Origin: Ohtaekwangia koreensis
GTDB lineage: Bacteria > Bacteroidota > Bacteroidia > Cytophagales > Cyclobacteriaceae
DNA length: 64,000 nucleotides
Direction of reading: 5' to 3'
Assembly (NCBI RefSeq): GCF_900167975.1
Contig: NZ_FUZU01000001.1
Location: forward strand, 2,689,331-2,753,330
In this document: positions 1 to 64,000 of the stretch, in pieces
How the letters are laid out: each line of letters begins with the position of its first letter
Numbering within the stretch: the stretch's first letter is position 1
Notes under the pieces: generated by a model
What the model was told of the DNA's origin: nothing
What the model saw: only the letters and a program-made list of their open reading frames with translations
Databases searched by the model: none
Position numbers and translations under genes: made by a program

Positions 1-2639
1 ACGGCGGCCTTGCTGGAATAAACCTCTTTAGTCAAGAGCAACACCCCCTGTAGGGTATATATTTCAACAACGGCCTGCTTTGAATCCATTACGCTGATAT
101 AGAGGATATCGCTTACCGGATTGGGATACAGCTCGGTGGGGTTCGAGACGTCTTCGCTATACACTTCACTGGCCGAGGCGACACGGGCGTTACTTTGTGA
201 GGTAACAAGTTCAAATTGCCAGCGTTGATTGGTGGCGTTGGCATTACAGGTCATTTGTTGCAATATAGCCCCATCGTTAGGCGATGCATCCTTTACTTCA
301 ACACATTTTCCACTGTGTCGCGGTTTGATGGTGTAATAATTATCAACGTGCGAGATCTGAAATTGCTGGTTTTGGCCACTGACGGTGGGCCACTGAATGA
401 GGGTTGCTCCATCGGCAGTTGACCCTCCGTTGACATCCATATATTTGTTGCTGTTTTTGTTTTTGAGCTTGTAATATCCATTGCCTGCATCTTCGAGGAT
501 CCATTGCTGGTTGGCGCCTTCTTTATAGGGCCACTGCAAAATAGTCACGCCGTTGTCTGGTGATGCGCCCTTAACGTCTGCTACCTTTCCGCTGTGGACA
601 GCTTTTAGTACATAGGTGCCACCCACAATCAGGTCATCGCTTGTCGCTACACGAAGGCTTAGCGTTACGGGTGCTCCGGTTCCAAACGAGTTGGTAGCCT
701 GAAGAGTGATTGAATAGAATCCGCTAACGGTTGGAGTCCCTGAAATCACTCCTGTGCTGGTGTTGACCGAGATGCCTGCTGGCAGAGAAGTCGCGCTAAA
801 GCTGGTGGGTGAATTGTCTGCGGCAATCGTATAGCTAAACGGTATACCCACCGTGGCGGTGGCCGTGGTGGAGCTGATGATAACGGGTACGGGAGGAACT
901 ACGATGTATAGCTTTCGTGACCCCGTGCCGGAAGCATTTGTGGCTGTGATCGTAACCGTTGAAGTTGAACCTGCTGTTGTCGGTGTACCGGAAATAACGC
1001 CGGTACTGGCATTGATGGAAAGTCCGGCGGGTAGTCCCATTGCACTGTAGCTGGCAGGTGAGTTTGTCGCGGTTATTTTGTAAGTAAAGGGAGTATTATA
1101 CCGGGCAGATGCTGAGGTGGGGCTTGTAACGATAGGCGCGGCGCTGGCCGTTGCAGCGAAGGTTACATTCTGGGTATAGCTTCCAATGTTGAAGTTACCG
1201 CTCGCAGCATCGGTAATGGTAGCGCCATTCATTTTTATTCCCTGAAAGAAGATGTTTTTGGTCATGCGCGTGGCGTCCCAGCCTCTCACAGAAGAGCCGG
1301 GGGTATAGCCTGCCTGCGTAAAGGATATATTCATGAAATAGATACTGTCAATTTCGCGCCCGGGTGCGTAGTTGTAGGTTCCATTGTTTACGATGGCCAG
1401 TCCAATGAATGTCTTTGAATACGTTGCCGGGTCCATATAACCATTGACACGAATATTTTCATAGCGGTGGTTGGCAGCGCGTACCCTGTCGCCCACGGTG
1501 AAGTAAATCACCGGCCGGCCTCCCGAGCGACTCCAGTCGTCAATGTCTATATTTGAACAAACGATATCGCGTATTTCAGTGTCTATGTTTTGATCACCAT
1601 AAACTCCGATATGGAATGACTGTGCAAGGTCGGGGAGCAGCACGGAATTGGTAACGGTGATATTTTTGCAGCTGCCGGTAAAGCCGCTTTTGCCGCCTCC
1701 GTAGAATGTTATAGCATCATCGTGTGTTCGTATAAATACGTTGTCGACTGTGACATTCTGAGAACTGAATATATTATAGGCATCGCCCCATTTTTTGGAG
1801 CTGAACGACACGGTGTTTCGAATGGTGACATTGGTGGATTGGCCACAGCGTATACCTGCGCCACCACCGCCACCCCATCCATGGTTTAAGTCGATTAATC
1901 CATCAATGTATACATCGTTGACGCGCGTGATGTTGAGGGCATCATAGCCGGCCCGGTAAATAAATCCACGTCCGATAACCTTGGTATTATCACCGCATAC
2001 AACGCCCGCCACTGCTGCGCCACCCTGTATATATAGTGTTTGTCCGGCCGAGAGTGTTTTGACGGTATTGTCAAAAGTACCCGTCGGTATAACGATAACG
2101 TTGGGATCACTCGCCTGAGGCGGGTTTACTTCTAAAGGCTGGGCGATAAAATGGATGCAATTACTATAGTGATTGCCATTGATATCAACATAAAACTTTT
2201 TTGGCCCTGGGATGGTAAAGGTGATTTTTGTGCCATCGATGCTCGGTGTTATGTTAAGGGAGTTCGGGCGGACAGCTGCCTGGGTCACCGCTGCATTGAA
2301 TGTGATTTCAATGTCTATCGGCCCGTTACAGTCGAAGTTGGTGACCGTTGTGTTGATGCCGGATCCCGTTTGGCCAACGACCTGTGCATTGTAGAGGGCA
2401 AGGGTGCTCCAGGTAGTCGAACCATTGACTTTGGCGCGCACGGTGTAGGGATACTGCACTCCCTGCAGGCTTGACAACTGTGGATAAGTGACCAGTTGTG
2501 CATGGGCACTCCATGATAAGCAGCTGAACATAATGGCTGCAATGAGAAATGCCCAACAAGGCGAAGGCAACGACCCTCTTATGTTGGCCTGGCTTCCGAC
2601 AAGGGAGCAAATCCGCATGAGTAAAAGTTTGAACGTCAT
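1..2639 (-). CDS. Secreted beta-helix glycosidase-like protein with Ig-like, ricin-type lectin and T9SS domains (3' end cut by window)
   Basis: The reverse-strand frame is open from an ATG at 2639 to the left edge, giving about 879 residues without a stop, so the C-terminus is missing. A signal region ending in SWSAHAQ is followed by a beta-sandwich-like segment. A right-handed parallel beta-helix (about 1160-2180) carries the acidic motif RTHDDAI, resembling GH28/GH49-type glycosidases. Two Ig-like repeats follow (SPTSASARYNTPFTYKI and its partner with GTPTVSG). A ricin B/CBM13-type trefoil has repeated QW motifs (ANQQWILED, QNQQFQIS, TNQRWQFEL). The last visible part, NPTELYPNPVSDILYISV, is the start of a type A T9SS sorting domain. 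I infer an exported carbohydrate-active enzyme, but the family is uncertain. It is divergent from susC and shares its promoter architecture. Confidence 0.8.
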   Translation of the reverse strand, partial: MTFKLLLMRICSLVGSQANIRGSLPSPCWAFLIAAIMFSCLSWSAHAQLVTYPQLSSLQGVQYPYTVRAKVNGSTTWSTLALYNAQVVGQTGSGINTTVTNFDCNGPIDIEITFNAAVTQAAVRPNSLNITPSIDGTKITFTIPGPKKFYVDINGNHYSNCIHFIAQPLEVNPPQASDPNVIVIPTGTFDNTVKTLSAGQTLYIQGGAAVAGVVCGDNTKVIGRGFIYRAGYDALNITRVNDVYIDGLIDLNHGWGGGGGAGIRCGQSTNVTIRNTVSFSSKKWGDAYNIFSSQNVTVDNVFIRTHDDAITFYGGGKSGFTGSCKNITVTNSVLLPDLAQSFHIGVYGDQNIDTEIRDIVCSNIDIDDWSRSGGRPVIYFTVGDRVRAANHRYENIRVNGYMDPATYSKTFIGLAIVNNGTYNYAPGREIDSIYFMNISFTQAGYTPGSSVRGWDATRMTKNIFFQGIKMNGATITDAASGNFNIGSYTQNVTFAATASAAPIVTSPTSASARYNTPFTYKITATNSPASYSAMGLPAGLSINASTGVISGTPTTAGSTSTVTITATNASGTGSRKLYIVVPPVPVIISSTTATATVGIPFSYTIAADNSPTSFSATSLPAGISVNTSTGVISGTPTVSGFYSITLQATNSFGTGAPVTLSLRVATSDDLIVGGTYVLKAVHSGKVADVKGASPDNGVTILQWPYKEGANQQWILEDAGNGYYKLKNKNSNKYMDVNGGSTADGATLIQWPTVSGQNQQFQISHVDNYYTIKPRHSGKCVEVKDASPNDGAILQQMTCNANATNQRWQFELVTSQSNARVASASEVYSEDVSNPTELYPNPVSDILYISVMDSKQAVVEIYTLQGVLLLTKEVYSSKAA

Positions 2640-2696
2640 GGTTTTTGGTTTTAGATGGTTGAAACTGAAATGAAGCAACCCTGCTTCACATATAGC

Positions 2697-2724
2697 CAAA
2701 AGTAACGTTTGTGCATACGTTTGC
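2697..2724 (-). promoter_or_regulatory. Promoter with operator-like 13-mer for the beta-helix gene
   Basis: On the reverse strand the 13-mer GCAAACGTATGCA (2724-2712) is followed after exactly 7 nt by TACTTTTG (2704-2697). The latter fits the Bacteroidota -7 consensus TAnnTTTG. The start codon lies 57 nt further on. The 13-mer is nearly palindromic about a central CG, as in LacI-type operators. The same 13-mer with the same spacing occurs in front of susC on the other strand. Regulator identity is unknown. Confidence 0.5.
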
Positions 2725-3055
2725 GGGGCATGATATTGACCAACGAGAGGGGGCATATTTGTCAAAATGGATTCATGAGATCTTTACCAACTGAAGGCTT
2801 GGTGCTGAAAGGAGGGATGAAAAGTGCTACCCATGACGAATAATAAGGGGTGGTTGTGTTTTTCCGCATGTCTGATATTAACACTATTCAAATACATGTC
2901 CACGTCTTTGTCCGTTGCTGAGGTTTTGCCGCCAGGCTTAATACCCAGTAACGGCTACTTGAAAGAACTCGTCGGAGCGCCGGCTTGTAATCCCGCCTGC
3001 AACGCACGTGGAAGGTTGACAATTTTCACCCCCTTGGTTGGCAAATTTTATCCAT

Positions 3056-3083
3056 GCAAACGTATGCATCGCCTCTAGTTTTG
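3056..3083 (+). promoter_or_regulatory. Promoter with operator-like 13-mer for susC-susD
   Basis: GCAAACGTATGCA at 3056-3068 sits in a 16-base near-palindrome (3054-3069, two mismatched pairs). TAGTTTTG, a match to the Bacteroidota -7 element, follows at 3076-3083 after exactly 7 nt. The ATG of susC is 115 nt downstream. No clear -33 TTTG is seen, and the 13-mer occupies part of that region, which would suit an activator-dependent or repressible promoter. Confidence 0.5.
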
Positions 3084-3198
3084 TGTTTGGAACCATTTAC
3101 GAGTAAAGAACCCTATGGGGTGCTCAAAGTGATTGACGGCCGCTGTCAATCATTTTCAATGGCTCTTTTAGCGGCGACTTAATCAAACCAAACAACTT

Positions 3199-6150
3199 AT
3201 GAAAATCAAACTTCTACTTAGCTTTTGTCTTTGGCTACTTACTTTTCTGGCTAACGGGCAAACGACAGTATCGGGTACTGTCAAGGATGATACCGGGCAG
3301 GCATTGCCGGGTGTAAACATTATTGTCAAAGGAACCTCCCTAGGGACGACCTCGGATACCGAGGGCAAATATGCCATCGCGGTTCCGGCAGATGGTGTTC
3401 TTTTGTTTAGCTTTATTGGCTATAAATCGCAGGAGGTTTCCATCGGGGACCGTACCGGCGTTGATGTCGTCCTGAGCCCCGAAGTGACAAGCCTCGATGA
3501 GGTCGTAGTCGTTGGATATGGCACGCAAAAGCGATCGAATTTAAGCGGCTCGGTTGCCAAGCTCTCAGCGGAGTCATACAAGGACCAACCCCTGCTGAAT
3601 ACCTCGTCTGCCCTCCAGGGCCGTGTTGCCGGGGTGTCCGTTTCGAATTATTCAGGAGCACCTGGTGGGGCGGTTAAAATCCGTATACGCGGTGCAAATT
3701 CTATCACTGCCGATAATGAACCACTGTATGTAGTGGATGGGGTCGCCTTAGCCGGTGTTGGACTCTCCGAGATCAACGTCAATGATATCGAGTCCATGGA
3801 GGTGTTGAAGGATGCCACCGCTACAGCGATCTATGGATCCCGTGGCTCTAACGGCGTAATTCTCATCACCACTAAAAACGGAAAGACAGGGGCGCCCAAA
3901 GTTGAGTACAATGGATTTGTAAGCGTTGTCGATCCTATGAAGCAGTATGATCTGATGGATGCCCAGACCTATGCCAGGATTGCTAACCTTACGTCCGGTG
4001 CGGCCGTATTTGCTGATCCCGGATCTTTTGCCGGTAAAAGCACCAACTGGCAAAAAGAGATTTTTGATCGTGCCATCACCCAAAGTCATCAGATTTCACT
4101 TTCTGGGGGCTCGCCGGATGTGAAGTATTTTATTTCTGGGTTTACTGTCAACCAAAACGGTGTGCTCTTGAATACATCGCAGAGAAAATTCGGACTTCGA
4201 ACCAACCTTCAGACCAACATTAATAAATGGATCAGTCTTGGTCTTAACCTCTATGGGGCACGACTAAACTCCCATAACAATACCGATACAGGAGGAAAAG
4301 GCAATCCTGTGATGTCAGCATTGACATGGGCACCTACTGAGCCTGTTATGAAAGATGGCACCTACAACCGTTTTGGTATTTCCCCCATCTGGTCTAACCC
4401 CTACATGACCATTAAAGAACGCCTCAGCGATAACTTCAGCAACGTGGGTGTGTTCAATGCAAACCTCCGTTTTGACCTGACCGATTACCTGACTTTTACC
4501 ACGACAGCGGCCCTGAACATGAACATCTCTAAGCTTGCCTATTTGAACAATGACTATATAAGTTCTGGTAATCCCGGTGCTGGGCAGTCATCCTCTCAGA
4601 GTTACACCTTCCAGACCGATAACATCCTGGAGTTTCATAAAATGTTCGGCCAGCATGATGTAACGGCCACAGCCGTGGTGGAATCTACCTCCAATAAGGC
4701 TGAGACGTTCGCCGCTCAGGGTTCTGGGTTAGCGACCACCTCGAATGGATATAACAACCTTGCCCTCAATAACACGCAGTCTATTGCTTCGACCTATTCC
4801 AATTGGGCGTTGTTATCCTTTGTAGGACGCGTGCAGTATGCGTTCAATGACAAGTACCTGTTCACGGCAGCGATGCGCAGGGATGGTTCTTCTAAATTCC
4901 AGGGAGCCAACAAATGGAGTATGTTCCCGTCGGTGAGTGCCGGATGGAAACTTTCCAACGAAGCATTTGTCCAGAATCTCGATGCGTTTTCAAACCTGAA
5001 GTTACGTGGAGGATGGGGTGTAACCGGTAACCAGGCCATTAACCCGTATGGTACTTTGGGCTTGCTGGCAGCCACAACATACTCGTATGGTACCAACACG
5101 CTGTATCCTGCCTATACCATTGGTAACCCGAGCAACCCGGATTTGAAATGGGAAACTACCAGACAGACCAACATCGGATTAGACATCGGATTGTTGAAAG
5201 GGAGAATAAACATTACCGCTGACTACTATGATAAGAATACCACCGACTTGTTGCTTGCAACACGCATTGCTAATTATGACGGTGGAGGATCACTTCTTAA
5301 AAATGTTGGAAAGGTTAATAATAAAGGACTTGAATTGGCTGTAGAAGGGGTGATCATCCAGACGAATGATCTCCGGTGGTCCGCAGCAGTTAATTATTTC
5401 ACCAACAGGAACAAGGTTATTAACCTGGGGCCTGACTCCCTGGTTCAACGCGGCACGTGGGGTGGTGGTCTGATGAGTGCGCCCATTCAGGTTTTACAGG
5501 TAGGGCAGCCCATGTCGAGCTTCTATCTGATTCCCTGGGAAGGTGTCTACCAGAACGAAAGCGGAGTATACAAAGCCGGTGATGCGCGTTATACCGATAC
5601 CAGCGGGAACGGCACCATTGGATTGGAAGATCGAATTATCGTTGGCTCGGCAATCCCCAAGTTTCAGTTTGGATTCAACAATACAGTCACCTACAAGAAA
5701 TTCAGTCTGAACCTTTTCATTCAAGGGGTCTACGGCAATAAAATCTTTAATGCAACGTATGCGGCCACGGCCGTGCCCACCAGTGACGTGAAGTATCCTA
5801 CGCTTGCAGAGGCTGCCGATTATTGGACGCCTGCCAACACCTCATCAACGTGGGCAAATCCCGGCAGCACCAACAAGAGCTGGGTTGAGTCTACGCAGTT
5901 CCTGCAGGACGGGAGCTATGCGCGCCTGAAGAATGTGAGTCTTTCGTATCAGGTGGATAAGAGTCATCTCAAGTTCCTGTCTGCAAAAGTTTATGTGAGT
6001 GCGCAAAACCTGTTCACGATCACCAACTACAAGGGCTTCGATCCTGAAGCTTCCTCTACGGGTTCTACCTCTGATTCAGATGGCGGTATTGACTTAGGAG
6101 CTTACCCTTCGGCCAGAACCTACACCCTTGGTGCTGTCTTAACTTTTTAA
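3199..6150 (+). CDS. SusC/RagA-type TonB-dependent outer-membrane transporter
   Basis: The 983-residue protein begins with a signal peptide ending LANGQT. A carboxypeptidase-regulatory-like domain follows (VSGTVKDDTGQALPGVNI, about residues 24-100), then a TonB box region (EVVVVGYGTQK, about 102-112) and a plug domain with the SusC signature YVVDGV and ATAIYGSRGSNGVILITTK. The rest is a long beta-barrel ending in a terminal Phe (LGAVLTF). SusC proteins import oligosaccharides across the outer membrane using TonB energy, with SusD as a lid. The susD partner starts 23 bases downstream. The length is usual for the family. The substrate cannot be read from the sequence; the neighbouring beta-helix, GH43 and GH29 genes suggest a branched plant or microbial glycan. 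Confidence 0.95.
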   Translation: MKIKLLLSFCLWLLTFLANGQTTVSGTVKDDTGQALPGVNIIVKGTSLGTTSDTEGKYAIAVPADGVLLFSFIGYKSQEVSIGDRTGVDVVLSPEVTSLDEVVVVGYGTQKRSNLSGSVAKLSAESYKDQPLLNTSSALQGRVAGVSVSNYSGAPGGAVKIRIRGANSITADNEPLYVVDGVALAGVGLSEINVNDIESMEVLKDATATAIYGSRGSNGVILITTKNGKTGAPKVEYNGFVSVVDPMKQYDLMDAQTYARIANLTSGAAVFADPGSFAGKSTNWQKEIFDRAITQSHQISLSGGSPDVKYFISGFTVNQNGVLLNTSQRKFGLRTNLQTNINKWISLGLNLYGARLNSHNNTDTGGKGNPVMSALTWAPTEPVMKDGTYNRFGISPIWSNPYMTIKERLSDNFSNVGVFNANLRFDLTDYLTFTTTAALNMNISKLAYLNNDYISSGNPGAGQSSSQSYTFQTDNILEFHKMFGQHDVTATAVVESTSNKAETFAAQGSGLATTSNGYNNLALNNTQSIASTYSNWALLSFVGRVQYAFNDKYLFTAAMRRDGSSKFQGANKWSMFPSVSAGWKLSNEAFVQNLDAFSNLKLRGGWGVTGNQAINPYGTLGLLAATTYSYGTNTLYPAYTIGNPSNPDLKWETTRQTNIGLDIGLLKGRINITADYYDKNTTDLLLATRIANYDGGGSLLKNVGKVNNKGLELAVEGVIIQTNDLRWSAAVNYFTNRNKVINLGPDSLVQRGTWGGGLMSAPIQVLQVGQPMSSFYLIPWEGVYQNESGVYKAGDARYTDTSGNGTIGLEDRIIVGSAIPKFQFGFNNTVTYKKFSLNLFIQGVYGNKIFNATYAATAVPTSDVKYPTLAEAADYWTPANTSSTWANPGSTNKSWVESTQFLQDGSYARLKNVSLSYQVDKSHLKFLSAKVYVSAQNLFTITNYKGFDPEASSTGSTSDSDGGIDLGAYPSARTYTLGAVLTF

Positions 6151-6173
6151 CAAAACAAACACGCAAAAGCATA

Positions 6174-7667
6174 ATGAAAAACATTTATAAATATTGCTTA
6201 ACGGGACTCATACTTGTGGGCTTAGCGGCTTGTGAGAAGGATTTCCTCGATGAGACACCCCAGGGTAGTCTTGCACCGGAAACATTTTATAAAACGGCCC
6301 AGGATCTTACGCTGGCCGAGGCGGCGCTGGCCGTTACCTTGAATGGTGCATTTAACCAGCCCGTATCACCTTACTACGCTGGTGATGACCTAACCTCAAA
6401 GCGGTCGGGAAATAAGATTGATTTCTCGGATTTTGATGTGTTTCATGCCAATTCATCGAACTCTCGAATGACCGGCTGGTGGAATTATTTCTATGGTACA
6501 ATTAAGTCGGCAAACGGGCTTATCGAAAACCATGGTAAAGCTACTGAGGCCACAGAGGAACAGCGCAGCCATGCAGCAGGGATGGGATACTTCATGCGTG
6601 CATTTTCATATTTTTATCTCACGCGTACCTGGGGTGAGGTGCCGATGCCTACACAGGTGATGGTAGACAACAACCGTCCGAACGCTCCTGTATCGGATAT
6701 CTATAGCCTTATTGTAACCGACTTGCAGCAGGCTGAGCAACTATTGCCGGACCATTGGACGGGGAATGCCAGGCAAAACAACGTGGATATATTTCCCACT
6801 CGTGGTTCGGCAAAAGCTTTATTGGCAAATGTATACCTGACCATGGCCGGCTGGCCGTTGAAGCAAACGGATAAATATGCTTTGGCTGCTGCAAAGGCAA
6901 AAGAAGTAATGGAGGGGAAGGCAACCTGGGGATACGGTCTGCTCGCAGACTTCGGAGATCTTTGGAAGATTGAAAACAAGATCAATCAGGAGGCGGTGTT
7001 CGCATGTTATTACAGTAACGATGTGTCGGCCTGGAACTGGGAAAACGGAAATATGATGGGGCCCAATCCGTTTGCTCCCGACTTTGAAGAGGGTGGATGG
7101 GACGATGGCTTTGGTGAAATTGCTTTTTATGAGAACTTTCCGGAAGGACCTCGCAAGGCAGCAACGTACCAGGAGGAGTATTTTGTAAAGCATGATCCCG
7201 ATAATGTAATCGGCTGGCAAGAGACGTTAACCAAGCACCCGTATTTCCTCAAGTACCGTGATGATCAAAGCTACGATTGGACCACGCACACAGCCAATGA
7301 CTGGTGGGGGAGTGCGACAACATATGTGATTCGTTATTCCGAGGTGTTGCTTACCTATGCCGAGGCGCAGGCAATGTCTGCAGGAGCTGATCAAACAGCC
7401 TATGATGCGGTTAACGAGGTGCGCAGCCGTGCCGGCTTGGAGGATCTGACACCGGGTCTTTCACCTTCAGCCTTCAGAGATGCTGTTCTTGCCGAGCGTG
7501 GCTGGGAGTTTGCAGCGGAGGTTGGTATTCGTTGGTTTGATTTGGTCCGTACCGAGACGGTGGCAAAAGCGACTGCCCTCCGTGATGGCTCGGAAGTGAC
7601 CTTGCTAAGTCAACCATCGGATGTGGATCATACCTACTATTGGGCGCCACGGCCGGAATATAAATAG
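6174..7667 (+). CDS. SusD/RagB-type glycan-binding lipoprotein
   Basis: The 497-residue protein has a lipoprotein signal with lipobox LAAC (Cys at about residue 20). An N-terminal SusD segment follows (FLDETPQGSLAPETFYKT), then a TPR-like helical core (RAFSYFYLTRTWGEVPMP) and the C-terminal RagB part with VNEVRSRAGL and LAERGWEFAAE. SusD proteins sit on the cell surface and form a hinged lid on SusC, capturing oligosaccharides for import. The gene lies 23 bases after susC in the same unit and is closed by a strong terminator, so susC-susD forms a two-gene transcript. It is not closely similar to the second SusD in the window (55189-56826). Confidence 0.95.
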   Translation: MKNIYKYCLTGLILVGLAACEKDFLDETPQGSLAPETFYKTAQDLTLAEAALAVTLNGAFNQPVSPYYAGDDLTSKRSGNKIDFSDFDVFHANSSNSRMTGWWNYFYGTIKSANGLIENHGKATEATEEQRSHAAGMGYFMRAFSYFYLTRTWGEVPMPTQVMVDNNRPNAPVSDIYSLIVTDLQQAEQLLPDHWTGNARQNNVDIFPTRGSAKALLANVYLTMAGWPLKQTDKYALAAAKAKEVMEGKATWGYGLLADFGDLWKIENKINQEAVFACYYSNDVSAWNWENGNMMGPNPFAPDFEEGGWDDGFGEIAFYENFPEGPRKAATYQEEYFVKHDPDNVIGWQETLTKHPYFLKYRDDQSYDWTTHTANDWWGSATTYVIRYSEVLLTYAEAQAMSAGADQTAYDAVNEVRSRAGLEDLTPGLSPSAFRDAVLAERGWEFAAEVGIRWFDLVRTETVAKATALRDGSEVTLLSQPSDVDHTYYWAPRPEYK

Positions 7668-7687
7668 TTCCGCTCGCAAGTAAACAG

Positions 7688-7737
7688 AAGTCCCCGGAGC
7701 GGCCGCTATATATGCAAGGCTGCTTTGGGGACTTTTA
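7688..7737 (+). terminator. Rho-independent terminator after susD
   Basis: A 13-pair stem is formed by 7688-7700 (AAGTCCCCGGAGC) and 7722-7734 (GCTTTGGGGACTT), with two G-U pairs and a 21-nt loop. It is followed by TTTTATAT. It separates susCD from the downstream GH43 gene, which must therefore have its own promoter. Confidence 0.8.
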
Positions 7738-7766
7738 TATATAGTATATGCGCAGAATATATAGTA

Positions 7767-7793
7767 TACATACGAAAGCATTACATAGATTTA
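7767..7793 (+). promoter_or_regulatory. Possible weak promoter for the GH43 gene
   Basis: TACATACGAAAGCAT (7767-7781) matches 11 of 15 positions of the operator-like element found before susC (read as its reverse complement). TAGATTTA (7786-7793), 7 of 8 to TAnnTTTG, follows it. The spacing is 5 nt rather than 7. A start site near 7800 would favour translation from 7891. Two copies of ATATATAGTATA lie just upstream. Confidence 0.3.
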
Positions 7794-7890
7794 CGGTCCC
7801 ATGAACTTTATGAAAACAGACAGTCCCCGCTTTGAATTTGCTGATAGTGTTGTCTATCGATTTATACTTGTTTTTTTTACTCGCCTGAAA

Positions 7891-10026
7891 ATGATCCGGG
7901 GAATTCTCTGCCTGCTCATGGGCATGCTGTTGATTTCGGCGAACCCTGTTGACAACCCCGGTCCCTATACGGCCTACCTGTTTACTTATTTTACGGGTGG
8001 AGAGAAGGGAGATGAACAGATCCGCTTTGCTCTCAGTGAGGATGGTTTTAATTACATCGCCCTTCATGACAACAAACCTATACTCTCGTCGGCTGCCATC
8101 AGCAGTACGGGAGGTGTCCGGGATCCGCATATATTGAGAGCCTGCGACGGGAAGACTTTTTTTATGGTGGCTACCGATATGCATGTGGCCAAGAACGAAT
8201 GGGGTCCAAACGTTGCTATGGTGATGATGAAGTCGCCGGACCTTGTTCACTGGACACATGCCGTTGTAAACGTTCCTGAGAAGTTCCCGGAATTTGCTCA
8301 CGTCAACCGGGTATGGGCACCGCAGACGATTTACGATCCAGCGCTAAAGAAGTATATGCTTTATTGGTCAATGCGCCTGGGCAATGGTCCGGATAAAATA
8401 TACTATGCTTATGCCAACAAAGACTTCACGGATCTGGAGACTACACCCAAGCAGTTATTTTTCAGTCCCACCAATTCAGCCTGCATTGATGCCGATATCA
8501 TATACCATGATGGAAAGTATAATATGTTTTTTAAGACGGAAGGTGCCGATGCAGGAATTAAGAAAGCGGTGTCAGAGAAAATCAATGAAGGCTATGTCTC
8601 ACTAGACCGGTATCTGGATCAGACGGATGAATCCGTGGAAGGAGCGGGTGTGTTTAAACTCAATAACGATGAAGGCTGGATTTTAATGTATGATGTATAT
8701 AAGAAAGGGGCCTATCAGTTCACGCAAAGTAAAGACCTCTTAAATTTTACGGTCGTGGACAAGAAAGTCTCAATGGATTTTCATCCCCGGCATGGTACAG
8801 TCATGGCGATAACAACGCAGGAATATAAACGCCTGCTTGATGCATGGTTTCCTATAGGCAATGTGTTGTCGGGGGCACAAAACAAATCCGTTCGGTCCAA
8901 CAACACGGTTGTTGAAGGCACTACGGTAACGCTTTCTGTTAGCCGGGATACTGATCTTTCGAGGCTCGACCCGCAATTTACTTTCCCGAAAGTATATACC
9001 CTGAAGCCCGCGGGGCCTCAGGATTTCAGCAAGGGTCCTGTGAAATATACTGTGGCGATGGATAAGAAAGTAACCGAGATTGAGGTCGGTGCTGTTCGGT
9101 ATGGCAATCCCGTGCTCAACGGGTATTTTGCAGATCCAGATATCCTGTATTCGGAAAAAGAAAAGAAGTTCTATCTCTATCCAACCAGTGATGGATTTGT
9201 TCATTGGTCGGGGAGGCGATTCAAAACTTTTTCTTCTACCGATCTATTGCACTGGAGAGATGAAGGCGTTATTCTGGACTTAGAAAAGGATGTCTCCTGG
9301 GCAAAGGCAAATGCGTGGGCACCAACCATTGTTGAAACAAAGCGCGGCAGTGGTTACAGGTACTACTACTATTTTACTGCAGGGCAGAAAATTGGTGTGG
9401 CAAGTTCAGATTCACCCGTGGGACCATTTGTTGACAAAGGAAAGCCACTGATCGACTTCAAACCCCAAGGGGTGAACGGAGGGCAGGAGATTGACCCGGC
9501 CGTGTTTCTTGATCCGGTTTCAAAAAACCATTTTTTGTATTGGGGAAATGGCTATATGGCGGGTGTCAGACTCCATGACGATATGGTGTCTTTCAACCAA
9601 GACTCCGTTCGTGTTTTGACTCCGGATGCTACTTTTCGCGAAGGTACTTATGTGATTTTCCGAAAAGGTATATATTATTTTTTCTGGTCTGAGGACGACA
9701 CGCGCAGCGCGGAGTATAAAGTTCGCTATGGAACTTCGGACAGTCCGCTTGGGCCTATTCGTGTTGCCAGGGAGAATATAGTCATTCGCCGAAATGATAC
9801 ACTGGCCATTCGTGCTACAGGTCACAATTCGATAATTCAAATTCCAGGCAGAGATGAATGGTATATAGTATACCATCGCTTCACTCGCCCGCAAGGAGAT
9901 GCTATGGGAGGTGCTGCCGGGTATCATCGTGAAGTATGTATTGATCGTTTGAAATTTAATGCCGACGGAACTATAGAGCAGGTGATTCCAACGCTTAACG
10001 GTATAGAACCGGTCGCGCTTCATTAA
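7891..10026 (+). CDS. Tandem GH43 glycoside hydrolase (arabinofuranosidase/xylosidase type)
   Basis: I chose the ATG at 7891 because it begins a normal signal peptide (MIRGILCLLMGMLLISANP). The frame is open to 7801, but that adds an unlikely leader and overlaps the probable promoter. The 711-residue product holds two five-bladed GH43 domains. Domain 1 (about 20-340) has GVRDPH (D78), CIDADI (D200) and VEGAG (E250). Domain 2 (about 405-705) has FADPDI (D415), EIDPAVF (D535) and REGTYV (E584). These fit the base, pKa-modulating Asp and acid Glu of GH43, so both sites look intact. GH43 enzymes mostly release arabinose or xylose from side chains, and some act on galactans. Two different GH43 domains in one chain suggest linked activities. 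It has its own promoter after the susD terminator. Confidence 0.88.
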   Translation: MIRGILCLLMGMLLISANPVDNPGPYTAYLFTYFTGGEKGDEQIRFALSEDGFNYIALHDNKPILSSAAISSTGGVRDPHILRACDGKTFFMVATDMHVAKNEWGPNVAMVMMKSPDLVHWTHAVVNVPEKFPEFAHVNRVWAPQTIYDPALKKYMLYWSMRLGNGPDKIYYAYANKDFTDLETTPKQLFFSPTNSACIDADIIYHDGKYNMFFKTEGADAGIKKAVSEKINEGYVSLDRYLDQTDESVEGAGVFKLNNDEGWILMYDVYKKGAYQFTQSKDLLNFTVVDKKVSMDFHPRHGTVMAITTQEYKRLLDAWFPIGNVLSGAQNKSVRSNNTVVEGTTVTLSVSRDTDLSRLDPQFTFPKVYTLKPAGPQDFSKGPVKYTVAMDKKVTEIEVGAVRYGNPVLNGYFADPDILYSEKEKKFYLYPTSDGFVHWSGRRFKTFSSTDLLHWRDEGVILDLEKDVSWAKANAWAPTIVETKRGSGYRYYYYFTAGQKIGVASSDSPVGPFVDKGKPLIDFKPQGVNGGQEIDPAVFLDPVSKNHFLYWGNGYMAGVRLHDDMVSFNQDSVRVLTPDATFREGTYVIFRKGIYYFFWSEDDTRSAEYKVRYGTSDSPLGPIRVARENIVIRRNDTLAIRATGHNSIIQIPGRDEWYIVYHRFTRPQGDAMGGAAGYHREVCIDRLKFNADGTIEQVIPTLNGIEPVALH

Positions 10027-10145
10027 CAAGGCCACACAGCAGATCCTTAGGATGATCACTTTCGATAAAAAAGAAAGTTATAGGGTTATATCGGATATTC
10101 AGACATGAGAATATAGTATGCCCATTAAAGACCAGGGCGTGGAAA

Positions 10146-10235
10146 AATGGTGTCACCAAAACGTGCAATCAAATCTACCCGGCTATTGGGGACAAGCCGT
10201 AAAATTTTGGAAAACTGCGCTTGGGTGACACCATT
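10146..10235. repeat. Inverted repeat between convergent GH43 and GH29 genes
   Basis: AATGGTGTCACC (10146-10157) is repeated exactly in inverted orientation at 10224-10235, with 66 bases between. The spacer contains a small hairpin (CGGCT...AGCCG). Both genes end towards this site, so it may act as a two-way terminator or a mRNA-end structure. There is no clear T-tract on either side. Confidence 0.45.
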
Positions 10236-10270
10236 CCATTTCTTCATGCAATTGGGCCTAACGATTTAGA

Positions 10271-11908
10271 CTATGCTTCGATGCCTTCGAACTTTAATGT
10301 ATAGGCACGAATGCCGGGTACCTGATCCGGAAGCTTTACGGTGACCCCGGCAGCATCACGCGACCATTCTATTGGTCCGCTGTATCCCAGCAACTTCACA
10401 TTTTGAATACGTTCCTGGGCAAGCGATTTGATCAGGAGTGATTTTTTTTCCGGCCACCCAAAGAAGAATGCATATACGGAATCTTTCTTTTTTGTGAACC
10501 TGAAATCTTCGCTGCCCAGTGGCTTGCCTTTGCCTTCATTGAATCCCTGTCCCGTGAGTGGGCCAGCGGTGCCCATAGCGGGCCCTTCACCAAAAACCTT
10601 CCAGGGCCTCGTGCCAAAGATACCCTCGCCGTTGGACTGCATCCACTCACCAATCTCTTCCACGACAGTGCGTTCTTTTTCATCAATCGTGCCGTTGCCC
10701 CGTACGGGGACGTTTAAGAGCAGATTTCCATTTTTAGAGACAACGTCACAGAGAATGTGAATCACGGCTTGTGCTGACTTATAGCCGTTACTATCGTAGA
10801 CCCTTCGATCATAATGCCAGTTGCCGATGCAGGTGCACGTTTGCCAGACAAAAGGTTCGATGCTATTAAATGCTCCTTTCTCCAGGTCCCATACGATGGC
10901 TTTTCGTTGTTGTTCATCCAGAATCTTTCCATTGATGACTACTTCAACGTTGCCCTTCATTTTTTTACTTCGGTTATAGTAGTAGGCGGCAAACTGAAGA
11001 CCGACCTCGCTAATAGGCCACAGGGGTAAAGCCGTATCATCGAAGTAGATCACATCTGGGTCATACTTATCGACTAGTTCTACGGTTCGTTTTAAAAACT
11101 TCTCGCAGTACGCCTTGCTGGGTACGCTTACGCCGTTCCCCCAATGCCATTGTTTATGGATCATCTGGTCTTCGTCGCTGTGGGCACTTAATGGATGGTT
11201 TTGTGCATACAGGTCTTGCGGATCATATCCTTGCCACCAGAGGCCCTTTCCGTCCGCTTTTGTGAGTTTTCCATCATAAGGGATATCTGCATGAGGTCCT
11301 GACTTGTCAGCCCGCTGAGCGGCCTCATACCAGCTCCAAGCGTGGGCGGCATGGACGCTGACACCGAAGTTAAGTCCGGCTTTCCGGGTTGCTTTGGCCC
11401 AACCGTCGATGAGGTCTTTTTTGGGCCCCAGGTTCACTGAATTCCATGCCTGATGGCTGCTGGCATAGTTATCGAAATTGTCGTGGTGATTGGCTAGTGC
11501 CATGAAATATTTTGCGCCTGCCTGTTTATAGAGCTTAACGAGTTCATACGGATCCCAGGCCTCAGCTTTCCACTCGTGGATGACGTCTTTGAACCCGAAC
11601 TTTGAGGGATGTCCATACCGGCTCAGATGGTATTTATACTTCTCACTACCCTCCTGATACAGTTCGCGTGCATACCAGTCTCCGTATTCGGGTTGGCACT
11701 GCGGTCCCCAGTGCGCCCATATACCGAACTTGGCATCCCGGTACCATTCGGGTACGGTATACTGTTCGAGCGATGACCAGGTAGGCTTAAAAGGGGCCTG
11801 TGCAAACGAGTCTGCTGCCGGGTTGTTCTGTCTCCCGTATAAGTTGCCAGCCAGGGCGCTCCCAGGTAGGACAGCGGCTAGAGTTTTTAAAATTGTTCTT
11901 CGGTTCAT
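10271..11908 (-). CDS. GH29 alpha-L-fucosidase with Tat-like signal
   Basis: The 545-residue protein starts MNRRTILKTLAAVLPGSALA, a twin-arginine-like signal, pointing to export in folded form. The catalytic barrel (about 40-430) contains the GH29 hallmarks WAHWGPQCQPEYGDWYAR, MALANHHDNFDNY and VIYFDDTALP. The first Asp of FDD (D290) is in the position of the GH29 nucleophile. A small C-terminal beta-sandwich follows (about 460-545). GH29 enzymes remove alpha-L-fucose from glycans with retention. It is convergent with the GH43 gene and monocistronic. It differs strongly from the second GH29 at 37036-39129, which carries binding modules, so the two probably act on different linkages or in different places. 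Confidence 0.9.
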   Translation of the reverse strand: MNRRTILKTLAAVLPGSALAGNLYGRQNNPAADSFAQAPFKPTWSSLEQYTVPEWYRDAKFGIWAHWGPQCQPEYGDWYARELYQEGSEKYKYHLSRYGHPSKFGFKDVIHEWKAEAWDPYELVKLYKQAGAKYFMALANHHDNFDNYASSHQAWNSVNLGPKKDLIDGWAKATRKAGLNFGVSVHAAHAWSWYEAAQRADKSGPHADIPYDGKLTKADGKGLWWQGYDPQDLYAQNHPLSAHSDEDQMIHKQWHWGNGVSVPSKAYCEKFLKRTVELVDKYDPDVIYFDDTALPLWPISEVGLQFAAYYYNRSKKMKGNVEVVINGKILDEQQRKAIVWDLEKGAFNSIEPFVWQTCTCIGNWHYDRRVYDSNGYKSAQAVIHILCDVVSKNGNLLLNVPVRGNGTIDEKERTVVEEIGEWMQSNGEGIFGTRPWKVFGEGPAMGTAGPLTGQGFNEGKGKPLGSEDFRFTKKKDSVYAFFFGWPEKKSLLIKSLAQERIQNVKLLGYSGPIEWSRDAAGVTVKLPDQVPGIRAYTLKFEGIEA

Positions 11909-12121
11909 GGTTGAGTTTTGTATCGTTCAAAATGGTTTAAGCTAAAATTAGGTAAGCCACCTCTCTTTGAAGGGATAATCTTTAAGGCTAATATCCAAAA
12001 TCAACTCCGTTAATCCTGATGAACAGGCGATTCTGTCACGCGTGGCGAAGCATGCTAAAGACATGAGACGATTCGTTGGTGGGGTGAAGGGGGTTTAATT
12101 GGTGGACCAGAACGGTAAGAA

Positions 12122-12505
12122 TCAGCAACTCAGTGTGTGGATGGGTAAATTGGAATCAATTGAAAAATCTTCGACATCCTGTTTCATATCTTGATCCCAA
12201 TCACGAATCTTCCAATTTACAGTTACACTCCCTCCTTGTTTCTCATATTGCTTTAAAGTATTCAAGATGTCGAGGATGCTCCGGGAGGAGGAGGTGTTGA
12301 AGTAACTAAGTCCAAAATTAAAGGTTATCGGTTTATTGAAATAAACCATATAGTCTTCCAGCCATTTTAACAAAGGTGCATAAAATGCGAAGGTGTTTTC
12401 CAGGTAGGATTCCCCGTCTAACTCACAGATACCGGTTTCGATAGAAAAGTTTACGTTGGGAATAAAAAAGATGTTTTTCTCCCCTATAATTTTCAGATCT
12501 TCCAT
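12122..12505 (-). CDS. SiaC-family regulatory phosphoprotein (DUF1987)
   Basis: The 127-residue protein matches the SiaC/DUF1987 family in length and in the motif YFNTSSSRSILDIL (about 68-81), where the T/S cluster T71-S74 corresponds to the phosphorylated site region. In Pseudomonas, SiaC is phosphorylated by the SiaB kinase and dephosphorylated by the SiaA PP2C phosphatase; the unphosphorylated form activates a diguanylate cyclase. Here the gene is 2 bases downstream of a SiaB-like kinase and in line with a SpoIIE-type phosphatase, so the three-part switch is complete. No diguanylate cyclase is nearby, and the output partner is unknown. Confidence 0.85.
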   Translation of the reverse strand: MEDLKIIGEKNIFFIPNVNFSIETGICELDGESYLENTFAFYAPLLKWLEDYMVYFNKPITFNFGLSYFNTSSSRSILDILNTLKQYEKQGGSVTVNWKIRDWDQDMKQDVEDFSIDSNLPIHTLSC

Positions 12506-12507
12506 AG

Positions 12508-13077
12508 CTATATATTATTGTTGTTGTTTATCGTTTTTGAAACATTAATGGACAGGGCAAAAAAATCGTAATTCTCATCAAAGGGAGTAATCTCTACTTC
12601 CAGTGGTGAGCCCGCTTTTAATGCTATATCGATTAGACCTACATTGGCACCGAGCTGGCCTTCATATATAGGCTGATTGCGGAGTTCTCTTTTCCATTGA
12701 CGCAAGGCATCAACGTCCAGGCTATTGATCTTCTTACACTTCTCCGTAATAATTGGCGCCCAGCTTTTTTTAATCAGGTTCGCCGATGTAAGAGAGTAAT
12801 GGCTGTTCCAATCGCATATAAGAAACGAACCTCGTCCATAGCTTTTTGACTTTTGATCATGGAGCTCTCTTTCTTCCGAATAGTAGGAGACATTTTGTGC
12901 CAATTCCAGAAAGATGGAAAATACTTTCTTATTCAAAACAGGGTTCATCTCGATCTCATTGATGCGATTACCAATAGAAGCCAGCACCGTGTCAATAAAG
13001 GGACCCTTATAATAAACGAGGATGTGGTCCTTTTCCAGGTTTTCATCAAATGCCAGAATGTTTAGTTTTTTATCCAC
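12508..13077 (-). CDS. SiaB-family protein kinase
   Basis: The 189-residue protein resembles the SiaB family (DUF6272). It has a GHKL-type ATPase fold with the N-box-like LELAQNVSYYSEE (about 64-76), in which the conserved Asn coordinates Mg-ATP, and a later glycine-containing segment GANVGLIDIALKA. It is expected to phosphorylate the neighbouring SiaC-like protein in the cytoplasm, analogous to anti-sigma-factor kinases such as SpoIIAB. It starts 78 bases after the phosphatase gene and is followed after 2 bases by siaC, consistent with one operon. The assignment rests on family resemblance and gene order. Confidence 0.82.
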   Translation of the reverse strand: MDKKLNILAFDENLEKDHILVYYKGPFIDTVLASIGNRINEIEMNPVLNKKVFSIFLELAQNVSYYSEERELHDQKSKSYGRGSFLICDWNSHYSLTSANLIKKSWAPIITEKCKKINSLDVDALRQWKRELRNQPIYEGQLGANVGLIDIALKAGSPLEVEITPFDENYDFFALSINVSKTINNNNNI

Positions 13078-13155
13078 AGTTTTTATGATGATTAATTGAA
13101 TGCTATACTCTATACACGTAAGCCTGAGGAATCCATCCGAATTCCACGAGGATAC

Positions 13156-16100
13156 CTACACTTTCACGCCTATCAGGGTAATGTCGTCTCTTTGGTCAGC
13201 GGCTTGCTGATGCTCATCAAGAACCTCGTCAAAGGCCACTTTTTGTTCTGATAAAGGAAGGAATACCACTTGGCTAATGACTTCTTTCAGCCGGGGTGTC
13301 CCGAGTTTAATCCGGTCCGGGTTATTCTGATCCGTATATCCATCCGTGGCCAAATAAAATGTGGTGCCCTTTTCAACGATCAGTTCTTTGGTCGTAAAAG
13401 GACGTTCGGTAGTGTATTGACCTCCAATGGATCGTCGGTCTGCCGACAGGATGTTAACTGCCTGATGTTGGTTAAGTACATAGAATAAGGGTCGTTTTGC
13501 TCCGGCATATAATACCCGCACCTGGCCGCCTTCTCCTTTTTGCATGCGCATGAGACACACATCCATGCCGGCAGTGTTTACACCTTCAGCTTTGTCGATG
13601 GCACTCTTGACGCCTTTATCCAATTGTTCGAGTATCTCGGCCGGATCAAGGATGTGTTTGAAATTGATAATTTCGTTGAGCAGGGTATTTCCGATGATGG
13701 ACATAAAAGCACCGGGAACGCCGTGGCCGGTACAGTCAACAACGGCTATAAAAACAAGATCATTTTCTTCTCCCTCCAGGTCTTCTTTAGACAAATGAGA
13801 GAACCAATAGAAGTCGCCTGATACGATATCCTTGGGGCGGTAAAGCACAAAATGTTCTGGTAAAGTCTGACTTATCTTTTTCTCGGAGGGTAGCAGGGCA
13901 TGATAAATGGTGTTGGCATACAGAATGCTGCTCATCACCTGCTCATTGGCTTTGCGCAGACTATTGTGCTGGATTTCAATTTCTATTTGGCTTTCCTTGA
14001 GTTCGTCATTAATGGTTTGGAGTTGTTCGGCGGTGGCCTGTAACTCTTCCTGTTGCTGCAGAATCTCCTCTTGCTTTTCCTGCATGTCGGCATTGATGAT
14101 TTGCAGGGATTCGGTTTGCGCTTCCAACTCTTCTTTTTGTTGCATCACTTCAGCGGTTCGTTCCAGCACCTGTTCTTCCAGTTTGGCCTTCTGAGCCTGG
14201 ATGGCGTTGATCCGAATCTGATAGAAGGTGAAAGCACTGCCCAGGATTGCCAAGGTTACTCCGAGTCGGAACCACCAGGTTTGCCAGAAGGGCGGGGTAA
14301 TGATAACTTTAATGGAGGTGCCTTGCTCATTCCATACCCCATCGTTGTTGGAGGCTTTGACTTTGAAGACATATTCTCCCGGATCTAGGTTGGTATAGGT
14401 AGCCTTTCGTTGCGTTCCTACCTGATTCCAATCCTCATCAAAGCCCTCTAGTTTATAGGCATATTGGTTTTTGCCTGGAAGGATAAAATTGAGGGCCGCA
14501 AACTCAAAGGTAAACACCGATTGCTTGTAGGATAGTGTCAATTCTTTGGTTTGAGTAATACTTTGCTGAAGTGGTGAGTCTTTGTCGGTCAGATTAGCCG
14601 ACTTATTAAAGATCTGAAAATCGGTAATGACCACTGGAGGAATGTACGGATTCTCTCGCAGGCTGTCGGGATGAAACATGTTGATACCTGTGGTGCCAGC
14701 AAAAAACAGGGTGCCATCGGCCGCTTTATAACAGGCATTGCGGTTGAACTCCTCTACTTGCAGGCCATCATTAACATCGAAGTTGCGGAAAGTGTGCTGC
14801 TGAAGATTAAAGCGGCTGAGTCCTTTGTTGGTACCCAGCCACAGGTTCCCTTTTTCATCTTCCAGGATTGCCTTGATCACTTCGTTGGGCAAGCCATCTT
14901 TAATGCCATAATGGATGAAGCGGTTGGTTTTCTCATCCAGGCGGTTGAGCCCCCCCATTGTGCCGACCCAGAGGCGGCCCTGGTGGTCCACCAACAGGGT
15001 ATTGATGGTATTGTGGCTCAGGCTGTGGGGATTCTTTTCATCGTGCTGGTAGCGGACAAACTTCCCGCTGCTGCGGTCAAAGTGGTTGAGCCCACCGTCC
15101 GTACCGACCCATAGGTTGGCCTGGCGGTCTTCACAGATGGCAAACACTACATTATTATTCAGACTGGCAGTATCTTTGGAATCGGAGTGGTAGCTGGTGA
15201 ATTGCCGGCTTCGGTGGTCGTAGAAGCTCAAACCTCCTCCCCAATCGCCCATCCAGACGTTGTGGTCGCCATCTTGGAACACGATTGTCTTGATCTTCCC
15301 CGATAGGCCATTCGGACGAGCCGGATCGGGGAAAAAGTGATTAAACTTCCCGGTGCGTTTGTTAAAGAAGGCAAAACTGGCGATGCTGTACCCAATGGCC
15401 AGGGAGTCGCGACTGTAATCGACCAGGGAGAAGATGACATCGGTGGCAACCCCCTGTTGAAGTGTGTTGGGGTAGTGGGTAAATTTTCCAGTGCGGCGAT
15501 CAAACATCACCAGTCCGCCATCTTCGATGCCGATCCAGATGCGGCCCTGTGAGTCACCCGTGACGGCATTCATATTGGGATTGTTAAAGTCGAGGATCTT
15601 CTGGTAGTGTACGAACTTGGCTGCGTAGGGAGAATACAGGTTAAAGCCCCCGGCCCAGGTACCGGCCCACATATTACCTTGATCATCCCGATAAAAGGTA
15701 TGCACTGTATTATTACTCAGACTCGTGGGGTCATCAATGTTCTGGCGTAAGGTGCTGAAGCGGTTCTGGCGGTAGTCAAATAGGCTGATACCCCCGTTCT
15801 GGGTGCCAATCCAGAGACGACCGTCGGTACCTTCGGCCAGGGCGAGGACTTCGGTGCGGGAGAGGCTGTTGGGGTTGTTTTCCTCGTGGACAAAGCGAGT
15901 AAAGGAATCGGTCTGGCGGTTGTAGAGAAACAGACCTTGGTAGGCTCCTACCCAGAGGCGGCCATGACTGTCTTGAATGACCTTGCATGAATTGATTTGG
16001 TAATCACTAACCTGTTTGTTGCGAGGATTGAAGCGTTTAAGATTTCCCCAAGAGACTAGCCAGAAGTCTCCCTGATCGTCCACGGTCACGTTGCGTAAAC

Positions 16101-16593
16101 CGCCAATATTAAATGATGTAGGATAGGCGCGGAATTGCCCCTTCTCCCAGCGGAAGAGTACGTCTGGGGTGACTACCCAGAGGGTGCCCTGGTTATCTTG
16201 GAAGATATCAACTATATAGGAGGAGGGCTCATCGCCCAGCGGATAGTGGATGAAGATTTCCTTTTGTCGGTCGAAGCGGTCGATGCCCTCGGTGGTTGCC
16301 ACCCAGAGATTGCCCGCTTGATCTTCCTGTATATCGTTGATAAAATTGCTGCTGACGCTTGCGGGATTTTTGGGGTCATTGCGGAAGACGGTCATCTCAT
16401 AGCCGTCATAGCGGTTGAGCCCATCAAGTGTACCGAACCACATATAACCTTGTTTGTCCTTGTAGCTACACTTGCCCATACTTTGGGAAAGTCCTTCTCT
16501 CAAAGAAATGCGTTTAAAATGAATTTGTTCCTGTTGAGCATGGCAGAGCAGACCTATAGTTGAAAAAATTAGCAGTAGTAAAGTATTTCTCAT
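13156..16593 (-). CDS. Propeller-sensor SpoIIE/PP2C phosphatase (SiaA-like role)
   Basis: I chose the ATG at 16593 because it starts a clean signal peptide (MRNTLLLLIFSTIGLLCHAQ); the open frame reaches 16656. Residues about 30-680 form a periplasmic two-component-regulator propeller with repeated units such as NLWVGTDGGLNHF. A Y_Y_Y domain (about 700-770), one membrane helix, a long Glu/Gln-rich coiled coil (about 795-890) and a cytoplasmic PP2C/SpoIIE domain follow. Its metal and core motifs are present: VSGDFYW, VDCTGHGVPGA, ATDGYTDQ and RDDITLIGVKV. It should dephosphorylate the SiaC-like protein in response to an extracytoplasmic signal. The propeller-Y_Y_Y ectodomain is the type used by glycan-sensing hybrid regulators, rather than the usual SiaA sensor. 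It heads the three-gene unit. Confidence 0.88.
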   Translation of the reverse strand: MRNTLLLLIFSTIGLLCHAQQEQIHFKRISLREGLSQSMGKCSYKDKQGYMWFGTLDGLNRYDGYEMTVFRNDPKNPASVSSNFINDIQEDQAGNLWVATTEGIDRFDRQKEIFIHYPLGDEPSSYIVDIFQDNQGTLWVVTPDVLFRWEKGQFRAYPTSFNIGGLRNVTVDDQGDFWLVSWGNLKRFNPRNKQVSDYQINSCKVIQDSHGRLWVGAYQGLFLYNRQTDSFTRFVHEENNPNSLSRTEVLALAEGTDGRLWIGTQNGGISLFDYRQNRFSTLRQNIDDPTSLSNNTVHTFYRDDQGNMWAGTWAGGFNLYSPYAAKFVHYQKILDFNNPNMNAVTGDSQGRIWIGIEDGGLVMFDRRTGKFTHYPNTLQQGVATDVIFSLVDYSRDSLAIGYSIASFAFFNKRTGKFNHFFPDPARPNGLSGKIKTIVFQDGDHNVWMGDWGGGLSFYDHRSRQFTSYHSDSKDTASLNNNVVFAICEDRQANLWVGTDGGLNHFDRSSGKFVRYQHDEKNPHSLSHNTINTLLVDHQGRLWVGTMGGLNRLDEKTNRFIHYGIKDGLPNEVIKAILEDEKGNLWLGTNKGLSRFNLQQHTFRNFDVNDGLQVEEFNRNACYKAADGTLFFAGTTGINMFHPDSLRENPYIPPVVITDFQIFNKSANLTDKDSPLQQSITQTKELTLSYKQSVFTFEFAALNFILPGKNQYAYKLEGFDEDWNQVGTQRKATYTNLDPGEYVFKVKASNNDGVWNEQGTSIKVIITPPFWQTWWFRLGVTLAILGSAFTFYQIRINAIQAQKAKLEEQVLERTAEVMQQKEELEAQTESLQIINADMQEKQEEILQQQEELQATAEQLQTINDELKESQIEIEIQHNSLRKANEQVMSSILYANTIYHALLPSEKKISQTLPEHFVLYRPKDIVSGDFYWFSHLSKEDLEGEENDLVFIAVVDCTGHGVPGAFMSIIGNTLLNEIINFKHILDPAEILEQLDKGVKSAIDKAEGVNTAGMDVCLMRMQKGEGGQVRVLYAGAKRPLFYVLNQHQAVNILSADRRSIGGQYTTERPFTTKELIVEKGTTFYLATDGYTDQNNPDRIKLGTPRLKEVISQVVFLPLSEQKVAFDEVLDEHQQAADQRDDITLIGVKV

Positions 16594-17197
16594 AATAGAG
16601 TTCCCAAAAATCGATTTTTCCATTACTCCTCTCATGGCGTTAATGGTTTCACGCATATCAAATTTTCAAATCAAACTTTCTGTAAATGTCTTCGTAATCA
16701 TTTGATTTAATGGATGATAGCGACTTATCATGCATTGACAAAATGGTGTACTTTTGATGCCCAATACGTTTCCTCTGGTTTCAAACGATATAGATCGGCC
16801 GAGAACAGGTGTGAATAAAAGGACGCATACACGATCTGTCCTGTTTGTACAGACAATTTGTGTAGATAAAAAAGACTCTCTACCAATCTTTGAATTTTTG
16901 TAGTTGAGGCGAATGCAGAGGGAATCATGAGCAAGTTCCTTCGTTTGATGGCTATGCCTTGAAAATTCTTAAATGCCGATCATCAAGAACCGGCACAAAC
17001 AGAAATTTCTGTGCTTACTATTACTAAAAGATAGGTAACAGTTGAAAGAAGCAGGAACCGCTTGTTGCGCTCGGCTTAAAGGATGGGTTCATCCTGCTGC
17101 GATGAGTAGCAAGGTGGCTAAAGAAGTAGAGTAAGCCTGGTACAGCCAGCACTAAACAGGTAAGTGTCAGGCTTGTTTTTTCGCGAAGCCGTAATGT
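16594..17197. other. Non-coding stretch upstream of the phosphatase gene
   Basis: No recognisable gene is seen. The short open frame at 16728-16934 (-) has no domain or start context. The segment should carry the promoter of the phosphatase-siaB-siaC unit, but I found no clear TAnnTTTG element on the reverse strand. Confidence 0.5.
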
Positions 17198-17530
17198 TTA
17201 TAATTTTTCCGCTTGAGTAGTTAAGAACTGAATCTCTTGTTTCAGGTTGGCAACCATCTGCTGTTTTTGTCAAGCAGGGTGATGGGTTAAAGTCCTTCAA
17301 GGAGGCCATCAGTTTTGTCGACTCTACTTTGTTCAGGAACTCGTTACGGATTGATGCTGCAAGTCTTGAAATGTACAACAGGCTTTTCTCGTCATTTGTA
17401 CCTTCTTCGATTGTTGCCTCTTTTAACTGGCTGTCGAATGCTACAGATGATTTTGAAACTTTTCAATGACCGTCTGACGGTCACTTCTCATGGAATTAAT
17501 CAAAGCGGTTTCTTCAGTTTTTGATCGGTC
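17198..17530 (-). pseudogene. Decayed ORF of unknown family
   Basis: Three overlapping reverse-strand frames carry protein-like pieces in order. The first is SKTEETALINSMRSDRQTV. The second is DSQLKEATIEEGTNDEKSLL continuing to VESTKLMASLKDFNPSP. The third is MVANLKQEIQFLTTQAEKL, ending at a TAA (17200-17198). The joins need at least two frameshifts. The pieces are helical and coiled-coil-like, and no family is recognised. It lies just downstream of the histidine kinase gene and could once have been its operon partner. Confidence 0.4.
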
Positions 17531-17548
17531 CTTTTCGCAAGACCTATG

Positions 17549-20500
17549 TTATTTTCTAAAAAATACTTTGACGGTTGTTCCTACATTCACTTCGCTGTCA
17601 ACTTCAATTTTTCCCCCCAGAGATAATATCTGGGTCTTTGCCAAGTACATACCAATCCCTTTACCCTCGATGTGTAAATGAAATCTTCCATAAAGCGTGA
17701 AAAGTTTCCCCTCAATTTTTTGCAAATGCATGCCCAGGCCATTGTCGGAGACAGCGAGGCATATATAATCTTCGGTATTGGTGGCAGTTATGTGAATTTC
17801 TGGAACTCTATCAGGATGTCGGAAATTGAAACAGTTGCTAAGTAATTGATATACTATATTTTTTAAATAAGCATGTGAAGTAGTGATGACTTCAACTTCC
17901 GAGATATTACTCGATACCGTTGCATTTGTATTGTTAATTTCTCTTTTAAAAACAGAAATCACTTCACTGATTTCTTCTTGCAGATTAAGTTCTTCCAATT
18001 GGTTGGGTGTATCTTTTACCTGTAAAATTTGGTTGAGATCTTTAATCACAGAATCAATCTCTTCAGCGGTCGTGAGTAGCTTGTCGGTTAAAGATTTTGT
18101 TTCTTCAGGGTCATTACCCGTCATCCGCATAACAATACCAAGCCCCAGCATCCTGGCAACCGGTCCACGTAAATTGTGGGCAGTAACGAACGCAAATTGT
18201 TCCAATTGCTGGTTATATTCAACAAGCTCCTTTGTTCTTTTGTGAACCTCTTGTTCAAGCGTTTCATTCCGGTTTTTTATTTCTTTGTTTTTGCCTTCAA
18301 TGATAGTGTTAGCGTTCTGAAGTTGATCGTTTTTATTCGACAATAAATTGTTGACATAAATCAGTTCTTTCGTTTTTTCATGGACAACCCCCTCCAGAAT
18401 CATTTTTTGTTTTTTTTCCCTTCTTACACTATACCGAACGAGCGAATGAACCAGAATATAAAATGAACCTATATATATAACGTAAGCAAGCCCGGTGCTA
18501 TACCACGGTGGATTAATACGGAAGCGAAACGACGCTGGTTCACTGATAACATCGTAAACATTTTTTGCGCGTACATAAAAAGTATAATCTCCTGCTGGTA
18601 AATTAGTATAATGTGCATCTCTACCCGTGGTCCATTCAGACCATTTATTTTCAAATCCCTCAATCGTATATTGATACTGATTCATTTCCGTACTCTCCAG
18701 CGAAGAACAGAGAAATTCAAACTTGAGATTGTTGACGGCAAAACGCAGTGTTGGAGTTGTTGTTGCCTTTGTGGAATTTTCGTAAATCAAAGAATCACTG
18801 GTCCACACTTTTTGTATAGATATATGTATAGGATCATTATAGAATGTTTTTTGATTCGGGTTGTAATTATATACTTTTTGGTCATTTCCGATCCATATTT
18901 CACCGGAATTTGTAACGAGTATCGGAGCATCAACGCCTACTCTTAAATTACGAAATGACGTGGCAATTTTATTAAAAGGGGTGAGCAACAATTTAAAATT
19001 TCCTTTAGACTGCCGCTGCAAAACCCCCGCTGTCTCTTTGCCTTTGGGATGAGCGCCCCAGAAATATATATCACCTTCCGGGCTTTCGGTGAGCGTGTAA
19101 ATGCAAAAACCGCTTCCCAGTGCTTTGTCATATACGTCTTCCTGTTCAAAAGAATTACGCGTCTTGTTATAGCTATATATACCGTTGATGGTTGATGCAA
19201 CGATTTTTCCCTTTAATCGATGAATTTTATTATAAATGCTGGAAGGAAGTCCATTGGTTTTGTCATAGAAGGTATTGGAAATTACGGAGTCCATGTCCTG
19301 ATTCAACTTCAGTTTCCAGATGCCTTTGTTGAGGTGGCTGATCCAGATATTACCTTCTTCATCCTGGAGTATATTCCGTGTTTCTTCTTCAAATCCTTTG
19401 ATTCTCTTCTTAGACCATTTACCGTCCTTATTTTGCAATAACCATATCCCGGTATTGTAAGTACCCATGATCATACGATCAGCTCGTTTTTCCAGCGAGC
19501 ATAGCGACATCACCCACGGATGCTTGATAATCATCTTAGCTTTGTCGTGGTATATTTGCAGCACGCTGGAGTCGTGACATGCATACATTGTATTATGAAA
19601 ATTGTAGAGATTCCAGATACCACCTTCTACTCCGGCGAGCATGGTGAAGGTGCCTCTTTCTTTCTCGTAAAAAATCCCCTTTGTTGTTCCTATATATTGG
19701 TATTGAGTTGCACGGCCAAGCGACATGATAAATCCCTTTAGTCCGTTTTTATTATCATAATAGGAGATAGGAGAACTGGCTATAACCTGGAGGATGTTTG
19801 AATCGGCATTAAACCATAGGTTGTGCTGCTGGTCTTCCAGGACAAATGCGTCTCCTTCCAAAAGGTTTTCATTGTCGATGCGATATACCGGCTCGCCGTT
19901 GCTATTAAAAAAGAGTATTGCTCTTCCTATGTGAACCACAATATTACCATTACTGGTACTGGTTATATGGTGTATTTTCAGGTTCTTCAGGTTTTTGTTG
20001 AGCTTTTCAGAGAGCATCCTCCAATCATCATCAGGATGCTTTTCATCTACTGACCAAACCTGATTTTTGTCGTCAAGCACCAACAGGTTGTCATCAGAAT
20101 TACTGGAAAACCATTTATAGTGTGTGTCGCTTGTTTTTGTAAAATGGGGGTTGGTCGCAAATCTGCCGTTTTTATAGTTGTGTAAGCCGGAACCTTTTTT
20201 TAGGTATATGTTATTTCGGCTCACAATAAAGCCTTCACCTCCGGGTTGGTGAACTTTAAATTTACCGTTACCATATATGTATATATGATTTTCGTTGCAG
20301 AAAAATACTTCATTGTTAAAGACTCTCACACCGGTGCGCTCATCCAGTTTGTAGGAGTCCGGGATCTCATGCGTTAATGAATGGTACTCATACGTACCGC
20401 CGGGTCCGATCTTAAAAACACCAACCTCGTATGTTGATGAGGTATATATGTTTCCTTCATCATCAATGCCTGCATAATAAATAGCCTCTCTATTGGGTAG

Positions 20501-20707
20501 TGAAATAAGATCCCAGCGAGTGCCATCATATCGGAGAAGTCCCTCTGTATTGGCAACGTAAATAACGCCATGTTTATCCTGAAGGATCGCCCAGTTTTGA
20601 CTGGCACCCTGGTAAACCTCAATGGGGTAATTCTGTTCAAATAGCTGCTGCGCATGCGTAATAAAACACGTTAGAAAAAACACACATGTCGTAGCGAGGT
20701 ATCGCAT
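17549..20707 (-). CDS. Propeller-type sensor histidine kinase
   Basis: The 1052-residue protein has a signal peptide (MRYLATTCVFFLTCFITHAQ), then a periplasmic propeller with weakly conserved repeats (about 25-620) and a Y_Y_Y domain (about 670-730, YTIEGFENKWSEW). A membrane helix (about 737-757) and a coiled coil (about 770-845) follow. A HisKA domain of the HN type has phospho-His H844 in VTAHNLRGPVARM. The C-terminal HATPase has N-box LLSNCFNFRHP, G1 VSDNGLGM and G2 GKGIGMYLAK. Unlike the two hybrid regulators in the window it has no receiver and no AraC domain, so it must signal to a separate response regulator, and none is encoded here. It is divergent from the GH42 operon. Confidence 0.9.
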   Translation of the reverse strand: MRYLATTCVFFLTCFITHAQQLFEQNYPIEVYQGASQNWAILQDKHGVIYVANTEGLLRYDGTRWDLISLPNREAIYYAGIDDEGNIYTSSTYEVGVFKIGPGGTYEYHSLTHEIPDSYKLDERTGVRVFNNEVFFCNENHIYIYGNGKFKVHQPGGEGFIVSRNNIYLKKGSGLHNYKNGRFATNPHFTKTSDTHYKWFSSNSDDNLLVLDDKNQVWSVDEKHPDDDWRMLSEKLNKNLKNLKIHHITSTSNGNIVVHIGRAILFFNSNGEPVYRIDNENLLEGDAFVLEDQQHNLWFNADSNILQVIASSPISYYDNKNGLKGFIMSLGRATQYQYIGTTKGIFYEKERGTFTMLAGVEGGIWNLYNFHNTMYACHDSSVLQIYHDKAKMIIKHPWVMSLCSLEKRADRMIMGTYNTGIWLLQNKDGKWSKKRIKGFEEETRNILQDEEGNIWISHLNKGIWKLKLNQDMDSVISNTFYDKTNGLPSSIYNKIHRLKGKIVASTINGIYSYNKTRNSFEQEDVYDKALGSGFCIYTLTESPEGDIYFWGAHPKGKETAGVLQRQSKGNFKLLLTPFNKIATSFRNLRVGVDAPILVTNSGEIWIGNDQKVYNYNPNQKTFYNDPIHISIQKVWTSDSLIYENSTKATTTPTLRFAVNNLKFEFLCSSLESTEMNQYQYTIEGFENKWSEWTTGRDAHYTNLPAGDYTFYVRAKNVYDVISEPASFRFRINPPWYSTGLAYVIYIGSFYILVHSLVRYSVRREKKQKMILEGVVHEKTKELIYVNNLLSNKNDQLQNANTIIEGKNKEIKNRNETLEQEVHKRTKELVEYNQQLEQFAFVTAHNLRGPVARMLGLGIVMRMTGNDPEETKSLTDKLLTTAEEIDSVIKDLNQILQVKDTPNQLEELNLQEEISEVISVFKREINNTNATVSSNISEVEVITTSHAYLKNIVYQLLSNCFNFRHPDRVPEIHITATNTEDYICLAVSDNGLGMHLQKIEGKLFTLYGRFHLHIEGKGIGMYLAKTQILSLGGKIEVDSEVNVGTTVKVFFRK

Positions 20708-21453
20708 CGGTTAAATGGTTAAAGATTGTATACCAAACTGCTGATCAATTTGAACTCAAAGCTATAGCAAATGATCTTATCAATACATGGGATGAACACT
20801 AACAGGGACATCGGTATTTTTACTGACTTGCCCAATCAAGACGGGTACTTATCTATTCTGAAGTGTAAGTGCGTCATGGCTATATGCTACACATTATTAA
20901 TAGCCACGTGCCTGTGTATTTCTTTTAATATTAACGGTAGCAAAGACGAAGGATATGAGAAAGGGTGATGATTGTACATCCTTGGGCTCAAATGTCTTCA
21001 GGCGCAATATAGCATAGGTTCGCGCTTGCCAAGACCCGCTATACCTACCAGATTCTTCTTCATGTTAATCCGGCGCATTGATTTCAATGTTAGGATTTTA
21101 GATAATTTCAAATTCGCGGCAAAACGATGTGTGTTTAGGAGTGGCGTGATTACTTAACGGGATGGATTGTCTAGACTCTTTAGACTATTTGTCATTTTTT
21201 AAAAGGGCGGTGATGTAAGCTCCATACTAAATTAAAGAGCTTTTTTTTTCTTACTCATATTTACATTCCTGTAGTAATAGGTGCGCTTAGTATACAAGAC
21301 TGCTACAATTAAACCACAATGCTACGTTACAAGGTGGGTAGACTTTTCGGGATGCATTCTGCGATGTTTTGGCTCTTCAGTGAAAATAAGAACTGTTTAC
21401 TTTGCGTGATGTTGACCTGTAGCTTTTTTGCTGCGGTAAAATAGACGCAAAGA
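20708..21453. other. Divergent intergenic region between the histidine kinase and GH42 genes
   Basis: This 746-base region carries the promoters of two divergent units. The small open frames at 20771-20968 and 20972-21157 have no recognisable features and are probably chance. No confident promoter for the (+) operon was found; a TTTACTTTG at 21397-21405 is one base short of the TAnnTTTG spacing. Confidence 0.5.
20757..20764 (-). promoter_or_regulatory. Possible -7 element for the histidine kinase gene
   Basis: TAGCTTTG on the reverse strand (20764-20757) matches TAnnTTTG and lies 49 nt upstream of the ATG at 20707. This is close to the distance seen for the beta-helix gene. The -33 element is not convincing. 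Confidence 0.3.
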
Positions 21454-23613
21454 ATGATGACGAGTTTAGTTCAAGGTGACGGCAAGAATCTCAGGACGTT
21501 AAGGAAATTTATAATTAGACTATACTTAACGGTGTGCTTGGTGAGTGTAAACCCTATAGTAAAAGCACAAGTATACCCATTTGACGATATACTGTTTGGC
21601 GTAGCGTATTACCATGAGTATATGCCTTATGAGCGGCTTGGGCAAGATGTAGCGTTAATGAAAGATGCCGGCATCAACTATGTTCGCTTAGGTGAATCAA
21701 CCTGGCAATTATGGGAGCCTAAAGAAGGAGAATTTGAATTCGCGTGGATGGACAAAGTTGTAAGCGCGATGCATAAAGCAGGCATTAAAGTAATCATCGG
21801 CACACCCACATATTCTATCCCGGCCTGGCTATACCATAAATATCCGGAGATAACAGCCATGCAGGAGAATGGACAACGACTGAAATATGGCATCCGTCAA
21901 AATGTAGATTTAACGAATCCTATATATCAATACTATAGTCAAAGAATTATAAAAAGAATCGTAGAACACTATAAAGCAAATCCCGCGGTTATAGGTTATC
22001 AGATCGATAACGAAACACATTCCAAGTGGCCGGATGATAAAGTGAATCACCTCCTATATATAGATTACCTCAAGAAAAAATTTCAGACCGTTGACAAAGT
22101 AAATATAGTATGGGGGCTTAACTATTGGGGGCAAGCTATAAATGAATGGGATGAGCTGCATCCTGCCAGCGGATTCAATCATCCGGGCTATAGGCTGGAG
22201 TGGGCGCGATACCAGCGATCTACGGTAACTGATTTTCTTTCTTGGCAGGCATCCATCGTTAAAAAATACAAAGCGCCTTCCCAATTTATTATGCACGACT
22301 TTGCCGGTGCTCTTCGCAGCGATTTGGATCAAAAGGCAATTTCAGCCGTACTCGACTATGCAGGCGTGAATATATATCATTACGATCAGGATCGATCCGA
22401 TGGACTTCGCATCGCCATGCAGGGTGATTTTACGCGCTCGCTGAAAATGAAGAATTACCTGGTTCCAGAAACCAACGCAGCTTCCATTGGCTGGAATTCA
22501 AAAGAACAGTTTCCTCCCTATGATGGACAGCTAAGACTAAATTACTACTCGCATATAGGCTCGGGCGCCAACCTGGTTTCCTATTGGCATTGGCACTCTT
22601 TGCACAACGGTATAGAACAATACTGGAGAGGAGTTCTTCCCCATGACCTCAAACCCGGAAGAATATATAAAGAGATTAGCACCATCGGGCACGAGCGTGA
22701 AAAGCTTGGCAGGAAGCTGGTGAACATCAGGAAGAATAACAAAGTAGCGATTCTCTTCAGCGAAGACTCGGATGTTGCTCTCAACCTTCAACGTTTTGAT
22801 AACAACTTCAAAGGCCCTGAAACCGGCCCCTGGGATGCTGACGGAGCCTATCAAAAGATACTTGCAAGGTTCTACAAAGTTTTATACGATTTGAATGTTG
22901 AAGCAGACTTTGTATTTGATAATACAGAAGATCTTAGCAAGTATGAGGTATTGATTGTACCATCCCTGTATATAGCAAGCGATGCAATGCTGAGCAGGCT
23001 TAATGCTTTTGTGAAAAATGGAGGCCACCTCATGGTAACTATGAAAAGCGGGTTTTGTAATGAGTACTCAGCTGTACGCCATGAGACAATGCCTGCTGGT
23101 CTTACAGATATAGCAGGATTTACCTACCAGGAATTCTCAACCCTGCGTTCGCCGGTTCCCTTGAAGGGAGATCCGTTCAAAGTAAATGGTGAGAACTATA
23201 CCGAGCAATGGGCCGAGTTTTTACAGACTACCACAGCTAAGCCACTTGCTTTTTACGATCATCCGGTGTTCGGTATATACCCCGCTATAGTACGAAACAA
23301 CAGCGGTAAAGGAGCGATGACTTATTTCGGAACTATACCTTCAGAAAGCATTATTAAAAGTATACTAACATCTGAACTGCGTAAACTGAATCTTCTTGGA
23401 ACAGATCAACAATTACCGGAGAGAGTAAAAGTAAAACACGGCCTCAGCAATAGCGGAAAGTATCTTCACTTATACTATAACTTTTCACCGGCTGACAAGA
23501 CGTTCCCTTACATGTATGACGATGGAGTCGACCTGCTCACAGGCCAGGCAGTTCAAAAAGGTATAACCCTGATGCTAAAAGCCTGGGATGTGGCCATCAT
23601 CGAAACAAAGTAG
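21454..23613 (+). CDS. GH42 beta-galactosidase
   Basis: The 719-residue protein has a positively charged leader and hydrophobic segment ending IVKAQ (about residue 39), so it is exported. The GH42 barrel (about 45-420) contains LFGVAYYHEYMPYERLG, the acid/base motif GYQIDNETHSKW (E187) and the nucleophile motif YLVPETNAAS (E339). A trimerisation-like Rossmann domain (about 430-610) and a small C-terminal beta domain follow. GH42 enzymes remove terminal beta-linked galactose, often from plant galactan or galactosyl side chains, and some members act on arabinosides. It is first in a (+) run with GH44, PorP/SprF-SPOR and a hybrid regulator. TATA words are unusually frequent in its DNA (see findings). 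Confidence 0.88.
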   Translation: MMTSLVQGDGKNLRTLRKFIIRLYLTVCLVSVNPIVKAQVYPFDDILFGVAYYHEYMPYERLGQDVALMKDAGINYVRLGESTWQLWEPKEGEFEFAWMDKVVSAMHKAGIKVIIGTPTYSIPAWLYHKYPEITAMQENGQRLKYGIRQNVDLTNPIYQYYSQRIIKRIVEHYKANPAVIGYQIDNETHSKWPDDKVNHLLYIDYLKKKFQTVDKVNIVWGLNYWGQAINEWDELHPASGFNHPGYRLEWARYQRSTVTDFLSWQASIVKKYKAPSQFIMHDFAGALRSDLDQKAISAVLDYAGVNIYHYDQDRSDGLRIAMQGDFTRSLKMKNYLVPETNAASIGWNSKEQFPPYDGQLRLNYYSHIGSGANLVSYWHWHSLHNGIEQYWRGVLPHDLKPGRIYKEISTIGHEREKLGRKLVNIRKNNKVAILFSEDSDVALNLQRFDNNFKGPETGPWDADGAYQKILARFYKVLYDLNVEADFVFDNTEDLSKYEVLIVPSLYIASDAMLSRLNAFVKNGGHLMVTMKSGFCNEYSAVRHETMPAGLTDIAGFTYQEFSTLRSPVPLKGDPFKVNGENYTEQWAEFLQTTTAKPLAFYDHPVFGIYPAIVRNNSGKGAMTYFGTIPSESIIKSILTSELRKLNLLGTDQQLPERVKVKHGLSNSGKYLHLYYNFSPADKTFPYMYDDGVDLLTGQAVQKGITLMLKAWDVAIIETK

Positions 23614-23711
23614 CGCAAGGGGTATAGTTGTGGTTCTCCACTATAGCATTTGGGTATAGCCCTACACGCAGAATTTTTAAGACAATAGATACAATCGTTA
23701 AACTCCTAAAA

Positions 23712-26471
23712 ATGGAAAAATCAATACTCTGCCAAATGAAAATGTGTCTGATCGGGGCGTTGCTGTTTTTTACAACAAGCACGGTGCTTGCCCAAAATGT
23801 AACGATTTCAGTGAATGCAGTTCAGAACAAACGCTTGATTTCCCCATACATCTACGGCCGAAATGAAGGCTTTGACAAACCTGCACAATTTTATAAAGAT
23901 GCAGGGTTGCGCTTTGCGCGGTTAAACGGAGGTAATAACGCATCAGGTTATAACTGGCGTAAAAGAATTACGATTCATCCCGACTGGTATAATAATGTTT
24001 ATGGTACTGATTGGGATGCACTAGCACAAAAAATTAATGACAACTTTCCCAATATACAGGGCATGTTTGCCTTTCAGTTACTGGGCAGAGTAGCATCCAA
24101 TCCAAATAATAACTTCGATGACTGGGCTTACAACCAAGCACAGGGTTGGAGTGGTACTCATCAAAATTTAGCCGGTGGAGGAGTAGTCAATACAACGGGT
24201 GGAGGTCAAGCCTTGGTTGATGGAGATATGAATTTGTTCAGCAAGGTATGGCCGGCCGATTCTTCTGTTGAAATTCTTGATCATTGGTTTGGAGCCAATG
24301 GTAAAGGGTTTAACAAAAACCAGTTTGTGTACTGGAGTATGGATAATGAGACAGATATCTGGTTTGCTACTCATGACTGGGCTATGCCCACACAGTTATC
24401 CGCCGATGCCTTTATAGATCGCTACATTGAACTAGCGAAGAAAGCGAAAGCTTTATACCCGGGCATCAAGCTCTGTGGACCTGTTGGAACCGCAGAATGG
24501 TTTTGGTATAAATGGCAAGGTGAAAGTATAAATATCAATGGCAGGTATTATCCCTGGCTTGAGTATTTCATAAAACGTCTGGGTGATGAGTATAAAACAA
24601 CCGGTGTCAAACTGGTAGATGTATTTGATATCCATAACTATCCTTCCTATAATAATGATGCTGAGGCACTACAGGGACACCGGATATACTATGATGAGAC
24701 GTATGATTATCCAGGTTCAAATGGTATTAAGGGAAGTAAAGGTGGATGGGATAACTCACTTACAAAACAATATATATTCAAGCGTATCGATGGCTGGCTA
24801 ACCGAGCACTTTGGAGCGAACCATGGTATAACAGCCGGTTTGAGCGAATGGGGTACCATGTCCAGCAGCAACCCAAGCCTGGAGTCTGTTATCTATGCTT
24901 CACACCTGGGCACCTTTGCAAACAATGGCGTTGAACTGTTTTCACCCTGGAACTGGTCAATCGGCATGTGGGAAACATTACACCTCTTTGGCAGGAATGC
25001 AAAAAAATACAGCGTATCCAGTACTTCCTCTCTGGAGAACACCGTATCAGCTTACTCCTCGGTAAATGAAAATTCAGACTCTTTAACGGTGATCGTTGTC
25101 AACCGTGATATGGGCGCCTCGCGCACGGTAACCATCAATCTAAACAATTTTACGGTTGCCAACGGAACATACAAAACATTGCAGTTGTCGTCTCTGCCGG
25201 CAACAGAGACTTTCGTTTCCCACACGCAAAACGCATTGAAGTCAAATACAGTGACGGCAAATTCAAATTCACTTACCCTCACCGTGCCATCACTTTCTAC
25301 AACAGCAATTCTGTTGACCAAACCCGTAACGTATACCCTTAGTACTGCCGCTTCACCCGCTGCCGGTGGTACGGTGACAGGTGCAGGAACATATAATTCG
25401 GGAACCGCAGTAGCCGTAACTGCAACACCTGCTGCAGGATATACCTTTACTGGCTGGAGTGGCGATGCCACCGGGACGAATGCCATCACAACGGTGACTA
25501 TGACCGCCAACAAGTCTGTTACGGCAAACTTCCAGGCAATCAAATATACTCTTGCCACTATAGCAACGCCGTCTGTTGGCGGCACAGTAAGCGGCGCAGG
25601 AGAGTATGTTATGGGAAGCACGGCAACACTCACTGCAACACCGGCAGCGGGGTATATCTTCACCGGCTGGAGTGGCGATGCCTCAGGGACTTCCGCTTCC
25701 ACGACCATAACGATGAACGCCAATAAAACTGTTACAGCAAATTTCCAGTCACAGTCCGGCACAACGAAATATACTCTGACAACTATAGCTTCACCAACGG
25801 ATGGTGGCAGTATAACTGGAGCCGGAACGTATGATGCCGGCAGCGTAGTAACACTCACCGCAATACCTTCGGCCGGGTATACCTTTACCGGCTGGAGTGG
25901 CGATGCATCCGGAACGGCTTCATCCACTACGGTAACGATCAGCAGCAACAAAACTGTTACTGCAAACTTCAGCATCACGAGCTTCACGCTTAGCGCTACC
26001 GTTGTGCCGGCTGCTGGCGGTTCGGTAACAGGATCCGGTACCTATATATCTGGAACCGTGGTGCCGATAGAAGCGGTAGCTGCACCCGGATATACTTTTA
26101 CCGGTTGGAGCGGAGATATAGCAGGTAGCTCTTCTTCCCAAACAGTTACCATGAATCGTGACCTCGCTATTCAAGCCAACTTTCAGCCTGAAGGAGATGT
26201 CTTGAAAATTCCAAAGTTATTCTCACCGGACAACCATGGTGATGTAAGTACAGAAGCCTGGAATATTGTGAACGCTTACCTCTTGGATGGTTGTGACATC
26301 GTCATCTACAACCGGCAGGGACAGAAAGTATATTCTTCTACCGGGTATGCCAGTCCCTGGGACGGAACTTCAAACGGTAAACCGCTTCCCGATGGTGCGT
26401 ACTTTTATTTAATCCGGTATCCTGATAATACAAAACAAACTGGTAGTGTTACCATCGCCCGACTGAAATGA
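23712..26471 (+). CDS. GH44 endoglucanase/xyloglucanase with four InlB-type repeats and a type B T9SS domain
   Basis: I prefer the ATG at 23712, which starts a signal peptide (MEKSILCQMKM...VLAQ); the frame is open to 23628. The 919-residue product has a GH44 catalytic region (about 20-540): SPYIYGRNEG, RFARLNGGNNASGYNW, acid/base motif YWSMDNETDIW (E213) and nucleophile motif GLSEWGTM (E379). GH44 enzymes cut beta-1,4-glucan backbones, and many prefer xyloglucan. Four about 70-residue divergent InlB B-repeats follow (about 541-825). The last 90 residues (IPKLFSPDNHGDV..., VIYNRQGQKVY, WDGTSNGKPLPDGAYFYLI) form the gliding-motility-type (type B) T9SS sorting domain. The stop overlaps the start of a PorP/SprF gene by 4 bases. 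A close paralogue lies at 44310-46628. Confidence 0.9.
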   Translation: MEKSILCQMKMCLIGALLFFTTSTVLAQNVTISVNAVQNKRLISPYIYGRNEGFDKPAQFYKDAGLRFARLNGGNNASGYNWRKRITIHPDWYNNVYGTDWDALAQKINDNFPNIQGMFAFQLLGRVASNPNNNFDDWAYNQAQGWSGTHQNLAGGGVVNTTGGGQALVDGDMNLFSKVWPADSSVEILDHWFGANGKGFNKNQFVYWSMDNETDIWFATHDWAMPTQLSADAFIDRYIELAKKAKALYPGIKLCGPVGTAEWFWYKWQGESININGRYYPWLEYFIKRLGDEYKTTGVKLVDVFDIHNYPSYNNDAEALQGHRIYYDETYDYPGSNGIKGSKGGWDNSLTKQYIFKRIDGWLTEHFGANHGITAGLSEWGTMSSSNPSLESVIYASHLGTFANNGVELFSPWNWSIGMWETLHLFGRNAKKYSVSSTSSLENTVSAYSSVNENSDSLTVIVVNRDMGASRTVTINLNNFTVANGTYKTLQLSSLPATETFVSHTQNALKSNTVTANSNSLTLTVPSLSTTAILLTKPVTYTLSTAASPAAGGTVTGAGTYNSGTAVAVTATPAAGYTFTGWSGDATGTNAITTVTMTANKSVTANFQAIKYTLATIATPSVGGTVSGAGEYVMGSTATLTATPAAGYIFTGWSGDASGTSASTTITMNANKTVTANFQSQSGTTKYTLTTIASPTDGGSITGAGTYDAGSVVTLTAIPSAGYTFTGWSGDASGTASSTTVTISSNKTVTANFSITSFTLSATVVPAAGGSVTGSGTYISGTVVPIEAVAAPGYTFTGWSGDIAGSSSSQTVTMNRDLAIQANFQPEGDVLKIPKLFSPDNHGDVSTEAWNIVNAYLLDGCDIVIYNRQGQKVYSSTGYASPWDGTSNGKPLPDGAYFYLIRYPDNTKQTGSVTIARLK
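25332..26186 (+). repeat. Four tandem in-frame repeats (divergent InlB B-repeat domains)
   Basis: Four units of about 70 codons start near 25332, 25547, 25769 and 25982. Each encodes the pattern GGTVTGAGTY, then TATPAAGYTFTGWSGDA and T-ANFQ. They are protein-domain repeats inside the GH44 gene, probably a stalk or adhesive spacer between the catalytic region and the sorting domain. Confidence 0.9.
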
Positions 26472-27868
26472 AACTACCATTCAAACTTTTGCTTTTTGCT
26501 GCGGTATGGTGCATAATGTATCCTCTACAGGCACAGCAGAGCCCCGTCTATAGCCATTACTTTCTTAATCCGTTTTTATATAATCCATCGTTCGTGGCAC
26601 CCAACGGGTATACTGAAGTATACCTGAACTATAGAAATCAATGGGCCGGTGTTGAAGGAGCACCTGTTACCGGAACACTAAGTTTTCATTTGCCACTAAG
26701 CTATAAGGCTGGTATAGCCTTTACGGGTTCTCAGGATAAGGCAGGCGTACTGAAAACAACTACGGGGCTTGCAACCTTTGCGTATCAGGTATACCTGGGA
26801 AACAAGGTTGGCGACAATCATAAGATTGCCTTTGGACTGTCGGCGGGTGTAACCAGTGTTTCTATTCGTGCCGATGATGGTTACTCAAACGACCCGGTGG
26901 TTGGCGCAACATCCACGTTTGAAGGACAGTTTGGTATGCATTATCAGCGCGGTAATTTTAAGCTTGCTTTTGCTATACCTCGTCTTTTCAATACCTATGT
27001 TGCATCTGAGAACAACTTTAACAAGGTTGGCATCAGCCAGGTTCGCAATACTATATCGTCTGCAAGCTATAGTATATATTTTAGTGATCGGATGGTTTTT
27101 GAACCTATGGTTATATACCGTACCAATGATAACACGAATGCTCAGCTGGAAGGCTTAGGTTCTCTGGTAATTAATAGTATAGTTTGGGTTGGAGGATCGT
27201 ACCGACAACGTTATGGCGCTTCGGCGTTTGCCGGAACGAATATAAAGGACAAACTGAAAGTAGGATATGCTTACGAATTTGCAACAGGCAGTACAAATAC
27301 GTTGGGCGCAGGCACACACGAAATACAACTGATCGTACAACTCGGAAAAAAGAAAAGACCGGAAGCAAAAACAAAACTAAAAACTATAGGTGGGTCTTCG
27401 CAGGTTAGTGAAGCTAATGAAACCGGTATATCGAATACAAATGAAACTATAGTACAGCAGGAGAGACCAGCGGAAACAGATAAGTCTTCGAGCCCTGTTG
27501 AAACAGCTCAACACCAAGAGGAAGCTAGGCAAGCAGAGATGCATGCCAGTGCGCTCGTTCCGGTTGATACACCTGATGGAAGTCAGACTAAGGTAATTAC
27601 ACAGTCACTTTCCGGAGAAGGATTAGCCCCTGGACATTATGTAGTGGTAGGTGTATTCCGTTCGCCTGCGTATGCGAAACAATATGCTTTTAACCTTAAA
27701 CGAGCGAACTACCCGGCCGAAGTGGCGTACTATCATGAAAAGCATTACTATATAGTTCACATGAACAATGCGCCACCCACCCGGGAGCTGGCGCAAAAGC
27801 TTTGCAATGAATACAGACGGATGTCGCGGTATACCTTTCGTGACACATGGATTCTCAGTATTGAATGA
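26468..27868 (+). CDS. PorP/SprF-family T9SS outer-membrane protein fused to a SPOR domain
   Basis: The 466-residue protein has a signal peptide ending LQAQQ. A PorP/SprF beta-barrel region (about 22-295) follows, with the family opening SPVYSHYFLNPFLYNPSF and NYRNQWAGVEGAPVT. A Glu/Thr-rich linker (about 300-385) leads to a C-terminal SPOR-like domain (GHYVVVGVFRSPAYAKQYA ... YYIVHMNNAP). In Flavobacterium, SprF is needed for secretion of SprB, and PorP/SprF proteins commonly pair with substrates bearing type B sorting domains. This gene overlaps by 4 bases a GH44 gene with such a domain, so a dedicated partner role is likely. SPOR domains bind denuded peptidoglycan, so the fusion may tether the barrel to the cell wall. 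The next gene begins immediately after the stop. Confidence 0.87.
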   Translation: MKLPFKLLLFAAVWCIMYPLQAQQSPVYSHYFLNPFLYNPSFVAPNGYTEVYLNYRNQWAGVEGAPVTGTLSFHLPLSYKAGIAFTGSQDKAGVLKTTTGLATFAYQVYLGNKVGDNHKIAFGLSAGVTSVSIRADDGYSNDPVVGATSTFEGQFGMHYQRGNFKLAFAIPRLFNTYVASENNFNKVGISQVRNTISSASYSIYFSDRMVFEPMVIYRTNDNTNAQLEGLGSLVINSIVWVGGSYRQRYGASAFAGTNIKDKLKVGYAYEFATGSTNTLGAGTHEIQLIVQLGKKKRPEAKTKLKTIGGSSQVSEANETGISNTNETIVQQERPAETDKSSSPVETAQHQEEARQAEMHASALVPVDTPDGSQTKVITQSLSGEGLAPGHYVVVGVFRSPAYAKQYAFNLKRANYPAEVAYYHEKHYYIVHMNNAPPTRELAQKLCNEYRRMSRYTFRDTWILSIE

Positions 27869-30800
27869 GTGTGCGAAACTGATATAAGTGATTTTAACTT
27901 TCCAATAGTCGTGAACGAGAACAGTTTTTTCGCATTCAGTTGGTTTCTCGTAATGTTCTTGTCGGTTTTTTCATCGGACAAAATATTTGCGCAAAGACAT
28001 CGCTTTGTACATATCGATAGTCGTCAGGGCTTGTCTAATAACTTCGTAAAAAGTATTTATAGGGACAAAACCGGTTTTATATGGATCGGAACCGAATCAG
28101 GGCTTAATCGGTTTGACGGTTATTCTATCAAGATATACCGCAACAACCTCGCGGATTCATCTTCTCTCATTAACGATAATATTAGCAGACTATTCGAGGT
28201 ACCAGGGGGAGAGCTTGGCATTGTTACTGATCATGGTGTTTGCTTCTATGATCCAACCACGGAGAGATTCTCAACCAAGAGTCATTTCCTGGATAAAAAA
28301 TCAATTGAAAATCCAGCGGATGTCACAAATATAGTTCATGACAATGCCGGTAATTATTGGCTTGTACTAAATAACAGTGGGCTGGTGTGCTTTAATGAAA
28401 AAAGAAAGAACATAGCTTCCTTAAAGCACATTGATGGTGATGTCTCAACCATCAGTACCAACAATATAACTTCTTTCGCACCGCATCATGATGGAAGTTA
28501 CTGGATTGCGCATTCGAATGGTATTGTGGAGAATGCTGCGCTTGATAAAGGAAAACTCAGAGTGGTAAAGCGTATTTGTTTACCGACTTCAATGCGCAAG
28601 ACCGGCAAACCTTTGCATTGTGAGTTGATGATTGATAAGGATGGGGACCTTTGGAGTTTTATAGCTAACGTGGACGAAGGTGTGTTTTATTACAATACAG
28701 ATAAAAACAAAATATACCACCTTAAGAAAGATTCTATACCTACGGCATTGAGTTCTGATCTGATTACCGGACTTGTTCAGGATGATCAGGGCTATATATG
28801 GATTTCTTACAACGGTGCCGGAATTGATATACTGGATAAAAAGAGTTTTTCGATACGAAATGTTTCACAGGATTCAGATATAGGCACAGCGCTTAGTGTT
28901 CATTCAACTACTACGATATATAAAGACCCTGATGGTATAATTTGGCTCGGTACCTATAAAAATGGATTAAACTTCTTCCATGAAAGTATGGTGCCGTTTC
29001 CGATTTATAACCGACACTCCAAACGGTATGCCTTGCCCTTTGAAGATATAAATCATTTTATAGAAGACAAGAAAGGAAATCTGTGGCTGGGAACAAACGG
29101 AGGTGGATTGATATACCTGGACAGAAGCAGTGGTAGATTTACAACGTACAGGCATAATCCTAAGGATCCGTATAGCCTGAGTAGTAATGTTGTTGTGAGT
29201 TTGTGTTTAGACCACGAAGGCAAGTTATGGATCGGTACGTTCTTTGGCGGGCTAAATTGTTTTGACGGTGGTAAATTTACCCGGTATCAGCACCGTGTTA
29301 ATGACTCCGGGAGTCTTTCTGATAAAAGTGTGTGGGAAATTTTTGAAGATTCAAAACACCAGCTATGGATCGGCACTCTTAACGGAGGTGTTAATCTCTT
29401 TAACAGAAAAACGAAAACATTTACACGTTACTCTCACGTACAGCAAAAAGCACTTCAATCAGGGTATATATCAACCGTTACTGAAGACACGAAGGGAAAC
29501 CTGTGGTTCGGAACTTCCTTAGGCATCGACGTGCTACAGAAAGCCTCTGGAAATATAGTGCATTTCGAATCGGATAGGAATAATCGGACATCGCTTGCCA
29601 GCAATATTATTACCGGTATACTCGAAGATTCCAGGGGACGCATGTGGATAGGAACAGTCGGAGGGCTCAGCGTATGGCAGAGAAAAACAAATCGGTTTAC
29701 CAATTTTACAGAGAAGGATGGACTGCCTCATAATACAATTATGTCTATGGAAGAAGATGCTGATGGCCGATTATGGCTCAGTACTTCCGATGGACTTGCG
29801 TGTGCCACTCCTATAGCATTTGGTGATAGCATTCAGCTCCGTTTTACCAACTACTCCGAGGCTGACGGTTTACAAGGACAACATTTTAATGAAGATGCGG
29901 CGATCAGGTTAAAAACCGGAGAACTTGTGTTTGGTGGAGACAAGGGCTTCCATATTTTCAAGCCAAAAGATATAGTGCATAATAAAACTATACCACGTCT
30001 TGTGTTTACAGATTTTCAGTTGTTTAACAGAAGTATACATCCGGGACGTGAAGAGACCAATAATGGCCCTTTGTTGTCGTCTTCCATTACCACAAATCCT
30101 TCTGTTTTGCTGGCAGCAAGCGATAATGTTTTCTCAATAGAGTTCGCTGCGCTTAACTTTATACACCCGTCTAAAACGAGGTATAAATACAAACTTGAAG
30201 GTTTAAATGACGATTGGATGCTTGCTGATGCCAACCACCGGCGAGTAACCTTTACCAACCTTGATGCAGGCCACTATACATTTCGTGTACTTGCGACTAA
30301 CAATGATGGCGAGTGGAGTGAAGAAGGTATATCCCTTCCCATCAAAGTGCTTCCACCGTTCTGGAAATCAGGAGGAGCTTTTCTTACCTATATATTCCTT
30401 TTGCTTGCCGGGTTTTATATAACGCATAAAATAATACAGAAAGGCGAGCGAATGAAGTTCGCTATCAAGCAACAACAGGTGGAAACTATACGGTCACTCG
30501 AGCTGGATAAGATCAATACAAACTTCTTTACCAACGTGAGTCACGAATTTAGAGCTCTGCTTTCACTCACCATTTCTACCCTTAAAAAACTTAGTGAACA
30601 GGTTAAAGATATTGACCAACGAAAGGATGTTGATCTCATGCAACGATACGCCAAGCGATTGTTGAGCCTCGTGAACCAGCATCTTGATTTCCGGAAAATG
30701 GAAGTTCGTGATATTCGCTTTGATCCATTCGAGGGAGACATCATTCAGGTGGTTCGCGACACGGTATATTCGTTTACAGATCTTTCGGAGAAGAAAAGTA

Positions 30801-32044
30801 TAAAGCTCACCTTCGAGTCGAGTATATCTTCGCTGGAAGCTATATTCGATTACGAAAAGGTTGAGAGGATATTGTTCAACCTTCTTTCCAACGCCTTCAA
30901 ATTTACGTTGGACTCTGGAGCGATCTCGGTAATTGTCGATGTTAAAGAATTATCAGAAAACAGCATCATAGAAATCATTGTAAAAGATACTGGAATTGGT
31001 ATACCGCCAGACCAGCGGGAGGTGGTCTTTGAGTGCTTTCTTCAAAATGAAATACCAAGCTCTATGGTGAACCAGGGCGGTGGTATCGGACTCGCTGTGA
31101 CAAAAGAATTTGTACGGATCCATGGAGGAAGCATCATGGTTGAAAGTGAAGTTGGTAAAGGAAGTTCTTTTATTGTATTACTACCGCTTAAGAAAATTGC
31201 TGACTCTATTCCGGAAGCGATGATTAACCCGGTTAACAATGAGGTAGATAGTGTAGTAGACGGTGGTTCTATATCTATATCGAGAGGAAAGCCACTCATC
31301 TTGCTAGTAGAACATAACGAAGATTTTCGTTTGTATCTGAAAGAGAGCCTCAAGATACCGTATGATGTTATCGAAGCAAAAATGGGCGAAGAGGGGTGGC
31401 AGAAAACCATTTTGAAGTACCCGGATTTAATCATTACCAATGAGATAATGCCCGACTTGAATGGTATTAATCTTTGCAAAAAGATTAAATCAGATCAACG
31501 GGTAAATCATATACCGGTAATTTTGATCTCGGGCTATTCAGATGAAGAGCAATGGCTTGAAGGATTTGAGGTAGGTGCTGAGGCCTATATGTCGAAACCG
31601 CTCAGTATTCCGATATTGATCTCGAGAATCCGGAACTTAATTTCATTGCGAAAAACAATAGAGAACTTAGTTGAAAAAGAGTATGTACTTAGTGAAAGTG
31701 CGATGGCTCCTTTGGATAATATATTTATACGTGACGTTGTTACGGTAATCGAAAAGAATATAGCAAACAAAGAACTAACCGTCTCGGATCTAAGTCGCGA
31801 ACTTGGTTTAAGTCGTGCACAGTTTTTCAGGAAAGTACAGGAGCTTACCGGTAAATCTCCATTAGAGCTGATTCGTTTTATTCGCATGCAACATGCAGCA
31901 CAGCTTCTTGAGAAGAGTCAGCTCCTCGTGTCCGAAATTACCTGCCGGGTAGGGTTCACCAACTCCAGATATTTCGCACGCCTTTTCCAAAGACAATACC
32001 ATGTATTGCCGTCAGAGTATGCCAGGGCTAAACGGAGAGATTAA
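27869..32044 (+). CDS. Hybrid two-component regulator (HTCS) with degenerate receiver
   Basis: A GTG at 27869, immediately after the previous stop, gives 1391 residues. A GTG at 27911 would give a tidier signal peptide. Domains: signal (to about 42), double propeller (45-690), Y_Y_Y (765-825), membrane helix (835-853), HisKA (880-945), HATPase (990-1105, NLLSNAFKFT, DTGIGIP, GGGIGLAV), receiver (1140-1255) and AraC HTH (1285-1385). H892 is present, but the usual HEFRTP reads HEFRAL, so the Thr at H+4 is Ala896. In the receiver the phosphoacceptor Asp is Asn1191 (DLIITNEIMPD), and the acidic pair is E1148-H1149 (LVEHNEDF). The DNA-binding domain looks intact. It probably regulates the GH42-GH44-PorP operon, by a mechanism not using canonical receiver phosphorylation. 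Confidence 0.92.
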   Translation: MCETDISDFNFPIVVNENSFFAFSWFLVMFLSVFSSDKIFAQRHRFVHIDSRQGLSNNFVKSIYRDKTGFIWIGTESGLNRFDGYSIKIYRNNLADSSSLINDNISRLFEVPGGELGIVTDHGVCFYDPTTERFSTKSHFLDKKSIENPADVTNIVHDNAGNYWLVLNNSGLVCFNEKRKNIASLKHIDGDVSTISTNNITSFAPHHDGSYWIAHSNGIVENAALDKGKLRVVKRICLPTSMRKTGKPLHCELMIDKDGDLWSFIANVDEGVFYYNTDKNKIYHLKKDSIPTALSSDLITGLVQDDQGYIWISYNGAGIDILDKKSFSIRNVSQDSDIGTALSVHSTTTIYKDPDGIIWLGTYKNGLNFFHESMVPFPIYNRHSKRYALPFEDINHFIEDKKGNLWLGTNGGGLIYLDRSSGRFTTYRHNPKDPYSLSSNVVVSLCLDHEGKLWIGTFFGGLNCFDGGKFTRYQHRVNDSGSLSDKSVWEIFEDSKHQLWIGTLNGGVNLFNRKTKTFTRYSHVQQKALQSGYISTVTEDTKGNLWFGTSLGIDVLQKASGNIVHFESDRNNRTSLASNIITGILEDSRGRMWIGTVGGLSVWQRKTNRFTNFTEKDGLPHNTIMSMEEDADGRLWLSTSDGLACATPIAFGDSIQLRFTNYSEADGLQGQHFNEDAAIRLKTGELVFGGDKGFHIFKPKDIVHNKTIPRLVFTDFQLFNRSIHPGREETNNGPLLSSSITTNPSVLLAASDNVFSIEFAALNFIHPSKTRYKYKLEGLNDDWMLADANHRRVTFTNLDAGHYTFRVLATNNDGEWSEEGISLPIKVLPPFWKSGGAFLTYIFLLLAGFYITHKIIQKGERMKFAIKQQQVETIRSLELDKINTNFFTNVSHEFRALLSLTISTLKKLSEQVKDIDQRKDVDLMQRYAKRLLSLVNQHLDFRKMEVRDIRFDPFEGDIIQVVRDTVYSFTDLSEKKSIKLTFESSISSLEAIFDYEKVERILFNLLSNAFKFTLDSGAISVIVDVKELSENSIIEIIVKDTGIGIPPDQREVVFECFLQNEIPSSMVNQGGGIGLAVTKEFVRIHGGSIMVESEVGKGSSFIVLLPLKKIADSIPEAMINPVNNEVDSVVDGGSISISRGKPLILLVEHNEDFRLYLKESLKIPYDVIEAKMGEEGWQKTILKYPDLIITNEIMPDLNGINLCKKIKSDQRVNHIPVILISGYSDEEQWLEGFEVGAEAYMSKPLSIPILISRIRNLISLRKTIENLVEKEYVLSESAMAPLDNIFIRDVVTVIEKNIANKELTVSDLSRELGLSRAQFFRKVQELTGKSPLELIRFIRMQHAAQLLEKSQLLVSEITCRVGFTNSRYFARLFQRQYHVLPSEYARAKRRD

Positions 32045-32137
32045 GTGAGTGACAAGTATGTTCGACAAAGGCTGACCTTAATCCGACTATCTGTATACGT
32101 ACATAAATGAATTTTAAACACTCTTATATTTTAAAAT

Positions 32138-32239
32138 ATGTCGCGGTTGAAACGAAAGTTAAGAATGCTTCTTATTCTTGAATTGACAGGATATATACTG
32201 ATCTTTTTAATTTTTGGGTGGCTTATTATACTGATTTGA
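32138..32239 (+). CDS. Possible 33-residue single-pass membrane microprotein
   Basis: An ATG at 32138 opens a 33-codon frame starting MSRLKRKLRM, strongly positive, followed by about 23 hydrophobic residues ending GWLIILI and a TGA. The layout is that of a small inner-membrane protein with its N-terminus inside. There is no homology evidence. It lies 93 bases after the hybrid regulator, so it could be translated from that transcript. It may also be a chance frame. Confidence 0.25.
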   Translation: MSRLKRKLRMLLILELTGYILIFLIFGWLIILI

Positions 32240-32769
32240 AATTAGACGTATGACTAAACGCTAAAGGACAGGTGCGCCGCCAGAAAGTTTAAATCAAATG
32301 AAGGTATATATGCGTACTATAGGAAACGCAATTTAATTTAAATACCGAAGCATGGCTACACTAAATTGACATGTAAGGGTTTTCTTACCTATGAGCAGGT
32401 AGTGCATGTCATTCAAATGGATGCGAATTTGCATACGGATATGCATGCAAAAAATGTATTTATATTGCAGTACCAGTGAACTCTTTATCATATGAAGCTG
32501 CCTGTAAAATATTGACACAGTTGCTGGTATACTCACATGAATTTGGAAGCCAAGTGTTGTTATTTAATTTCTAAATACTAAGACTCCATTCCTGGGGTAC
32601 AAGGGTAGGGGAGACGCATCAGAGGATTTATACTCCAACTTGAGAAAATCGACAATATATACTATGCTCCGGTGCGTGTAGTGCTAAAGTAAATGTTGGC
32701 CAACACGTTGTCATCGACCTTCGTGCTGCACCAACATTTAATTCAACATTCAACATAGCCTTGTGGCTT
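32240..32769. other. Intergenic region between convergent hybrid-regulator and GH39 genes
   Basis: No supported gene. The open frame at 32333-32536 (-) lacks recognisable features. A palindromic patch around 32428-32450 (TTTGCATACGGATATGCATG) resembles the TGCATACG half of the motif before susC, but no gene start is adjacent. No strong terminator was found. Confidence 0.45.
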
Positions 32770-34374
32770 TTAAAGCTTTATCATTTTTAAAAGAAGTACA
32801 TCGTTTTCACGAATATCCAATTGGCGCGAAAAATTGCCAGCTGCTTTTATATGAACAATTTCCTTGAGATAGGGAGAACCATCATTTTGTCTTTTGATTT
32901 GATCTACTTGTTGCTTTGTTAGTTGTGATGGTCTGCCCATGGACAGATATGTTGTGTATGCATCATTGCTTTTATAGCCGACTTTATAAATCTCAAGTGC
33001 ATAATCACCTTCGGGTACATTATTGATTTGTACATTCAATACGCCTTTTGCTTTCGCGGGCAAATCGCGTATGTAATACTTCTGGTTGTGAACAGAGTCG
33101 CCCGGATGCGTGTTCGTGAAGTCCCATAGCAAAGCCTGGACACCACCGTTGTCATCTTTTGTTACGATGGAAGATTCATCCTTGTTAACAAGCTCAACAT
33201 TTCCGAGACGATTAAGGAATTGATAGGCGTAAAAAACTGGTTTGTTTATTCCCTGGGTTGTTAACATTCCGAAGCCTCCATGAAACGGAGTGAAACGTGG
33301 TCCAGGTTCTTCAAAGATATCAGTGAATACCCAATACGACATGGAGTTGGCAGCAGCACCAACTTGTTTCATTTTTTGGAGTACATAGGCCGCCTCATGG
33401 TAACTGTCGTGAATCGGATCTGCGGGCGTATAGGATGCACTCCACTCGGTATAATGGAGCTCAAGATTGGGTTTGGCAGAAGCGGAAATTTCTTTTCGTG
33501 ATTGGAGAACATCCCCGCTAACACTCATTGGATTTTTATCAAGCACTGTACCAGACTCACCGTACTCATCGAGGAAACCTTGCTTTACGCCGTATGCATG
33601 TGTGCTCACAAAATCTATAGGTATATTATTCTTAACGCAGAAATCGATCATCTCCGGCTCCCATGCAGCCCCGGCTGTGCCAGGTCCTCCCACGCGATAC
33701 GATTGATTTACGTTCTTGATTGCACGTGCTGCATGCTTGTATAACTTGAAATACTCCTCTTGGGTGCCGGCCCAGAAACCATCGAGATTAGGTTCATTCC
33801 ATACTTCAAAATACCAGGTCTTTACTTCCTCCTCTCCGTATCGCTCCGTAAAATGCTGAACAAGATTCTTAATAAGCGCTTCCCATTTTTCATAGTCTCT
33901 GGGAGGAGTAACGTTACCACGCCACCAAAATATAGTCTTGTTTCCGCTGGCAAGTGCAGAAGGCATAAATCCCAATTCAACAAATGGTTTCATACCTATT
34001 GAATGGAGAAAATCAAAGAGTACATCAATGTACATATAATTGTAAATGGGATTTCCGTTTTTATCCTGCGAGTATACAGCCATGTCATCCGTTAACAGAC
34101 CATGCATGCGGATAAACTTAAAGTCACATTCTTTCTTAACATAGGCCAATTGTTGTTGCCAATCTGCGCGAAGTCCTTCATTGGCACGCCCTGCCCCGAC
34201 ACATTCTTTAAACATGGTGTTTAATGGACCGGCAACTGCGTTAAAATCTACACTGATTGCCCGTGCTGGAGGTGATGCTTTTTTCCTTTGTGCAGTCGCA
34301 GGTACCACCATCAGGGAAACTATACATAGAATTAATTGATAACGCATTAACGCTAAGACTGGAGTTTTACTCAT
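32770..34374 (-). CDS. GH39 glycosidase (beta-xylosidase-like)
   Basis: The 534-residue protein has a signal peptide ending VVPATAQ. The GH39 barrel (about 40-400) carries the acid/base motif YFEVWNEPNLDGFW (E194) and the nucleophile motif LELHYTEWSASY (E310), with the expected spacing of just over 110 residues. Typical features such as FDFLHSIGMKPFVELGFMP and HGGFGMLT are present. A C-terminal beta-sandwich follows. GH39 members are mainly beta-xylosidases, with some iduronidases and other activities. It is the last gene of a six-gene reverse-strand enzyme run. A 295-base gap separates it from the previous gene, so it may also have its own promoter. Confidence 0.88.
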   Translation of the reverse strand: MSKTPVLALMRYQLILCIVSLMVVPATAQRKKASPPARAISVDFNAVAGPLNTMFKECVGAGRANEGLRADWQQQLAYVKKECDFKFIRMHGLLTDDMAVYSQDKNGNPIYNYMYIDVLFDFLHSIGMKPFVELGFMPSALASGNKTIFWWRGNVTPPRDYEKWEALIKNLVQHFTERYGEEEVKTWYFEVWNEPNLDGFWAGTQEEYFKLYKHAARAIKNVNQSYRVGGPGTAGAAWEPEMIDFCVKNNIPIDFVSTHAYGVKQGFLDEYGESGTVLDKNPMSVSGDVLQSRKEISASAKPNLELHYTEWSASYTPADPIHDSYHEAAYVLQKMKQVGAAANSMSYWVFTDIFEEPGPRFTPFHGGFGMLTTQGINKPVFYAYQFLNRLGNVELVNKDESSIVTKDDNGGVQALLWDFTNTHPGDSVHNQKYYIRDLPAKAKGVLNVQINNVPEGDYALEIYKVGYKSNDAYTTYLSMGRPSQLTKQQVDQIKRQNDGSPYLKEIVHIKAAGNFSRQLDIRENDVLLLKMIKL

Positions 34375-34669
34375 AAAAATTGATTGACAAGTTAAATTTG
34401 ATTAAGGTTGTGTTTTAGGTTGGTAATTTCTTGTGGGAGTATATCAATTATATTTTAAAATAATCATGATAATTTTTTGTAGACTCTTTAGTATATATAC
34501 TGAAGTAATCCGGTTTCATTGTTTGTTTCGTAAGCAAGTCACCTTCATCTTTTATGCGGATGCATGGATGGAAATAATAAGCGCCTGAAATATATAATAG
34601 TTTCTTGTGAAACAGACTTATACTTCTTTTATAGTAGATATCTTAAATATATACTCATCTCTTCTTTTG

Positions 34670-37030
34670 TTATTTCTTGCCGTCTAACGCAATCCATTTT
34701 TTCACTTCTTTTTGATTTCGGAAAATCACCACTTCTGTGTTCGTACCAATAACTGACATTCGCGCTTCGAGTAAGTCGCGTAGTTTATTAACAGGTCTTT
34801 TATTGAACATTAGAATAACATCGTTCGCTTGCAGAAAAAACGATGCTGCAGTACCTGCAGGTACATCAACCACTAAAACTCCACGCGTGGTATCCATGCC
34901 CGTTGCCGAGCGTTCGCCTAACGTGGTGAGATTCTTAACTTTTGCTCCAATAAAATCAATGGCCTCGCTGTCTGTTGTCTGATCCAATGTGATGACGGAA
35001 GGTAGTGGCGTTTTTTTTGCGAGGGCTTTCAATTCGGGTGAAATAACACCGAAACTGTCCATTGCAAAATTTTTAAAGCCTACAGAAAAAGCTACCGAGC
35101 CATCTTTTAATCGAAAGTCTCCGGTTTGTGGATTTACAAAGTCAAGTTCGCCACACACAGAGTGTTGATCTGTGCCTCTGCTCCAGGCTGCTTTGAGTGA
35201 AGCAGAATCCGGAAACATGTTATAATCTGTTTCCTTACCCCAAACCTCAATATGTATAGGCAAGTATCCGGCGGAAACTATATTGTGCCGGAACACATCA
35301 TTACTGTTTTTAAACCAGACATGTGGATGAAAGGTGTTATTGATCAGAATGTTGTTTTCAACTATGCGGTTTACACCTTCGCGAAGTTTTATGCCGCCAT
35401 TAAGGCAAAGATTGTTGTAGATGAAATAATTACTTGAACCATCGTCCAGATCTATATCCCATCCATGATCACAACGCATTCGGTTATTACGGATGGTGAT
35501 AGGCTTAACAACATCCAACGTCGTAAGCTCAAAATTATTTTCTACGATTGTGTCCAGCACCTTCTTATCAGGATGCCAGTACCGGTCTCGTCCCCACGAG
35601 TTGAATGAGCCATGATCGCCGGACTCTTTCACCGTGTTGAATACATCATTGTATTCGATGAGGTGACCACCCCAGGTTCCTTCGCCTATATTTATACCGG
35701 CACGGGGAACATCATATACGGTATTGTGGCTCACCGTAATGCTTTGGCACATGGACAATTCTATTCCTGCTGATTGTTTTTCGACCCGGCCGAGATTGAA
35801 CATCAAGTTATTATATACTATACATTCCGCCGGGTAGTTGTTTGTTTTAGGGCCGGGTGTGTGATCGATCTGTGCCAACGGTACAAACTGATTATACTCA
35901 AAACTTGGAGAACGTACTGCATTTGGATCGCCAACAAAACAGATGGCGCTTGCCCCGACTTCAGAGAACACACATCCTGACACTTCGCAATTCCGGTTGT
36001 AATTGTTAAAGAAGACAGCATTTCCTCCGAGATTAAGGAGCGCGCAATTTTTAAGCGAACAGTTTTCAGCACCATCGAGAAGCACGGCTCCGCCGCGGTA
36101 AATGGTCCAATCACTGCGTAACAACGGCTCGCGGTTATCCATAAAGGTGCGCAGTGTATGCGTAAGGGTAAGTCCTTCGATGGTGATATTTCTTACAGCC
36201 TTCGTTTCGCCTCCCCGAAACTCCAATAGATGGGCAATTTGTGGAGTTTCGAATTTTGCTGTTTTAATGTCGAGACCTGTAGGAGGAAGGTAGTATAAAA
36301 TTTTTGCGTGCTTGTCGTAGAACCACTCATTGGCGACATCCAATTCTTCAAAAATGTTTTCAACAAAGCGATGCCTTTCATGCATGCCCATACGGCGGTT
36401 GTTTTGCCAGCCTCCTTGCAGCACCAGTTCACCGTTGTTATTTTTTCCGGTAATAATGTAATGAAAGTCTCCCCATTCATTCTGGTGCAGGGCGTGTACG
36501 TATCCTCCTTCCGGGCTTTTCCATTGAGACACCCTTTCTTTGCTAAGTGCATCGGTTGCCGTACCGCCAAGAAAACGAGCTGTTGAGTCATAATTTGGAT
36601 AGCGTGCCATCCGCTGCAAGTGCCCGTTGACAATTAACTCATCCCATACAAGGTCTTGATTCACTTTAGCCTGCCAAATGCCATTGCGATAGGGGACCCA
36701 TTTCAATTTCAAAACCGTACTTCCACTCAGTGTGACCTTCTGGTTTTTATGATTTCTGATGGTAAGTGTTTCGGTCTCCTTGCGGGAGTCTTCTGATGTA
36801 AATACAATTGGGTGATCCAGATAGAAGGTGCCGCCCATAAGGCTGATCTCCACATGTCCAGAAGCTTTACGAGCTTCAAGCATTGCCCGGTCTATAGACG
36901 CAAAGGGCTTCGCTTGGGTGCCTCGCCCGTTATCACTTCCATTGGGCGCTACATAAATGGTTGTCTGTGCGCAAAGTACGACTGGCCATAACGCAGCCAG
37001 CATTATCAAAATTTGTTGTTTTCTATTCAT
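34670..37030 (-). CDS. Right-handed beta-helix glycosidase-like protein (GH141-like) with C-terminal PDZ domain
   Basis: The 786-residue protein has a signal peptide ending VVLCAQT, then IYVAPNGSDNGRGTQAKPF, typical of exported beta-helix enzymes. A parallel beta-helix spans about 270-640, with NITIEGLTLTHT, NCSLKNCALLNLGGNAVFF and ESGDHGSFNSWGRDRYW. The overall arrangement resembles GH141 (members include an alpha-L-fucosidase and a xylanase) and, less closely, GH120 beta-xylosidases. Residues about 695-780 form a PDZ-like domain (GVLVVDVPAGTAASF, ANDVILMFNKRPVNKLRDLL), an unusual partner for a glycosidase. It starts 5 bases after the GH29 gene, so the two are probably translated from one mRNA. 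Family assignment is by pattern only. Confidence 0.75.
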   Translation of the reverse strand: MNRKQQILIMLAALWPVVLCAQTTIYVAPNGSDNGRGTQAKPFASIDRAMLEARKASGHVEISLMGGTFYLDHPIVFTSEDSRKETETLTIRNHKNQKVTLSGSTVLKLKWVPYRNGIWQAKVNQDLVWDELIVNGHLQRMARYPNYDSTARFLGGTATDALSKERVSQWKSPEGGYVHALHQNEWGDFHYIITGKNNNGELVLQGGWQNNRRMGMHERHRFVENIFEELDVANEWFYDKHAKILYYLPPTGLDIKTAKFETPQIAHLLEFRGGETKAVRNITIEGLTLTHTLRTFMDNREPLLRSDWTIYRGGAVLLDGAENCSLKNCALLNLGGNAVFFNNYNRNCEVSGCVFSEVGASAICFVGDPNAVRSPSFEYNQFVPLAQIDHTPGPKTNNYPAECIVYNNLMFNLGRVEKQSAGIELSMCQSITVSHNTVYDVPRAGINIGEGTWGGHLIEYNDVFNTVKESGDHGSFNSWGRDRYWHPDKKVLDTIVENNFELTTLDVVKPITIRNNRMRCDHGWDIDLDDGSSNYFIYNNLCLNGGIKLREGVNRIVENNILINNTFHPHVWFKNSNDVFRHNIVSAGYLPIHIEVWGKETDYNMFPDSASLKAAWSRGTDQHSVCGELDFVNPQTGDFRLKDGSVAFSVGFKNFAMDSFGVISPELKALAKKTPLPSVITLDQTTDSEAIDFIGAKVKNLTTLGERSATGMDTTRGVLVVDVPAGTAASFFLQANDVILMFNKRPVNKLRDLLEARMSVIGTNTEVVIFRNQKEVKKWIALDGKK

Positions 37031-37035
37031 TTTAG

Positions 37036-39129
37036 TCAGTCGGTGATCACATCTATTTCAGCATATCCCATGCGATCGTTGCCTTCAGCGTTCTTCAAGG
37101 CCCGGAGCCTGATGAAACGAGCCTTTAGCGGTGTAAACTTTTTGATTTGCCACAGCGGGTTGTTTTTAATATTTGAGAATTCACCTTGATCTACCAGTTT
37201 CCAATCTTTGTTGTCAGCCGATACATAAAATTCATAATGCGTAATGATACCAGGACCCCACATGCCCTGGTCAGGATGATATCGGAAGCCACTAAGATTC
37301 AGTTCACTTCCCAGATCGATTTCAAGGTCAACAGGAATTTTTTTGTCTTTGCCCTGATGATGCCATGCTGTAGAAGTGTTGCCGTCCAAAATCGCATAAG
37401 CTTTATCATCCTCTGCCCCAACGATCTTCCAATCTTTTCGATAAACATCAAATTTCTCCATGGCAACCGGACTGCTTTTACCTGAAGCTGGATCATAGGC
37501 AATGGCCTTAACATCCACTTTTCCTTCACTCTGAACAGGGGCAGTGTATTTTTTCGACTGTGGGGTTGGTTCGCTACCATCCAGGGTGTAATAGAAATAA
37601 GGTCCTACGTCATTTGTGGTGATGGTTATTTCCCCGAATTGACTTCGCATAATCGTGGGAGCATTCAGGAATGCAGGGGCATTGTAAATTCCGATATTCG
37701 AGATCAGCGGGCTTCCCTTCGAATCTGTAATAGTGAAGCGTACCTTTGTGGCTTTTACACCCGGAAAACGAAGGATGCGTTTGTACCCGATGGTTGTTCC
37801 CTGAGATAATTCTCTCCAGGTTCCATCCATGAACGCTTCTACCTTGAAAGACTTTACGCGTTGTCCCAAACGAATATACTCCTGAACCAGGAAACGATTA
37901 AACATCATGGGGCTTTCCAAATCTATGATTAACGAAGCCGTTGTGATGTTATCGTCCGTTGCCCAGTATGTATCGCTACTGTTATCTGTTACGTTCGCGG
38001 CACCAAATTCTTGCCTCTCGTCACGTACATTCGAGGCACTTGCCTTCTTTTTTTCTGCCAGGTTTTCGGCAAAAGAAGTTCTTACCATTGTAGCCAATCC
38101 CAACGCTGCTTTTTCATCGGCTTCATGAATTAAACCATTTGGCATTATTGGGAAATTGAGAAGCAAAGTCCCATTACGACCTATGGAACTATAATATGTT
38201 TCCATTAACTGAGGTACTGTCTTCACCTTGGTGTCCTCACTGGGATGGTAAAACCACTCCGGTCGAATGGAGGTATTTACCTCAGCTGGTACCCACGAAT
38301 CGCCATCTTCCAGGCCGAAGTGCAGCATCTTCCATTCAACTTCTCCCGTGCCGTTCAACAAGCTCCAGTTAGTTTCACCGACGTAACCGGCTTCAGTTCC
38401 AACCCAGCGAAGGTCTCCTCTGTCACCTCCATCATTCCAGATCACAATGTTGGGCTGTAATTCGCGTATCATCTTGTAAGTATTCTTCCAATCATAATAG
38501 ATGGTGCGGTCAATTGTACGATTTTCGTTGGCGCCACCATAATATCCTGTACCTCCGTTGGCTCCATCGAACCATATTTCGAAAACGGGGCCATAATTTG
38601 TTAGCAACTCTTTGATTTGATTCCTGAAATAAGTGATGTATTCAGGTTTTCCGTAAGCAGGGTGGTTACGGTCCCAAGGAGATACATATATGCCTAACTT
38701 TAATCCGTATTCTTTACAAGCGTCAGCCATTTCACGAACTATATCTCCCTCACCATTTTTCCAAGGGGCATTTTTAACCGAATACTCGGTGTATCGGGAA
38801 GGCCAAAGACAAAAACCAGAGTGGTGCTTTGCCGTTAGTATGATTCCTTTCATACCTGCTTCCTTGCAAATACGCGCCCATTGACTACAGTCCAGTTTTT
38901 GCGGATTAAACAAATTAATATCTTCATTACCATATCCCCACGATTGATCTGTATAGGTATTTAATGAAAAATGAACGAAAGCATAATATTCCATTTCCTG
39001 CCATCTCATTTGATTTTCAGAGGGAACTGGGCCTACATGGCCTGGAGCTAGCGTCTTGCTACAGCAGACGAAAATGGAAAAGATGATTCCGTACAAAAAA
39101 TATCTGATCATGGTGTTTGACTTTTTCAT
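37036..39129 (-). CDS. GH29 alpha-L-fucosidase with two F5/8 type C domains
   Basis: I chose the ATG at 39129 (MKKSNTMIRYFLYGIIF...), which gives a lipoprotein-like signal ending FVCCSK; the frame is open to 39204. The GH29 barrel (about 30-345) contains EYYAFVHFSLNTYTDQSWG, GIILTAKHHSGFCLWPS and the nucleophile motif FEIWFDGANG (D188). A first discoidin-like F5/8 type C domain (about 365-480), a chitobiase-C-terminal-like domain (YYTLDGSEPTPQSKKY, about 505-565) and a second F5/8 domain (about 570-695) follow. The added domains are typical carbohydrate-binding modules (CBM32-like). It should release alpha-L-fucose from a polymeric or surface-bound glycan. It sits between a GH2 gene and the beta-helix-PDZ gene in the same reverse-strand run. 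Confidence 0.9.
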   Translation of the reverse strand: MKKSNTMIRYFLYGIIFSIFVCCSKTLAPGHVGPVPSENQMRWQEMEYYAFVHFSLNTYTDQSWGYGNEDINLFNPQKLDCSQWARICKEAGMKGIILTAKHHSGFCLWPSRYTEYSVKNAPWKNGEGDIVREMADACKEYGLKLGIYVSPWDRNHPAYGKPEYITYFRNQIKELLTNYGPVFEIWFDGANGGTGYYGGANENRTIDRTIYYDWKNTYKMIRELQPNIVIWNDGGDRGDLRWVGTEAGYVGETNWSLLNGTGEVEWKMLHFGLEDGDSWVPAEVNTSIRPEWFYHPSEDTKVKTVPQLMETYYSSIGRNGTLLLNFPIMPNGLIHEADEKAALGLATMVRTSFAENLAEKKKASASNVRDERQEFGAANVTDNSSDTYWATDDNITTASLIIDLESPMMFNRFLVQEYIRLGQRVKSFKVEAFMDGTWRELSQGTTIGYKRILRFPGVKATKVRFTITDSKGSPLISNIGIYNAPAFLNAPTIMRSQFGEITITTNDVGPYFYYTLDGSEPTPQSKKYTAPVQSEGKVDVKAIAYDPASGKSSPVAMEKFDVYRKDWKIVGAEDDKAYAILDGNTSTAWHHQGKDKKIPVDLEIDLGSELNLSGFRYHPDQGMWGPGIITHYEFYVSADNKDWKLVDQGEFSNIKNNPLWQIKKFTPLKARFIRLRALKNAEGNDRMGYAEIDVITD

Positions 39130-39216
39130 GCTGAAATTGAAAGTATTATTTAAGTATAAAGAGAATATGATGTCACCATTGGATGGGAACAATGCCTGTC
39201 GCATAAATATGGTTTA

Positions 39217-41679
39217 TTATTTGACTTTAATCATAACTTCGTTGCCTTTCAACTTTTCAGACCTGGCCGTCAACCGGATTTCTCCAACTTGTTTATCGGC
39301 CTGCACCAGAACCAGGCAGTATCCATTGAAGGCTTTGCGCTGCATGGCCTTGTCCGGTTCATGACTGCTGGGATCACCGTTTCCAGTGCCTATTATCTTT
39401 CCCGGGCCCTCAATTGAAAACGTTATGAGATTATCGGCTATAGGAACCACCCTGCCTTTTGCATCTTTAACAGCCACTCGAATCACAGCCACATCACAGC
39501 CATCTGCCGCAAGGACCGTGGAATTGCTGGCCAACGTTATTTGTGAAGGAGCAGTTGTAGTTTCTATGAGATCTTTGGTTACAACTTTCCCATCTCTATA
39601 ACCTTTTGCTTGCAGCGTTCCCGGTGTGTAAGTCAGGTTCCATACGAGCTTTTTATAGGGCACGGCTTTTTGTTTTCCGATGCTTTTGCCATTGAGAAAC
39701 AATTCAACTTCTTCGCAATTGGTGTAACAGTGTACCGGCACGTTTTCTCCGTCTTTGCCAGGCCAATTCCAATGAGGAAAGATATGAACGATGGGATTAT
39801 TGGTCCATGCTGCTTTGTAGGCATAATATCCGTCTTTGGGGAAACCGCATATATCCATAAATCCGAAATGCGAAGTGACACATGGCCACCGGTAAGGCGT
39901 GGGCTCGCCTCTGTAGTCAAATCCAGTCCAGACGAATGTTCCTCCGAGAAAAGGATATTTCACTATATCAGCCCAATCTTCACCTGGAAAAGGTCCCCAG
40001 TCAGGTGCCCACTTGCTGAGACTAGATACATAGCCTTTTCCCCAGTTGTTTTCATATTCTCCGCGAGTTGAAATGAAACTTGTGGATTCTGTACAAAACA
40101 CAATTCTCTCCGGATGATTTTCATGATCTTTTACATACGCCATTTTCTTATCACCATAGTTATATCCGACTACATCAAGCACCTCGCTGTAGCCGCCTTC
40201 GTTTCTCCCGTGGTTCATGGCTGCAGTGACAGGTCTGGTAGGATCAATACTATGGGTGGTTTCTACAAGGGTTTCAAGAATCCTGATGCCTGTAACAGAA
40301 CCCTGTATACACTCTTCGTTCTCCATACTCCAGATGAATACGCAAGGGTGATTTCGGTCCCTGTATAGCATTGTTTTAAGATCTTTAAGCCCTTCCTCTG
40401 AGCTAGAAAGGTGACGGTTCTCAGCCAAGACAAGTATTCCCATGCTGTCGCACATATGGAGCAGTTCAGGAGTAGATGGGTGATGTGTGCGATAGCCATT
40501 ACAGCCTGCTTCCTTCAGCAGTTTTAGTTTATACCAATTTATTTTATCAGGAAGAGCAACACCAATGCCAGCAAAGTCCTGGTGATTGCTTGTACCCTTT
40601 ACAGGATAAAGTTTTCCATTCAGGAAGAAGCCATTACGGTTAAATTCTATAGTCCTTACTCCAAACATGGTTTCATATGTATCAACCAGATTCTTATCAT
40701 CCCAGACTTCGGTAAGTATTTTGTAAAGGGTTGGCGTTTCAGGCGACCAAAGCATCGGCTTTAAGATTGTTCCCTGCTGAGACACTTCAATCTTACTAAA
40801 GGAATTGATTTGAAGGGAAGAAGTTTTTGTTTCGAGCACAACGCCATGGTGATCAATAATCTTTGAAAGCAGCGTAACATTCCTGGGCGTTTTGTATTCG
40901 TTGCTCAGGGTGGTCTTTATACTTACAGAAGCCTGATCTGCAGAAACGGAAGGCGTTGTTACGTATGTTCCAAACCTGTCTACATGAAGTTTGTCGGTTT
41001 TTACGAGCCACACATGCCGGTATATACCACCACCTTCGTACCACCACCCTTCATACTCACGTGCATCGACCTTGATCAATATGACATTTTTACCTTCATC
41101 ACCATAACGCAAAACATCTGTGAGATCATAGTTTGATGGTGTGTAACCACTTGCATGGTTTCCTAACAGATGGCCATTTACCCACACGGTGCTATTCCTG
41201 AAGATTCCGTCAAACTCGATCGATATTTTTCGTCCCGATTCGGTTGCTTGTATTTGAAACTCCTTTCTATAAAAACTTATACCGGTAGGCAGATAGCCGC
41301 TAACAGCCGGTTGACTTCCCAGTGTATTGTCGTTTACAAATGTACCTTCTATAACCCAGTCGTGCGGAACATTGATCTCCTTCCAATCTTCAGGATAAAA
41401 TACCTTGAAGCTATTTTCATTCGTATAGTCAATCACTGTGTCTTTAGTCGGAATAACGTTCACGTTGGTATCCGTCAATCCTCCCTGACCACCTGCTTGT
41501 ACCACGCGTTTCATAGCTATATCTCCTTTGTGGAACTGCCAGCGCTGATCAAAATTTTCCTTTACTCTTTTGAATGCGATACCTTGCTGGCTTTGTGTTA
41601 GTCCTGTTACCGGAAATATGAGTATAGCGAGAAGGAGTAACACAAAAAAAATCAATACGTTAAAAATGCGATTCATCAA
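39217..41679 (-). CDS. GH2 beta-galactosidase-type enzyme with DUF4982 domain
   Basis: The 820-residue protein has a hydrophobic leader (VLIFFVLLLLAILIF) acting as signal or anchor. GH2 sugar-binding and Ig-like domains (about 35-345) precede the barrel (about 350-640). The barrel has DRNHPCVFIWSMENEE, in which E455 is the acid/base, and VFCTESTSF, with nucleophile E531. C-terminal DUF4982-like (CEEVELFLNGKSIGKQK) and GH2 C-terminal Ig-like domains (SIEGPGKIIGTGNGDPSSHE) complete it. GH2 enzymes of this architecture usually remove beta-galactose, and related ones act on glucuronides or mannosides. It is followed after 87 bases by the GH29 gene and preceded after 56 bases by another GH2 gene, and the two GH2 proteins are clearly divergent. 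Confidence 0.88.
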   Translation of the reverse strand: MMNRIFNVLIFFVLLLLAILIFPVTGLTQSQQGIAFKRVKENFDQRWQFHKGDIAMKRVVQAGGQGGLTDTNVNVIPTKDTVIDYTNENSFKVFYPEDWKEINVPHDWVIEGTFVNDNTLGSQPAVSGYLPTGISFYRKEFQIQATESGRKISIEFDGIFRNSTVWVNGHLLGNHASGYTPSNYDLTDVLRYGDEGKNVILIKVDAREYEGWWYEGGGIYRHVWLVKTDKLHVDRFGTYVTTPSVSADQASVSIKTTLSNEYKTPRNVTLLSKIIDHHGVVLETKTSSLQINSFSKIEVSQQGTILKPMLWSPETPTLYKILTEVWDDKNLVDTYETMFGVRTIEFNRNGFFLNGKLYPVKGTSNHQDFAGIGVALPDKINWYKLKLLKEAGCNGYRTHHPSTPELLHMCDSMGILVLAENRHLSSSEEGLKDLKTMLYRDRNHPCVFIWSMENEECIQGSVTGIRILETLVETTHSIDPTRPVTAAMNHGRNEGGYSEVLDVVGYNYGDKKMAYVKDHENHPERIVFCTESTSFISTRGEYENNWGKGYVSSLSKWAPDWGPFPGEDWADIVKYPFLGGTFVWTGFDYRGEPTPYRWPCVTSHFGFMDICGFPKDGYYAYKAAWTNNPIVHIFPHWNWPGKDGENVPVHCYTNCEEVELFLNGKSIGKQKAVPYKKLVWNLTYTPGTLQAKGYRDGKVVTKDLIETTTAPSQITLASNSTVLAADGCDVAVIRVAVKDAKGRVVPIADNLITFSIEGPGKIIGTGNGDPSSHEPDKAMQRKAFNGYCLVLVQADKQVGEIRLTARSEKLKGNEVMIKVK

Positions 41680-41735
41680 TGGTTTAATTATATCAGCTTT
41701 AATGTGATTTAAAAATGTTGAATGTTATGAAGGCC

Positions 41736-44144
41736 TTATTTTGATTTTGCAATCGTTTTGATTTCTATAGCAGCATCAGATATACCAGGTGAAGTAACCG
41801 TCAGGCGAATACTTCCAGCATCATGAGTACTTTTAATCACGACTAACGCACGTCCATGCCATGCTTTGCGTGTGTTGGTTATATAGGGCTCATAGTCTTT
41901 TAGATCGGCATTATCCACACCTGCAATGACACCGGGACCTTCAAGATTAAATCGCAGGTGGTTGGCAGCATTGGACTGAAATATACCCTCCTTGTCTGTA
42001 ATCTCGATCGTAACGTAGGACAGGTCTTGTCCATCGGCCTCAATTTCTTTTCGATCAGCCGTTACGTTAATTTTTGAAGCATCACCGGATGTCTGCAGCA
42101 TCGTTGATTCAACTTCCCTACCATTCTCTACTGCAACGGCTTTTAATATACCCGGTGAATAGGGCACATCAAATGTGGCTTTATATTCCTGTTCGCTTGA
42201 GGTGGCCTTTTCGCCAATAAGTTTGTTATTCAGGTAAAGCTTAACATGACTGTATTTCGAGTATACCTCTACCTGTATAGTTTTTCCTTCAAATCCGGGC
42301 CAGGTCCAGCTGTCCCAGGTTGGCCAGACCGACCACCATGTTTTTTTAATTTCAAGGGGTTCAGGTTCGGGTTCCCGAACAGCCATATATAGCTTCTCGG
42401 TATTATTATATAACAGACTTCTATAGTGGGATATAGGTTTTCTCCAGCCAATCAAATCAAGATCCCCACAATAAGCTCCATGCCACGGGAAAAATTCATT
42501 CTCCCAATGTTGTCCGGGCGCTTCACCTGAATAATACCAACGGCCTATACCCGATTCACCAAGATAATCCATAGCAGTCCATACGAAGTCCCCGATGATA
42601 TAGCTATTATTCTGCACCAGCTTCCAATTCGCAAAAGCATCGTTTGGATATGACTCCGTTTGAACAATGATACGAGATGGTACCCGCTCATGATCGGCCG
42701 GTGCACTAAACAAGTGATAATTATACCCGACTATATCATGTACTGCCATAAGCGAATCAAAGGCTTCCCATTTCTTTTCGTTGCTTACTATAGCGGATGT
42801 TATGGGACGGGAGGTATCTGTTTTCTTAACTTCATCGGCAAGCATCTTCGCTGTTACGGTAGCATCAGGCGTTCCTCTTTCAGGTATTTCGTTACCTATA
42901 CTCCACATCACTATAGAAGGATGATTGCGGTCACGCATAACCATGGCTTCCAGATCGCGTTTCCACCACTCGTTGAAGTATATAGCGTAGTCAAATTTAT
43001 TCTTCCCTATTTTCCAGCAATCAAACGATTCGTCCATCACCAACAATCCCAATCTGTCGCACGCGTTCAGGAACGCTTCTGATGGTGGGTTATGAGACGT
43101 TCTTATGGCGTTAAAACCTGCAGCCTTGAGTAATTCTACTTTACGCTCTTCCGCACGATCAAACGCAGCGGCCCCCAGGCATCCATTATCATGATGCACA
43201 CAGCCACCGTTTATTTTCACCGTTTTACCATTAAGCTGAAATCCTTGCTCGGCTGTAAAATTTATGGAGCGTATACCAAAATCGGTCTTGCCATCATCAA
43301 CAACTTTAGCATCTTTCAATACCTGTACCTGTGCCTGGTATATATATGGAGTTTCAGGCGACCAAAGCATAGGCTTCGCTATAACTATAGTTTGAACAAC
43401 TTCCTTTTCACTATTGGCGGAAAGCTCTACGTTAACATGACCGCTGCCTGTGTTTTTTGAGTCTCTATTCAATATCAAAGTCTTGAGAACAATTCGCTGA
43501 GGCGAAGCCGTTTCATTTTTTATCAGTGTCTTTACCTGCACTGTTGCTTTTTTTGAAGTAACATCAGGCGTTGTAATAGATATACCCCATGGTGCCACGT
43601 GTACGGGGTCGGTCACCGTCATCCAGACATGGCGATATATACCTGACCCGCTATACCAGCGACTGTTTACATGCTGTGAATTGTCAACACGTACTGCGAT
43701 AACATTCTCCTTATCAATGGCAAGGTAAGGTGTAAGATCATATAGGAACGATGAATAGCCATACGGATATATACCTAAGGATTTCCCATTGACAAACACT
43801 TCGGAGTTCATATATACTCCTTCGAAGTAGATGGAAACTTTTTTGTTTTTCCACTCCACGGGTACGTTAAACGATTTCCTATACCAGCCTTTGCCTGCGG
43901 GAAAGTATCCACCGCCACCCGCTGTGGGATTTTTAGGTGCTATTCTTCCTTCTATACTCCAGTCGTGCGGCAGGTCAAGCTTGCGCCAACCTGAATCATT
44001 AAAATCTACCCGGCTGGCGATTGCTGTATCTCCAAGAAAGAATTTCCAGTCATTATCAAATAATTGTTTCCGCTCAATCGAATGTTGTGTGTGTCCTGCG
44101 ATGTTGCTTATCAGCAAGACAAATAATGTTACTAATGCTTTCAT
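41736..44144 (-). CDS. GH2 beta-galactosidase-type enzyme
   Basis: The 802-residue protein has a signal peptide ending IAGHTQH. The GH2 N-terminal sugar-binding domain (WKFFLGDTAIASRVDFNDSGWRKLDLPHDWSIEG) and Ig domain precede the barrel (about 305-600). The acid/base motif is MWSIGNEIPERG (E419) and the nucleophile motif is IVQTESYPNDAF (E497). DUF4982-like and Ig-like C-terminal domains follow (SHVKLYLNNKLIGEK, NLEGPGVIAGVDNADLKDYE). It probably removes terminal beta-galactose in the periplasm or at the surface. It lies downstream of the GH44 type A gene, separated by a large inverted repeat that may set relative expression. No T9SS tail is visible. Confidence 0.88.
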   Translation of the reverse strand: MKALVTLFVLLISNIAGHTQHSIERKQLFDNDWKFFLGDTAIASRVDFNDSGWRKLDLPHDWSIEGRIAPKNPTAGGGGYFPAGKGWYRKSFNVPVEWKNKKVSIYFEGVYMNSEVFVNGKSLGIYPYGYSSFLYDLTPYLAIDKENVIAVRVDNSQHVNSRWYSGSGIYRHVWMTVTDPVHVAPWGISITTPDVTSKKATVQVKTLIKNETASPQRIVLKTLILNRDSKNTGSGHVNVELSANSEKEVVQTIVIAKPMLWSPETPYIYQAQVQVLKDAKVVDDGKTDFGIRSINFTAEQGFQLNGKTVKINGGCVHHDNGCLGAAAFDRAEERKVELLKAAGFNAIRTSHNPPSEAFLNACDRLGLLVMDESFDCWKIGKNKFDYAIYFNEWWKRDLEAMVMRDRNHPSIVMWSIGNEIPERGTPDATVTAKMLADEVKKTDTSRPITSAIVSNEKKWEAFDSLMAVHDIVGYNYHLFSAPADHERVPSRIIVQTESYPNDAFANWKLVQNNSYIIGDFVWTAMDYLGESGIGRWYYSGEAPGQHWENEFFPWHGAYCGDLDLIGWRKPISHYRSLLYNNTEKLYMAVREPEPEPLEIKKTWWSVWPTWDSWTWPGFEGKTIQVEVYSKYSHVKLYLNNKLIGEKATSSEQEYKATFDVPYSPGILKAVAVENGREVESTMLQTSGDASKINVTADRKEIEADGQDLSYVTIEITDKEGIFQSNAANHLRFNLEGPGVIAGVDNADLKDYEPYITNTRKAWHGRALVVIKSTHDAGSIRLTVTSPGISDAAIEIKTIAKSK

Positions 44145-44196
44145 GAAAAAAAATACGAGTCAATTAACTATATAAAAGTGGATCTGATATCAAGAG

Positions 44197-44292
44197 GAAG
44201 TCATCTCTTATACATCTGATCTGGGGTGGGAGCTAAGCAGCTTTTTGAATTGCTTTCGCCTCAATCAGATCAGCTGTATAGGAGATGACTTC
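44197..44292. repeat. 27-base imperfect inverted repeat between GH44 and GH2 genes
   Basis: Arms 44197-44223 and 44266-44292 pair over 27 positions with two mismatches, separated by 42 bases. The arms share the cores GAAGTCATCTC, TATACA and CTGATCTG. The structure begins 18 bases after the stop of the GH44 gene in transcription direction. It would form a very stable mRNA stem-loop. There is no following T-tract, so an RNA-stability or attenuation element, or a relic of a small repeat element, is more likely than a simple terminator. Confidence 0.75.
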
Positions 44293-44309
44293 TGTTACTG
44301 CTGAAATAA

Positions 44310-46628
44310 TTACTCTTTCAAGACTTTAAAAGATTGTGAACCGTTGATGCTATTGACGCGAACTAAGTACAATCCGGGCTTAAGAGCAGATCCCAGAGAC
44401 AGTTTATTTGAACTGCCTGAATGGACAACAGTTTCTACTGCCTTTCCTGCTGCATCCAGTATTGTGATTTGCAATGGTTCGCCCGAATCAGGCACTTCGA
44501 GTGTAAAGGTCTTTGCAAAAGGATTCGGATATACTTTAATGCCGAGTTCGGAGGTGCTAAGCTCCGAGGAACTTTCTCTTCCGCTAGAACTGCCCAGAGT
44601 AGTGATTGACCATTGTTGGTTAGAATGGCTGCTTGTTTGCCACTGACCTAACAACGAGGGATCCGCCCTCAACCCCAAGCCATCTATATATAGCCCGGTA
44701 GTCCGATTCTTAAACTTTACATAGCTTCCTGCAGTTTCCTGCGACCATTGTTGATTAGGACTGTCACTTGCAATTTTTTGAACTATACTTGCGCGATTAT
44801 TTGTGCTGCCATTGCCGTCAAGATACAAGCCAGTAGCGCGATTTTTGATTTTCACATAACTTCCTGTAGTCTCAATAATCCATTGCTGTGCCGTGCTTCC
44901 GCTGGAATGCCACTGGCCGGCCTCGCTTCCATCGTTGGCACGGTATAATCCATCCATCATCATTCCTGTAGCCCTGTTGGCTAAGGCAAGATAGGTTACC
45001 GGAGACGCTGCTTTGGTAAGTAAGATTGCTGTTGTGGAGAGCGATGGTACGGTTATCGTGAGCGAATTTGAATTTACCGATACTGTATTGGCCTTCAGCG
45101 CATTTTCCGTGTGCGACACAAAGGTTTCTGTCGCCGGTAAAGATGACAACTGCAATGTTTTATAGTTTCCATTGGCAACCGTGAAATTACTCAGGTTGAT
45201 GGTTACTGTGCGGGAAGCACCCATGTCACGATTGACGAGTATGACTGTCAATGAATCAGAATTTTCGTTTACAGACGAGTAGGCTGATACTGTATTTTCA
45301 AGAGATGAAGTGCTGGATATACTATATTTTTTTGCATTCCTGCTAAACAGGTGCAGGGTTTCCCACATACCGATAGACCAGTTCCAGGGAGTGAACAATT
45401 CAACGCCATGGTTTGCAAATGTACCCAGATGTGAAGCATAGATGACAGACTCAAGACTTGGGTTGCTGCTCGACATGGTGCCCCACTCACTTACCCCTGT
45501 AGTTATACCATGGTTGGCGCCGAAATGTTCAGTTAGCCAGTCGTTGACACGTTTGAATATATATTGCTTGGTAAGTGAGGTGTCCCATCCGCCCGTACTT
45601 GTTCGAATACCGTTTGAGCCAGGATAATCATATGTCTCATCGAAATAAATCCGGTGTCCCTGCAATGCCGCAGCATCATCACTATTATACCAGGGGTAGT
45701 TATGAATATCGACAACATCCACCAGTTTAATACCGGTTGCTTTATATTCATCGGCAAGGCGTTTTATGAAGTACTCAAGCCAGGGATAATATCTGCCATC
45801 GATATATATACTTTCACTTGCCCATTTATACCAGTGCCATTCAGAAGTGTTAACAGGTCCGCAAAGCTTGATACCTGGGTATAGCGCTTTCGCTTTTTTC
45901 GCCAATTCTATATAGCGATCCATAAAGGCAGCAGCCGATAGCTGTGTGGGCATAGCCCAGTCATGCGTGCCACTCCAGATATCAACTTCATTGTCCATAC
46001 TCCAGTATAGAAACTTGTTCTTATTAAGTCCTAAACCGTTGGCTCCAAACCAATGATTAAGAATTGCTACCGAAGAATCGGCCGGCCAGGGCTTACTGAA
46101 TAAATCCTTGTTTCCCTCAACCAGGGCAGGAGCGTCATCGTCTGGATTAGGTGTGCCATCACCGGCTAAATTTTGATGATTACCAAACCAACCCGGATGA
46201 GACTGCATATACTCCCAGTCGGGGAAGTTATGCTGGCCGCTCGATGCCACTCGGCCCAGTAATTGAAAGGCAAACATGCTCTGTACGTTGGAAAAATTGG
46301 TATTGATTTTTTTTGCATAAACATCCCAATCGGCACCATAAACGTTATTGAACCAGTCAGGGTGAACAGCGAGTTTTGCGCGCCAATTGTATGCTGACAT
46401 ATTATTGCCGCCGCCAATCCGCGCAAAGCGCAACCCAGCATCTTTATAAAATTGATCTGGCTTGTCCAGGCTTTCGTTTCGTCCATATATGTGTTGAGAG
46501 ATCGGACGTTTGTTCTGAGTGGCGTTGACCGCGATAGTAACGTTTTGCGCGTAAGTTTTAATGAATGAACAACAGATACACGTGACAAGCAAACACATTC
46601 TTGCCCGCGAGAAGTTTTGTTTTTTCAT
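44310..46628 (-). CDS. GH44 endoglucanase/xyloglucanase with ricin-type lectin and type A T9SS domains
   Basis: The 772-residue protein has a signal peptide ending KTYAQN and a GH44 catalytic region (about 27-545) very similar to that at 23712-26471. The acid/base motif is SMDNEVDIW (E214) and the nucleophile motif VSEWGTM (E381). After the shared TTAILLTK the two proteins differ. This one has ricin B-type repeats (about 550-685; STAQQWIIE, SPNQQWSQE and HSNQQWSIT) and a type A T9SS sorting domain (IKVYPNPFAKTFTLEV, GLYLVRVNSINGSQSFKVLKE). It should cut beta-1,4-glucan or xyloglucan backbones outside the cell while bound through its lectin domain. It is the first gene of the six-enzyme reverse-strand run and diverges from the intact hybrid regulator. 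Confidence 0.92.
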   Translation of the reverse strand: MKKQNFSRARMCLLVTCICCSFIKTYAQNVTIAVNATQNKRPISQHIYGRNESLDKPDQFYKDAGLRFARIGGGNNMSAYNWRAKLAVHPDWFNNVYGADWDVYAKKINTNFSNVQSMFAFQLLGRVASSGQHNFPDWEYMQSHPGWFGNHQNLAGDGTPNPDDDAPALVEGNKDLFSKPWPADSSVAILNHWFGANGLGLNKNKFLYWSMDNEVDIWSGTHDWAMPTQLSAAAFMDRYIELAKKAKALYPGIKLCGPVNTSEWHWYKWASESIYIDGRYYPWLEYFIKRLADEYKATGIKLVDVVDIHNYPWYNSDDAAALQGHRIYFDETYDYPGSNGIRTSTGGWDTSLTKQYIFKRVNDWLTEHFGANHGITTGVSEWGTMSSSNPSLESVIYASHLGTFANHGVELFTPWNWSIGMWETLHLFSRNAKKYSISSTSSLENTVSAYSSVNENSDSLTVILVNRDMGASRTVTINLSNFTVANGNYKTLQLSSLPATETFVSHTENALKANTVSVNSNSLTITVPSLSTTAILLTKAASPVTYLALANRATGMMMDGLYRANDGSEAGQWHSSGSTAQQWIIETTGSYVKIKNRATGLYLDGNGSTNNRASIVQKIASDSPNQQWSQETAGSYVKFKNRTTGLYIDGLGLRADPSLLGQWQTSSHSNQQWSITTLGSSSGRESSSELSTSELGIKVYPNPFAKTFTLEVPDSGEPLQITILDAAGKAVETVVHSGSSNKLSLGSALKPGLYLVRVNSINGSQSFKVLKE

Positions 46629-47281
46629 AATTGATGGGGTTTAGTTGAGTTTTTCATTTCTGACTATAAAAATTCAGAATGCTTCCTTGCTACACCTTTT
46701 AAGTAGTAGGGAATAAAGTAAATCATTTACTACAAGGAGAAAATCTAAGAAAGATGCATCTATGATATACGGCAACGTTTGAGGTCGATCAAGAAGTGAA
46801 AACGTTTGAGATAAACTGCTATTGTGAATTAAAAAGATCGTTTTTGCCTGTAGGATGGAGGCCAATGCACAAATCGCCTAAAAATGATGTCCAAATAGTC
46901 GTCTCAATAGAGTAAGTATCCTTGTGGTAGTATCCCCGACAGGCGGACATCATCACACTTGACATCGAGGTATAAAATTAGCTGGTATGGACGTATTTAC
47001 GTTCGCTGTGTAACATTAGGCCTCCCATCCATGAGGTGGATTTTGCTTCTGTGTGCGGGGTTTAGAAAGTTAAGTGGAAGTAAACACACAACGGATCAAA
47101 AGTATTGTGTAAATTATACTTATTGTCCCCTCTGATTCCTAGAATTTAGCTTGATTTGACTTCTTTGCGTTGTAACTGTCAACTGCGGTATAGTGACATT
47201 TTGAAACACAATGTAGTCTACGATGCGACTTAACAGTAAGCAAGTGAAGATATTTAAACACGATTTAAACTTGTTTAACAA
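46629..47281. other. Divergent regulatory region between GH44 (-) and hybrid regulator (+)
   Basis: This 653-base region contains no convincing gene. It holds the direct repeat annotated at 46774-46810. Just before the regulator's ATG there are tandem 11-base units, ATTTAAACACG (47252-47262) and ATTTAAACTTG (47263-47273), then a partial third. No clear TAnnTTTG element was found for either gene. Confidence 0.5.
46774..46810. promoter_or_regulatory. Direct repeat, possible regulator site
   Basis: AACGTTTGAG occurs at 46774-46783 and again at 46801-46810, 27 bases apart, about two and a half helical turns. AraC-type regulators commonly bind direct repeats, and a hybrid regulator of that type is encoded 470 bases away. 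The sites lie 146-182 bases upstream of the six-enzyme run. Confidence 0.35.
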
Positions 47282-50200
47282 ATGAAGTTTTTGCCCGGAA
47301 GAAGCTGCAAAGTATATTTTCTCTGTTTTTTTACCTTCATGGTAGGAGCCCTATTTGGCCAAAGCGAACAGTTTAGATTCAAACAAATTGATTTAAAGGA
47401 TGGCCTATCGCACCCAGACGTATGGACAATATTTAAAGACAGTCGCGGCTTTGTGTGGATTGGCACTGCCGATGGTCTAAATCGTTTTGATGGCTATGCA
47501 ATAAAATCTTTTATCAATGATCCTCTTGATACAACCTCTCTTCCGGGTGATGGCGTGTACAAGATTTTTGAAACCCCTGATCGGAGATTGTTGATTCTCA
47601 CTACCGCTGGTTTCACACTTTATGATCCAGAAAATGAGACGTTTGAACGACACTTGGATTCTTTCTTTAAAAAGTACAGGATATCTGAGCGTCTTTATAA
47701 TATCATAAAAGATAGCGATGGTTTCTACTGGTTTGTGCAACCAGATAAATTAGTGAGATATCACCCCAAACAAGATGGATACATCGTCATTGAAAACATC
47801 GCCGCTGATCCATTGTCTATAGTTAAAGATGAAATTACAGGCTTCTGCGTTGATAAAAACAGAAATTATTGGTTAATACACGCTAATGGCATAATTGAGA
47901 GAATAGAAATCCATAATCAACAAGGAGTAGTGGCCGAAAGAGTTGAGACTCTTCAGGATGTGGATAGGGCAGTGAATAATTATCAAATTACTGCTGACAC
48001 TGAAGGGGATCTATGGATTTCTGCACCTGGGGCAACAAATCGTGTCTTTGTCTATGATGTCGAACAAAAAAAGTTGACTGGGCGAGGTATAGTTTCACAA
48101 CTCAATGCAAAATTCGTATCGGGGCAAACGGTGGCTGACAACGACCTGATCTGGGTTGGAACAGACCACGGAGGAATCAATATTTTAGATAAGCGGACAG
48201 CATCTATTAAAAACCTCTTTCATGTTGACGGCGACCACCTGAGTCTTGCATCGAATGCAATAACCTGTCTGTACAAGGATGACCAAGGAATTGTTTGGAT
48301 CGGTACCTATAAGCGTGGGGTGAGTTACTACCATCCCAATATTTACCAGTTCGATATATACAAGCACAATGGAACCGATCCGCACAGCTTACCTTTCGAG
48401 GATATTAACAGTTTTGAAGAAGATAAAAAGGGAAACCTCTGGATCGGAACGAACGGAGGGGGACTCTTGTATTTCGATCGACACAAGGGGACATTTAAAC
48501 AATATCTCAACGTACCCGGAAATCAAAACAGCCTCAGCGGAAATGTCGTCGTAAGTTTATGCCTGGACACGGATGATAACCTGTGGATCGGAACATACAA
48601 GAATGGACTTAATAAATTCGATGGCAAAAATTTCACTCGCTTCACCAGTACTCAAGGTGACACTACATCGCTTCCTAGCATGGATGTTTGGGAGATTTTC
48701 CAGGACTCGCAAGAACGCATTTGGATTGGAACCACCGATGCCGGTGCCGCGCTGTTTGATAAAAAAACAGGAAAATTTCACCGGCTAAAACTATGGGGCA
48801 CCAATGCGTTGCAATCACCAACTATCGAGGCAATATGTGAGGATCGGCATGGTAATATATGGTTTGGCACGTTTGGAGGAATCGATGTTTTGTCAGCGAA
48901 CGACAAAACGTTTAGACATTTTGGATATTCGGCTAAGCCGAATTGCCTTAGTAGTAACACTATTTTTGATATAATGAAGGATTCCAAGGGACGCTTGTGG
49001 ATCGGGACTGCTAGAGGTTTAAACATTTTCGATGAGTCAATTAATGGCTTTATCGACTTTCAAGAAAACAGTATAAAAAGCACAGTTGTACAAATACAGG
49101 AAGACAATATTGGCGATATTTGGATTAGCACGTTGAATGGGCTTTCAAAAATTACACTCGCTGCAGGCTCGTTACATGGCGCGTCATTGAAGCGCTATAA
49201 TGAGTTGGATGGACTGCAGGGCAGGCAGTTTAATTCCAATGCGGGTTTCAAAACCAAAAACGGGGAGCTCCTTTTCGGCGGTCCTACTGGCTTTAATATT
49301 TTGGGGCGCAAGCAGCACGGCAAGGACCTTCCAATAGAGAAAGTCATTTTTTCAGAACTTGAGCTTTACGAAAAGCGTGTTGACATAGGCGAAAAAATCG
49401 ATGGCTTGGTTATTTTAAAAAAATCGATCTCGGAAACTGACCAGATTACTCTTCCTCCCAATAAGAATTTCTTTTCGTTGAAGTTATCCTCATTAAACTA
49501 CCTCAACCCCGAGCGTGACCATTATATATATCAGCTTGAAGGATTAAATGAAGATTGGTTGCCTGTGGATTCAAACAGTCACGAGATCGTATTTAATGGC
49601 TTAAATCCAGGTAGATACTTATTACGCGTTCGGGCATCAAATGGAGACGGGGTGCCCAGTAAAAATGATGCGATTTTAGCAATCATTATTCAACCTCCGT
49701 TTTGGAAAAGCAGAGGTGCCTTTTTACTCTACGGATTGTTTGTAATCGTTGTCCTTTTCTTTACACGAAAAGCTATTCAACACCGTGAGAAAATGAAATT
49801 TTCTATCGAACAGGAACGCTCTGAAATGCAAAGATTGCATGAACTTGACATGCTAAAAGTGAAATTTTTTACCAACGTAAGTCACGAGTTTAGGACACCA
49901 CTGACGCTTATCCTTACACCGATGGAGAAGCTGATTAAAAAAGCGAAGGATCCAGAGCAATTAACGCAATTTCAACTGGTTCTTCGAAATGGAAAGCGTC
50001 TAATGAATTTAGTAAATCAATTGTTGGATTTTAAAAAATTAGAAGTCCACGAAATACCGTTTAGGCCGAGTAAAGGCGATGTTATTGCCTTTATCAGGGA
50101 CACCGTATTTTCATTTTCCGATCTCGCAGAAAAGAAAAACATCAATCTTTCATTTGATAGTGTTGTCAATTCTCATCAAGTACTTTTTGACCATGATAAA

Positions 50201-51439
50201 CTTGAAAAGATTTTATTTAATCTTCTCAGTAATGCCTTCAAGTTTACACTTGAAAATGGTGGCGTTTCTGTAAGGGTCGATTTACTATTGGAAGCAAGTG
50301 AACAACTGCTGCGCATTGATGTAAGCGATACGGGGATAGGTATACCAGCCGACAAACTTGACAAGATCTTTGAACCATTTTTTCAAACAGATATTCCGAA
50401 AAGTGTCCTAAACCAAGGCAGTGGAATTGGTCTGGCGATCACCAAGGAATTCGTGAAAATACACGGTGGAAGCATCCAAGTGAAAAGTGAGGTAGGTGTC
50501 GGAAGCTCTTTCAAGGTGATGTTGCCTCTGCGAGAATCGCAGGACACGCTTGATCAAATTGAAGACGCTGCTATGCCGGATTTGCAATACCGGGAAGCGA
50601 GCGAGTCAAGCTACATGGATGAGATAAGTTCGGAGAAGCTGTCTGGTAAAACAGAAAAGAAGTCGTTGCTTCTTATTGACGACAATGATGATTTTCGCTT
50701 TTATCTAAGAGATAATTTAAAATTCCTCTACACAATACATGAAGCAGCCAATGGTAGCGATGGTTTAGATTGTATATTATCACTTCAACCCGATTTAATT
50801 GTAAGTGATATCGCCATGCCTTACATGGATGGCATTGAATTGTGTACCAAGGTTAAATCGGACGAAAGGGTGTCTCACATTCCGGTAATCCTTCTTACCG
50901 CCAGATCTAACGAAGAACAACGCATCGAAGGATTGAAAGCGGGCGCAGACGATTATATTACTAAACCATTCAATTTTGAAGTACTTGAGGCACGGATTAA
51001 CAATCTGTTGCACCAACGCGAGAAATTTCAAAGAGCATTTCGTAAAACATTGGATATCAAGTCAAGTGAACTTCAAATAACTCCGTTGGATGTCAAATTC
51101 ATTGAAAAGGCTGTTAAAATTGTTGAGGCAAACATATCCTCTCCTTCCTTCTCTATTCAAGAGCTTGGGATGGAACTCGGAATTAGCAGGGCATATGTTT
51201 TTAAGAAAATTCAGGCTTTAAGTGGAAAAACACCACTCGAGTTTATTAGAACAATTCGATTGCAACATGCCGCGCAATTACTTGAACGAAGTCAGCTAAC
51301 CGTGCGGGAAGTAGGCTACAGTGTTGGTTTTAATACTCCTAAATATTTTACCAAGTACTTTAAAGAACAATACGGAGTGTTGCCATCAGAATACCTCGCG
51401 TTAAAAAAGAAAGGTCACGAAGATCCTGAGATTGGGTAA
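47282..51439 (+). CDS. Hybrid two-component regulator (HTCS), canonical
   Basis: The 1385-residue protein has a signal peptide ending GALFGQS. A periplasmic propeller follows (about 30-670; repeats such as NLWIGTNGGGLLYFD), then Y_Y_Y (745-805) and a membrane helix (814-832). HisKA has H868 in VSHEFRTPLTLILTPME. The HATPase (955-1090) has LLSNAFKFT, DTGIGIP and GSGIGLAI. The receiver (1128-1245) has LLIDDNDDF, phosphoacceptor D1176 in DLIVSDIAMPYMDG and KPF. The C-terminal AraC HTH (1275-1380) contains GYSVGFNTPKYFTKYFKEQ. All phosphorelay residues are present, in contrast to the paralogue at 27869-32044. It likely binds a glycan fragment in the periplasm and activates the flanking susC2 locus and/or the divergent enzyme run. 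Confidence 0.94.
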   Translation: MKFLPGRSCKVYFLCFFTFMVGALFGQSEQFRFKQIDLKDGLSHPDVWTIFKDSRGFVWIGTADGLNRFDGYAIKSFINDPLDTTSLPGDGVYKIFETPDRRLLILTTAGFTLYDPENETFERHLDSFFKKYRISERLYNIIKDSDGFYWFVQPDKLVRYHPKQDGYIVIENIAADPLSIVKDEITGFCVDKNRNYWLIHANGIIERIEIHNQQGVVAERVETLQDVDRAVNNYQITADTEGDLWISAPGATNRVFVYDVEQKKLTGRGIVSQLNAKFVSGQTVADNDLIWVGTDHGGINILDKRTASIKNLFHVDGDHLSLASNAITCLYKDDQGIVWIGTYKRGVSYYHPNIYQFDIYKHNGTDPHSLPFEDINSFEEDKKGNLWIGTNGGGLLYFDRHKGTFKQYLNVPGNQNSLSGNVVVSLCLDTDDNLWIGTYKNGLNKFDGKNFTRFTSTQGDTTSLPSMDVWEIFQDSQERIWIGTTDAGAALFDKKTGKFHRLKLWGTNALQSPTIEAICEDRHGNIWFGTFGGIDVLSANDKTFRHFGYSAKPNCLSSNTIFDIMKDSKGRLWIGTARGLNIFDESINGFIDFQENSIKSTVVQIQEDNIGDIWISTLNGLSKITLAAGSLHGASLKRYNELDGLQGRQFNSNAGFKTKNGELLFGGPTGFNILGRKQHGKDLPIEKVIFSELELYEKRVDIGEKIDGLVILKKSISETDQITLPPNKNFFSLKLSSLNYLNPERDHYIYQLEGLNEDWLPVDSNSHEIVFNGLNPGRYLLRVRASNGDGVPSKNDAILAIIIQPPFWKSRGAFLLYGLFVIVVLFFTRKAIQHREKMKFSIEQERSEMQRLHELDMLKVKFFTNVSHEFRTPLTLILTPMEKLIKKAKDPEQLTQFQLVLRNGKRLMNLVNQLLDFKKLEVHEIPFRPSKGDVIAFIRDTVFSFSDLAEKKNINLSFDSVVNSHQVLFDHDKLEKILFNLLSNAFKFTLENGGVSVRVDLLLEASEQLLRIDVSDTGIGIPADKLDKIFEPFFQTDIPKSVLNQGSGIGLAITKEFVKIHGGSIQVKSEVGVGSSFKVMLPLRESQDTLDQIEDAAMPDLQYREASESSYMDEISSEKLSGKTEKKSLLLIDDNDDFRFYLRDNLKFLYTIHEAANGSDGLDCILSLQPDLIVSDIAMPYMDGIELCTKVKSDERVSHIPVILLTARSNEEQRIEGLKAGADDYITKPFNFEVLEARINNLLHQREKFQRAFRKTLDIKSSELQITPLDVKFIEKAVKIVEANISSPSFSIQELGMELGISRAYVFKKIQALSGKTPLEFIRTIRLQHAAQLLERSQLTVREVGYSVGFNTPKYFTKYFKEQYGVLPSEYLALKKKGHEDPEIG

Positions 51440-52003
51440 TGTGAGGTAATGGTCCATCTTTCTAGATTTATACGTACAGCACTGATCATTTAGATTTTTG
51501 ATCTCACCTGGCAATCGGAGTGGAGTTAATTTTGAGCTTCCTTATTGTCATGAAACGTTATTCCAGGAAGTACTTAAAATGGGTCACATTAACCGAAGTG
51601 TTGCTTTTAACTTTCGCGCTGTTGAGCGTGTTGGCGTTTCTTTATCTATGTCTGTACCTGTAGACACTTTGTCATCCATAAGGATTCACCTCTAAGGTTT
51701 CCCTGAGTTTTAACTCCCGTTTTTTAGAATCCACAAAACTCATTTTTTGCGTTTAATTTCCTGGACAAATCGTCTGAAACTAGATCAAACGTCTTGAATG
51801 AGTTGACAAAAAATAGCAGTCTTAATTATCAGACTCGTTGGGCTCATCAATTGGACCACCCGTAATTTTTAACAAACCATATTTACTGCAAACGATTACA
51901 GTCGTTAAGAAGCGCGAATCGATTGCATCAGTATTATCAAGACGTTGTCGATCCTGCGCACGGGTAAATCGTCGATCCAAATTTCTAACCAAAACCAAAC
52001 CTT
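51440..52003. other. Intergenic region upstream of the second susC
   Basis: No gene is supported in this 564-base stretch; short open frames at 51498-51695 and 51838-52137 lack features. It should contain the promoter of the susC2 locus and includes the operator-like element annotated at 51886-51901. TAGATTTT at 51490-51497 is 7 of 8 to the -7 consensus but lies far upstream. Confidence 0.5.
51886..51901 (+). promoter_or_regulatory. Operator-like near-palindrome upstream of susC2
   Basis: CTGCAAACGATTACAG is symmetric at 12 of 16 positions about a central CG and shares the GCAAACG half with the element before susC1 and the beta-helix gene. It lies 102 bases before the susC2 ATG. No TAnnTTTG element follows at 7 nt, so the match is weaker. 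Confidence 0.3.
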
Positions 52004-55000
52004 ATGAAAAAAAACCTTTACAGGTGGTTAGTTCTTGTTGCATGTTCAGCCCTGGTGTGCCAGACGGTGGCTGCCCAGCAGCAGAAGATCACAGGAATCG
52101 TAAAAGACATGCCGGGGTCTATTATGCCCGGAGTTAACGTATTCGTGAAAGGCACTTCCATCGGAACAACAACAGACTCGAATGGCGAGTTTGCCATCGA
52201 AGCCCAAACAGGACAAATTCTTACATTCTCTTTCATTGGCTACAAGAGTCACGAGGTCACCGTAGGAGAACAGACACGCATTGAAGTATTTCTTAATGAA
52301 GACGTGGAGACCCTTAATGAAATAGTGGTAATTGGCTACGGCGAAGTACAAAGAAAAGATCTTACAGGCTCCATATCTTCTGTTAAAGGTGAAGACCTAC
52401 GAAAGACGAATGCTACCACCCTGGAGCAGGCGCTGCAGGGTAGAGTACCCGGGATGGTGATACAGCAAGTCTCCGGACAGCCCGGTGGTGGTGTTTCTGT
52501 TCAGATTCGCGGGATAACCTCTTTGAGCGGAGCTTCTCCACTGTATGTAATAGATGGTGTAAAAATCAATTCTCCTAATAGTGGCATGGCCGGCACCACA
52601 GATGGCGGCATGAACCCATTAGCCGGTATTAATGCTTCGGAAATTGAGTCTATTGAAGTGTTAAAAGATGCTTCCGCGACAGCAATTTACGGTGCCGCAG
52701 CAACCGATGGTGTTATTTTAATTACTACCAAAAGAGGAAAGCAGCAATCGCCAACCGTTGAATATCGGACTTATACAGGGGTTCAACAACTCTTGCAGAG
52801 ACTTCCGGTCATGAATTTACGCGAGCATGCAACCTTCATGAACGCAAGGGCAGCGGAGCCGACCTGGAATTTTGATGCAAGGCCTGAATTTCAGAATCCC
52901 CAGTATTTAGGTGAAGGAACTGACTGGCAGGACGCGCTATTTAAAACTTCACGGGTAAGCGAACATTCAATTTCCCTCAGTGGTGGAGATGAAAAAACGC
53001 GTTACTATTTATCAGGAACATATTATCAAAACGATGGAATTGCTTTCGGATCTAAGTTTAACAGGACGTCTGTTCGTTTAAACCTGGACAACAAAACCAC
53101 CAAATGGTTGAAACTCGGTACCAGTATCCAGTTTGTAAATATTGATGAAAAGGTTAGCTCCACAACTTCCGGAGTAATTGGGAAGGCTCTCTCCATGACC
53201 CCTGATATTGCTGTACAGAATACTGACGGCTCATGGGGAGGGGCGCACAATGACGACCCTTGGGTACCGAGAACGGAAAACCCCTATGCCCTTGCAATGA
53301 TTAATAAGGATGAGGCCAACCGGAAGCAGGTCTATGCCAATGTCTATGCTGAAGTTAATATTGTCGAAGGTTTGGTCTTAAGAAATGTTGTTGGGGGGAA
53401 TTTTTCCATCTATAACAGGGATAGGTTTAATCCGTCCTACGTAATGGGCAACCTTGTTAGGAGTGAAAGCGGTGCTTCCGCAGACTACAGTGATAATAAT
53501 CACGTGGAAATGAGTACTACCGTTACCTACAACCGTTCATTTCTAGAGAAGTACAAATTGACCGCAATGGCGGGACATGAGTCGCAATTGGACCAAGGGA
53601 GAGGGTTAAGTGCATCCCGTCAGGGTTTTCCTACAAACACGGTTGAAACCATTAGCGGAGGTGATCCTGCAAAATCAACAAACGGAGGCACGAAAGGCCA
53701 CAGCGCGATAGAGTCGTATTTTGGCCGTTTGGATTTTGGTTATAACGACCGATACCTGCTCACCGGTAATGCACGCTATGATGGCAATTCAATGTATGCT
53801 GAAGAAAATCGCTGGATATTGTCCTATTCCGGTGTTTTAGCATGGAAGATAAATAACGAGTCATTTTTTAAAAGCATCAACAACGTTGATGAATTGAAAC
53901 TGCGTGTGAGTACCGGTTTGACCAACCGGGCGGGTGGTAGATCTTATTCTTATGCCAGTACGCTTAACACGGCCTCAGTGTCATCAAACTTGGGGGGCGT
54001 GGCTGTCGTGAACGATGAAATTGGAAACCCGGCTTTAAAATGGGAGCAAACCCACTATAATAATATCGGTCTTGATGCAGCCTTTTTTAATTCCAGGGTA
54101 AGTTTTTCGGTTGATTTTTACGAGCGCAAAACTGAGGATCTTGCCATGCAAATTACATTACCGCTGTATTCAGGAACAGGTCTTGGAACCTGGCCTCCCG
54201 GTTCATTACGAGCACCCTGGGTGAATATCGGTTCCATGAACAACAAAGGGTTCGATTTTAGAATAAGTTCAGACAACCTCCGCGGTAAAGCTCTTACCTG
54301 GACCACAGAACTTAACGTATCGCACAACAAGAATAAGATAATAAAATTAAATACAGAAGACGCCTCAATTCAAAAGACGTACAACAGAACTGTAGCCGGC
54401 AGGTCAATAGGAGATTTTTATGGCTATGTAGTGGAGGGCGTTTATGCAACTCCAACGGATTTTCTAGGTGATGAAGCAAATGGTGTCTTACCACATCCCC
54501 GGCCGGTGAAAAATAATGAACCGATTCCTTATGGAAATGCAGCTGGTAGTATTTGGTATGGCGACTTGAAATTTAAGGATATCAATGGAGATGAAATTAT
54601 AGATGAAAGAGATCAACAATTTCTGGGATCGCCAATTCCGAAAGTCCAGTTAGGGTTGAATAACACTTTCATCTATAAAAACTTTGAATTAAATATATTT
54701 TTTAGCTCCAACATTGGTAACAAAGTATACAATGCAACGCGTAAAAACCACGAGGACCCACAAGGAAATAGCGCCTATTTTAAAGGCTTAAGTAATTATG
54801 CAAACCTTGCCTTAGTTGATCCTAACGGATCAGCTTCAGATGTTAATAATGTATATGTGACCAATCCCGATACCAAGATATCCGGGCTGAGGAATGATAA
54901 AACAAATGAAAACCAAAGAGTAACGGACCTATACGTTGAGGATGGTTCATTTGTAAAGTGTAAAAGCATTTCTCTAGGCTATAACCTTCCCCTCAATCTC

Positions 55001-55183
55001 ATACGAAGAATACACTTGAAGACTTTAAAAGTGTATGCGACCGCCACAAACGTGTTTACGATAACTAAATATTCAGGTATGGATCCTGAAATTGGATCTT
55101 GGGATCCTCTCACCGCAGGTATTGATGATGGCTACTATCCTCAACCACGAATGATCACGTTTGGTTTAAACTTATCCCTATAG
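52004..55183 (+). CDS. SusC/RagA-type TonB-dependent outer-membrane transporter
   Basis: The 1059-residue protein has a signal peptide ending TVAAQQ. A carboxypeptidase-regulatory-like domain follows (ITGIVKDMPGSIMPGVNVFV, about 27-105), then the TonB box region (NEIVVIGYGEVQRKDL), a plug with YVIDGVKI and ATAIYGAAATDGVILITTK, and a long barrel ending ITFGLNLSL. It is slightly longer than the other SusC in the window (983 residues) and only moderately similar to it. SusD starts 5 bases after its stop. It should import oligosaccharides released at the surface by the GH5 lipoproteins and GH44 enzymes. Confidence 0.95.
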   Translation: MKKNLYRWLVLVACSALVCQTVAAQQQKITGIVKDMPGSIMPGVNVFVKGTSIGTTTDSNGEFAIEAQTGQILTFSFIGYKSHEVTVGEQTRIEVFLNEDVETLNEIVVIGYGEVQRKDLTGSISSVKGEDLRKTNATTLEQALQGRVPGMVIQQVSGQPGGGVSVQIRGITSLSGASPLYVIDGVKINSPNSGMAGTTDGGMNPLAGINASEIESIEVLKDASATAIYGAAATDGVILITTKRGKQQSPTVEYRTYTGVQQLLQRLPVMNLREHATFMNARAAEPTWNFDARPEFQNPQYLGEGTDWQDALFKTSRVSEHSISLSGGDEKTRYYLSGTYYQNDGIAFGSKFNRTSVRLNLDNKTTKWLKLGTSIQFVNIDEKVSSTTSGVIGKALSMTPDIAVQNTDGSWGGAHNDDPWVPRTENPYALAMINKDEANRKQVYANVYAEVNIVEGLVLRNVVGGNFSIYNRDRFNPSYVMGNLVRSESGASADYSDNNHVEMSTTVTYNRSFLEKYKLTAMAGHESQLDQGRGLSASRQGFPTNTVETISGGDPAKSTNGGTKGHSAIESYFGRLDFGYNDRYLLTGNARYDGNSMYAEENRWILSYSGVLAWKINNESFFKSINNVDELKLRVSTGLTNRAGGRSYSYASTLNTASVSSNLGGVAVVNDEIGNPALKWEQTHYNNIGLDAAFFNSRVSFSVDFYERKTEDLAMQITLPLYSGTGLGTWPPGSLRAPWVNIGSMNNKGFDFRISSDNLRGKALTWTTELNVSHNKNKIIKLNTEDASIQKTYNRTVAGRSIGDFYGYVVEGVYATPTDFLGDEANGVLPHPRPVKNNEPIPYGNAAGSIWYGDLKFKDINGDEIIDERDQQFLGSPIPKVQLGLNNTFIYKNFELNIFFSSNIGNKVYNATRKNHEDPQGNSAYFKGLSNYANLALVDPNGSASDVNNVYVTNPDTKISGLRNDKTNENQRVTDLYVEDGSFVKCKSISLGYNLPLNLIRRIHLKTLKVYATATNVFTITKYSGMDPEIGSWDPLTAGIDDGYYPQPRMITFGLNLSL

Positions 55184-55188
55184 AGACT

Positions 55189-56826
55189 ATGAAAACAAAA
55201 TCTAAAATTATCTGCTTAGCGATCGCTATCTCTGGGTTTCTAATATCGTGTGGTGATTCGTTCTTAGACCGTCCTGCGTTGTCGTCTATTATGAGCAACA
55301 ATTTTTATAAAACTTCCGATGATCTGAAGAAGGCTACTGCTGCGCTATACACTGGTGGGATATGGGGCCAATGGAGTTCTGAGTGCTATCTGCCATTAGG
55401 TGAAGTTTTGAGCGGCAACATGATACTGGGATATAATGGCGGTGCAACGCAACTCAATACCTTCTCACTCACCGGCTATAACAGCAATTTGGTTGCAGAA
55501 TGGAGAACGATGTACAATTTAATTGCCCATGCCAACACTACCATCCATGCAATAGAAGAATTAGCGCAAAATGATATTCCGAAAGCGGATGTTAATGCTG
55601 CACTTGGAGAGGCAAAGTTTATGCGTGCTTATGCCTACTTCACCCTGACCAGACTATGGGGAGATGTTCCGATTATTGAGGACAACAGAGATTTGTTTGA
55701 CAATCCTTTGGTTCACCTAAATCACGCCAGCGATGTCTATCAATTTGTGGCTAATGACCTGACGTTTGCACGGAAAAATTTGCCTGTAACGGGCGGAGGA
55801 TGGGATAAGGGCAGGGTCACTACATGGTCAGCCCAAGGGTTGTTAGCGAAAGTGTATCTAACATGGGCAGGTTTGAATCACAGTGGCACGCGCGATCAGG
55901 CACTCCTTGACAGCGCAAAGCTATATGCAGGCAATGTTTGTGAACAAAGTGGATTATCACTGCTAGATGATTATGCCGCGGTGTTCGAATATAAAAATAG
56001 CGATAATGAAGAATCATTGTTTGCCCTTCAATGGCCAACGAATGGTGGAGGCTGGTACAATGGCAATATGCTCCAGCTTTATAGTGGCGCGTTAATCATA
56101 AATGGTAGTGGAGGATATTTTGGTATTGAAGCCACCTATGACATGTACCTTCAATACCTTGATCTTGATAATGACTCCACTGAAATTGACTCCCTGCGGC
56201 GCAAAGCTACCTTCATGTTAAGAGGTGAAAAGTACTCTGAATTAAACACGAATATCAGTTATGTTGAAGCAGGCATTACAAAGAATGGCCTTAAGTTCGG
56301 CGGCGACAGTGGTTTAAAGAAGCATATCATCGGTAACGAGAAAGACCTCAATTTGCCGCAAATGACCAATACTTCGTCCCCTGAACATACGATACTGCTA
56401 AGGCTTGCTGATATATACTTGATTTATGTCGAAGCAGTTCTGGGTAACAATGGAACAACCTCCGATGCACAGGCATTAGGGTATTTTAATCAGATAAGAA
56501 AAAGGGCAGGTCTTGATGAGGTTAGCTCCATTGATGCTGATGCATTGTTCAAAGAAAGACGAGTTGAACTGGCAGGTGAAGGTGAATACTGGTTTGACAT
56601 TGTCAGACTTTCAAATTACAATCCGGTAAAAGCTTTAGGCCTTCTTAATTGTGAAGATTGCCGTTCTAAAATCAGCGTTGATGGTGAAACGGGTAAAGTA
56701 ACTCCTGGAGGTACTTATGAGGCAATCACACCGGCAACAGCCAATACCTTTAAGTTGCCTATACCGTCTGATGAGATAACTGCCAATCCTTATTTGTTGC
56801 AACCTGCTGTACCCTACTCATTCTAA
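55189..56826 (+). CDS. SusD/RagB-type glycan-binding lipoprotein
   Basis: The 545-residue protein has a lipoprotein signal with lipobox LISC (Cys at about 21) and the SusD opening FLDRPALSSIMSNNFYKT. The helical core includes EAKFMRAYAYFTLTRLWGDVP, and the C-terminal part has YFNQIRKRAGLDEV and FKERRVELAGEGEYWFDIVR. As in other SusCD pairs it should form the surface lid of the transporter encoded 5 bases upstream. The next gene, a surface binding lipoprotein, starts 13 bases downstream, so the three are co-transcribed. A short insert near the C-terminus (NCEDCRSKISVDGETGKV) is not usual for the family. Confidence 0.95.
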   Translation: MKTKSKIICLAIAISGFLISCGDSFLDRPALSSIMSNNFYKTSDDLKKATAALYTGGIWGQWSSECYLPLGEVLSGNMILGYNGGATQLNTFSLTGYNSNLVAEWRTMYNLIAHANTTIHAIEELAQNDIPKADVNAALGEAKFMRAYAYFTLTRLWGDVPIIEDNRDLFDNPLVHLNHASDVYQFVANDLTFARKNLPVTGGGWDKGRVTTWSAQGLLAKVYLTWAGLNHSGTRDQALLDSAKLYAGNVCEQSGLSLLDDYAAVFEYKNSDNEESLFALQWPTNGGGWYNGNMLQLYSGALIINGSGGYFGIEATYDMYLQYLDLDNDSTEIDSLRRKATFMLRGEKYSELNTNISYVEAGITKNGLKFGGDSGLKKHIIGNEKDLNLPQMTNTSSPEHTILLRLADIYLIYVEAVLGNNGTTSDAQALGYFNQIRKRAGLDEVSSIDADALFKERRVELAGEGEYWFDIVRLSNYNPVKALGLLNCEDCRSKISVDGETGKVTPGGTYEAITPATANTFKLPIPSDEITANPYLLQPAVPYSF

Positions 56827-56839
56827 AGACATAAAATAT

Positions 56840-58018
56840 ATGAGAAATAAATCTAATAAAAGAATCTACCATTTTCTGCTGTTCAGCACGATGGCAGCTG
56901 TCTTATTGCTGGGTTGTGGACCCGATGATGATATGAACCCACCTATTATCACGGAGGTCCGAAATTATGCTGCTTCTCCCAACGATACTGTTGTACAAGC
57001 CCTGGAAACCAGCCAGTGGGTTGTCTTGACCGGGAGAAATTTAGACAACGTGGTTGCTGCTTTTTTTGGGGGGACTCAGGCTACAATCAATTCGGCTTTG
57101 GTTACGGGTCAAAATATGATTATACAAGTGCCCTCTATTCCATTTCAATCCGTGCCACGCAACAGGGTTAATGAAATAATGTTGGTTAACAAGAACGGCG
57201 TGGTGACTACTTATAGCATTAACATTAAAGGAGCCCCTTTAATTTCTGAAGTCAGAAACTACGCAGCCCCTCCGAATGACACGATTGTAAATGTTATCAA
57301 GCCAGGTCAACAGATTAATCTGATCGGTTATAATCTTAAAGATGCAACTGCGATAACCTTTCAAGGCGTCAATGCTGACCTAGCCAATGTTATATACACC
57401 GATACAAGTGCTATCGTACAGTTACCGGATGATTTTTCGGCGAGTAATCTTGTGCTGAAAGATAAAATCAGTTTCACAACAAGTATCGGGTCCACAACTT
57501 TTTCAATAAAGATTAAAGTTCCCGTAGTAGTTGGTCCGCTTGCGCAACTACTCACTGGTGGAGTTGGGCCAGGGAAAGCATGGGTGTATGGTGCCTCATC
57601 ATCGTTCAAAGGTCCTTTGTTTTGGGGAGGTGTTGATTTAGGCTGGAATAGAGTATGTACAAAACCGAATGGAAGTTGTGCTTACGATGAGTGGACGTGG
57701 CAGTCGTGGATGGGTCCCGGAGATCCCGCGACTACTGACTTTGGCTCCATGACCTTTACTGTAAGCGATGAGGGTACATTTGTCACAGTAGATCAAAAGG
57801 TAATAAGCACCAAAGGAGTATATGACGGAAGTTATGCTCTGGATGAAAGTGCCAAGACTATAATTTTTATTGGTGTGGATCCACTTAGAATGGGTTGGAA
57901 CGATGCCAAATATAGGGATGTAGCGCGCATCCTCATCCTTACGGATTCCACTATGCAATTGGCATTTAATCACGTCAATAAATCGGAATTCCAGATTTTC
58001 AACTTTATCAAGAAGTAG
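56840..58018 (+). CDS. Surface glycan-binding lipoprotein with two IPT/TIG-like domains
   Basis: The 392-residue protein has a lipoprotein signal with lipobox LLGC (Cys at about 26) followed by acidic residues (GPDDD), a pattern favouring surface export. Two IPT/TIG-like Ig domains begin with near-identical openings, IITEVRNYAASPNDTVV (about 37) and LISEVRNYAAPPNDTIV (about 135). A C-terminal domain (about 230-392) is rich in Trp and Tyr (YDEWTWQSWMGPGDP) and is probably the ligand-binding part. Position after susCD and before the endo-acting GH5 genes is the place of SusE/F-like surface glycan-binding proteins in xyloglucan and glucan loci. The ligand is inferred, not shown. The transcript meets a 14-pair hairpin 76 bases after the stop. 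Confidence 0.82.
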   Translation: MRNKSNKRIYHFLLFSTMAAVLLLGCGPDDDMNPPIITEVRNYAASPNDTVVQALETSQWVVLTGRNLDNVVAAFFGGTQATINSALVTGQNMIIQVPSIPFQSVPRNRVNEIMLVNKNGVVTTYSINIKGAPLISEVRNYAAPPNDTIVNVIKPGQQINLIGYNLKDATAITFQGVNADLANVIYTDTSAIVQLPDDFSASNLVLKDKISFTTSIGSTTFSIKIKVPVVVGPLAQLLTGGVGPGKAWVYGASSSFKGPLFWGGVDLGWNRVCTKPNGSCAYDEWTWQSWMGPGDPATTDFGSMTFTVSDEGTFVTVDQKVISTKGVYDGSYALDESAKTIIFIGVDPLRMGWNDAKYRDVARILILTDSTMQLAFNHVNKSEFQIFNFIKK

Positions 58019-58094
58019 AATGACAGTAACCAGCATACGGCAATGCCTGCTTAATAAGCCTGGTAAGGAATAACATACATTTCACCATACTAAA

Positions 58095-58138
58095 AAAGAA
58101 TTACAGCTATCGTACTAAAACCAAAGCTGTAATTCTTT
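58095..58138 (+). terminator. Intercistronic hairpin (terminator or attenuator)
   Basis: AAAGAATTACAGCT (58095-58108) pairs perfectly over 14 bases with 58125-58138, loop 16 nt. The trailing TTCTTTAC is only weakly T-rich. It lies between the binding lipoprotein and the first GH5 gene and may reduce read-through or protect the susCD mRNA end. Confidence 0.6.
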
Positions 58139-58169
58139 ACCACCAGAAATAATCTTAATTAAATCACAA

Positions 58170-59633
58170 ATGAAGACTAAGTGTAGCATTCTTTTTCTAT
58201 TCCTTCTTGTTGTAATTTTTTCTTGCCTCTCCTGCAAAAAGGATGATGTTGATCCGGAACTTTCTGTTTCTGAAAAGGCATTCTCCTTCAATGCCGAAGG
58301 TGATACCTCGGAGTTTACCATTACTAGTAATGATAGTTGGACGATCTCCAATCCGGCTCCCACATGGTTGCAATTAAGTCAGGTCAATGGCAACAGCGGG
58401 AGTGCCGTTATTAACATCATAGCTGGTATCAATGCTTCCGGCTCTACCAGGTCTGCAATTCTGAATGTTCATTCCGATAACGGTCAGGACAGACGCATTA
58501 CTATTTCGCAGGCCGCTCAGTTTTTCCCAACCTACAACACATCTCCCAAGCCTCCCGATATGACAGGAATGAGTAGCACGGCATCAGAGCTTGCTGCCAA
58601 GATGAAACTCGGCTGGAACATTGGAAATACCTTTGAAGCGCCCGGGGGAGAAACAGGCTGGGGTAGCCCTGTGATTACCGAAGACTACATAAAATTTGTA
58701 AAACAGTGCGGATTCAATGCCATCAGAATTCCTTGTGCCTGGGATTGGCATCACGTAGACAATAAAGCAACCGCAAAAATCAATCAGGACTGGATGAACC
58801 GTGTCAAAGAAGTGGTGGGATACTGCGTAAAAAACGATGTGTATGTTTTACTAAATATACATTGGGATGGAGGCTGGCTGGATCATAACATTAACAGCAT
58901 AAAAAAGGATTCTATAAACGCCAAGCAGAAAGCTTACTGGGAGCAAATTGCCACGGCCATGCGTGATTTTGATGAACACCTGATGTTTGCCAGTGCCAAC
59001 GAACCTCCGGTAGATGATGGTAACCTGGAGCAAATGGCTATTCTTATTAGCTATCATCAGACGTTTATTAATGCCGTTCGTTCTACAGGTGGAAAGAATA
59101 CCTATCGCGTTCTGGTTGTTCAAGGACCGAGTACTGATATCCTAAAAACATACGACCTCATGAATACTTTGCCGGTTGATAAAATTGAAGGCAGAATGAT
59201 GGTTGAAATTCATAACTACACACCGTTTCAATTCACATTGTTAGATGGTGACGCCAGTTGGGGTGACATGTTTTACTACTGGGGTAGTGACTACCACTCT
59301 ACGATTGAACCTGATCGCAATGCTACATGGGGAGAAGAGGCTGAGCAAATTTCATATTTTCAGAAGATGAAGGAAAAGTTCGTTGACAAAGGTATTCCTG
59401 TAGTGATGGGTGAGTATGCAGCTTATAATCGTGGTGGCAGTAGCCACGTTCCTAAAGACATGGACAAGCACAGCAGTTCCGTAAAGCATTGGACTACATT
59501 TGTTACCAAGGAGGCCATCGCCCACGGCGTTATACCATTCTGGTGGGATACCGGAGGTGTGTTGGATCGGGCAAATCTGACGATAAAGGATCAGGCAACG
59601 ATTGATGCACTTAACGCGGGGGCTGAAAAATGA
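58170..59633 (+). CDS. BACON-GH5 endoglucanase/xyloglucanase lipoprotein
   Basis: The 487-residue protein has a lipoprotein signal with lipobox CLSC (Cys at about 22) followed by KKDD. A BACON domain (about 30-115) has FTITSNDSWTISNPAPTWL and DRRITISQAA. The GH5 barrel (about 135-480) has LGWNIGNTFEAPGGETGWG, acid/base motif ASANEPP (E278), nucleophile motif VVMGEYAAYN (E415) and PFWWDTGG. The motifs resemble subfamily 4 (GH5_4), which includes xyloglucanases and endoglucanases, and BACON-GH5_4 is the layout of the surface xyloglucanase of Bacteroides ovatus. It should cut the polymer at the cell surface for uptake by the adjacent SusCD. It overlaps the next GH5 gene by 4 bases (ATGA). Confidence 0.9.
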   Translation: MKTKCSILFLFLLVVIFSCLSCKKDDVDPELSVSEKAFSFNAEGDTSEFTITSNDSWTISNPAPTWLQLSQVNGNSGSAVINIIAGINASGSTRSAILNVHSDNGQDRRITISQAAQFFPTYNTSPKPPDMTGMSSTASELAAKMKLGWNIGNTFEAPGGETGWGSPVITEDYIKFVKQCGFNAIRIPCAWDWHHVDNKATAKINQDWMNRVKEVVGYCVKNDVYVLLNIHWDGGWLDHNINSIKKDSINAKQKAYWEQIATAMRDFDEHLMFASANEPPVDDGNLEQMAILISYHQTFINAVRSTGGKNTYRVLVVQGPSTDILKTYDLMNTLPVDKIEGRMMVEIHNYTPFQFTLLDGDASWGDMFYYWGSDYHSTIEPDRNATWGEEAEQISYFQKMKEKFVDKGIPVVMGEYAAYNRGGSSHVPKDMDKHSSSVKHWTTFVTKEAIAHGVIPFWWDTGGVLDRANLTIKDQATIDALNAGAEK

Positions 59634-61165
59634 TCTTCATAAAATCGCTTTCCGGAAAGATAGAGGCCTTGACCTCAAACAAGAGCTACGGCACAGGTAC
59701 TCTTCTGATAATACTCTTGGTTATGGTCTTTCTTGCCGGCTGCAAGGAAGATGGTAATGATAATGCAGTGCCGGAGCTTTCAGTTTCTGTATCCGAGCTT
59801 ACGATCCCTGCAGAGGGAAGTAAATCGGAAGTTACAATTACCTGTAACAATACGTGGCGAATTGGTAATCCTGCTTTAGGCTGGTTGCAGATCAGTCAGA
59901 CGAGCGGAAGCAACGGTACAGCCTCCATTGAAGTATCAGCAGGCGTTAATAGTACTGGCAGCACACGTACAGCTATAGTGACTGTCGACTCGGATAACGG
60001 GCAAAGCAGACGGGTTAAAGTGTCTCAGGCGGCTCAACTTTATCCATCTTATAACACATCACCAATTGAGCCCGATGCGACAGGCATGGGAAGTACTGCA
60101 ATGGAGATAAATGCAGGTATTAAATTGGGAATAAATATCTGGAATACTATGGAAACTCCTTATGGAGAAACTGGTTGGGGAAATCCTTTGATAACACAAA
60201 ATCTAATAGATGTGCTTAAAGAGGGAGGGTTTAATGCTATAAGAATTCCTTGTCAATATTGGGTCTCGCATGCAAATAAAGAAACTGGAAAAATTGATGA
60301 TTCTTGGTTAGACAGGTTAAAAGAAGTAGTACAATATTGTGTTAATGATGATATGTATGTACTGGTAAATGATCACCATGATGGCTTTATGGATTGTAAA
60401 GCTACTGGTGCAAAATTAGATAGTATAAAAGCTATTCAAAGGGTTATATGGGAACAGGTAGCTACTAAATTGCGTGATTTTGATGAAAAAGTAATGTTTG
60501 CAAGTTCCAATGAACCTGATGCTAAAACATTAGTAGAAGTTACCAATTTGCATGATTTTCACCAAATATTTATCGATGCTGTTCGCTCTACCGGAGGGAA
60601 AAATGCTTACCGTACTTTAGTTATTCAAGCTCCAAACACATCACTTGATTTAGCCACTTTCTTTTCTGTTGGTGCAAACCCTGGTTTGCCTGTCGATAAG
60701 GTTCCTGATAAATTGATGCTTGAATTTCACTATTATACCCCGTCAAATTTTTGTATTTTAACAGGTGATGCCAGTTGGGGAAAAGAGTGGCGTTATTGGG
60801 GTGCTAACCTTAAATCAACTACCGATCCAGAACATAATTCAACTGCTTACGAAGAGGATTATATGGAAAGCACCTTTCAATTAGCTAAGGAAAGATTTGT
60901 AGATAATGGTATTCCTTTATTGATGGGTGAGTTTGGTACAGAAAACCATTCTGCTAATTGTCCAACCCCAGCAGATTCAATATTGTCTTTAAACTCAAGA
61001 GCACATTTCCTTGGACATGCTGTAAGAACTGCCCGTGCCAATAAAATATCCCCGTTTCTTTGGGCTGGTGTAATAGACAGAGGAACCGAAACATTGGATA
61101 ACCAAAGGGATTTAGATTCACTACGTGTCGGAGCTGGATTACCATTAATGGATTGGGATGATTAA
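59630..61165 (+). CDS. BACON-GH5 lipoprotein, apparent chimera with AT-rich catalytic domain
   Basis: The 511-residue protein has a lipoprotein signal with lipobox LAGC (Cys at about 39). A BACON domain (about 48-135) is close to that of the previous gene (NTWRIGNPALGWLQISQ). The GH5 barrel (about 155-505) has acid/base motif SSNEPDA (E295) and nucleophile motif LLMGEFGTEN (E434). The usual GWNIGNT reads GINIWNT, and the C-terminus (DRGTETLDNQRDL) is unlike that of the first GH5. Base composition drops sharply where the barrel starts: 171/360 G+C in 59761-60120 against 119/360 in 60121-60480, rising again near 61000. The catalytic part probably came from another lineage. It is translationally coupled to the first GH5 by an ATGA overlap. 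Confidence 0.88.
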   Translation: MIFIKSLSGKIEALTSNKSYGTGTLLIILLVMVFLAGCKEDGNDNAVPELSVSVSELTIPAEGSKSEVTITCNNTWRIGNPALGWLQISQTSGSNGTASIEVSAGVNSTGSTRTAIVTVDSDNGQSRRVKVSQAAQLYPSYNTSPIEPDATGMGSTAMEINAGIKLGINIWNTMETPYGETGWGNPLITQNLIDVLKEGGFNAIRIPCQYWVSHANKETGKIDDSWLDRLKEVVQYCVNDDMYVLVNDHHDGFMDCKATGAKLDSIKAIQRVIWEQVATKLRDFDEKVMFASSNEPDAKTLVEVTNLHDFHQIFIDAVRSTGGKNAYRTLVIQAPNTSLDLATFFSVGANPGLPVDKVPDKLMLEFHYYTPSNFCILTGDASWGKEWRYWGANLKSTTDPEHNSTAYEEDYMESTFQLAKERFVDNGIPLLMGEFGTENHSANCPTPADSILSLNSRAHFLGHAVRTARANKISPFLWAGVIDRGTETLDNQRDLDSLRVGAGLPLMDWDD

Positions 61166-61216
61166 CGCGCCATGGATGCGCTGAGAGCCCGTGGTGAATA
61201 GTGGCTGATCTGGTTG

Positions 61217-61258
61217 CTTATCTAATGTTGGGCTTACGGATATCTAACATTAGATAAG
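61217..61258 (+). repeat. 13-base perfect inverted repeat after the GH5 genes
   Basis: CTTATCTAATGTT (61217-61229) pairs exactly with 61246-61258, loop 16 nt. It lies 51 bases after the second GH5 stop. There is no T-tract, so terminator function is possible but not certain. A second smaller perfect hairpin (TACCTCTG/CAGAGGTA, 61305-61324) follows. Confidence 0.6.
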
Positions 61259-61340
61259 GTACTGTTTATATGTGTATCATATGTCAATGGTTAGCATTGG
61301 TATTTACCTCTGATCCCAGAGGTATGAAGAAATCTCTGTT

Positions 61341-61488
61341 GACCACTGGGTAAATTTGTGACCAAGGAGGCGAAGACGCGCGGTATTGTACCATTTTGGT
61401 GGATACAGGTGGTGTGCTGGATCGGGCAAATCTGACGACGATAAAGGATCAGGCTACGATTGATGCAATTCATGCGGCAGTTGAGTAA
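61341..61488 (+). pseudogene. Remnant of a GH5 C-terminus
   Basis: Two frames joined by one frameshift give FVTKEAKTRGIVPFWW, then TGGVLDRANLTTIKDQATID and a TAA at 61486-61488. This matches the last about 50 residues of the first GH5 (VTKEAIAHGVIPFWWDTGG...) closely at both DNA and protein level. It is unlike the C-terminus of the intact second GH5 that precedes it. It is therefore the tail of a lost GH5 copy, perhaps the original tail of the second gene displaced when its catalytic domain was replaced. Confidence 0.8.
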
Positions 61489-61620
61489 ATGATCGACATG
61501 AATCACTGCAAAGAAAGATCCCTTGCCCTGAACGCAATGGTTCAGCGGAAAGGGAGATGGTAATGTCGATGCAGTGCCGGAGCTTTCTGTTTCTTTGGTC
61601 CAATCTCACGATTCTACCAA
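61489..61620 (+). pseudogene. Remnant of a BACON-GH5 gene start
   Basis: Immediately after the remnant tail an ATGATC start matches the beginning of the second GH5 gene. The stretch GAGATGGTAATG...GCAGTGCCGGAGCTTTC matches its lipobox-to-BACON junction (EDGNDNAVPELSVS), with an internal deletion and frame loss. This shows that the tail remnant was once followed by another BACON-GH5 gene, so the array had at least three members. Confidence 0.7.
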
Positions 61621-61644
61621 AGAGAATAATCAATGGCAGTGTAG

Positions 61645-61681
61645 ATACAGTTGTCGAGCTAGACCCGGCTGACAACTGTAT
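61645..61681. repeat. 11-base perfect inverted repeat
   Basis: ATACAGTTGTC (61645-61655) pairs with GACAACTGTAT (61671-61681). The pairing extends outward through TGTAG/CTACA with one bulged base. The loop contains a short AGC/GCT pair. It lies in the debris region right of the GH5 array. Confidence 0.6.
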
Positions 61682-62162
61682 ACTACATTAATTATGTATA
61701 GACCATGGTATATATATCATCCATGGTGTCGATAAGAATTATAGATATACCGAAGCAATATCATTTACATCATTGTGAGTGTATGTGTAGTTATTAATAG
61801 GGGCTCATCAACTCTGCAAAAAAAGCTTTTGATCTTTTCAGATTATCAAAGTACCTGCAATAAATCAAAAAAAGGCTTCTTGGTTTTCGTTCAAACCGAA
61901 AAAAAGAAAATGAACGGCTGGCTGTATATTTGTCTAGAGCGCCTCTTATTCTGAAGGATTTGATAGAAGATTTTTTAAACGATGATCAAGGGCAGAAATG
62001 CTCCTGTGCCGAAGCCTTCTCTTGCAGCACCAGGACAACTGCCAATCTATATCGTTAAATAATTCTGTCGGCGAACAATCCCCTCACTTCCGTTTCGCCC
62101 GCCTTGGCAAGCCCATGGACTGGTTTTGTCTGCTGAGCTTAGTGCGGTCATCTTCACCCCAT

Positions 62163-62204
62163 CCTGTCCCCTGACAAAGCACTAGTGTCCTGTCAGGGGA
62201 CAGG
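62163..62204. repeat. 14-base perfect GC-rich inverted repeat
   Basis: CCTGTCCCCTGACA (62163-62176) pairs exactly with 62191-62204, loop 14 nt. Further imperfect pairing occurs outside (CCCCAT with ATGGG). It lies about 95 bases beyond the end of the DUF4260 gene in transcription direction, so it may be that unit's transcription end, though no T-tract follows. Confidence 0.6.
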
Positions 62205-62296
62205 GCAAGGGGATGGGAGCAAAAATTTGATGCATTAGGTTAATGTTAATGCAGCCTTCTTATGAAAGTCAGTACCAGTCCTGTGTAGCGTAGGGC

Positions 62297-62659
62297 CTAG
62301 GAGCTTTTCCCGATCCACCCAGTGTGAGTATGTTTGAAATCATCCTTATATTTTAAACCCCAACCCAGCATGCGGTCCAGGGCGCTATGGCCAAACAGTA
62401 CGCAGGCACTAAGCATACCTGCCTGGCTTGAGAGGGCTAATGCAGTAAGGCCGATTATAACCGCTACTCCCTTATGATGGGCCAGATTGTAAAGCCATGC
62501 ACCAGCCTTTTTATTTACCATGTAGCCTGCCATGAACACATCTGGCAGAAATAGCAGCGCAAAAAACATCCACCAGATATACCCCAAGAGCAGACTTAAA
62601 ACATAGGCCATTACCAGCTCGGCAGCTTCTTCAGCTTTCAGCAGCATTTTCATGTCCAT
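62297..62659 (-). CDS. DUF4260-family membrane protein
   Basis: The 120-residue protein has several hydrophobic segments. It shows the DUF4260 pattern: an N-terminal LLKAEEAAELVMAY, GYIWWMFFALLFLPDVFMAGY, YNLAHHKG, and a C-terminal FGHSALDRMLGWGLKYKDDF followed by HTHTGWIGK. It is an integral inner-membrane protein of unknown function. It starts 4 bases after the stop of the beta-barrel gene and is probably co-transcribed with it. It has no evident link to polysaccharide use. Confidence 0.85.
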   Translation of the reverse strand: MDMKMLLKAEEAAELVMAYVLSLLLGYIWWMFFALLFLPDVFMAGYMVNKKAGAWLYNLAHHKGVAVIIGLTALALSSQAGMLSACVLFGHSALDRMLGWGLKYKDDFKHTHTGWIGKSS

Positions 62660-62663
62660 AGGT

Positions 62664-63224
62664 CTATTTGAACCGGTAACCTATGTGTACAGTAGGAAAA
62701 AAGGTAACGGGCTGTTGCTTGTATTCTTTTTCAACGATGTCTATTTTCTCCTGGTAAACATCATAGCCAACACTTACCCACGGCATCAGGTAAAGGCCGG
62801 TGGGCTTTCCCATTTGATTTTTCCAGAAAAAGAAGCGATAGCCCACATCGGCGCCAATGCCTACCGCTTTACCCTTGTCGGTCGCCCCGGAGGCTTTATG
62901 TTTGATATCCATATTGGAGTACCCGGCGCTGATGCCAGTAAACCAGCCTTTGATTCCGCTAAAATGATAATGAGCCTTGATGCCGGCGCCGTTCATTTTT
63001 TCGCGAAAGCCTTTATTACCCGTAAACCCCTCGGGGGGCTCGATACCAAATATGCCCGCATCGAAGCTTAGCTTGTTAACCTGGTAGATGGCATGCAGCG
63101 AATATCCTTTTAAGGCATACGCGATTGGGTCTATTTCCAGGTGAAATGCTTTTTCAACATGGTAAGTCTCTTGCGCCCAAACACGGCTGCTGATAAGCAT
63201 TAAAATAAAGATTGATTTTTTCAT
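62664..63224 (-). CDS. Small outer-membrane beta-barrel-like protein, unknown function
   Basis: The 186-residue protein has a signal peptide (MKKSIFILMLISSRVWAQ) and alternating aromatic/polar strands (AIYQVNKLSFDAGIFGI, GIKAHYHFSGIKGWFTGISA, YLMPWVSVGYDVYQ) ending VHIGYRFK. This is the pattern of a small outer-membrane barrel. No specific family is recognised. It is followed after 4 bases by the DUF4260 gene, and a regulator gene of the AraC type is encoded upstream on the same strand, so the three may form a functional group. Confidence 0.75.
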   Translation of the reverse strand: MKKSIFILMLISSRVWAQETYHVEKAFHLEIDPIAYALKGYSLHAIYQVNKLSFDAGIFGIEPPEGFTGNKGFREKMNGAGIKAHYHFSGIKGWFTGISAGYSNMDIKHKASGATDKGKAVGIGADVGYRFFFWKNQMGKPTGLYLMPWVSVGYDVYQEKIDIVEKEYKQQPVTFFPTVHIGYRFK

Positions 63225-63339
63225 GACTTTCTGTTTTTAAATGTGACACAAAAGTGCCCGCCTCCCGTGTGGTTTTCGCCCTGATTGCGAAAGCCGGACG
63301 TGCAACTTCAGAAAGTCATACCTTATTTACGGAACGATA

Positions 63340-64000
63340 TTATTTGCTGACGCGATATTGTGATGGAGTTAGGCTGGTGAATTTCTTAAATGCCGTGTTG
63401 AATGATGACTTTGAATTGAACCCACAATCGACTGCTACCCCAAAAATAGATAAATAGGCAAAAGCCGGGTCAGTAAGCCGCTTTTTCACCTCCTCGATGC
63501 GGTGACGGTTTATCAGGTCGAAAAACGACTCCTGGTATTTGCGGTTGATCAGCTCGGAGGCCAGGTACGGTACGATGTTCAGTTTTTTACTGAGTTGCGC
63601 CAGCGAAAGCTCGTTTTCAAGATAGACCTTATCGTGATCAAGCAACTTTTCGAGTCGCTTTGATAAATTCTGGTATTGTTCATCACTCAGGTGGAGTGTA
63701 ATTCTGCCATTTTCATTGCCCGAATAGGCTGTAAAAGGCGTTTGATGCTCAATTTCCTGTGGCGCTTCAACCGGAACTAATTCGTTGACTTTTACCACCT
63801 GCTGACCCCAGCTTACATAAGCGAGTATGTAAATAAGAAGGCTGATACCCAGGCCGACAAGGTTGTTGGCCATGACCAGGTGAAATGGGATAAAAAAAAC
63901 GGCAATAAAAATGACAATGGCTATGGCGCAGACCACCACATACAGCCTGAGGAGATCCTGACATTTGTGAAGGTTGATTTTTTCGATCTCAGAGAAATTC
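63340..64000 (-). CDS. Membrane-anchored AraC-family transcriptional regulator (5' end cut by window)
   Basis: The frame is open from the stop at 63340 to the right edge, so the N-terminus is outside the window; a GTG at 63939 is not the likely start. Visible parts are two hydrophobic segments (VVVCAIAIVIFIAVFFIPF and LVGLGISLLIYILAYVSW), a linker, and a C-terminal AraC/XylS HTH domain. That domain has ENELSLAQLSKKLNIVPYL, SFFDLINRHRIEEVKKRL and FGVAVDCGFNSKSSFNTAF, ending TPSQYR. Bacteroidota commonly have such regulators with a multi-helix membrane sensor. Its target may be the beta-barrel-DUF4260 pair 115 bases downstream. Confidence 0.88.
   Translation of the reverse strand, partial: NFSEIEKINLHKCQDLLRLYVVVCAIAIVIFIAVFFIPFHLVMANNLVGLGISLLIYILAYVSWGQQVVKVNELVPVEAPQEIEHQTPFTAYSGNENGRITLHLSDEQYQNLSKRLEKLLDHDKVYLENELSLAQLSKKLNIVPYLASELINRKYQESFFDLINRHRIEEVKKRLTDPAFAYLSIFGVAVDCGFNSKSSFNTAFKKFTSLTPSQYRVSK

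Follow-up and report, generated by a model that had tools for sequence, protein, structure and literature searches.

How should a hybrid two-component regulator be understood when key residues of its own phosphorelay are gone and an intact paralogue is encoded further along the same DNA? This question is raised by HTCS-1, a degenerate regulator found in a stretch of 64,000 nucleotides of the Ohtaekwangia koreensis genome (the window). Like the HTCSs of polysaccharide utilization loci in Bacteroidota, HTCS-1 is surrounded by GH, SusC and SusD genes and has the domain order Reg_prop sensor, Y_Y_Y, HisKA, HATPase, receiver and AraC; unlike them, it has no phosphoacceptor Asp, an incomplete metal site and no phosphatase Thr, and its output half has evolved under relaxed constraint. 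Here, we propose, with a probability of roughly 0.55, that HTCS-1 is a former regulator of its polysaccharide cluster whose output arm fell into disuse once the intact HTCS-2, beside susC, took over.

Architecture and Altered Residues of HTCS-1

The gene probably starts at GTG 27911, which aligns with a GTG in all of the six relatives compared and gives a protein of 1377 aa. Although this start is favoured, residues are numbered throughout from GTG 27869, and the numbers H892, A896, E1148-H1149 and N1191 are exact for ORF 27869-32044 counted from that codon; all of these residues are present where a sequence-only reading of the DNA had placed them. Matches above the Pfam cut-offs were obtained for Reg_prop, Y_Y_Y, HisKA, HATPase_c, Response_reg and HTH_18, so that sensor, HisKA, HATPase, receiver and AraC domain stand together in one chain, as in any HTCS. 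The residues of a working His-Asp phosphorelay are instead replaced, with N1191, H1149 and A896 at three positions and S1221 in the place of the catalytic Thr. The receiver is still clearly recognised (PF00072, 61 bits; cut-off 30.2) but, with N1191 and H1149, it belongs to the aspartate-less type, and the kinase, which has lost the Thr at H+4 and kept the His and the acid at H+1, is by its sequence of the phosphatase-less HisKA type. Further private changes include P897L, I901T, P904T, T1221S, A1222G, D1239A and F1245L, among others, and in the DHp 8 of 29 near-invariant sites are altered (K883N, T896A, P897L, I901T, P904T, E906K, N927Y and L938H).

TABLE 1. Features of the window discussed in the text.
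Feature	Coordinates	Strand	Remarks
GH42 beta-galactosidase-like	21454..23613	+	
GH44-like enzyme	23628..26471	+	repeats and CHU_C type IX secretion signal
PorP/SprF-like protein	26468..27868	+	directly upstream of HTCS-1
Spacer, PorP/SprF stop to HTCS-1 start	27869..27910	+	42 nt
HTCS-1, degenerate hybrid two-component regulator	27911..32044	+	longest ORF starts at 27869; GTG 27911 likely start
H-box H892-L897	30542..30559	+	H892 and E893 retained; T896A (H+4), P897L (H+5) lost
Receiver acidic pair E1148-H1149	31310..31315	+	second position Asp in 44/44 other rows
N1191 replacing phosphoacceptor Asp	31439..31441	+	alignment with relatives
S1221-G1222 replacing Thr-Ala	31529..31534	+	alignment with relatives
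Microprotein 1	32147..32239	+	30 aa, TTG start, one hydrophobic stretch, invariant Glu; 3' of HTCS-1
HTCS-2, intact paralogue adjoining susC	47282..51439	+	canonical residues
Microprotein 2	51550..51663	+	37 aa, ATG start; 3' of HTCS-2, 5' of susC
SusC-like TonB-dependent receptor	52004..55183	+	Plug and CarbopepD_reg_2 domains
SusD-like protein	55189..56826	+	

The region in front of the gene is altered as well. In six relatives the spacer preceding the HTCS measures 90-251 nt and always contains TTGTATCTTTA; this 5' segment, common to all six, is missing at HTCS-1, and a search allowing at most one mismatch did not find TTGTATCTTTAG within the window.

A Loss Private to One Branch

HTCS-1 was aligned with 44 other rows (43 distinct proteins), the nearest of which are 67-72% identical to it. 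All 44 are canonical at the His, the H+1 Glu, the H+4 Thr, the Pro, the second acid, the Asp and the Lys. Since every other row has the His, Thr, Asp and Lys, the loss is private, and the disappearance of the phosphoacceptor Asp, of the second metal-binding acid and of the phosphatase Thr is limited to the HTCS-1 branch. The sequence-only reading, which favoured a regulator working without Asp phosphorylation, had itself named normal Asp and Thr in the relatives, and hence private decay, as an outcome speaking against it, and this is the pattern found in all 44 rows. In the Glu-His acidic pair to which it drew attention, H1149 is unusual and E1148 is ordinary (42 of the 44 rows have Glu there, the other 2 Asp), whereas its description of HTCS-2 as canonical at all residues stands. 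HTCS-2 is only 43% identical to HTCS-1; the closest paralogue in the genome, also canonical, is the gene at C6:2890246 (67%). A scan of genome contigs, which confirmed 26 loci with one genome per species searchable, gave no additional close relative beyond L056, whose protein equals L031, and L051, a short contig with part of the sensor.

Relaxed Constraint in the Output Half

On the HTCS-1 branch, the dN/dS of the cytoplasmic half, AraC domain included, is five times the background (0.288 vs 0.057; 2dlnL 62.3), with 0.33 in the receiver and 0.302 vs 0.039 in the AraC domain, values that are approximate at so high a divergence (some 1.4 neutral changes per codon). The periplasmic sensor, at 0.189 vs 0.165 (2dlnL 0.6), falls within the range of the control branches (0.092-0.284). 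Private substitutions are distributed in the same way: they affect 77 of 370 sites in the four cytoplasmic domains, vs 32 of 911 over three control lineages (p 3e-21), and 35 of 395 sensor sites vs 151 of 1231 (p 0.07, toward fewer in HTCS-1). In HisKA, receiver and AraC domain, near-invariant sites were struck no less than the others; in the HATPase they were spared (3/51 vs 21/77; p 0.002). Constraint has been relaxed in DHp, receiver and AraC domain, and not in the sensor. The claim that the AraC domain is intact agrees with its Pfam score and predicted fold, but 6 of its 30 near-invariant positions are changed, vs 10 of the 54 others.

Two simpler descriptions of this pattern were set aside. 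A single relaxation fraction for the whole protein fits worse than separate fractions for sensor and cytoplasm (2dlnL 11.2), and a recent swap of the sensor by recombination is disfavoured because neutral branch lengths are alike in sensor, kinase, receiver and AraC domain (1.37-1.48). Elsewhere in the window, PorP and HTCS-2 have evolved normally.

Alternative Readings of the Degenerate Gene

A plain pseudogene, in early decay and with its function gone, would have lost catalytic residues privately, as HTCS-1 did, and would fit both the missing 5' segment and a sister species that lacks the gene at the corresponding locus. However, the frame contains zero stops across 1377 codons, whereas a branch that was neutral for a quarter of its length should have gathered about 20 nonsense events. 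A long-dead pseudogene is disfavoured because of this unbroken frame; moreover, the sensor is under normal constraint (dN/dS 0.19, with a value of 1 rejected at 2dlnL 71.3) and the shared relaxation fraction fits worse, which makes this fate very improbable. Unlikely too, if somewhat less so, is the proposal of the sequence-only reading, a transcription regulator that needs no phosphorylation and would act either through a dimer change brought about by ligand or through constitutive binding to DNA. The first AraC recognition helix, SRAQFFRKVQELTGK, is unaltered. Furthermore, AlphaFold2 predicts the receiver-AraC fragment with the same fold as a canonical relative; a changed arrangement was looked for in these models, and confidence (pLDDT 85.4 vs 85.3; pTM 0.53 vs 0.51) and the order of helices and strands were the same, as far as a shallow alignment of 9 rows allows. 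The inhibitory S/CHIP interface motif reads NHIP instead of SHIP (with the AraC D and K present, positions assigned by eye), and HTCS fragments altered in this motif bind DNA unphosphorylated (PMC11253607). The same paper describes two HTCSs which, like HTCS-1, depart from the standard phosphorelay or interface: BT4236 lost the His, whereas HTCS-1 keeps the His and lost the Asp, and BT2391 is a repressor with an altered interface motif, whereas any output of HTCS-1 is putative. HTCS-1 also resembles the aspartate-less receivers and pseudo-receivers covered in PMC4395418 and PMC12632262, with D to N as in RitR, the second acid lost and Phe to Leu at K+2 (F1245L), a Leu that moves CheY toward its active state (PMC12632262); it differs from them in that its receiver belongs to a one-chain HTCS with a kinase and arose on one branch, and any output activity is putative. 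Against this reading, near-invariant AraC sites were not spared and the second HTH carries changes. An evolved phosphorylation-independent DNA binding is thus unsupported, because the AraC domain is relaxed as much as the receiver; what stands of the proposal is that HTCS-1 has lost the residues that Asp phosphorylation of its receiver requires.

Somewhat more credible, though still doubtful, is repurposing as a phosphatase-less sensor kinase that would give phosphate to the HTCS-2 receiver, in trans or in a mixed dimer, leaving its own receiver and AraC domain free to drift. H892 and E893 are kept, whereas T896 and P897 are lost. In work on four other HisKA kinases, kinase activity depended on the acid at H+1 and phosphatase activity on the Thr/Asn at H+4; in CrdS, Ala at two Pro positions lowered phosphatase and kept kinase activity (both PMC3510030). 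The constrained sensor, the spared HATPase sites and the open frame point the same way, and HTCS tethering has been argued to permit promiscuous phosphotransfer (PMC11253607). However, the DHp itself is relaxed, and there is no sign of convergence between the two proteins because HTCS-2 keeps the relatives' residues, as compared by eye, at the eight changed DHp sites.

A Proposed Takeover by HTCS-2

The arrangement of related loci bears on the reading that we prefer, the takeover of the cluster by HTCS-2. In a sister species, represented by what is apparently a metagenome bin, the matching locus (G002:C5) has no HTCS-1 gene and runs GH42, secreted enzyme, PorP, GH39 (95%), fucosidase (92%), GH44 (90%), HTCS-2 (79%) and SusC (83%). 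This absence is not special to HTCS-1, because the window genes at 34670, 39217 and 41736 also lack a match there. An intact HTCS adjoins susC in both species. G002, G005, G140, G166 and G184 each contribute one more locus, five altogether, where a relative of HTCS-1 directly precedes a susC.

In the proposed course of events, HTCS-2 would have taken over the regulation of the cluster, and the receiver and DNA-binding arm of HTCS-1 would have fallen out of use, so that Asp phosphorylation of the receiver would no longer be possible and the AraC domain would no longer serve its old promoter. The protein would still be produced, perhaps through read-through from the GH42-GH44-PorP genes. Total disuse fits the front half poorly because the sensor is constrained, the frame open and the HATPase sites spared; whatever function is left would then belong to the sensor and kinase half, with HTCS-1 most plausibly serving HTCS-2 as a partner in the membrane, and it may still act as a phosphatase-less kinase or in a dimer. 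Further points count against the takeover: in a kinase-only tree HTCS-1 groups with the G140/G166/G184 genes and not with those of G002/G005 (support 56), and the GH42 gene upstream also has a raised dN/dS (0.585 vs 0.101, four taxa).

Microproteins 3' of the HTCS Genes

Each HTCS of the window is followed by a very small ORF (Table 1). An initial view of the conserved 3' block as a regulatory DNA element was dropped since its codon patterns point to coding. The encoded protein is hydrophobic, 30-37 aa long and has an invariant Glu. A profile search of 390 genomes of the family gave 36 matches to it, 27 of which were no more than 200 nt away from the stop codon of an HTCS, and five members searched gave zero Pfam or NCBIfam matches. 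At G002:C5, the HTCS-1-type microprotein persists 3' of PorP. The family resembles small membrane proteins that act on sensor kinases, such as MgrB on PhoQ, in its very short length, its hydrophobic character and its link to a sensor kinase; this likeness concerns the microproteins only, and unlike MgrB and PhoQ their tie to the HTCS is gene order alone. Tentatively, this HTCS subfamily may have a dedicated partner, namely a membrane protein of 30-37 aa whose invariant Glu lies close to where the hydrophobic stretch begins and which is encoded between HTCS and susC, and here the output-dead HTCS-1 and the two microproteins might together tune HTCS-2 in the membrane, a speculative idea. If true, it would explain why the HTCS-1 sensor is constrained beside a drifting output half and why the microprotein has outlived its HTCS in the sister species.

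Conclusion

If the microprotein family acts on HTCSs, it would bring a further level of control to regulators that form a large and well-studied class. HTCS-1 itself appears to be a one-chain sensor-regulator caught in the act of giving up its output but retaining its input, next to a sister species without the gene at the same place, and the replacement of one regulator by another inside polysaccharide clusters would thereby become directly testable.

Residues Lost From HTCS-1

By domain content, the degenerate ORF studied here (HTCS-1), located in a genome of 7.24 Mb, is a complete hybrid two-component system. GTG 27911, which aligns with a GTG in the six relatives compared, is a likelier start than GTG 27869, from which residues are numbered. 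On re-reading of the ORF, the residues called in the sequence-only reading (Asn1191, Ala896, E1148-H1149 and H892) were exact. The question it raised, whether Asn1191, Ala896 and H1149 are conserved in orthologues, was answered in the negative, as all of the 44 other rows of the alignment (43 distinct proteins, three partial) have the normal Asp, Thr and Asp. At positions 897, 1222, 1243 and 1245 the same 44 rows read Pro, Ala, Lys and Phe (HTCS-1 has T896A and P897L), and they share H892 and E893, both kept in HTCS-1. Glu occupies position 1148 in 42 rows, with Asp in the remaining two, and 43 rows have Thr at 1221, the other one Ser. The nearest relatives, in genomes G002 (71%), G005 (72% over 897 aa) and G006 (67%), are all canonical, as is a 67% paralogue in the same genome. 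HTCS-1 has thus lost the phosphoacceptor Asp, the second residue of the acidic pair and the Thr needed for phosphatase activity, and in this sample of one genome per species the loss is private.

According to the available part of one survey, pseudo-receivers are common, making up about 6% in a representative set of bacteria; the Asp is missing from 2.0% of receivers (PMC12632262). HTCSs outside the standard relay are also on record in the portion seen of PMC11253607, such as BT4236, which lacks the His, whereas HTCS-1 keeps the His and lacks the Asp. On these partial sources, an Asp-less, His-keeping HTCS is therefore a variant rather than a new kind.

Constraint Along the Protein

HTCS-1 groups with the G002 gene in the full-sensor protein tree (support 100; G002 being the only one of G002 and G005 included), and with the G002/G005 genes in the trees of the C-terminal sensor (93), receiver plus AraC (77) and whole cytoplasm (50); the kinase-only tree places it instead with the G140/G166/G184 genes (56). 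In the cytoplasm its terminal branch has a length of 0.345 and that of G002 one of about 0.05; in the sensor the two lengths are 0.213 and 0.169.

For each of four lineage representatives, private changes were counted at sites where the other three agree. In the sensor, 35/395 such sites are changed in HTCS-1 (controls 38/398 to 68/428) and in Y_Y_Y 4/48 (controls 0/44, 0/44 and 7/51), whereas HisKA (13/60), HATPase (24/128), receiver (24/98) and AraC domain (16/84) all exceed controls of 0 to 8%; the membrane segment (5/25) and two short linkers (5/10 and 11/22) are likewise raised. A purpose-written codon model on eight genes gave dN/dS values, on the HTCS-1 branch versus background, of 0.189 versus 0.165 for the sensor, 0.261 versus 0.074 for the kinase, 0.333 versus 0.040 for the receiver and 0.302 versus 0.039 for AraC. 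Six control branches ranged from 0.092 to 0.284 in the sensor and from 0.037 to 0.149 in the cytoplasm, the top value belonging to the stem common to G002/G005. Near-invariant sites are changed no less often than others in HisKA, receiver and AraC, and are spared in the ATPase (3/51 versus 21/77 of its other sites). The loss in HTCS-1 therefore extends past the phosphorelay: the output half is relaxed and the sensor constrained.

The gene appears not to be simply dead. Neutral evolution along a quarter of its branch should have left about 20 nonsense changes in 1377 codons, and none is observed, an argument that is weak for the kinase (3.0 expected) or receiver plus AraC (4.1) alone; separate relaxation fractions for sensor and cytoplasm beat one shared fraction (2dlnL 11.2).

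Gene Neighbourhood and the Sister-Species Locus

Features of the window and of the compared loci (L numbers)
Feature	Position	Strand	Remark
GH42	21454-23613		upstream of HTCS-1
GH44-type secreted enzyme (conserved repeats and C-terminus), then PorP/SprF-like gene	23628-27868		also 5' of HTCS-1 relatives in L046, L047, L048, L051
HTCS-1	27869-32044	+	
Microprotein 1	32147-32239	+	30 aa; conserved block 3' of HTCS-1
GH39, beta-helix protein, fucosidase, two GH2, GH44 on other strand			between HTCS-1 and HTCS-2
HTCS-2 (intact paralogue)	47282-51439	+	
Microprotein 2	51550-51663	+	related ORF 3' of HTCS-2
SusC, SusD, one gene without Pfam match, two GH5			after HTCS-2
Stretch compared with L104, L105	26468-56826		
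HTCS-1-type microprotein of the sister species	L104:11736-11828		directly 3' of PorP
Other microproteins	L003:5674-5778; L034:5723-5830		
PKS/NRPS-like ORF, ~1580 aa	L147:7878-12602; L153:6631-11391		between HTCS and microprotein; type by eye, first residues

Relatives of HTCS-1 in G002, G005, G140, G166 and G184 immediately precede a susC. In a second cluster of the own genome, and in G006, relatives of both HTCS-1 and HTCS-2 lie in one region and are canonical. The matching locus of the sister species (G002:C5) repeats the gene order of the window minus HTCS-1, the beta-helix gene and both GH2 genes. In its gap, blastn found the PorP, microprotein and GH39 flanks and short chance-like pieces only, and neither blastn nor tblastn with eight HTCS proteins gave a credible HTCS remnant (best tblastn match 20 residues, E 0.004). 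The gene at this position has therefore degenerated in one species and is missing from another. The spacer 5' of HTCS-1 measures 42 nt and lacks the segment TTGTATCTTTA, a putative promoter, found in 6/6 relatives compared. For HTCS-2, dN/dS is normal in both cytoplasm (0.086 versus 0.061) and sensor (0.112 versus 0.101).

Identities to G002:C5 are uneven and give the cluster a mosaic look: they reach 90-95% for GH39, fucosidase and GH44, and the flanking PorP (69%), HTCS-2 (79%) and SusD (77%) are much more divergent. GH42 is 88% identical to a copy in the second cluster, with dN/dS raised on its short window branch (0.585 versus 0.101, four taxa only).

A Microprotein Family 3' of HTCSs

The short ORFs 3' of HTCS-1, HTCS-2 and many related HTCSs form a family of hydrophobic, 30-37 aa proteins with a basic N-terminus and, as judged by eye, probably a single membrane span; besides the start Met, a Glu is the sole invariant residue among 28 rows. 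When 32,397 six-frame segments were first searched with a profile, matches fell exclusively 3' of HTCSs, plus G002:C5, in loci that are biased towards this link, most having been picked around HTCSs. A less biased search, across 390 whole genomes of the taxonomic family, gave 36 matches in 18 genomes: 27 lie ≤200 nt 3' of a same-strand HTCS stop, two at 0.6-1.0 kb from an HTCS and four at ~8 kb, and three have no assigned HTCS: one in G050 close to the end of a contig, the G002:C5 copy, and one in G280 that falls within a frame of 754 aa and is probably a chance match. In two of the 8-kb cases (L147, L153) large ORFs separate HTCS from microprotein, and an ORF that is SusC-like by eye follows. 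Among 296 genomes across the phylum no match was found beyond the own genome. Five members had no match in Pfam or NCBIfam at E up to 1, and no publication on the family was among the matches listed, in a search whose coverage left out most subscription journals.

The contrast between pS (0.77) and pN (0.04), for L003 against L033 or L038, supports these ORFs being coding. In the HTCS-1 group, pN/pS is 0.3 to 0.6 in 28/36 pairs and above 0.6 in six; five of the six involve the G002:C5 copy (136 nt past the PorP stop, at a locus missing HTCS-1), and this copy may therefore be less constrained.

What Remains of HTCS-1

The sequence-only reading had proposed a regulator working without Asp phosphorylation; the modes of DNA binding that it offered are a poorer fit, since drift in the AraC domain resembles that in the receiver. 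HTCS-1 might instead be a kinase without phosphatase, and the retention of H892 and E893 together with T896A and P897L fits such a pattern in the part of PMC3510030 available; the DHp domain is relaxed as well, however, so this reading stands as a rival. The gene neighbourhood suggests a reason for the loss of output: HTCS-2 would have taken control of susC, and HTCS-1 would no longer use its output arm, made up of receiver and AraC domain. Any residual role of HTCS-1 would most plausibly lie on its sensor and kinase side.
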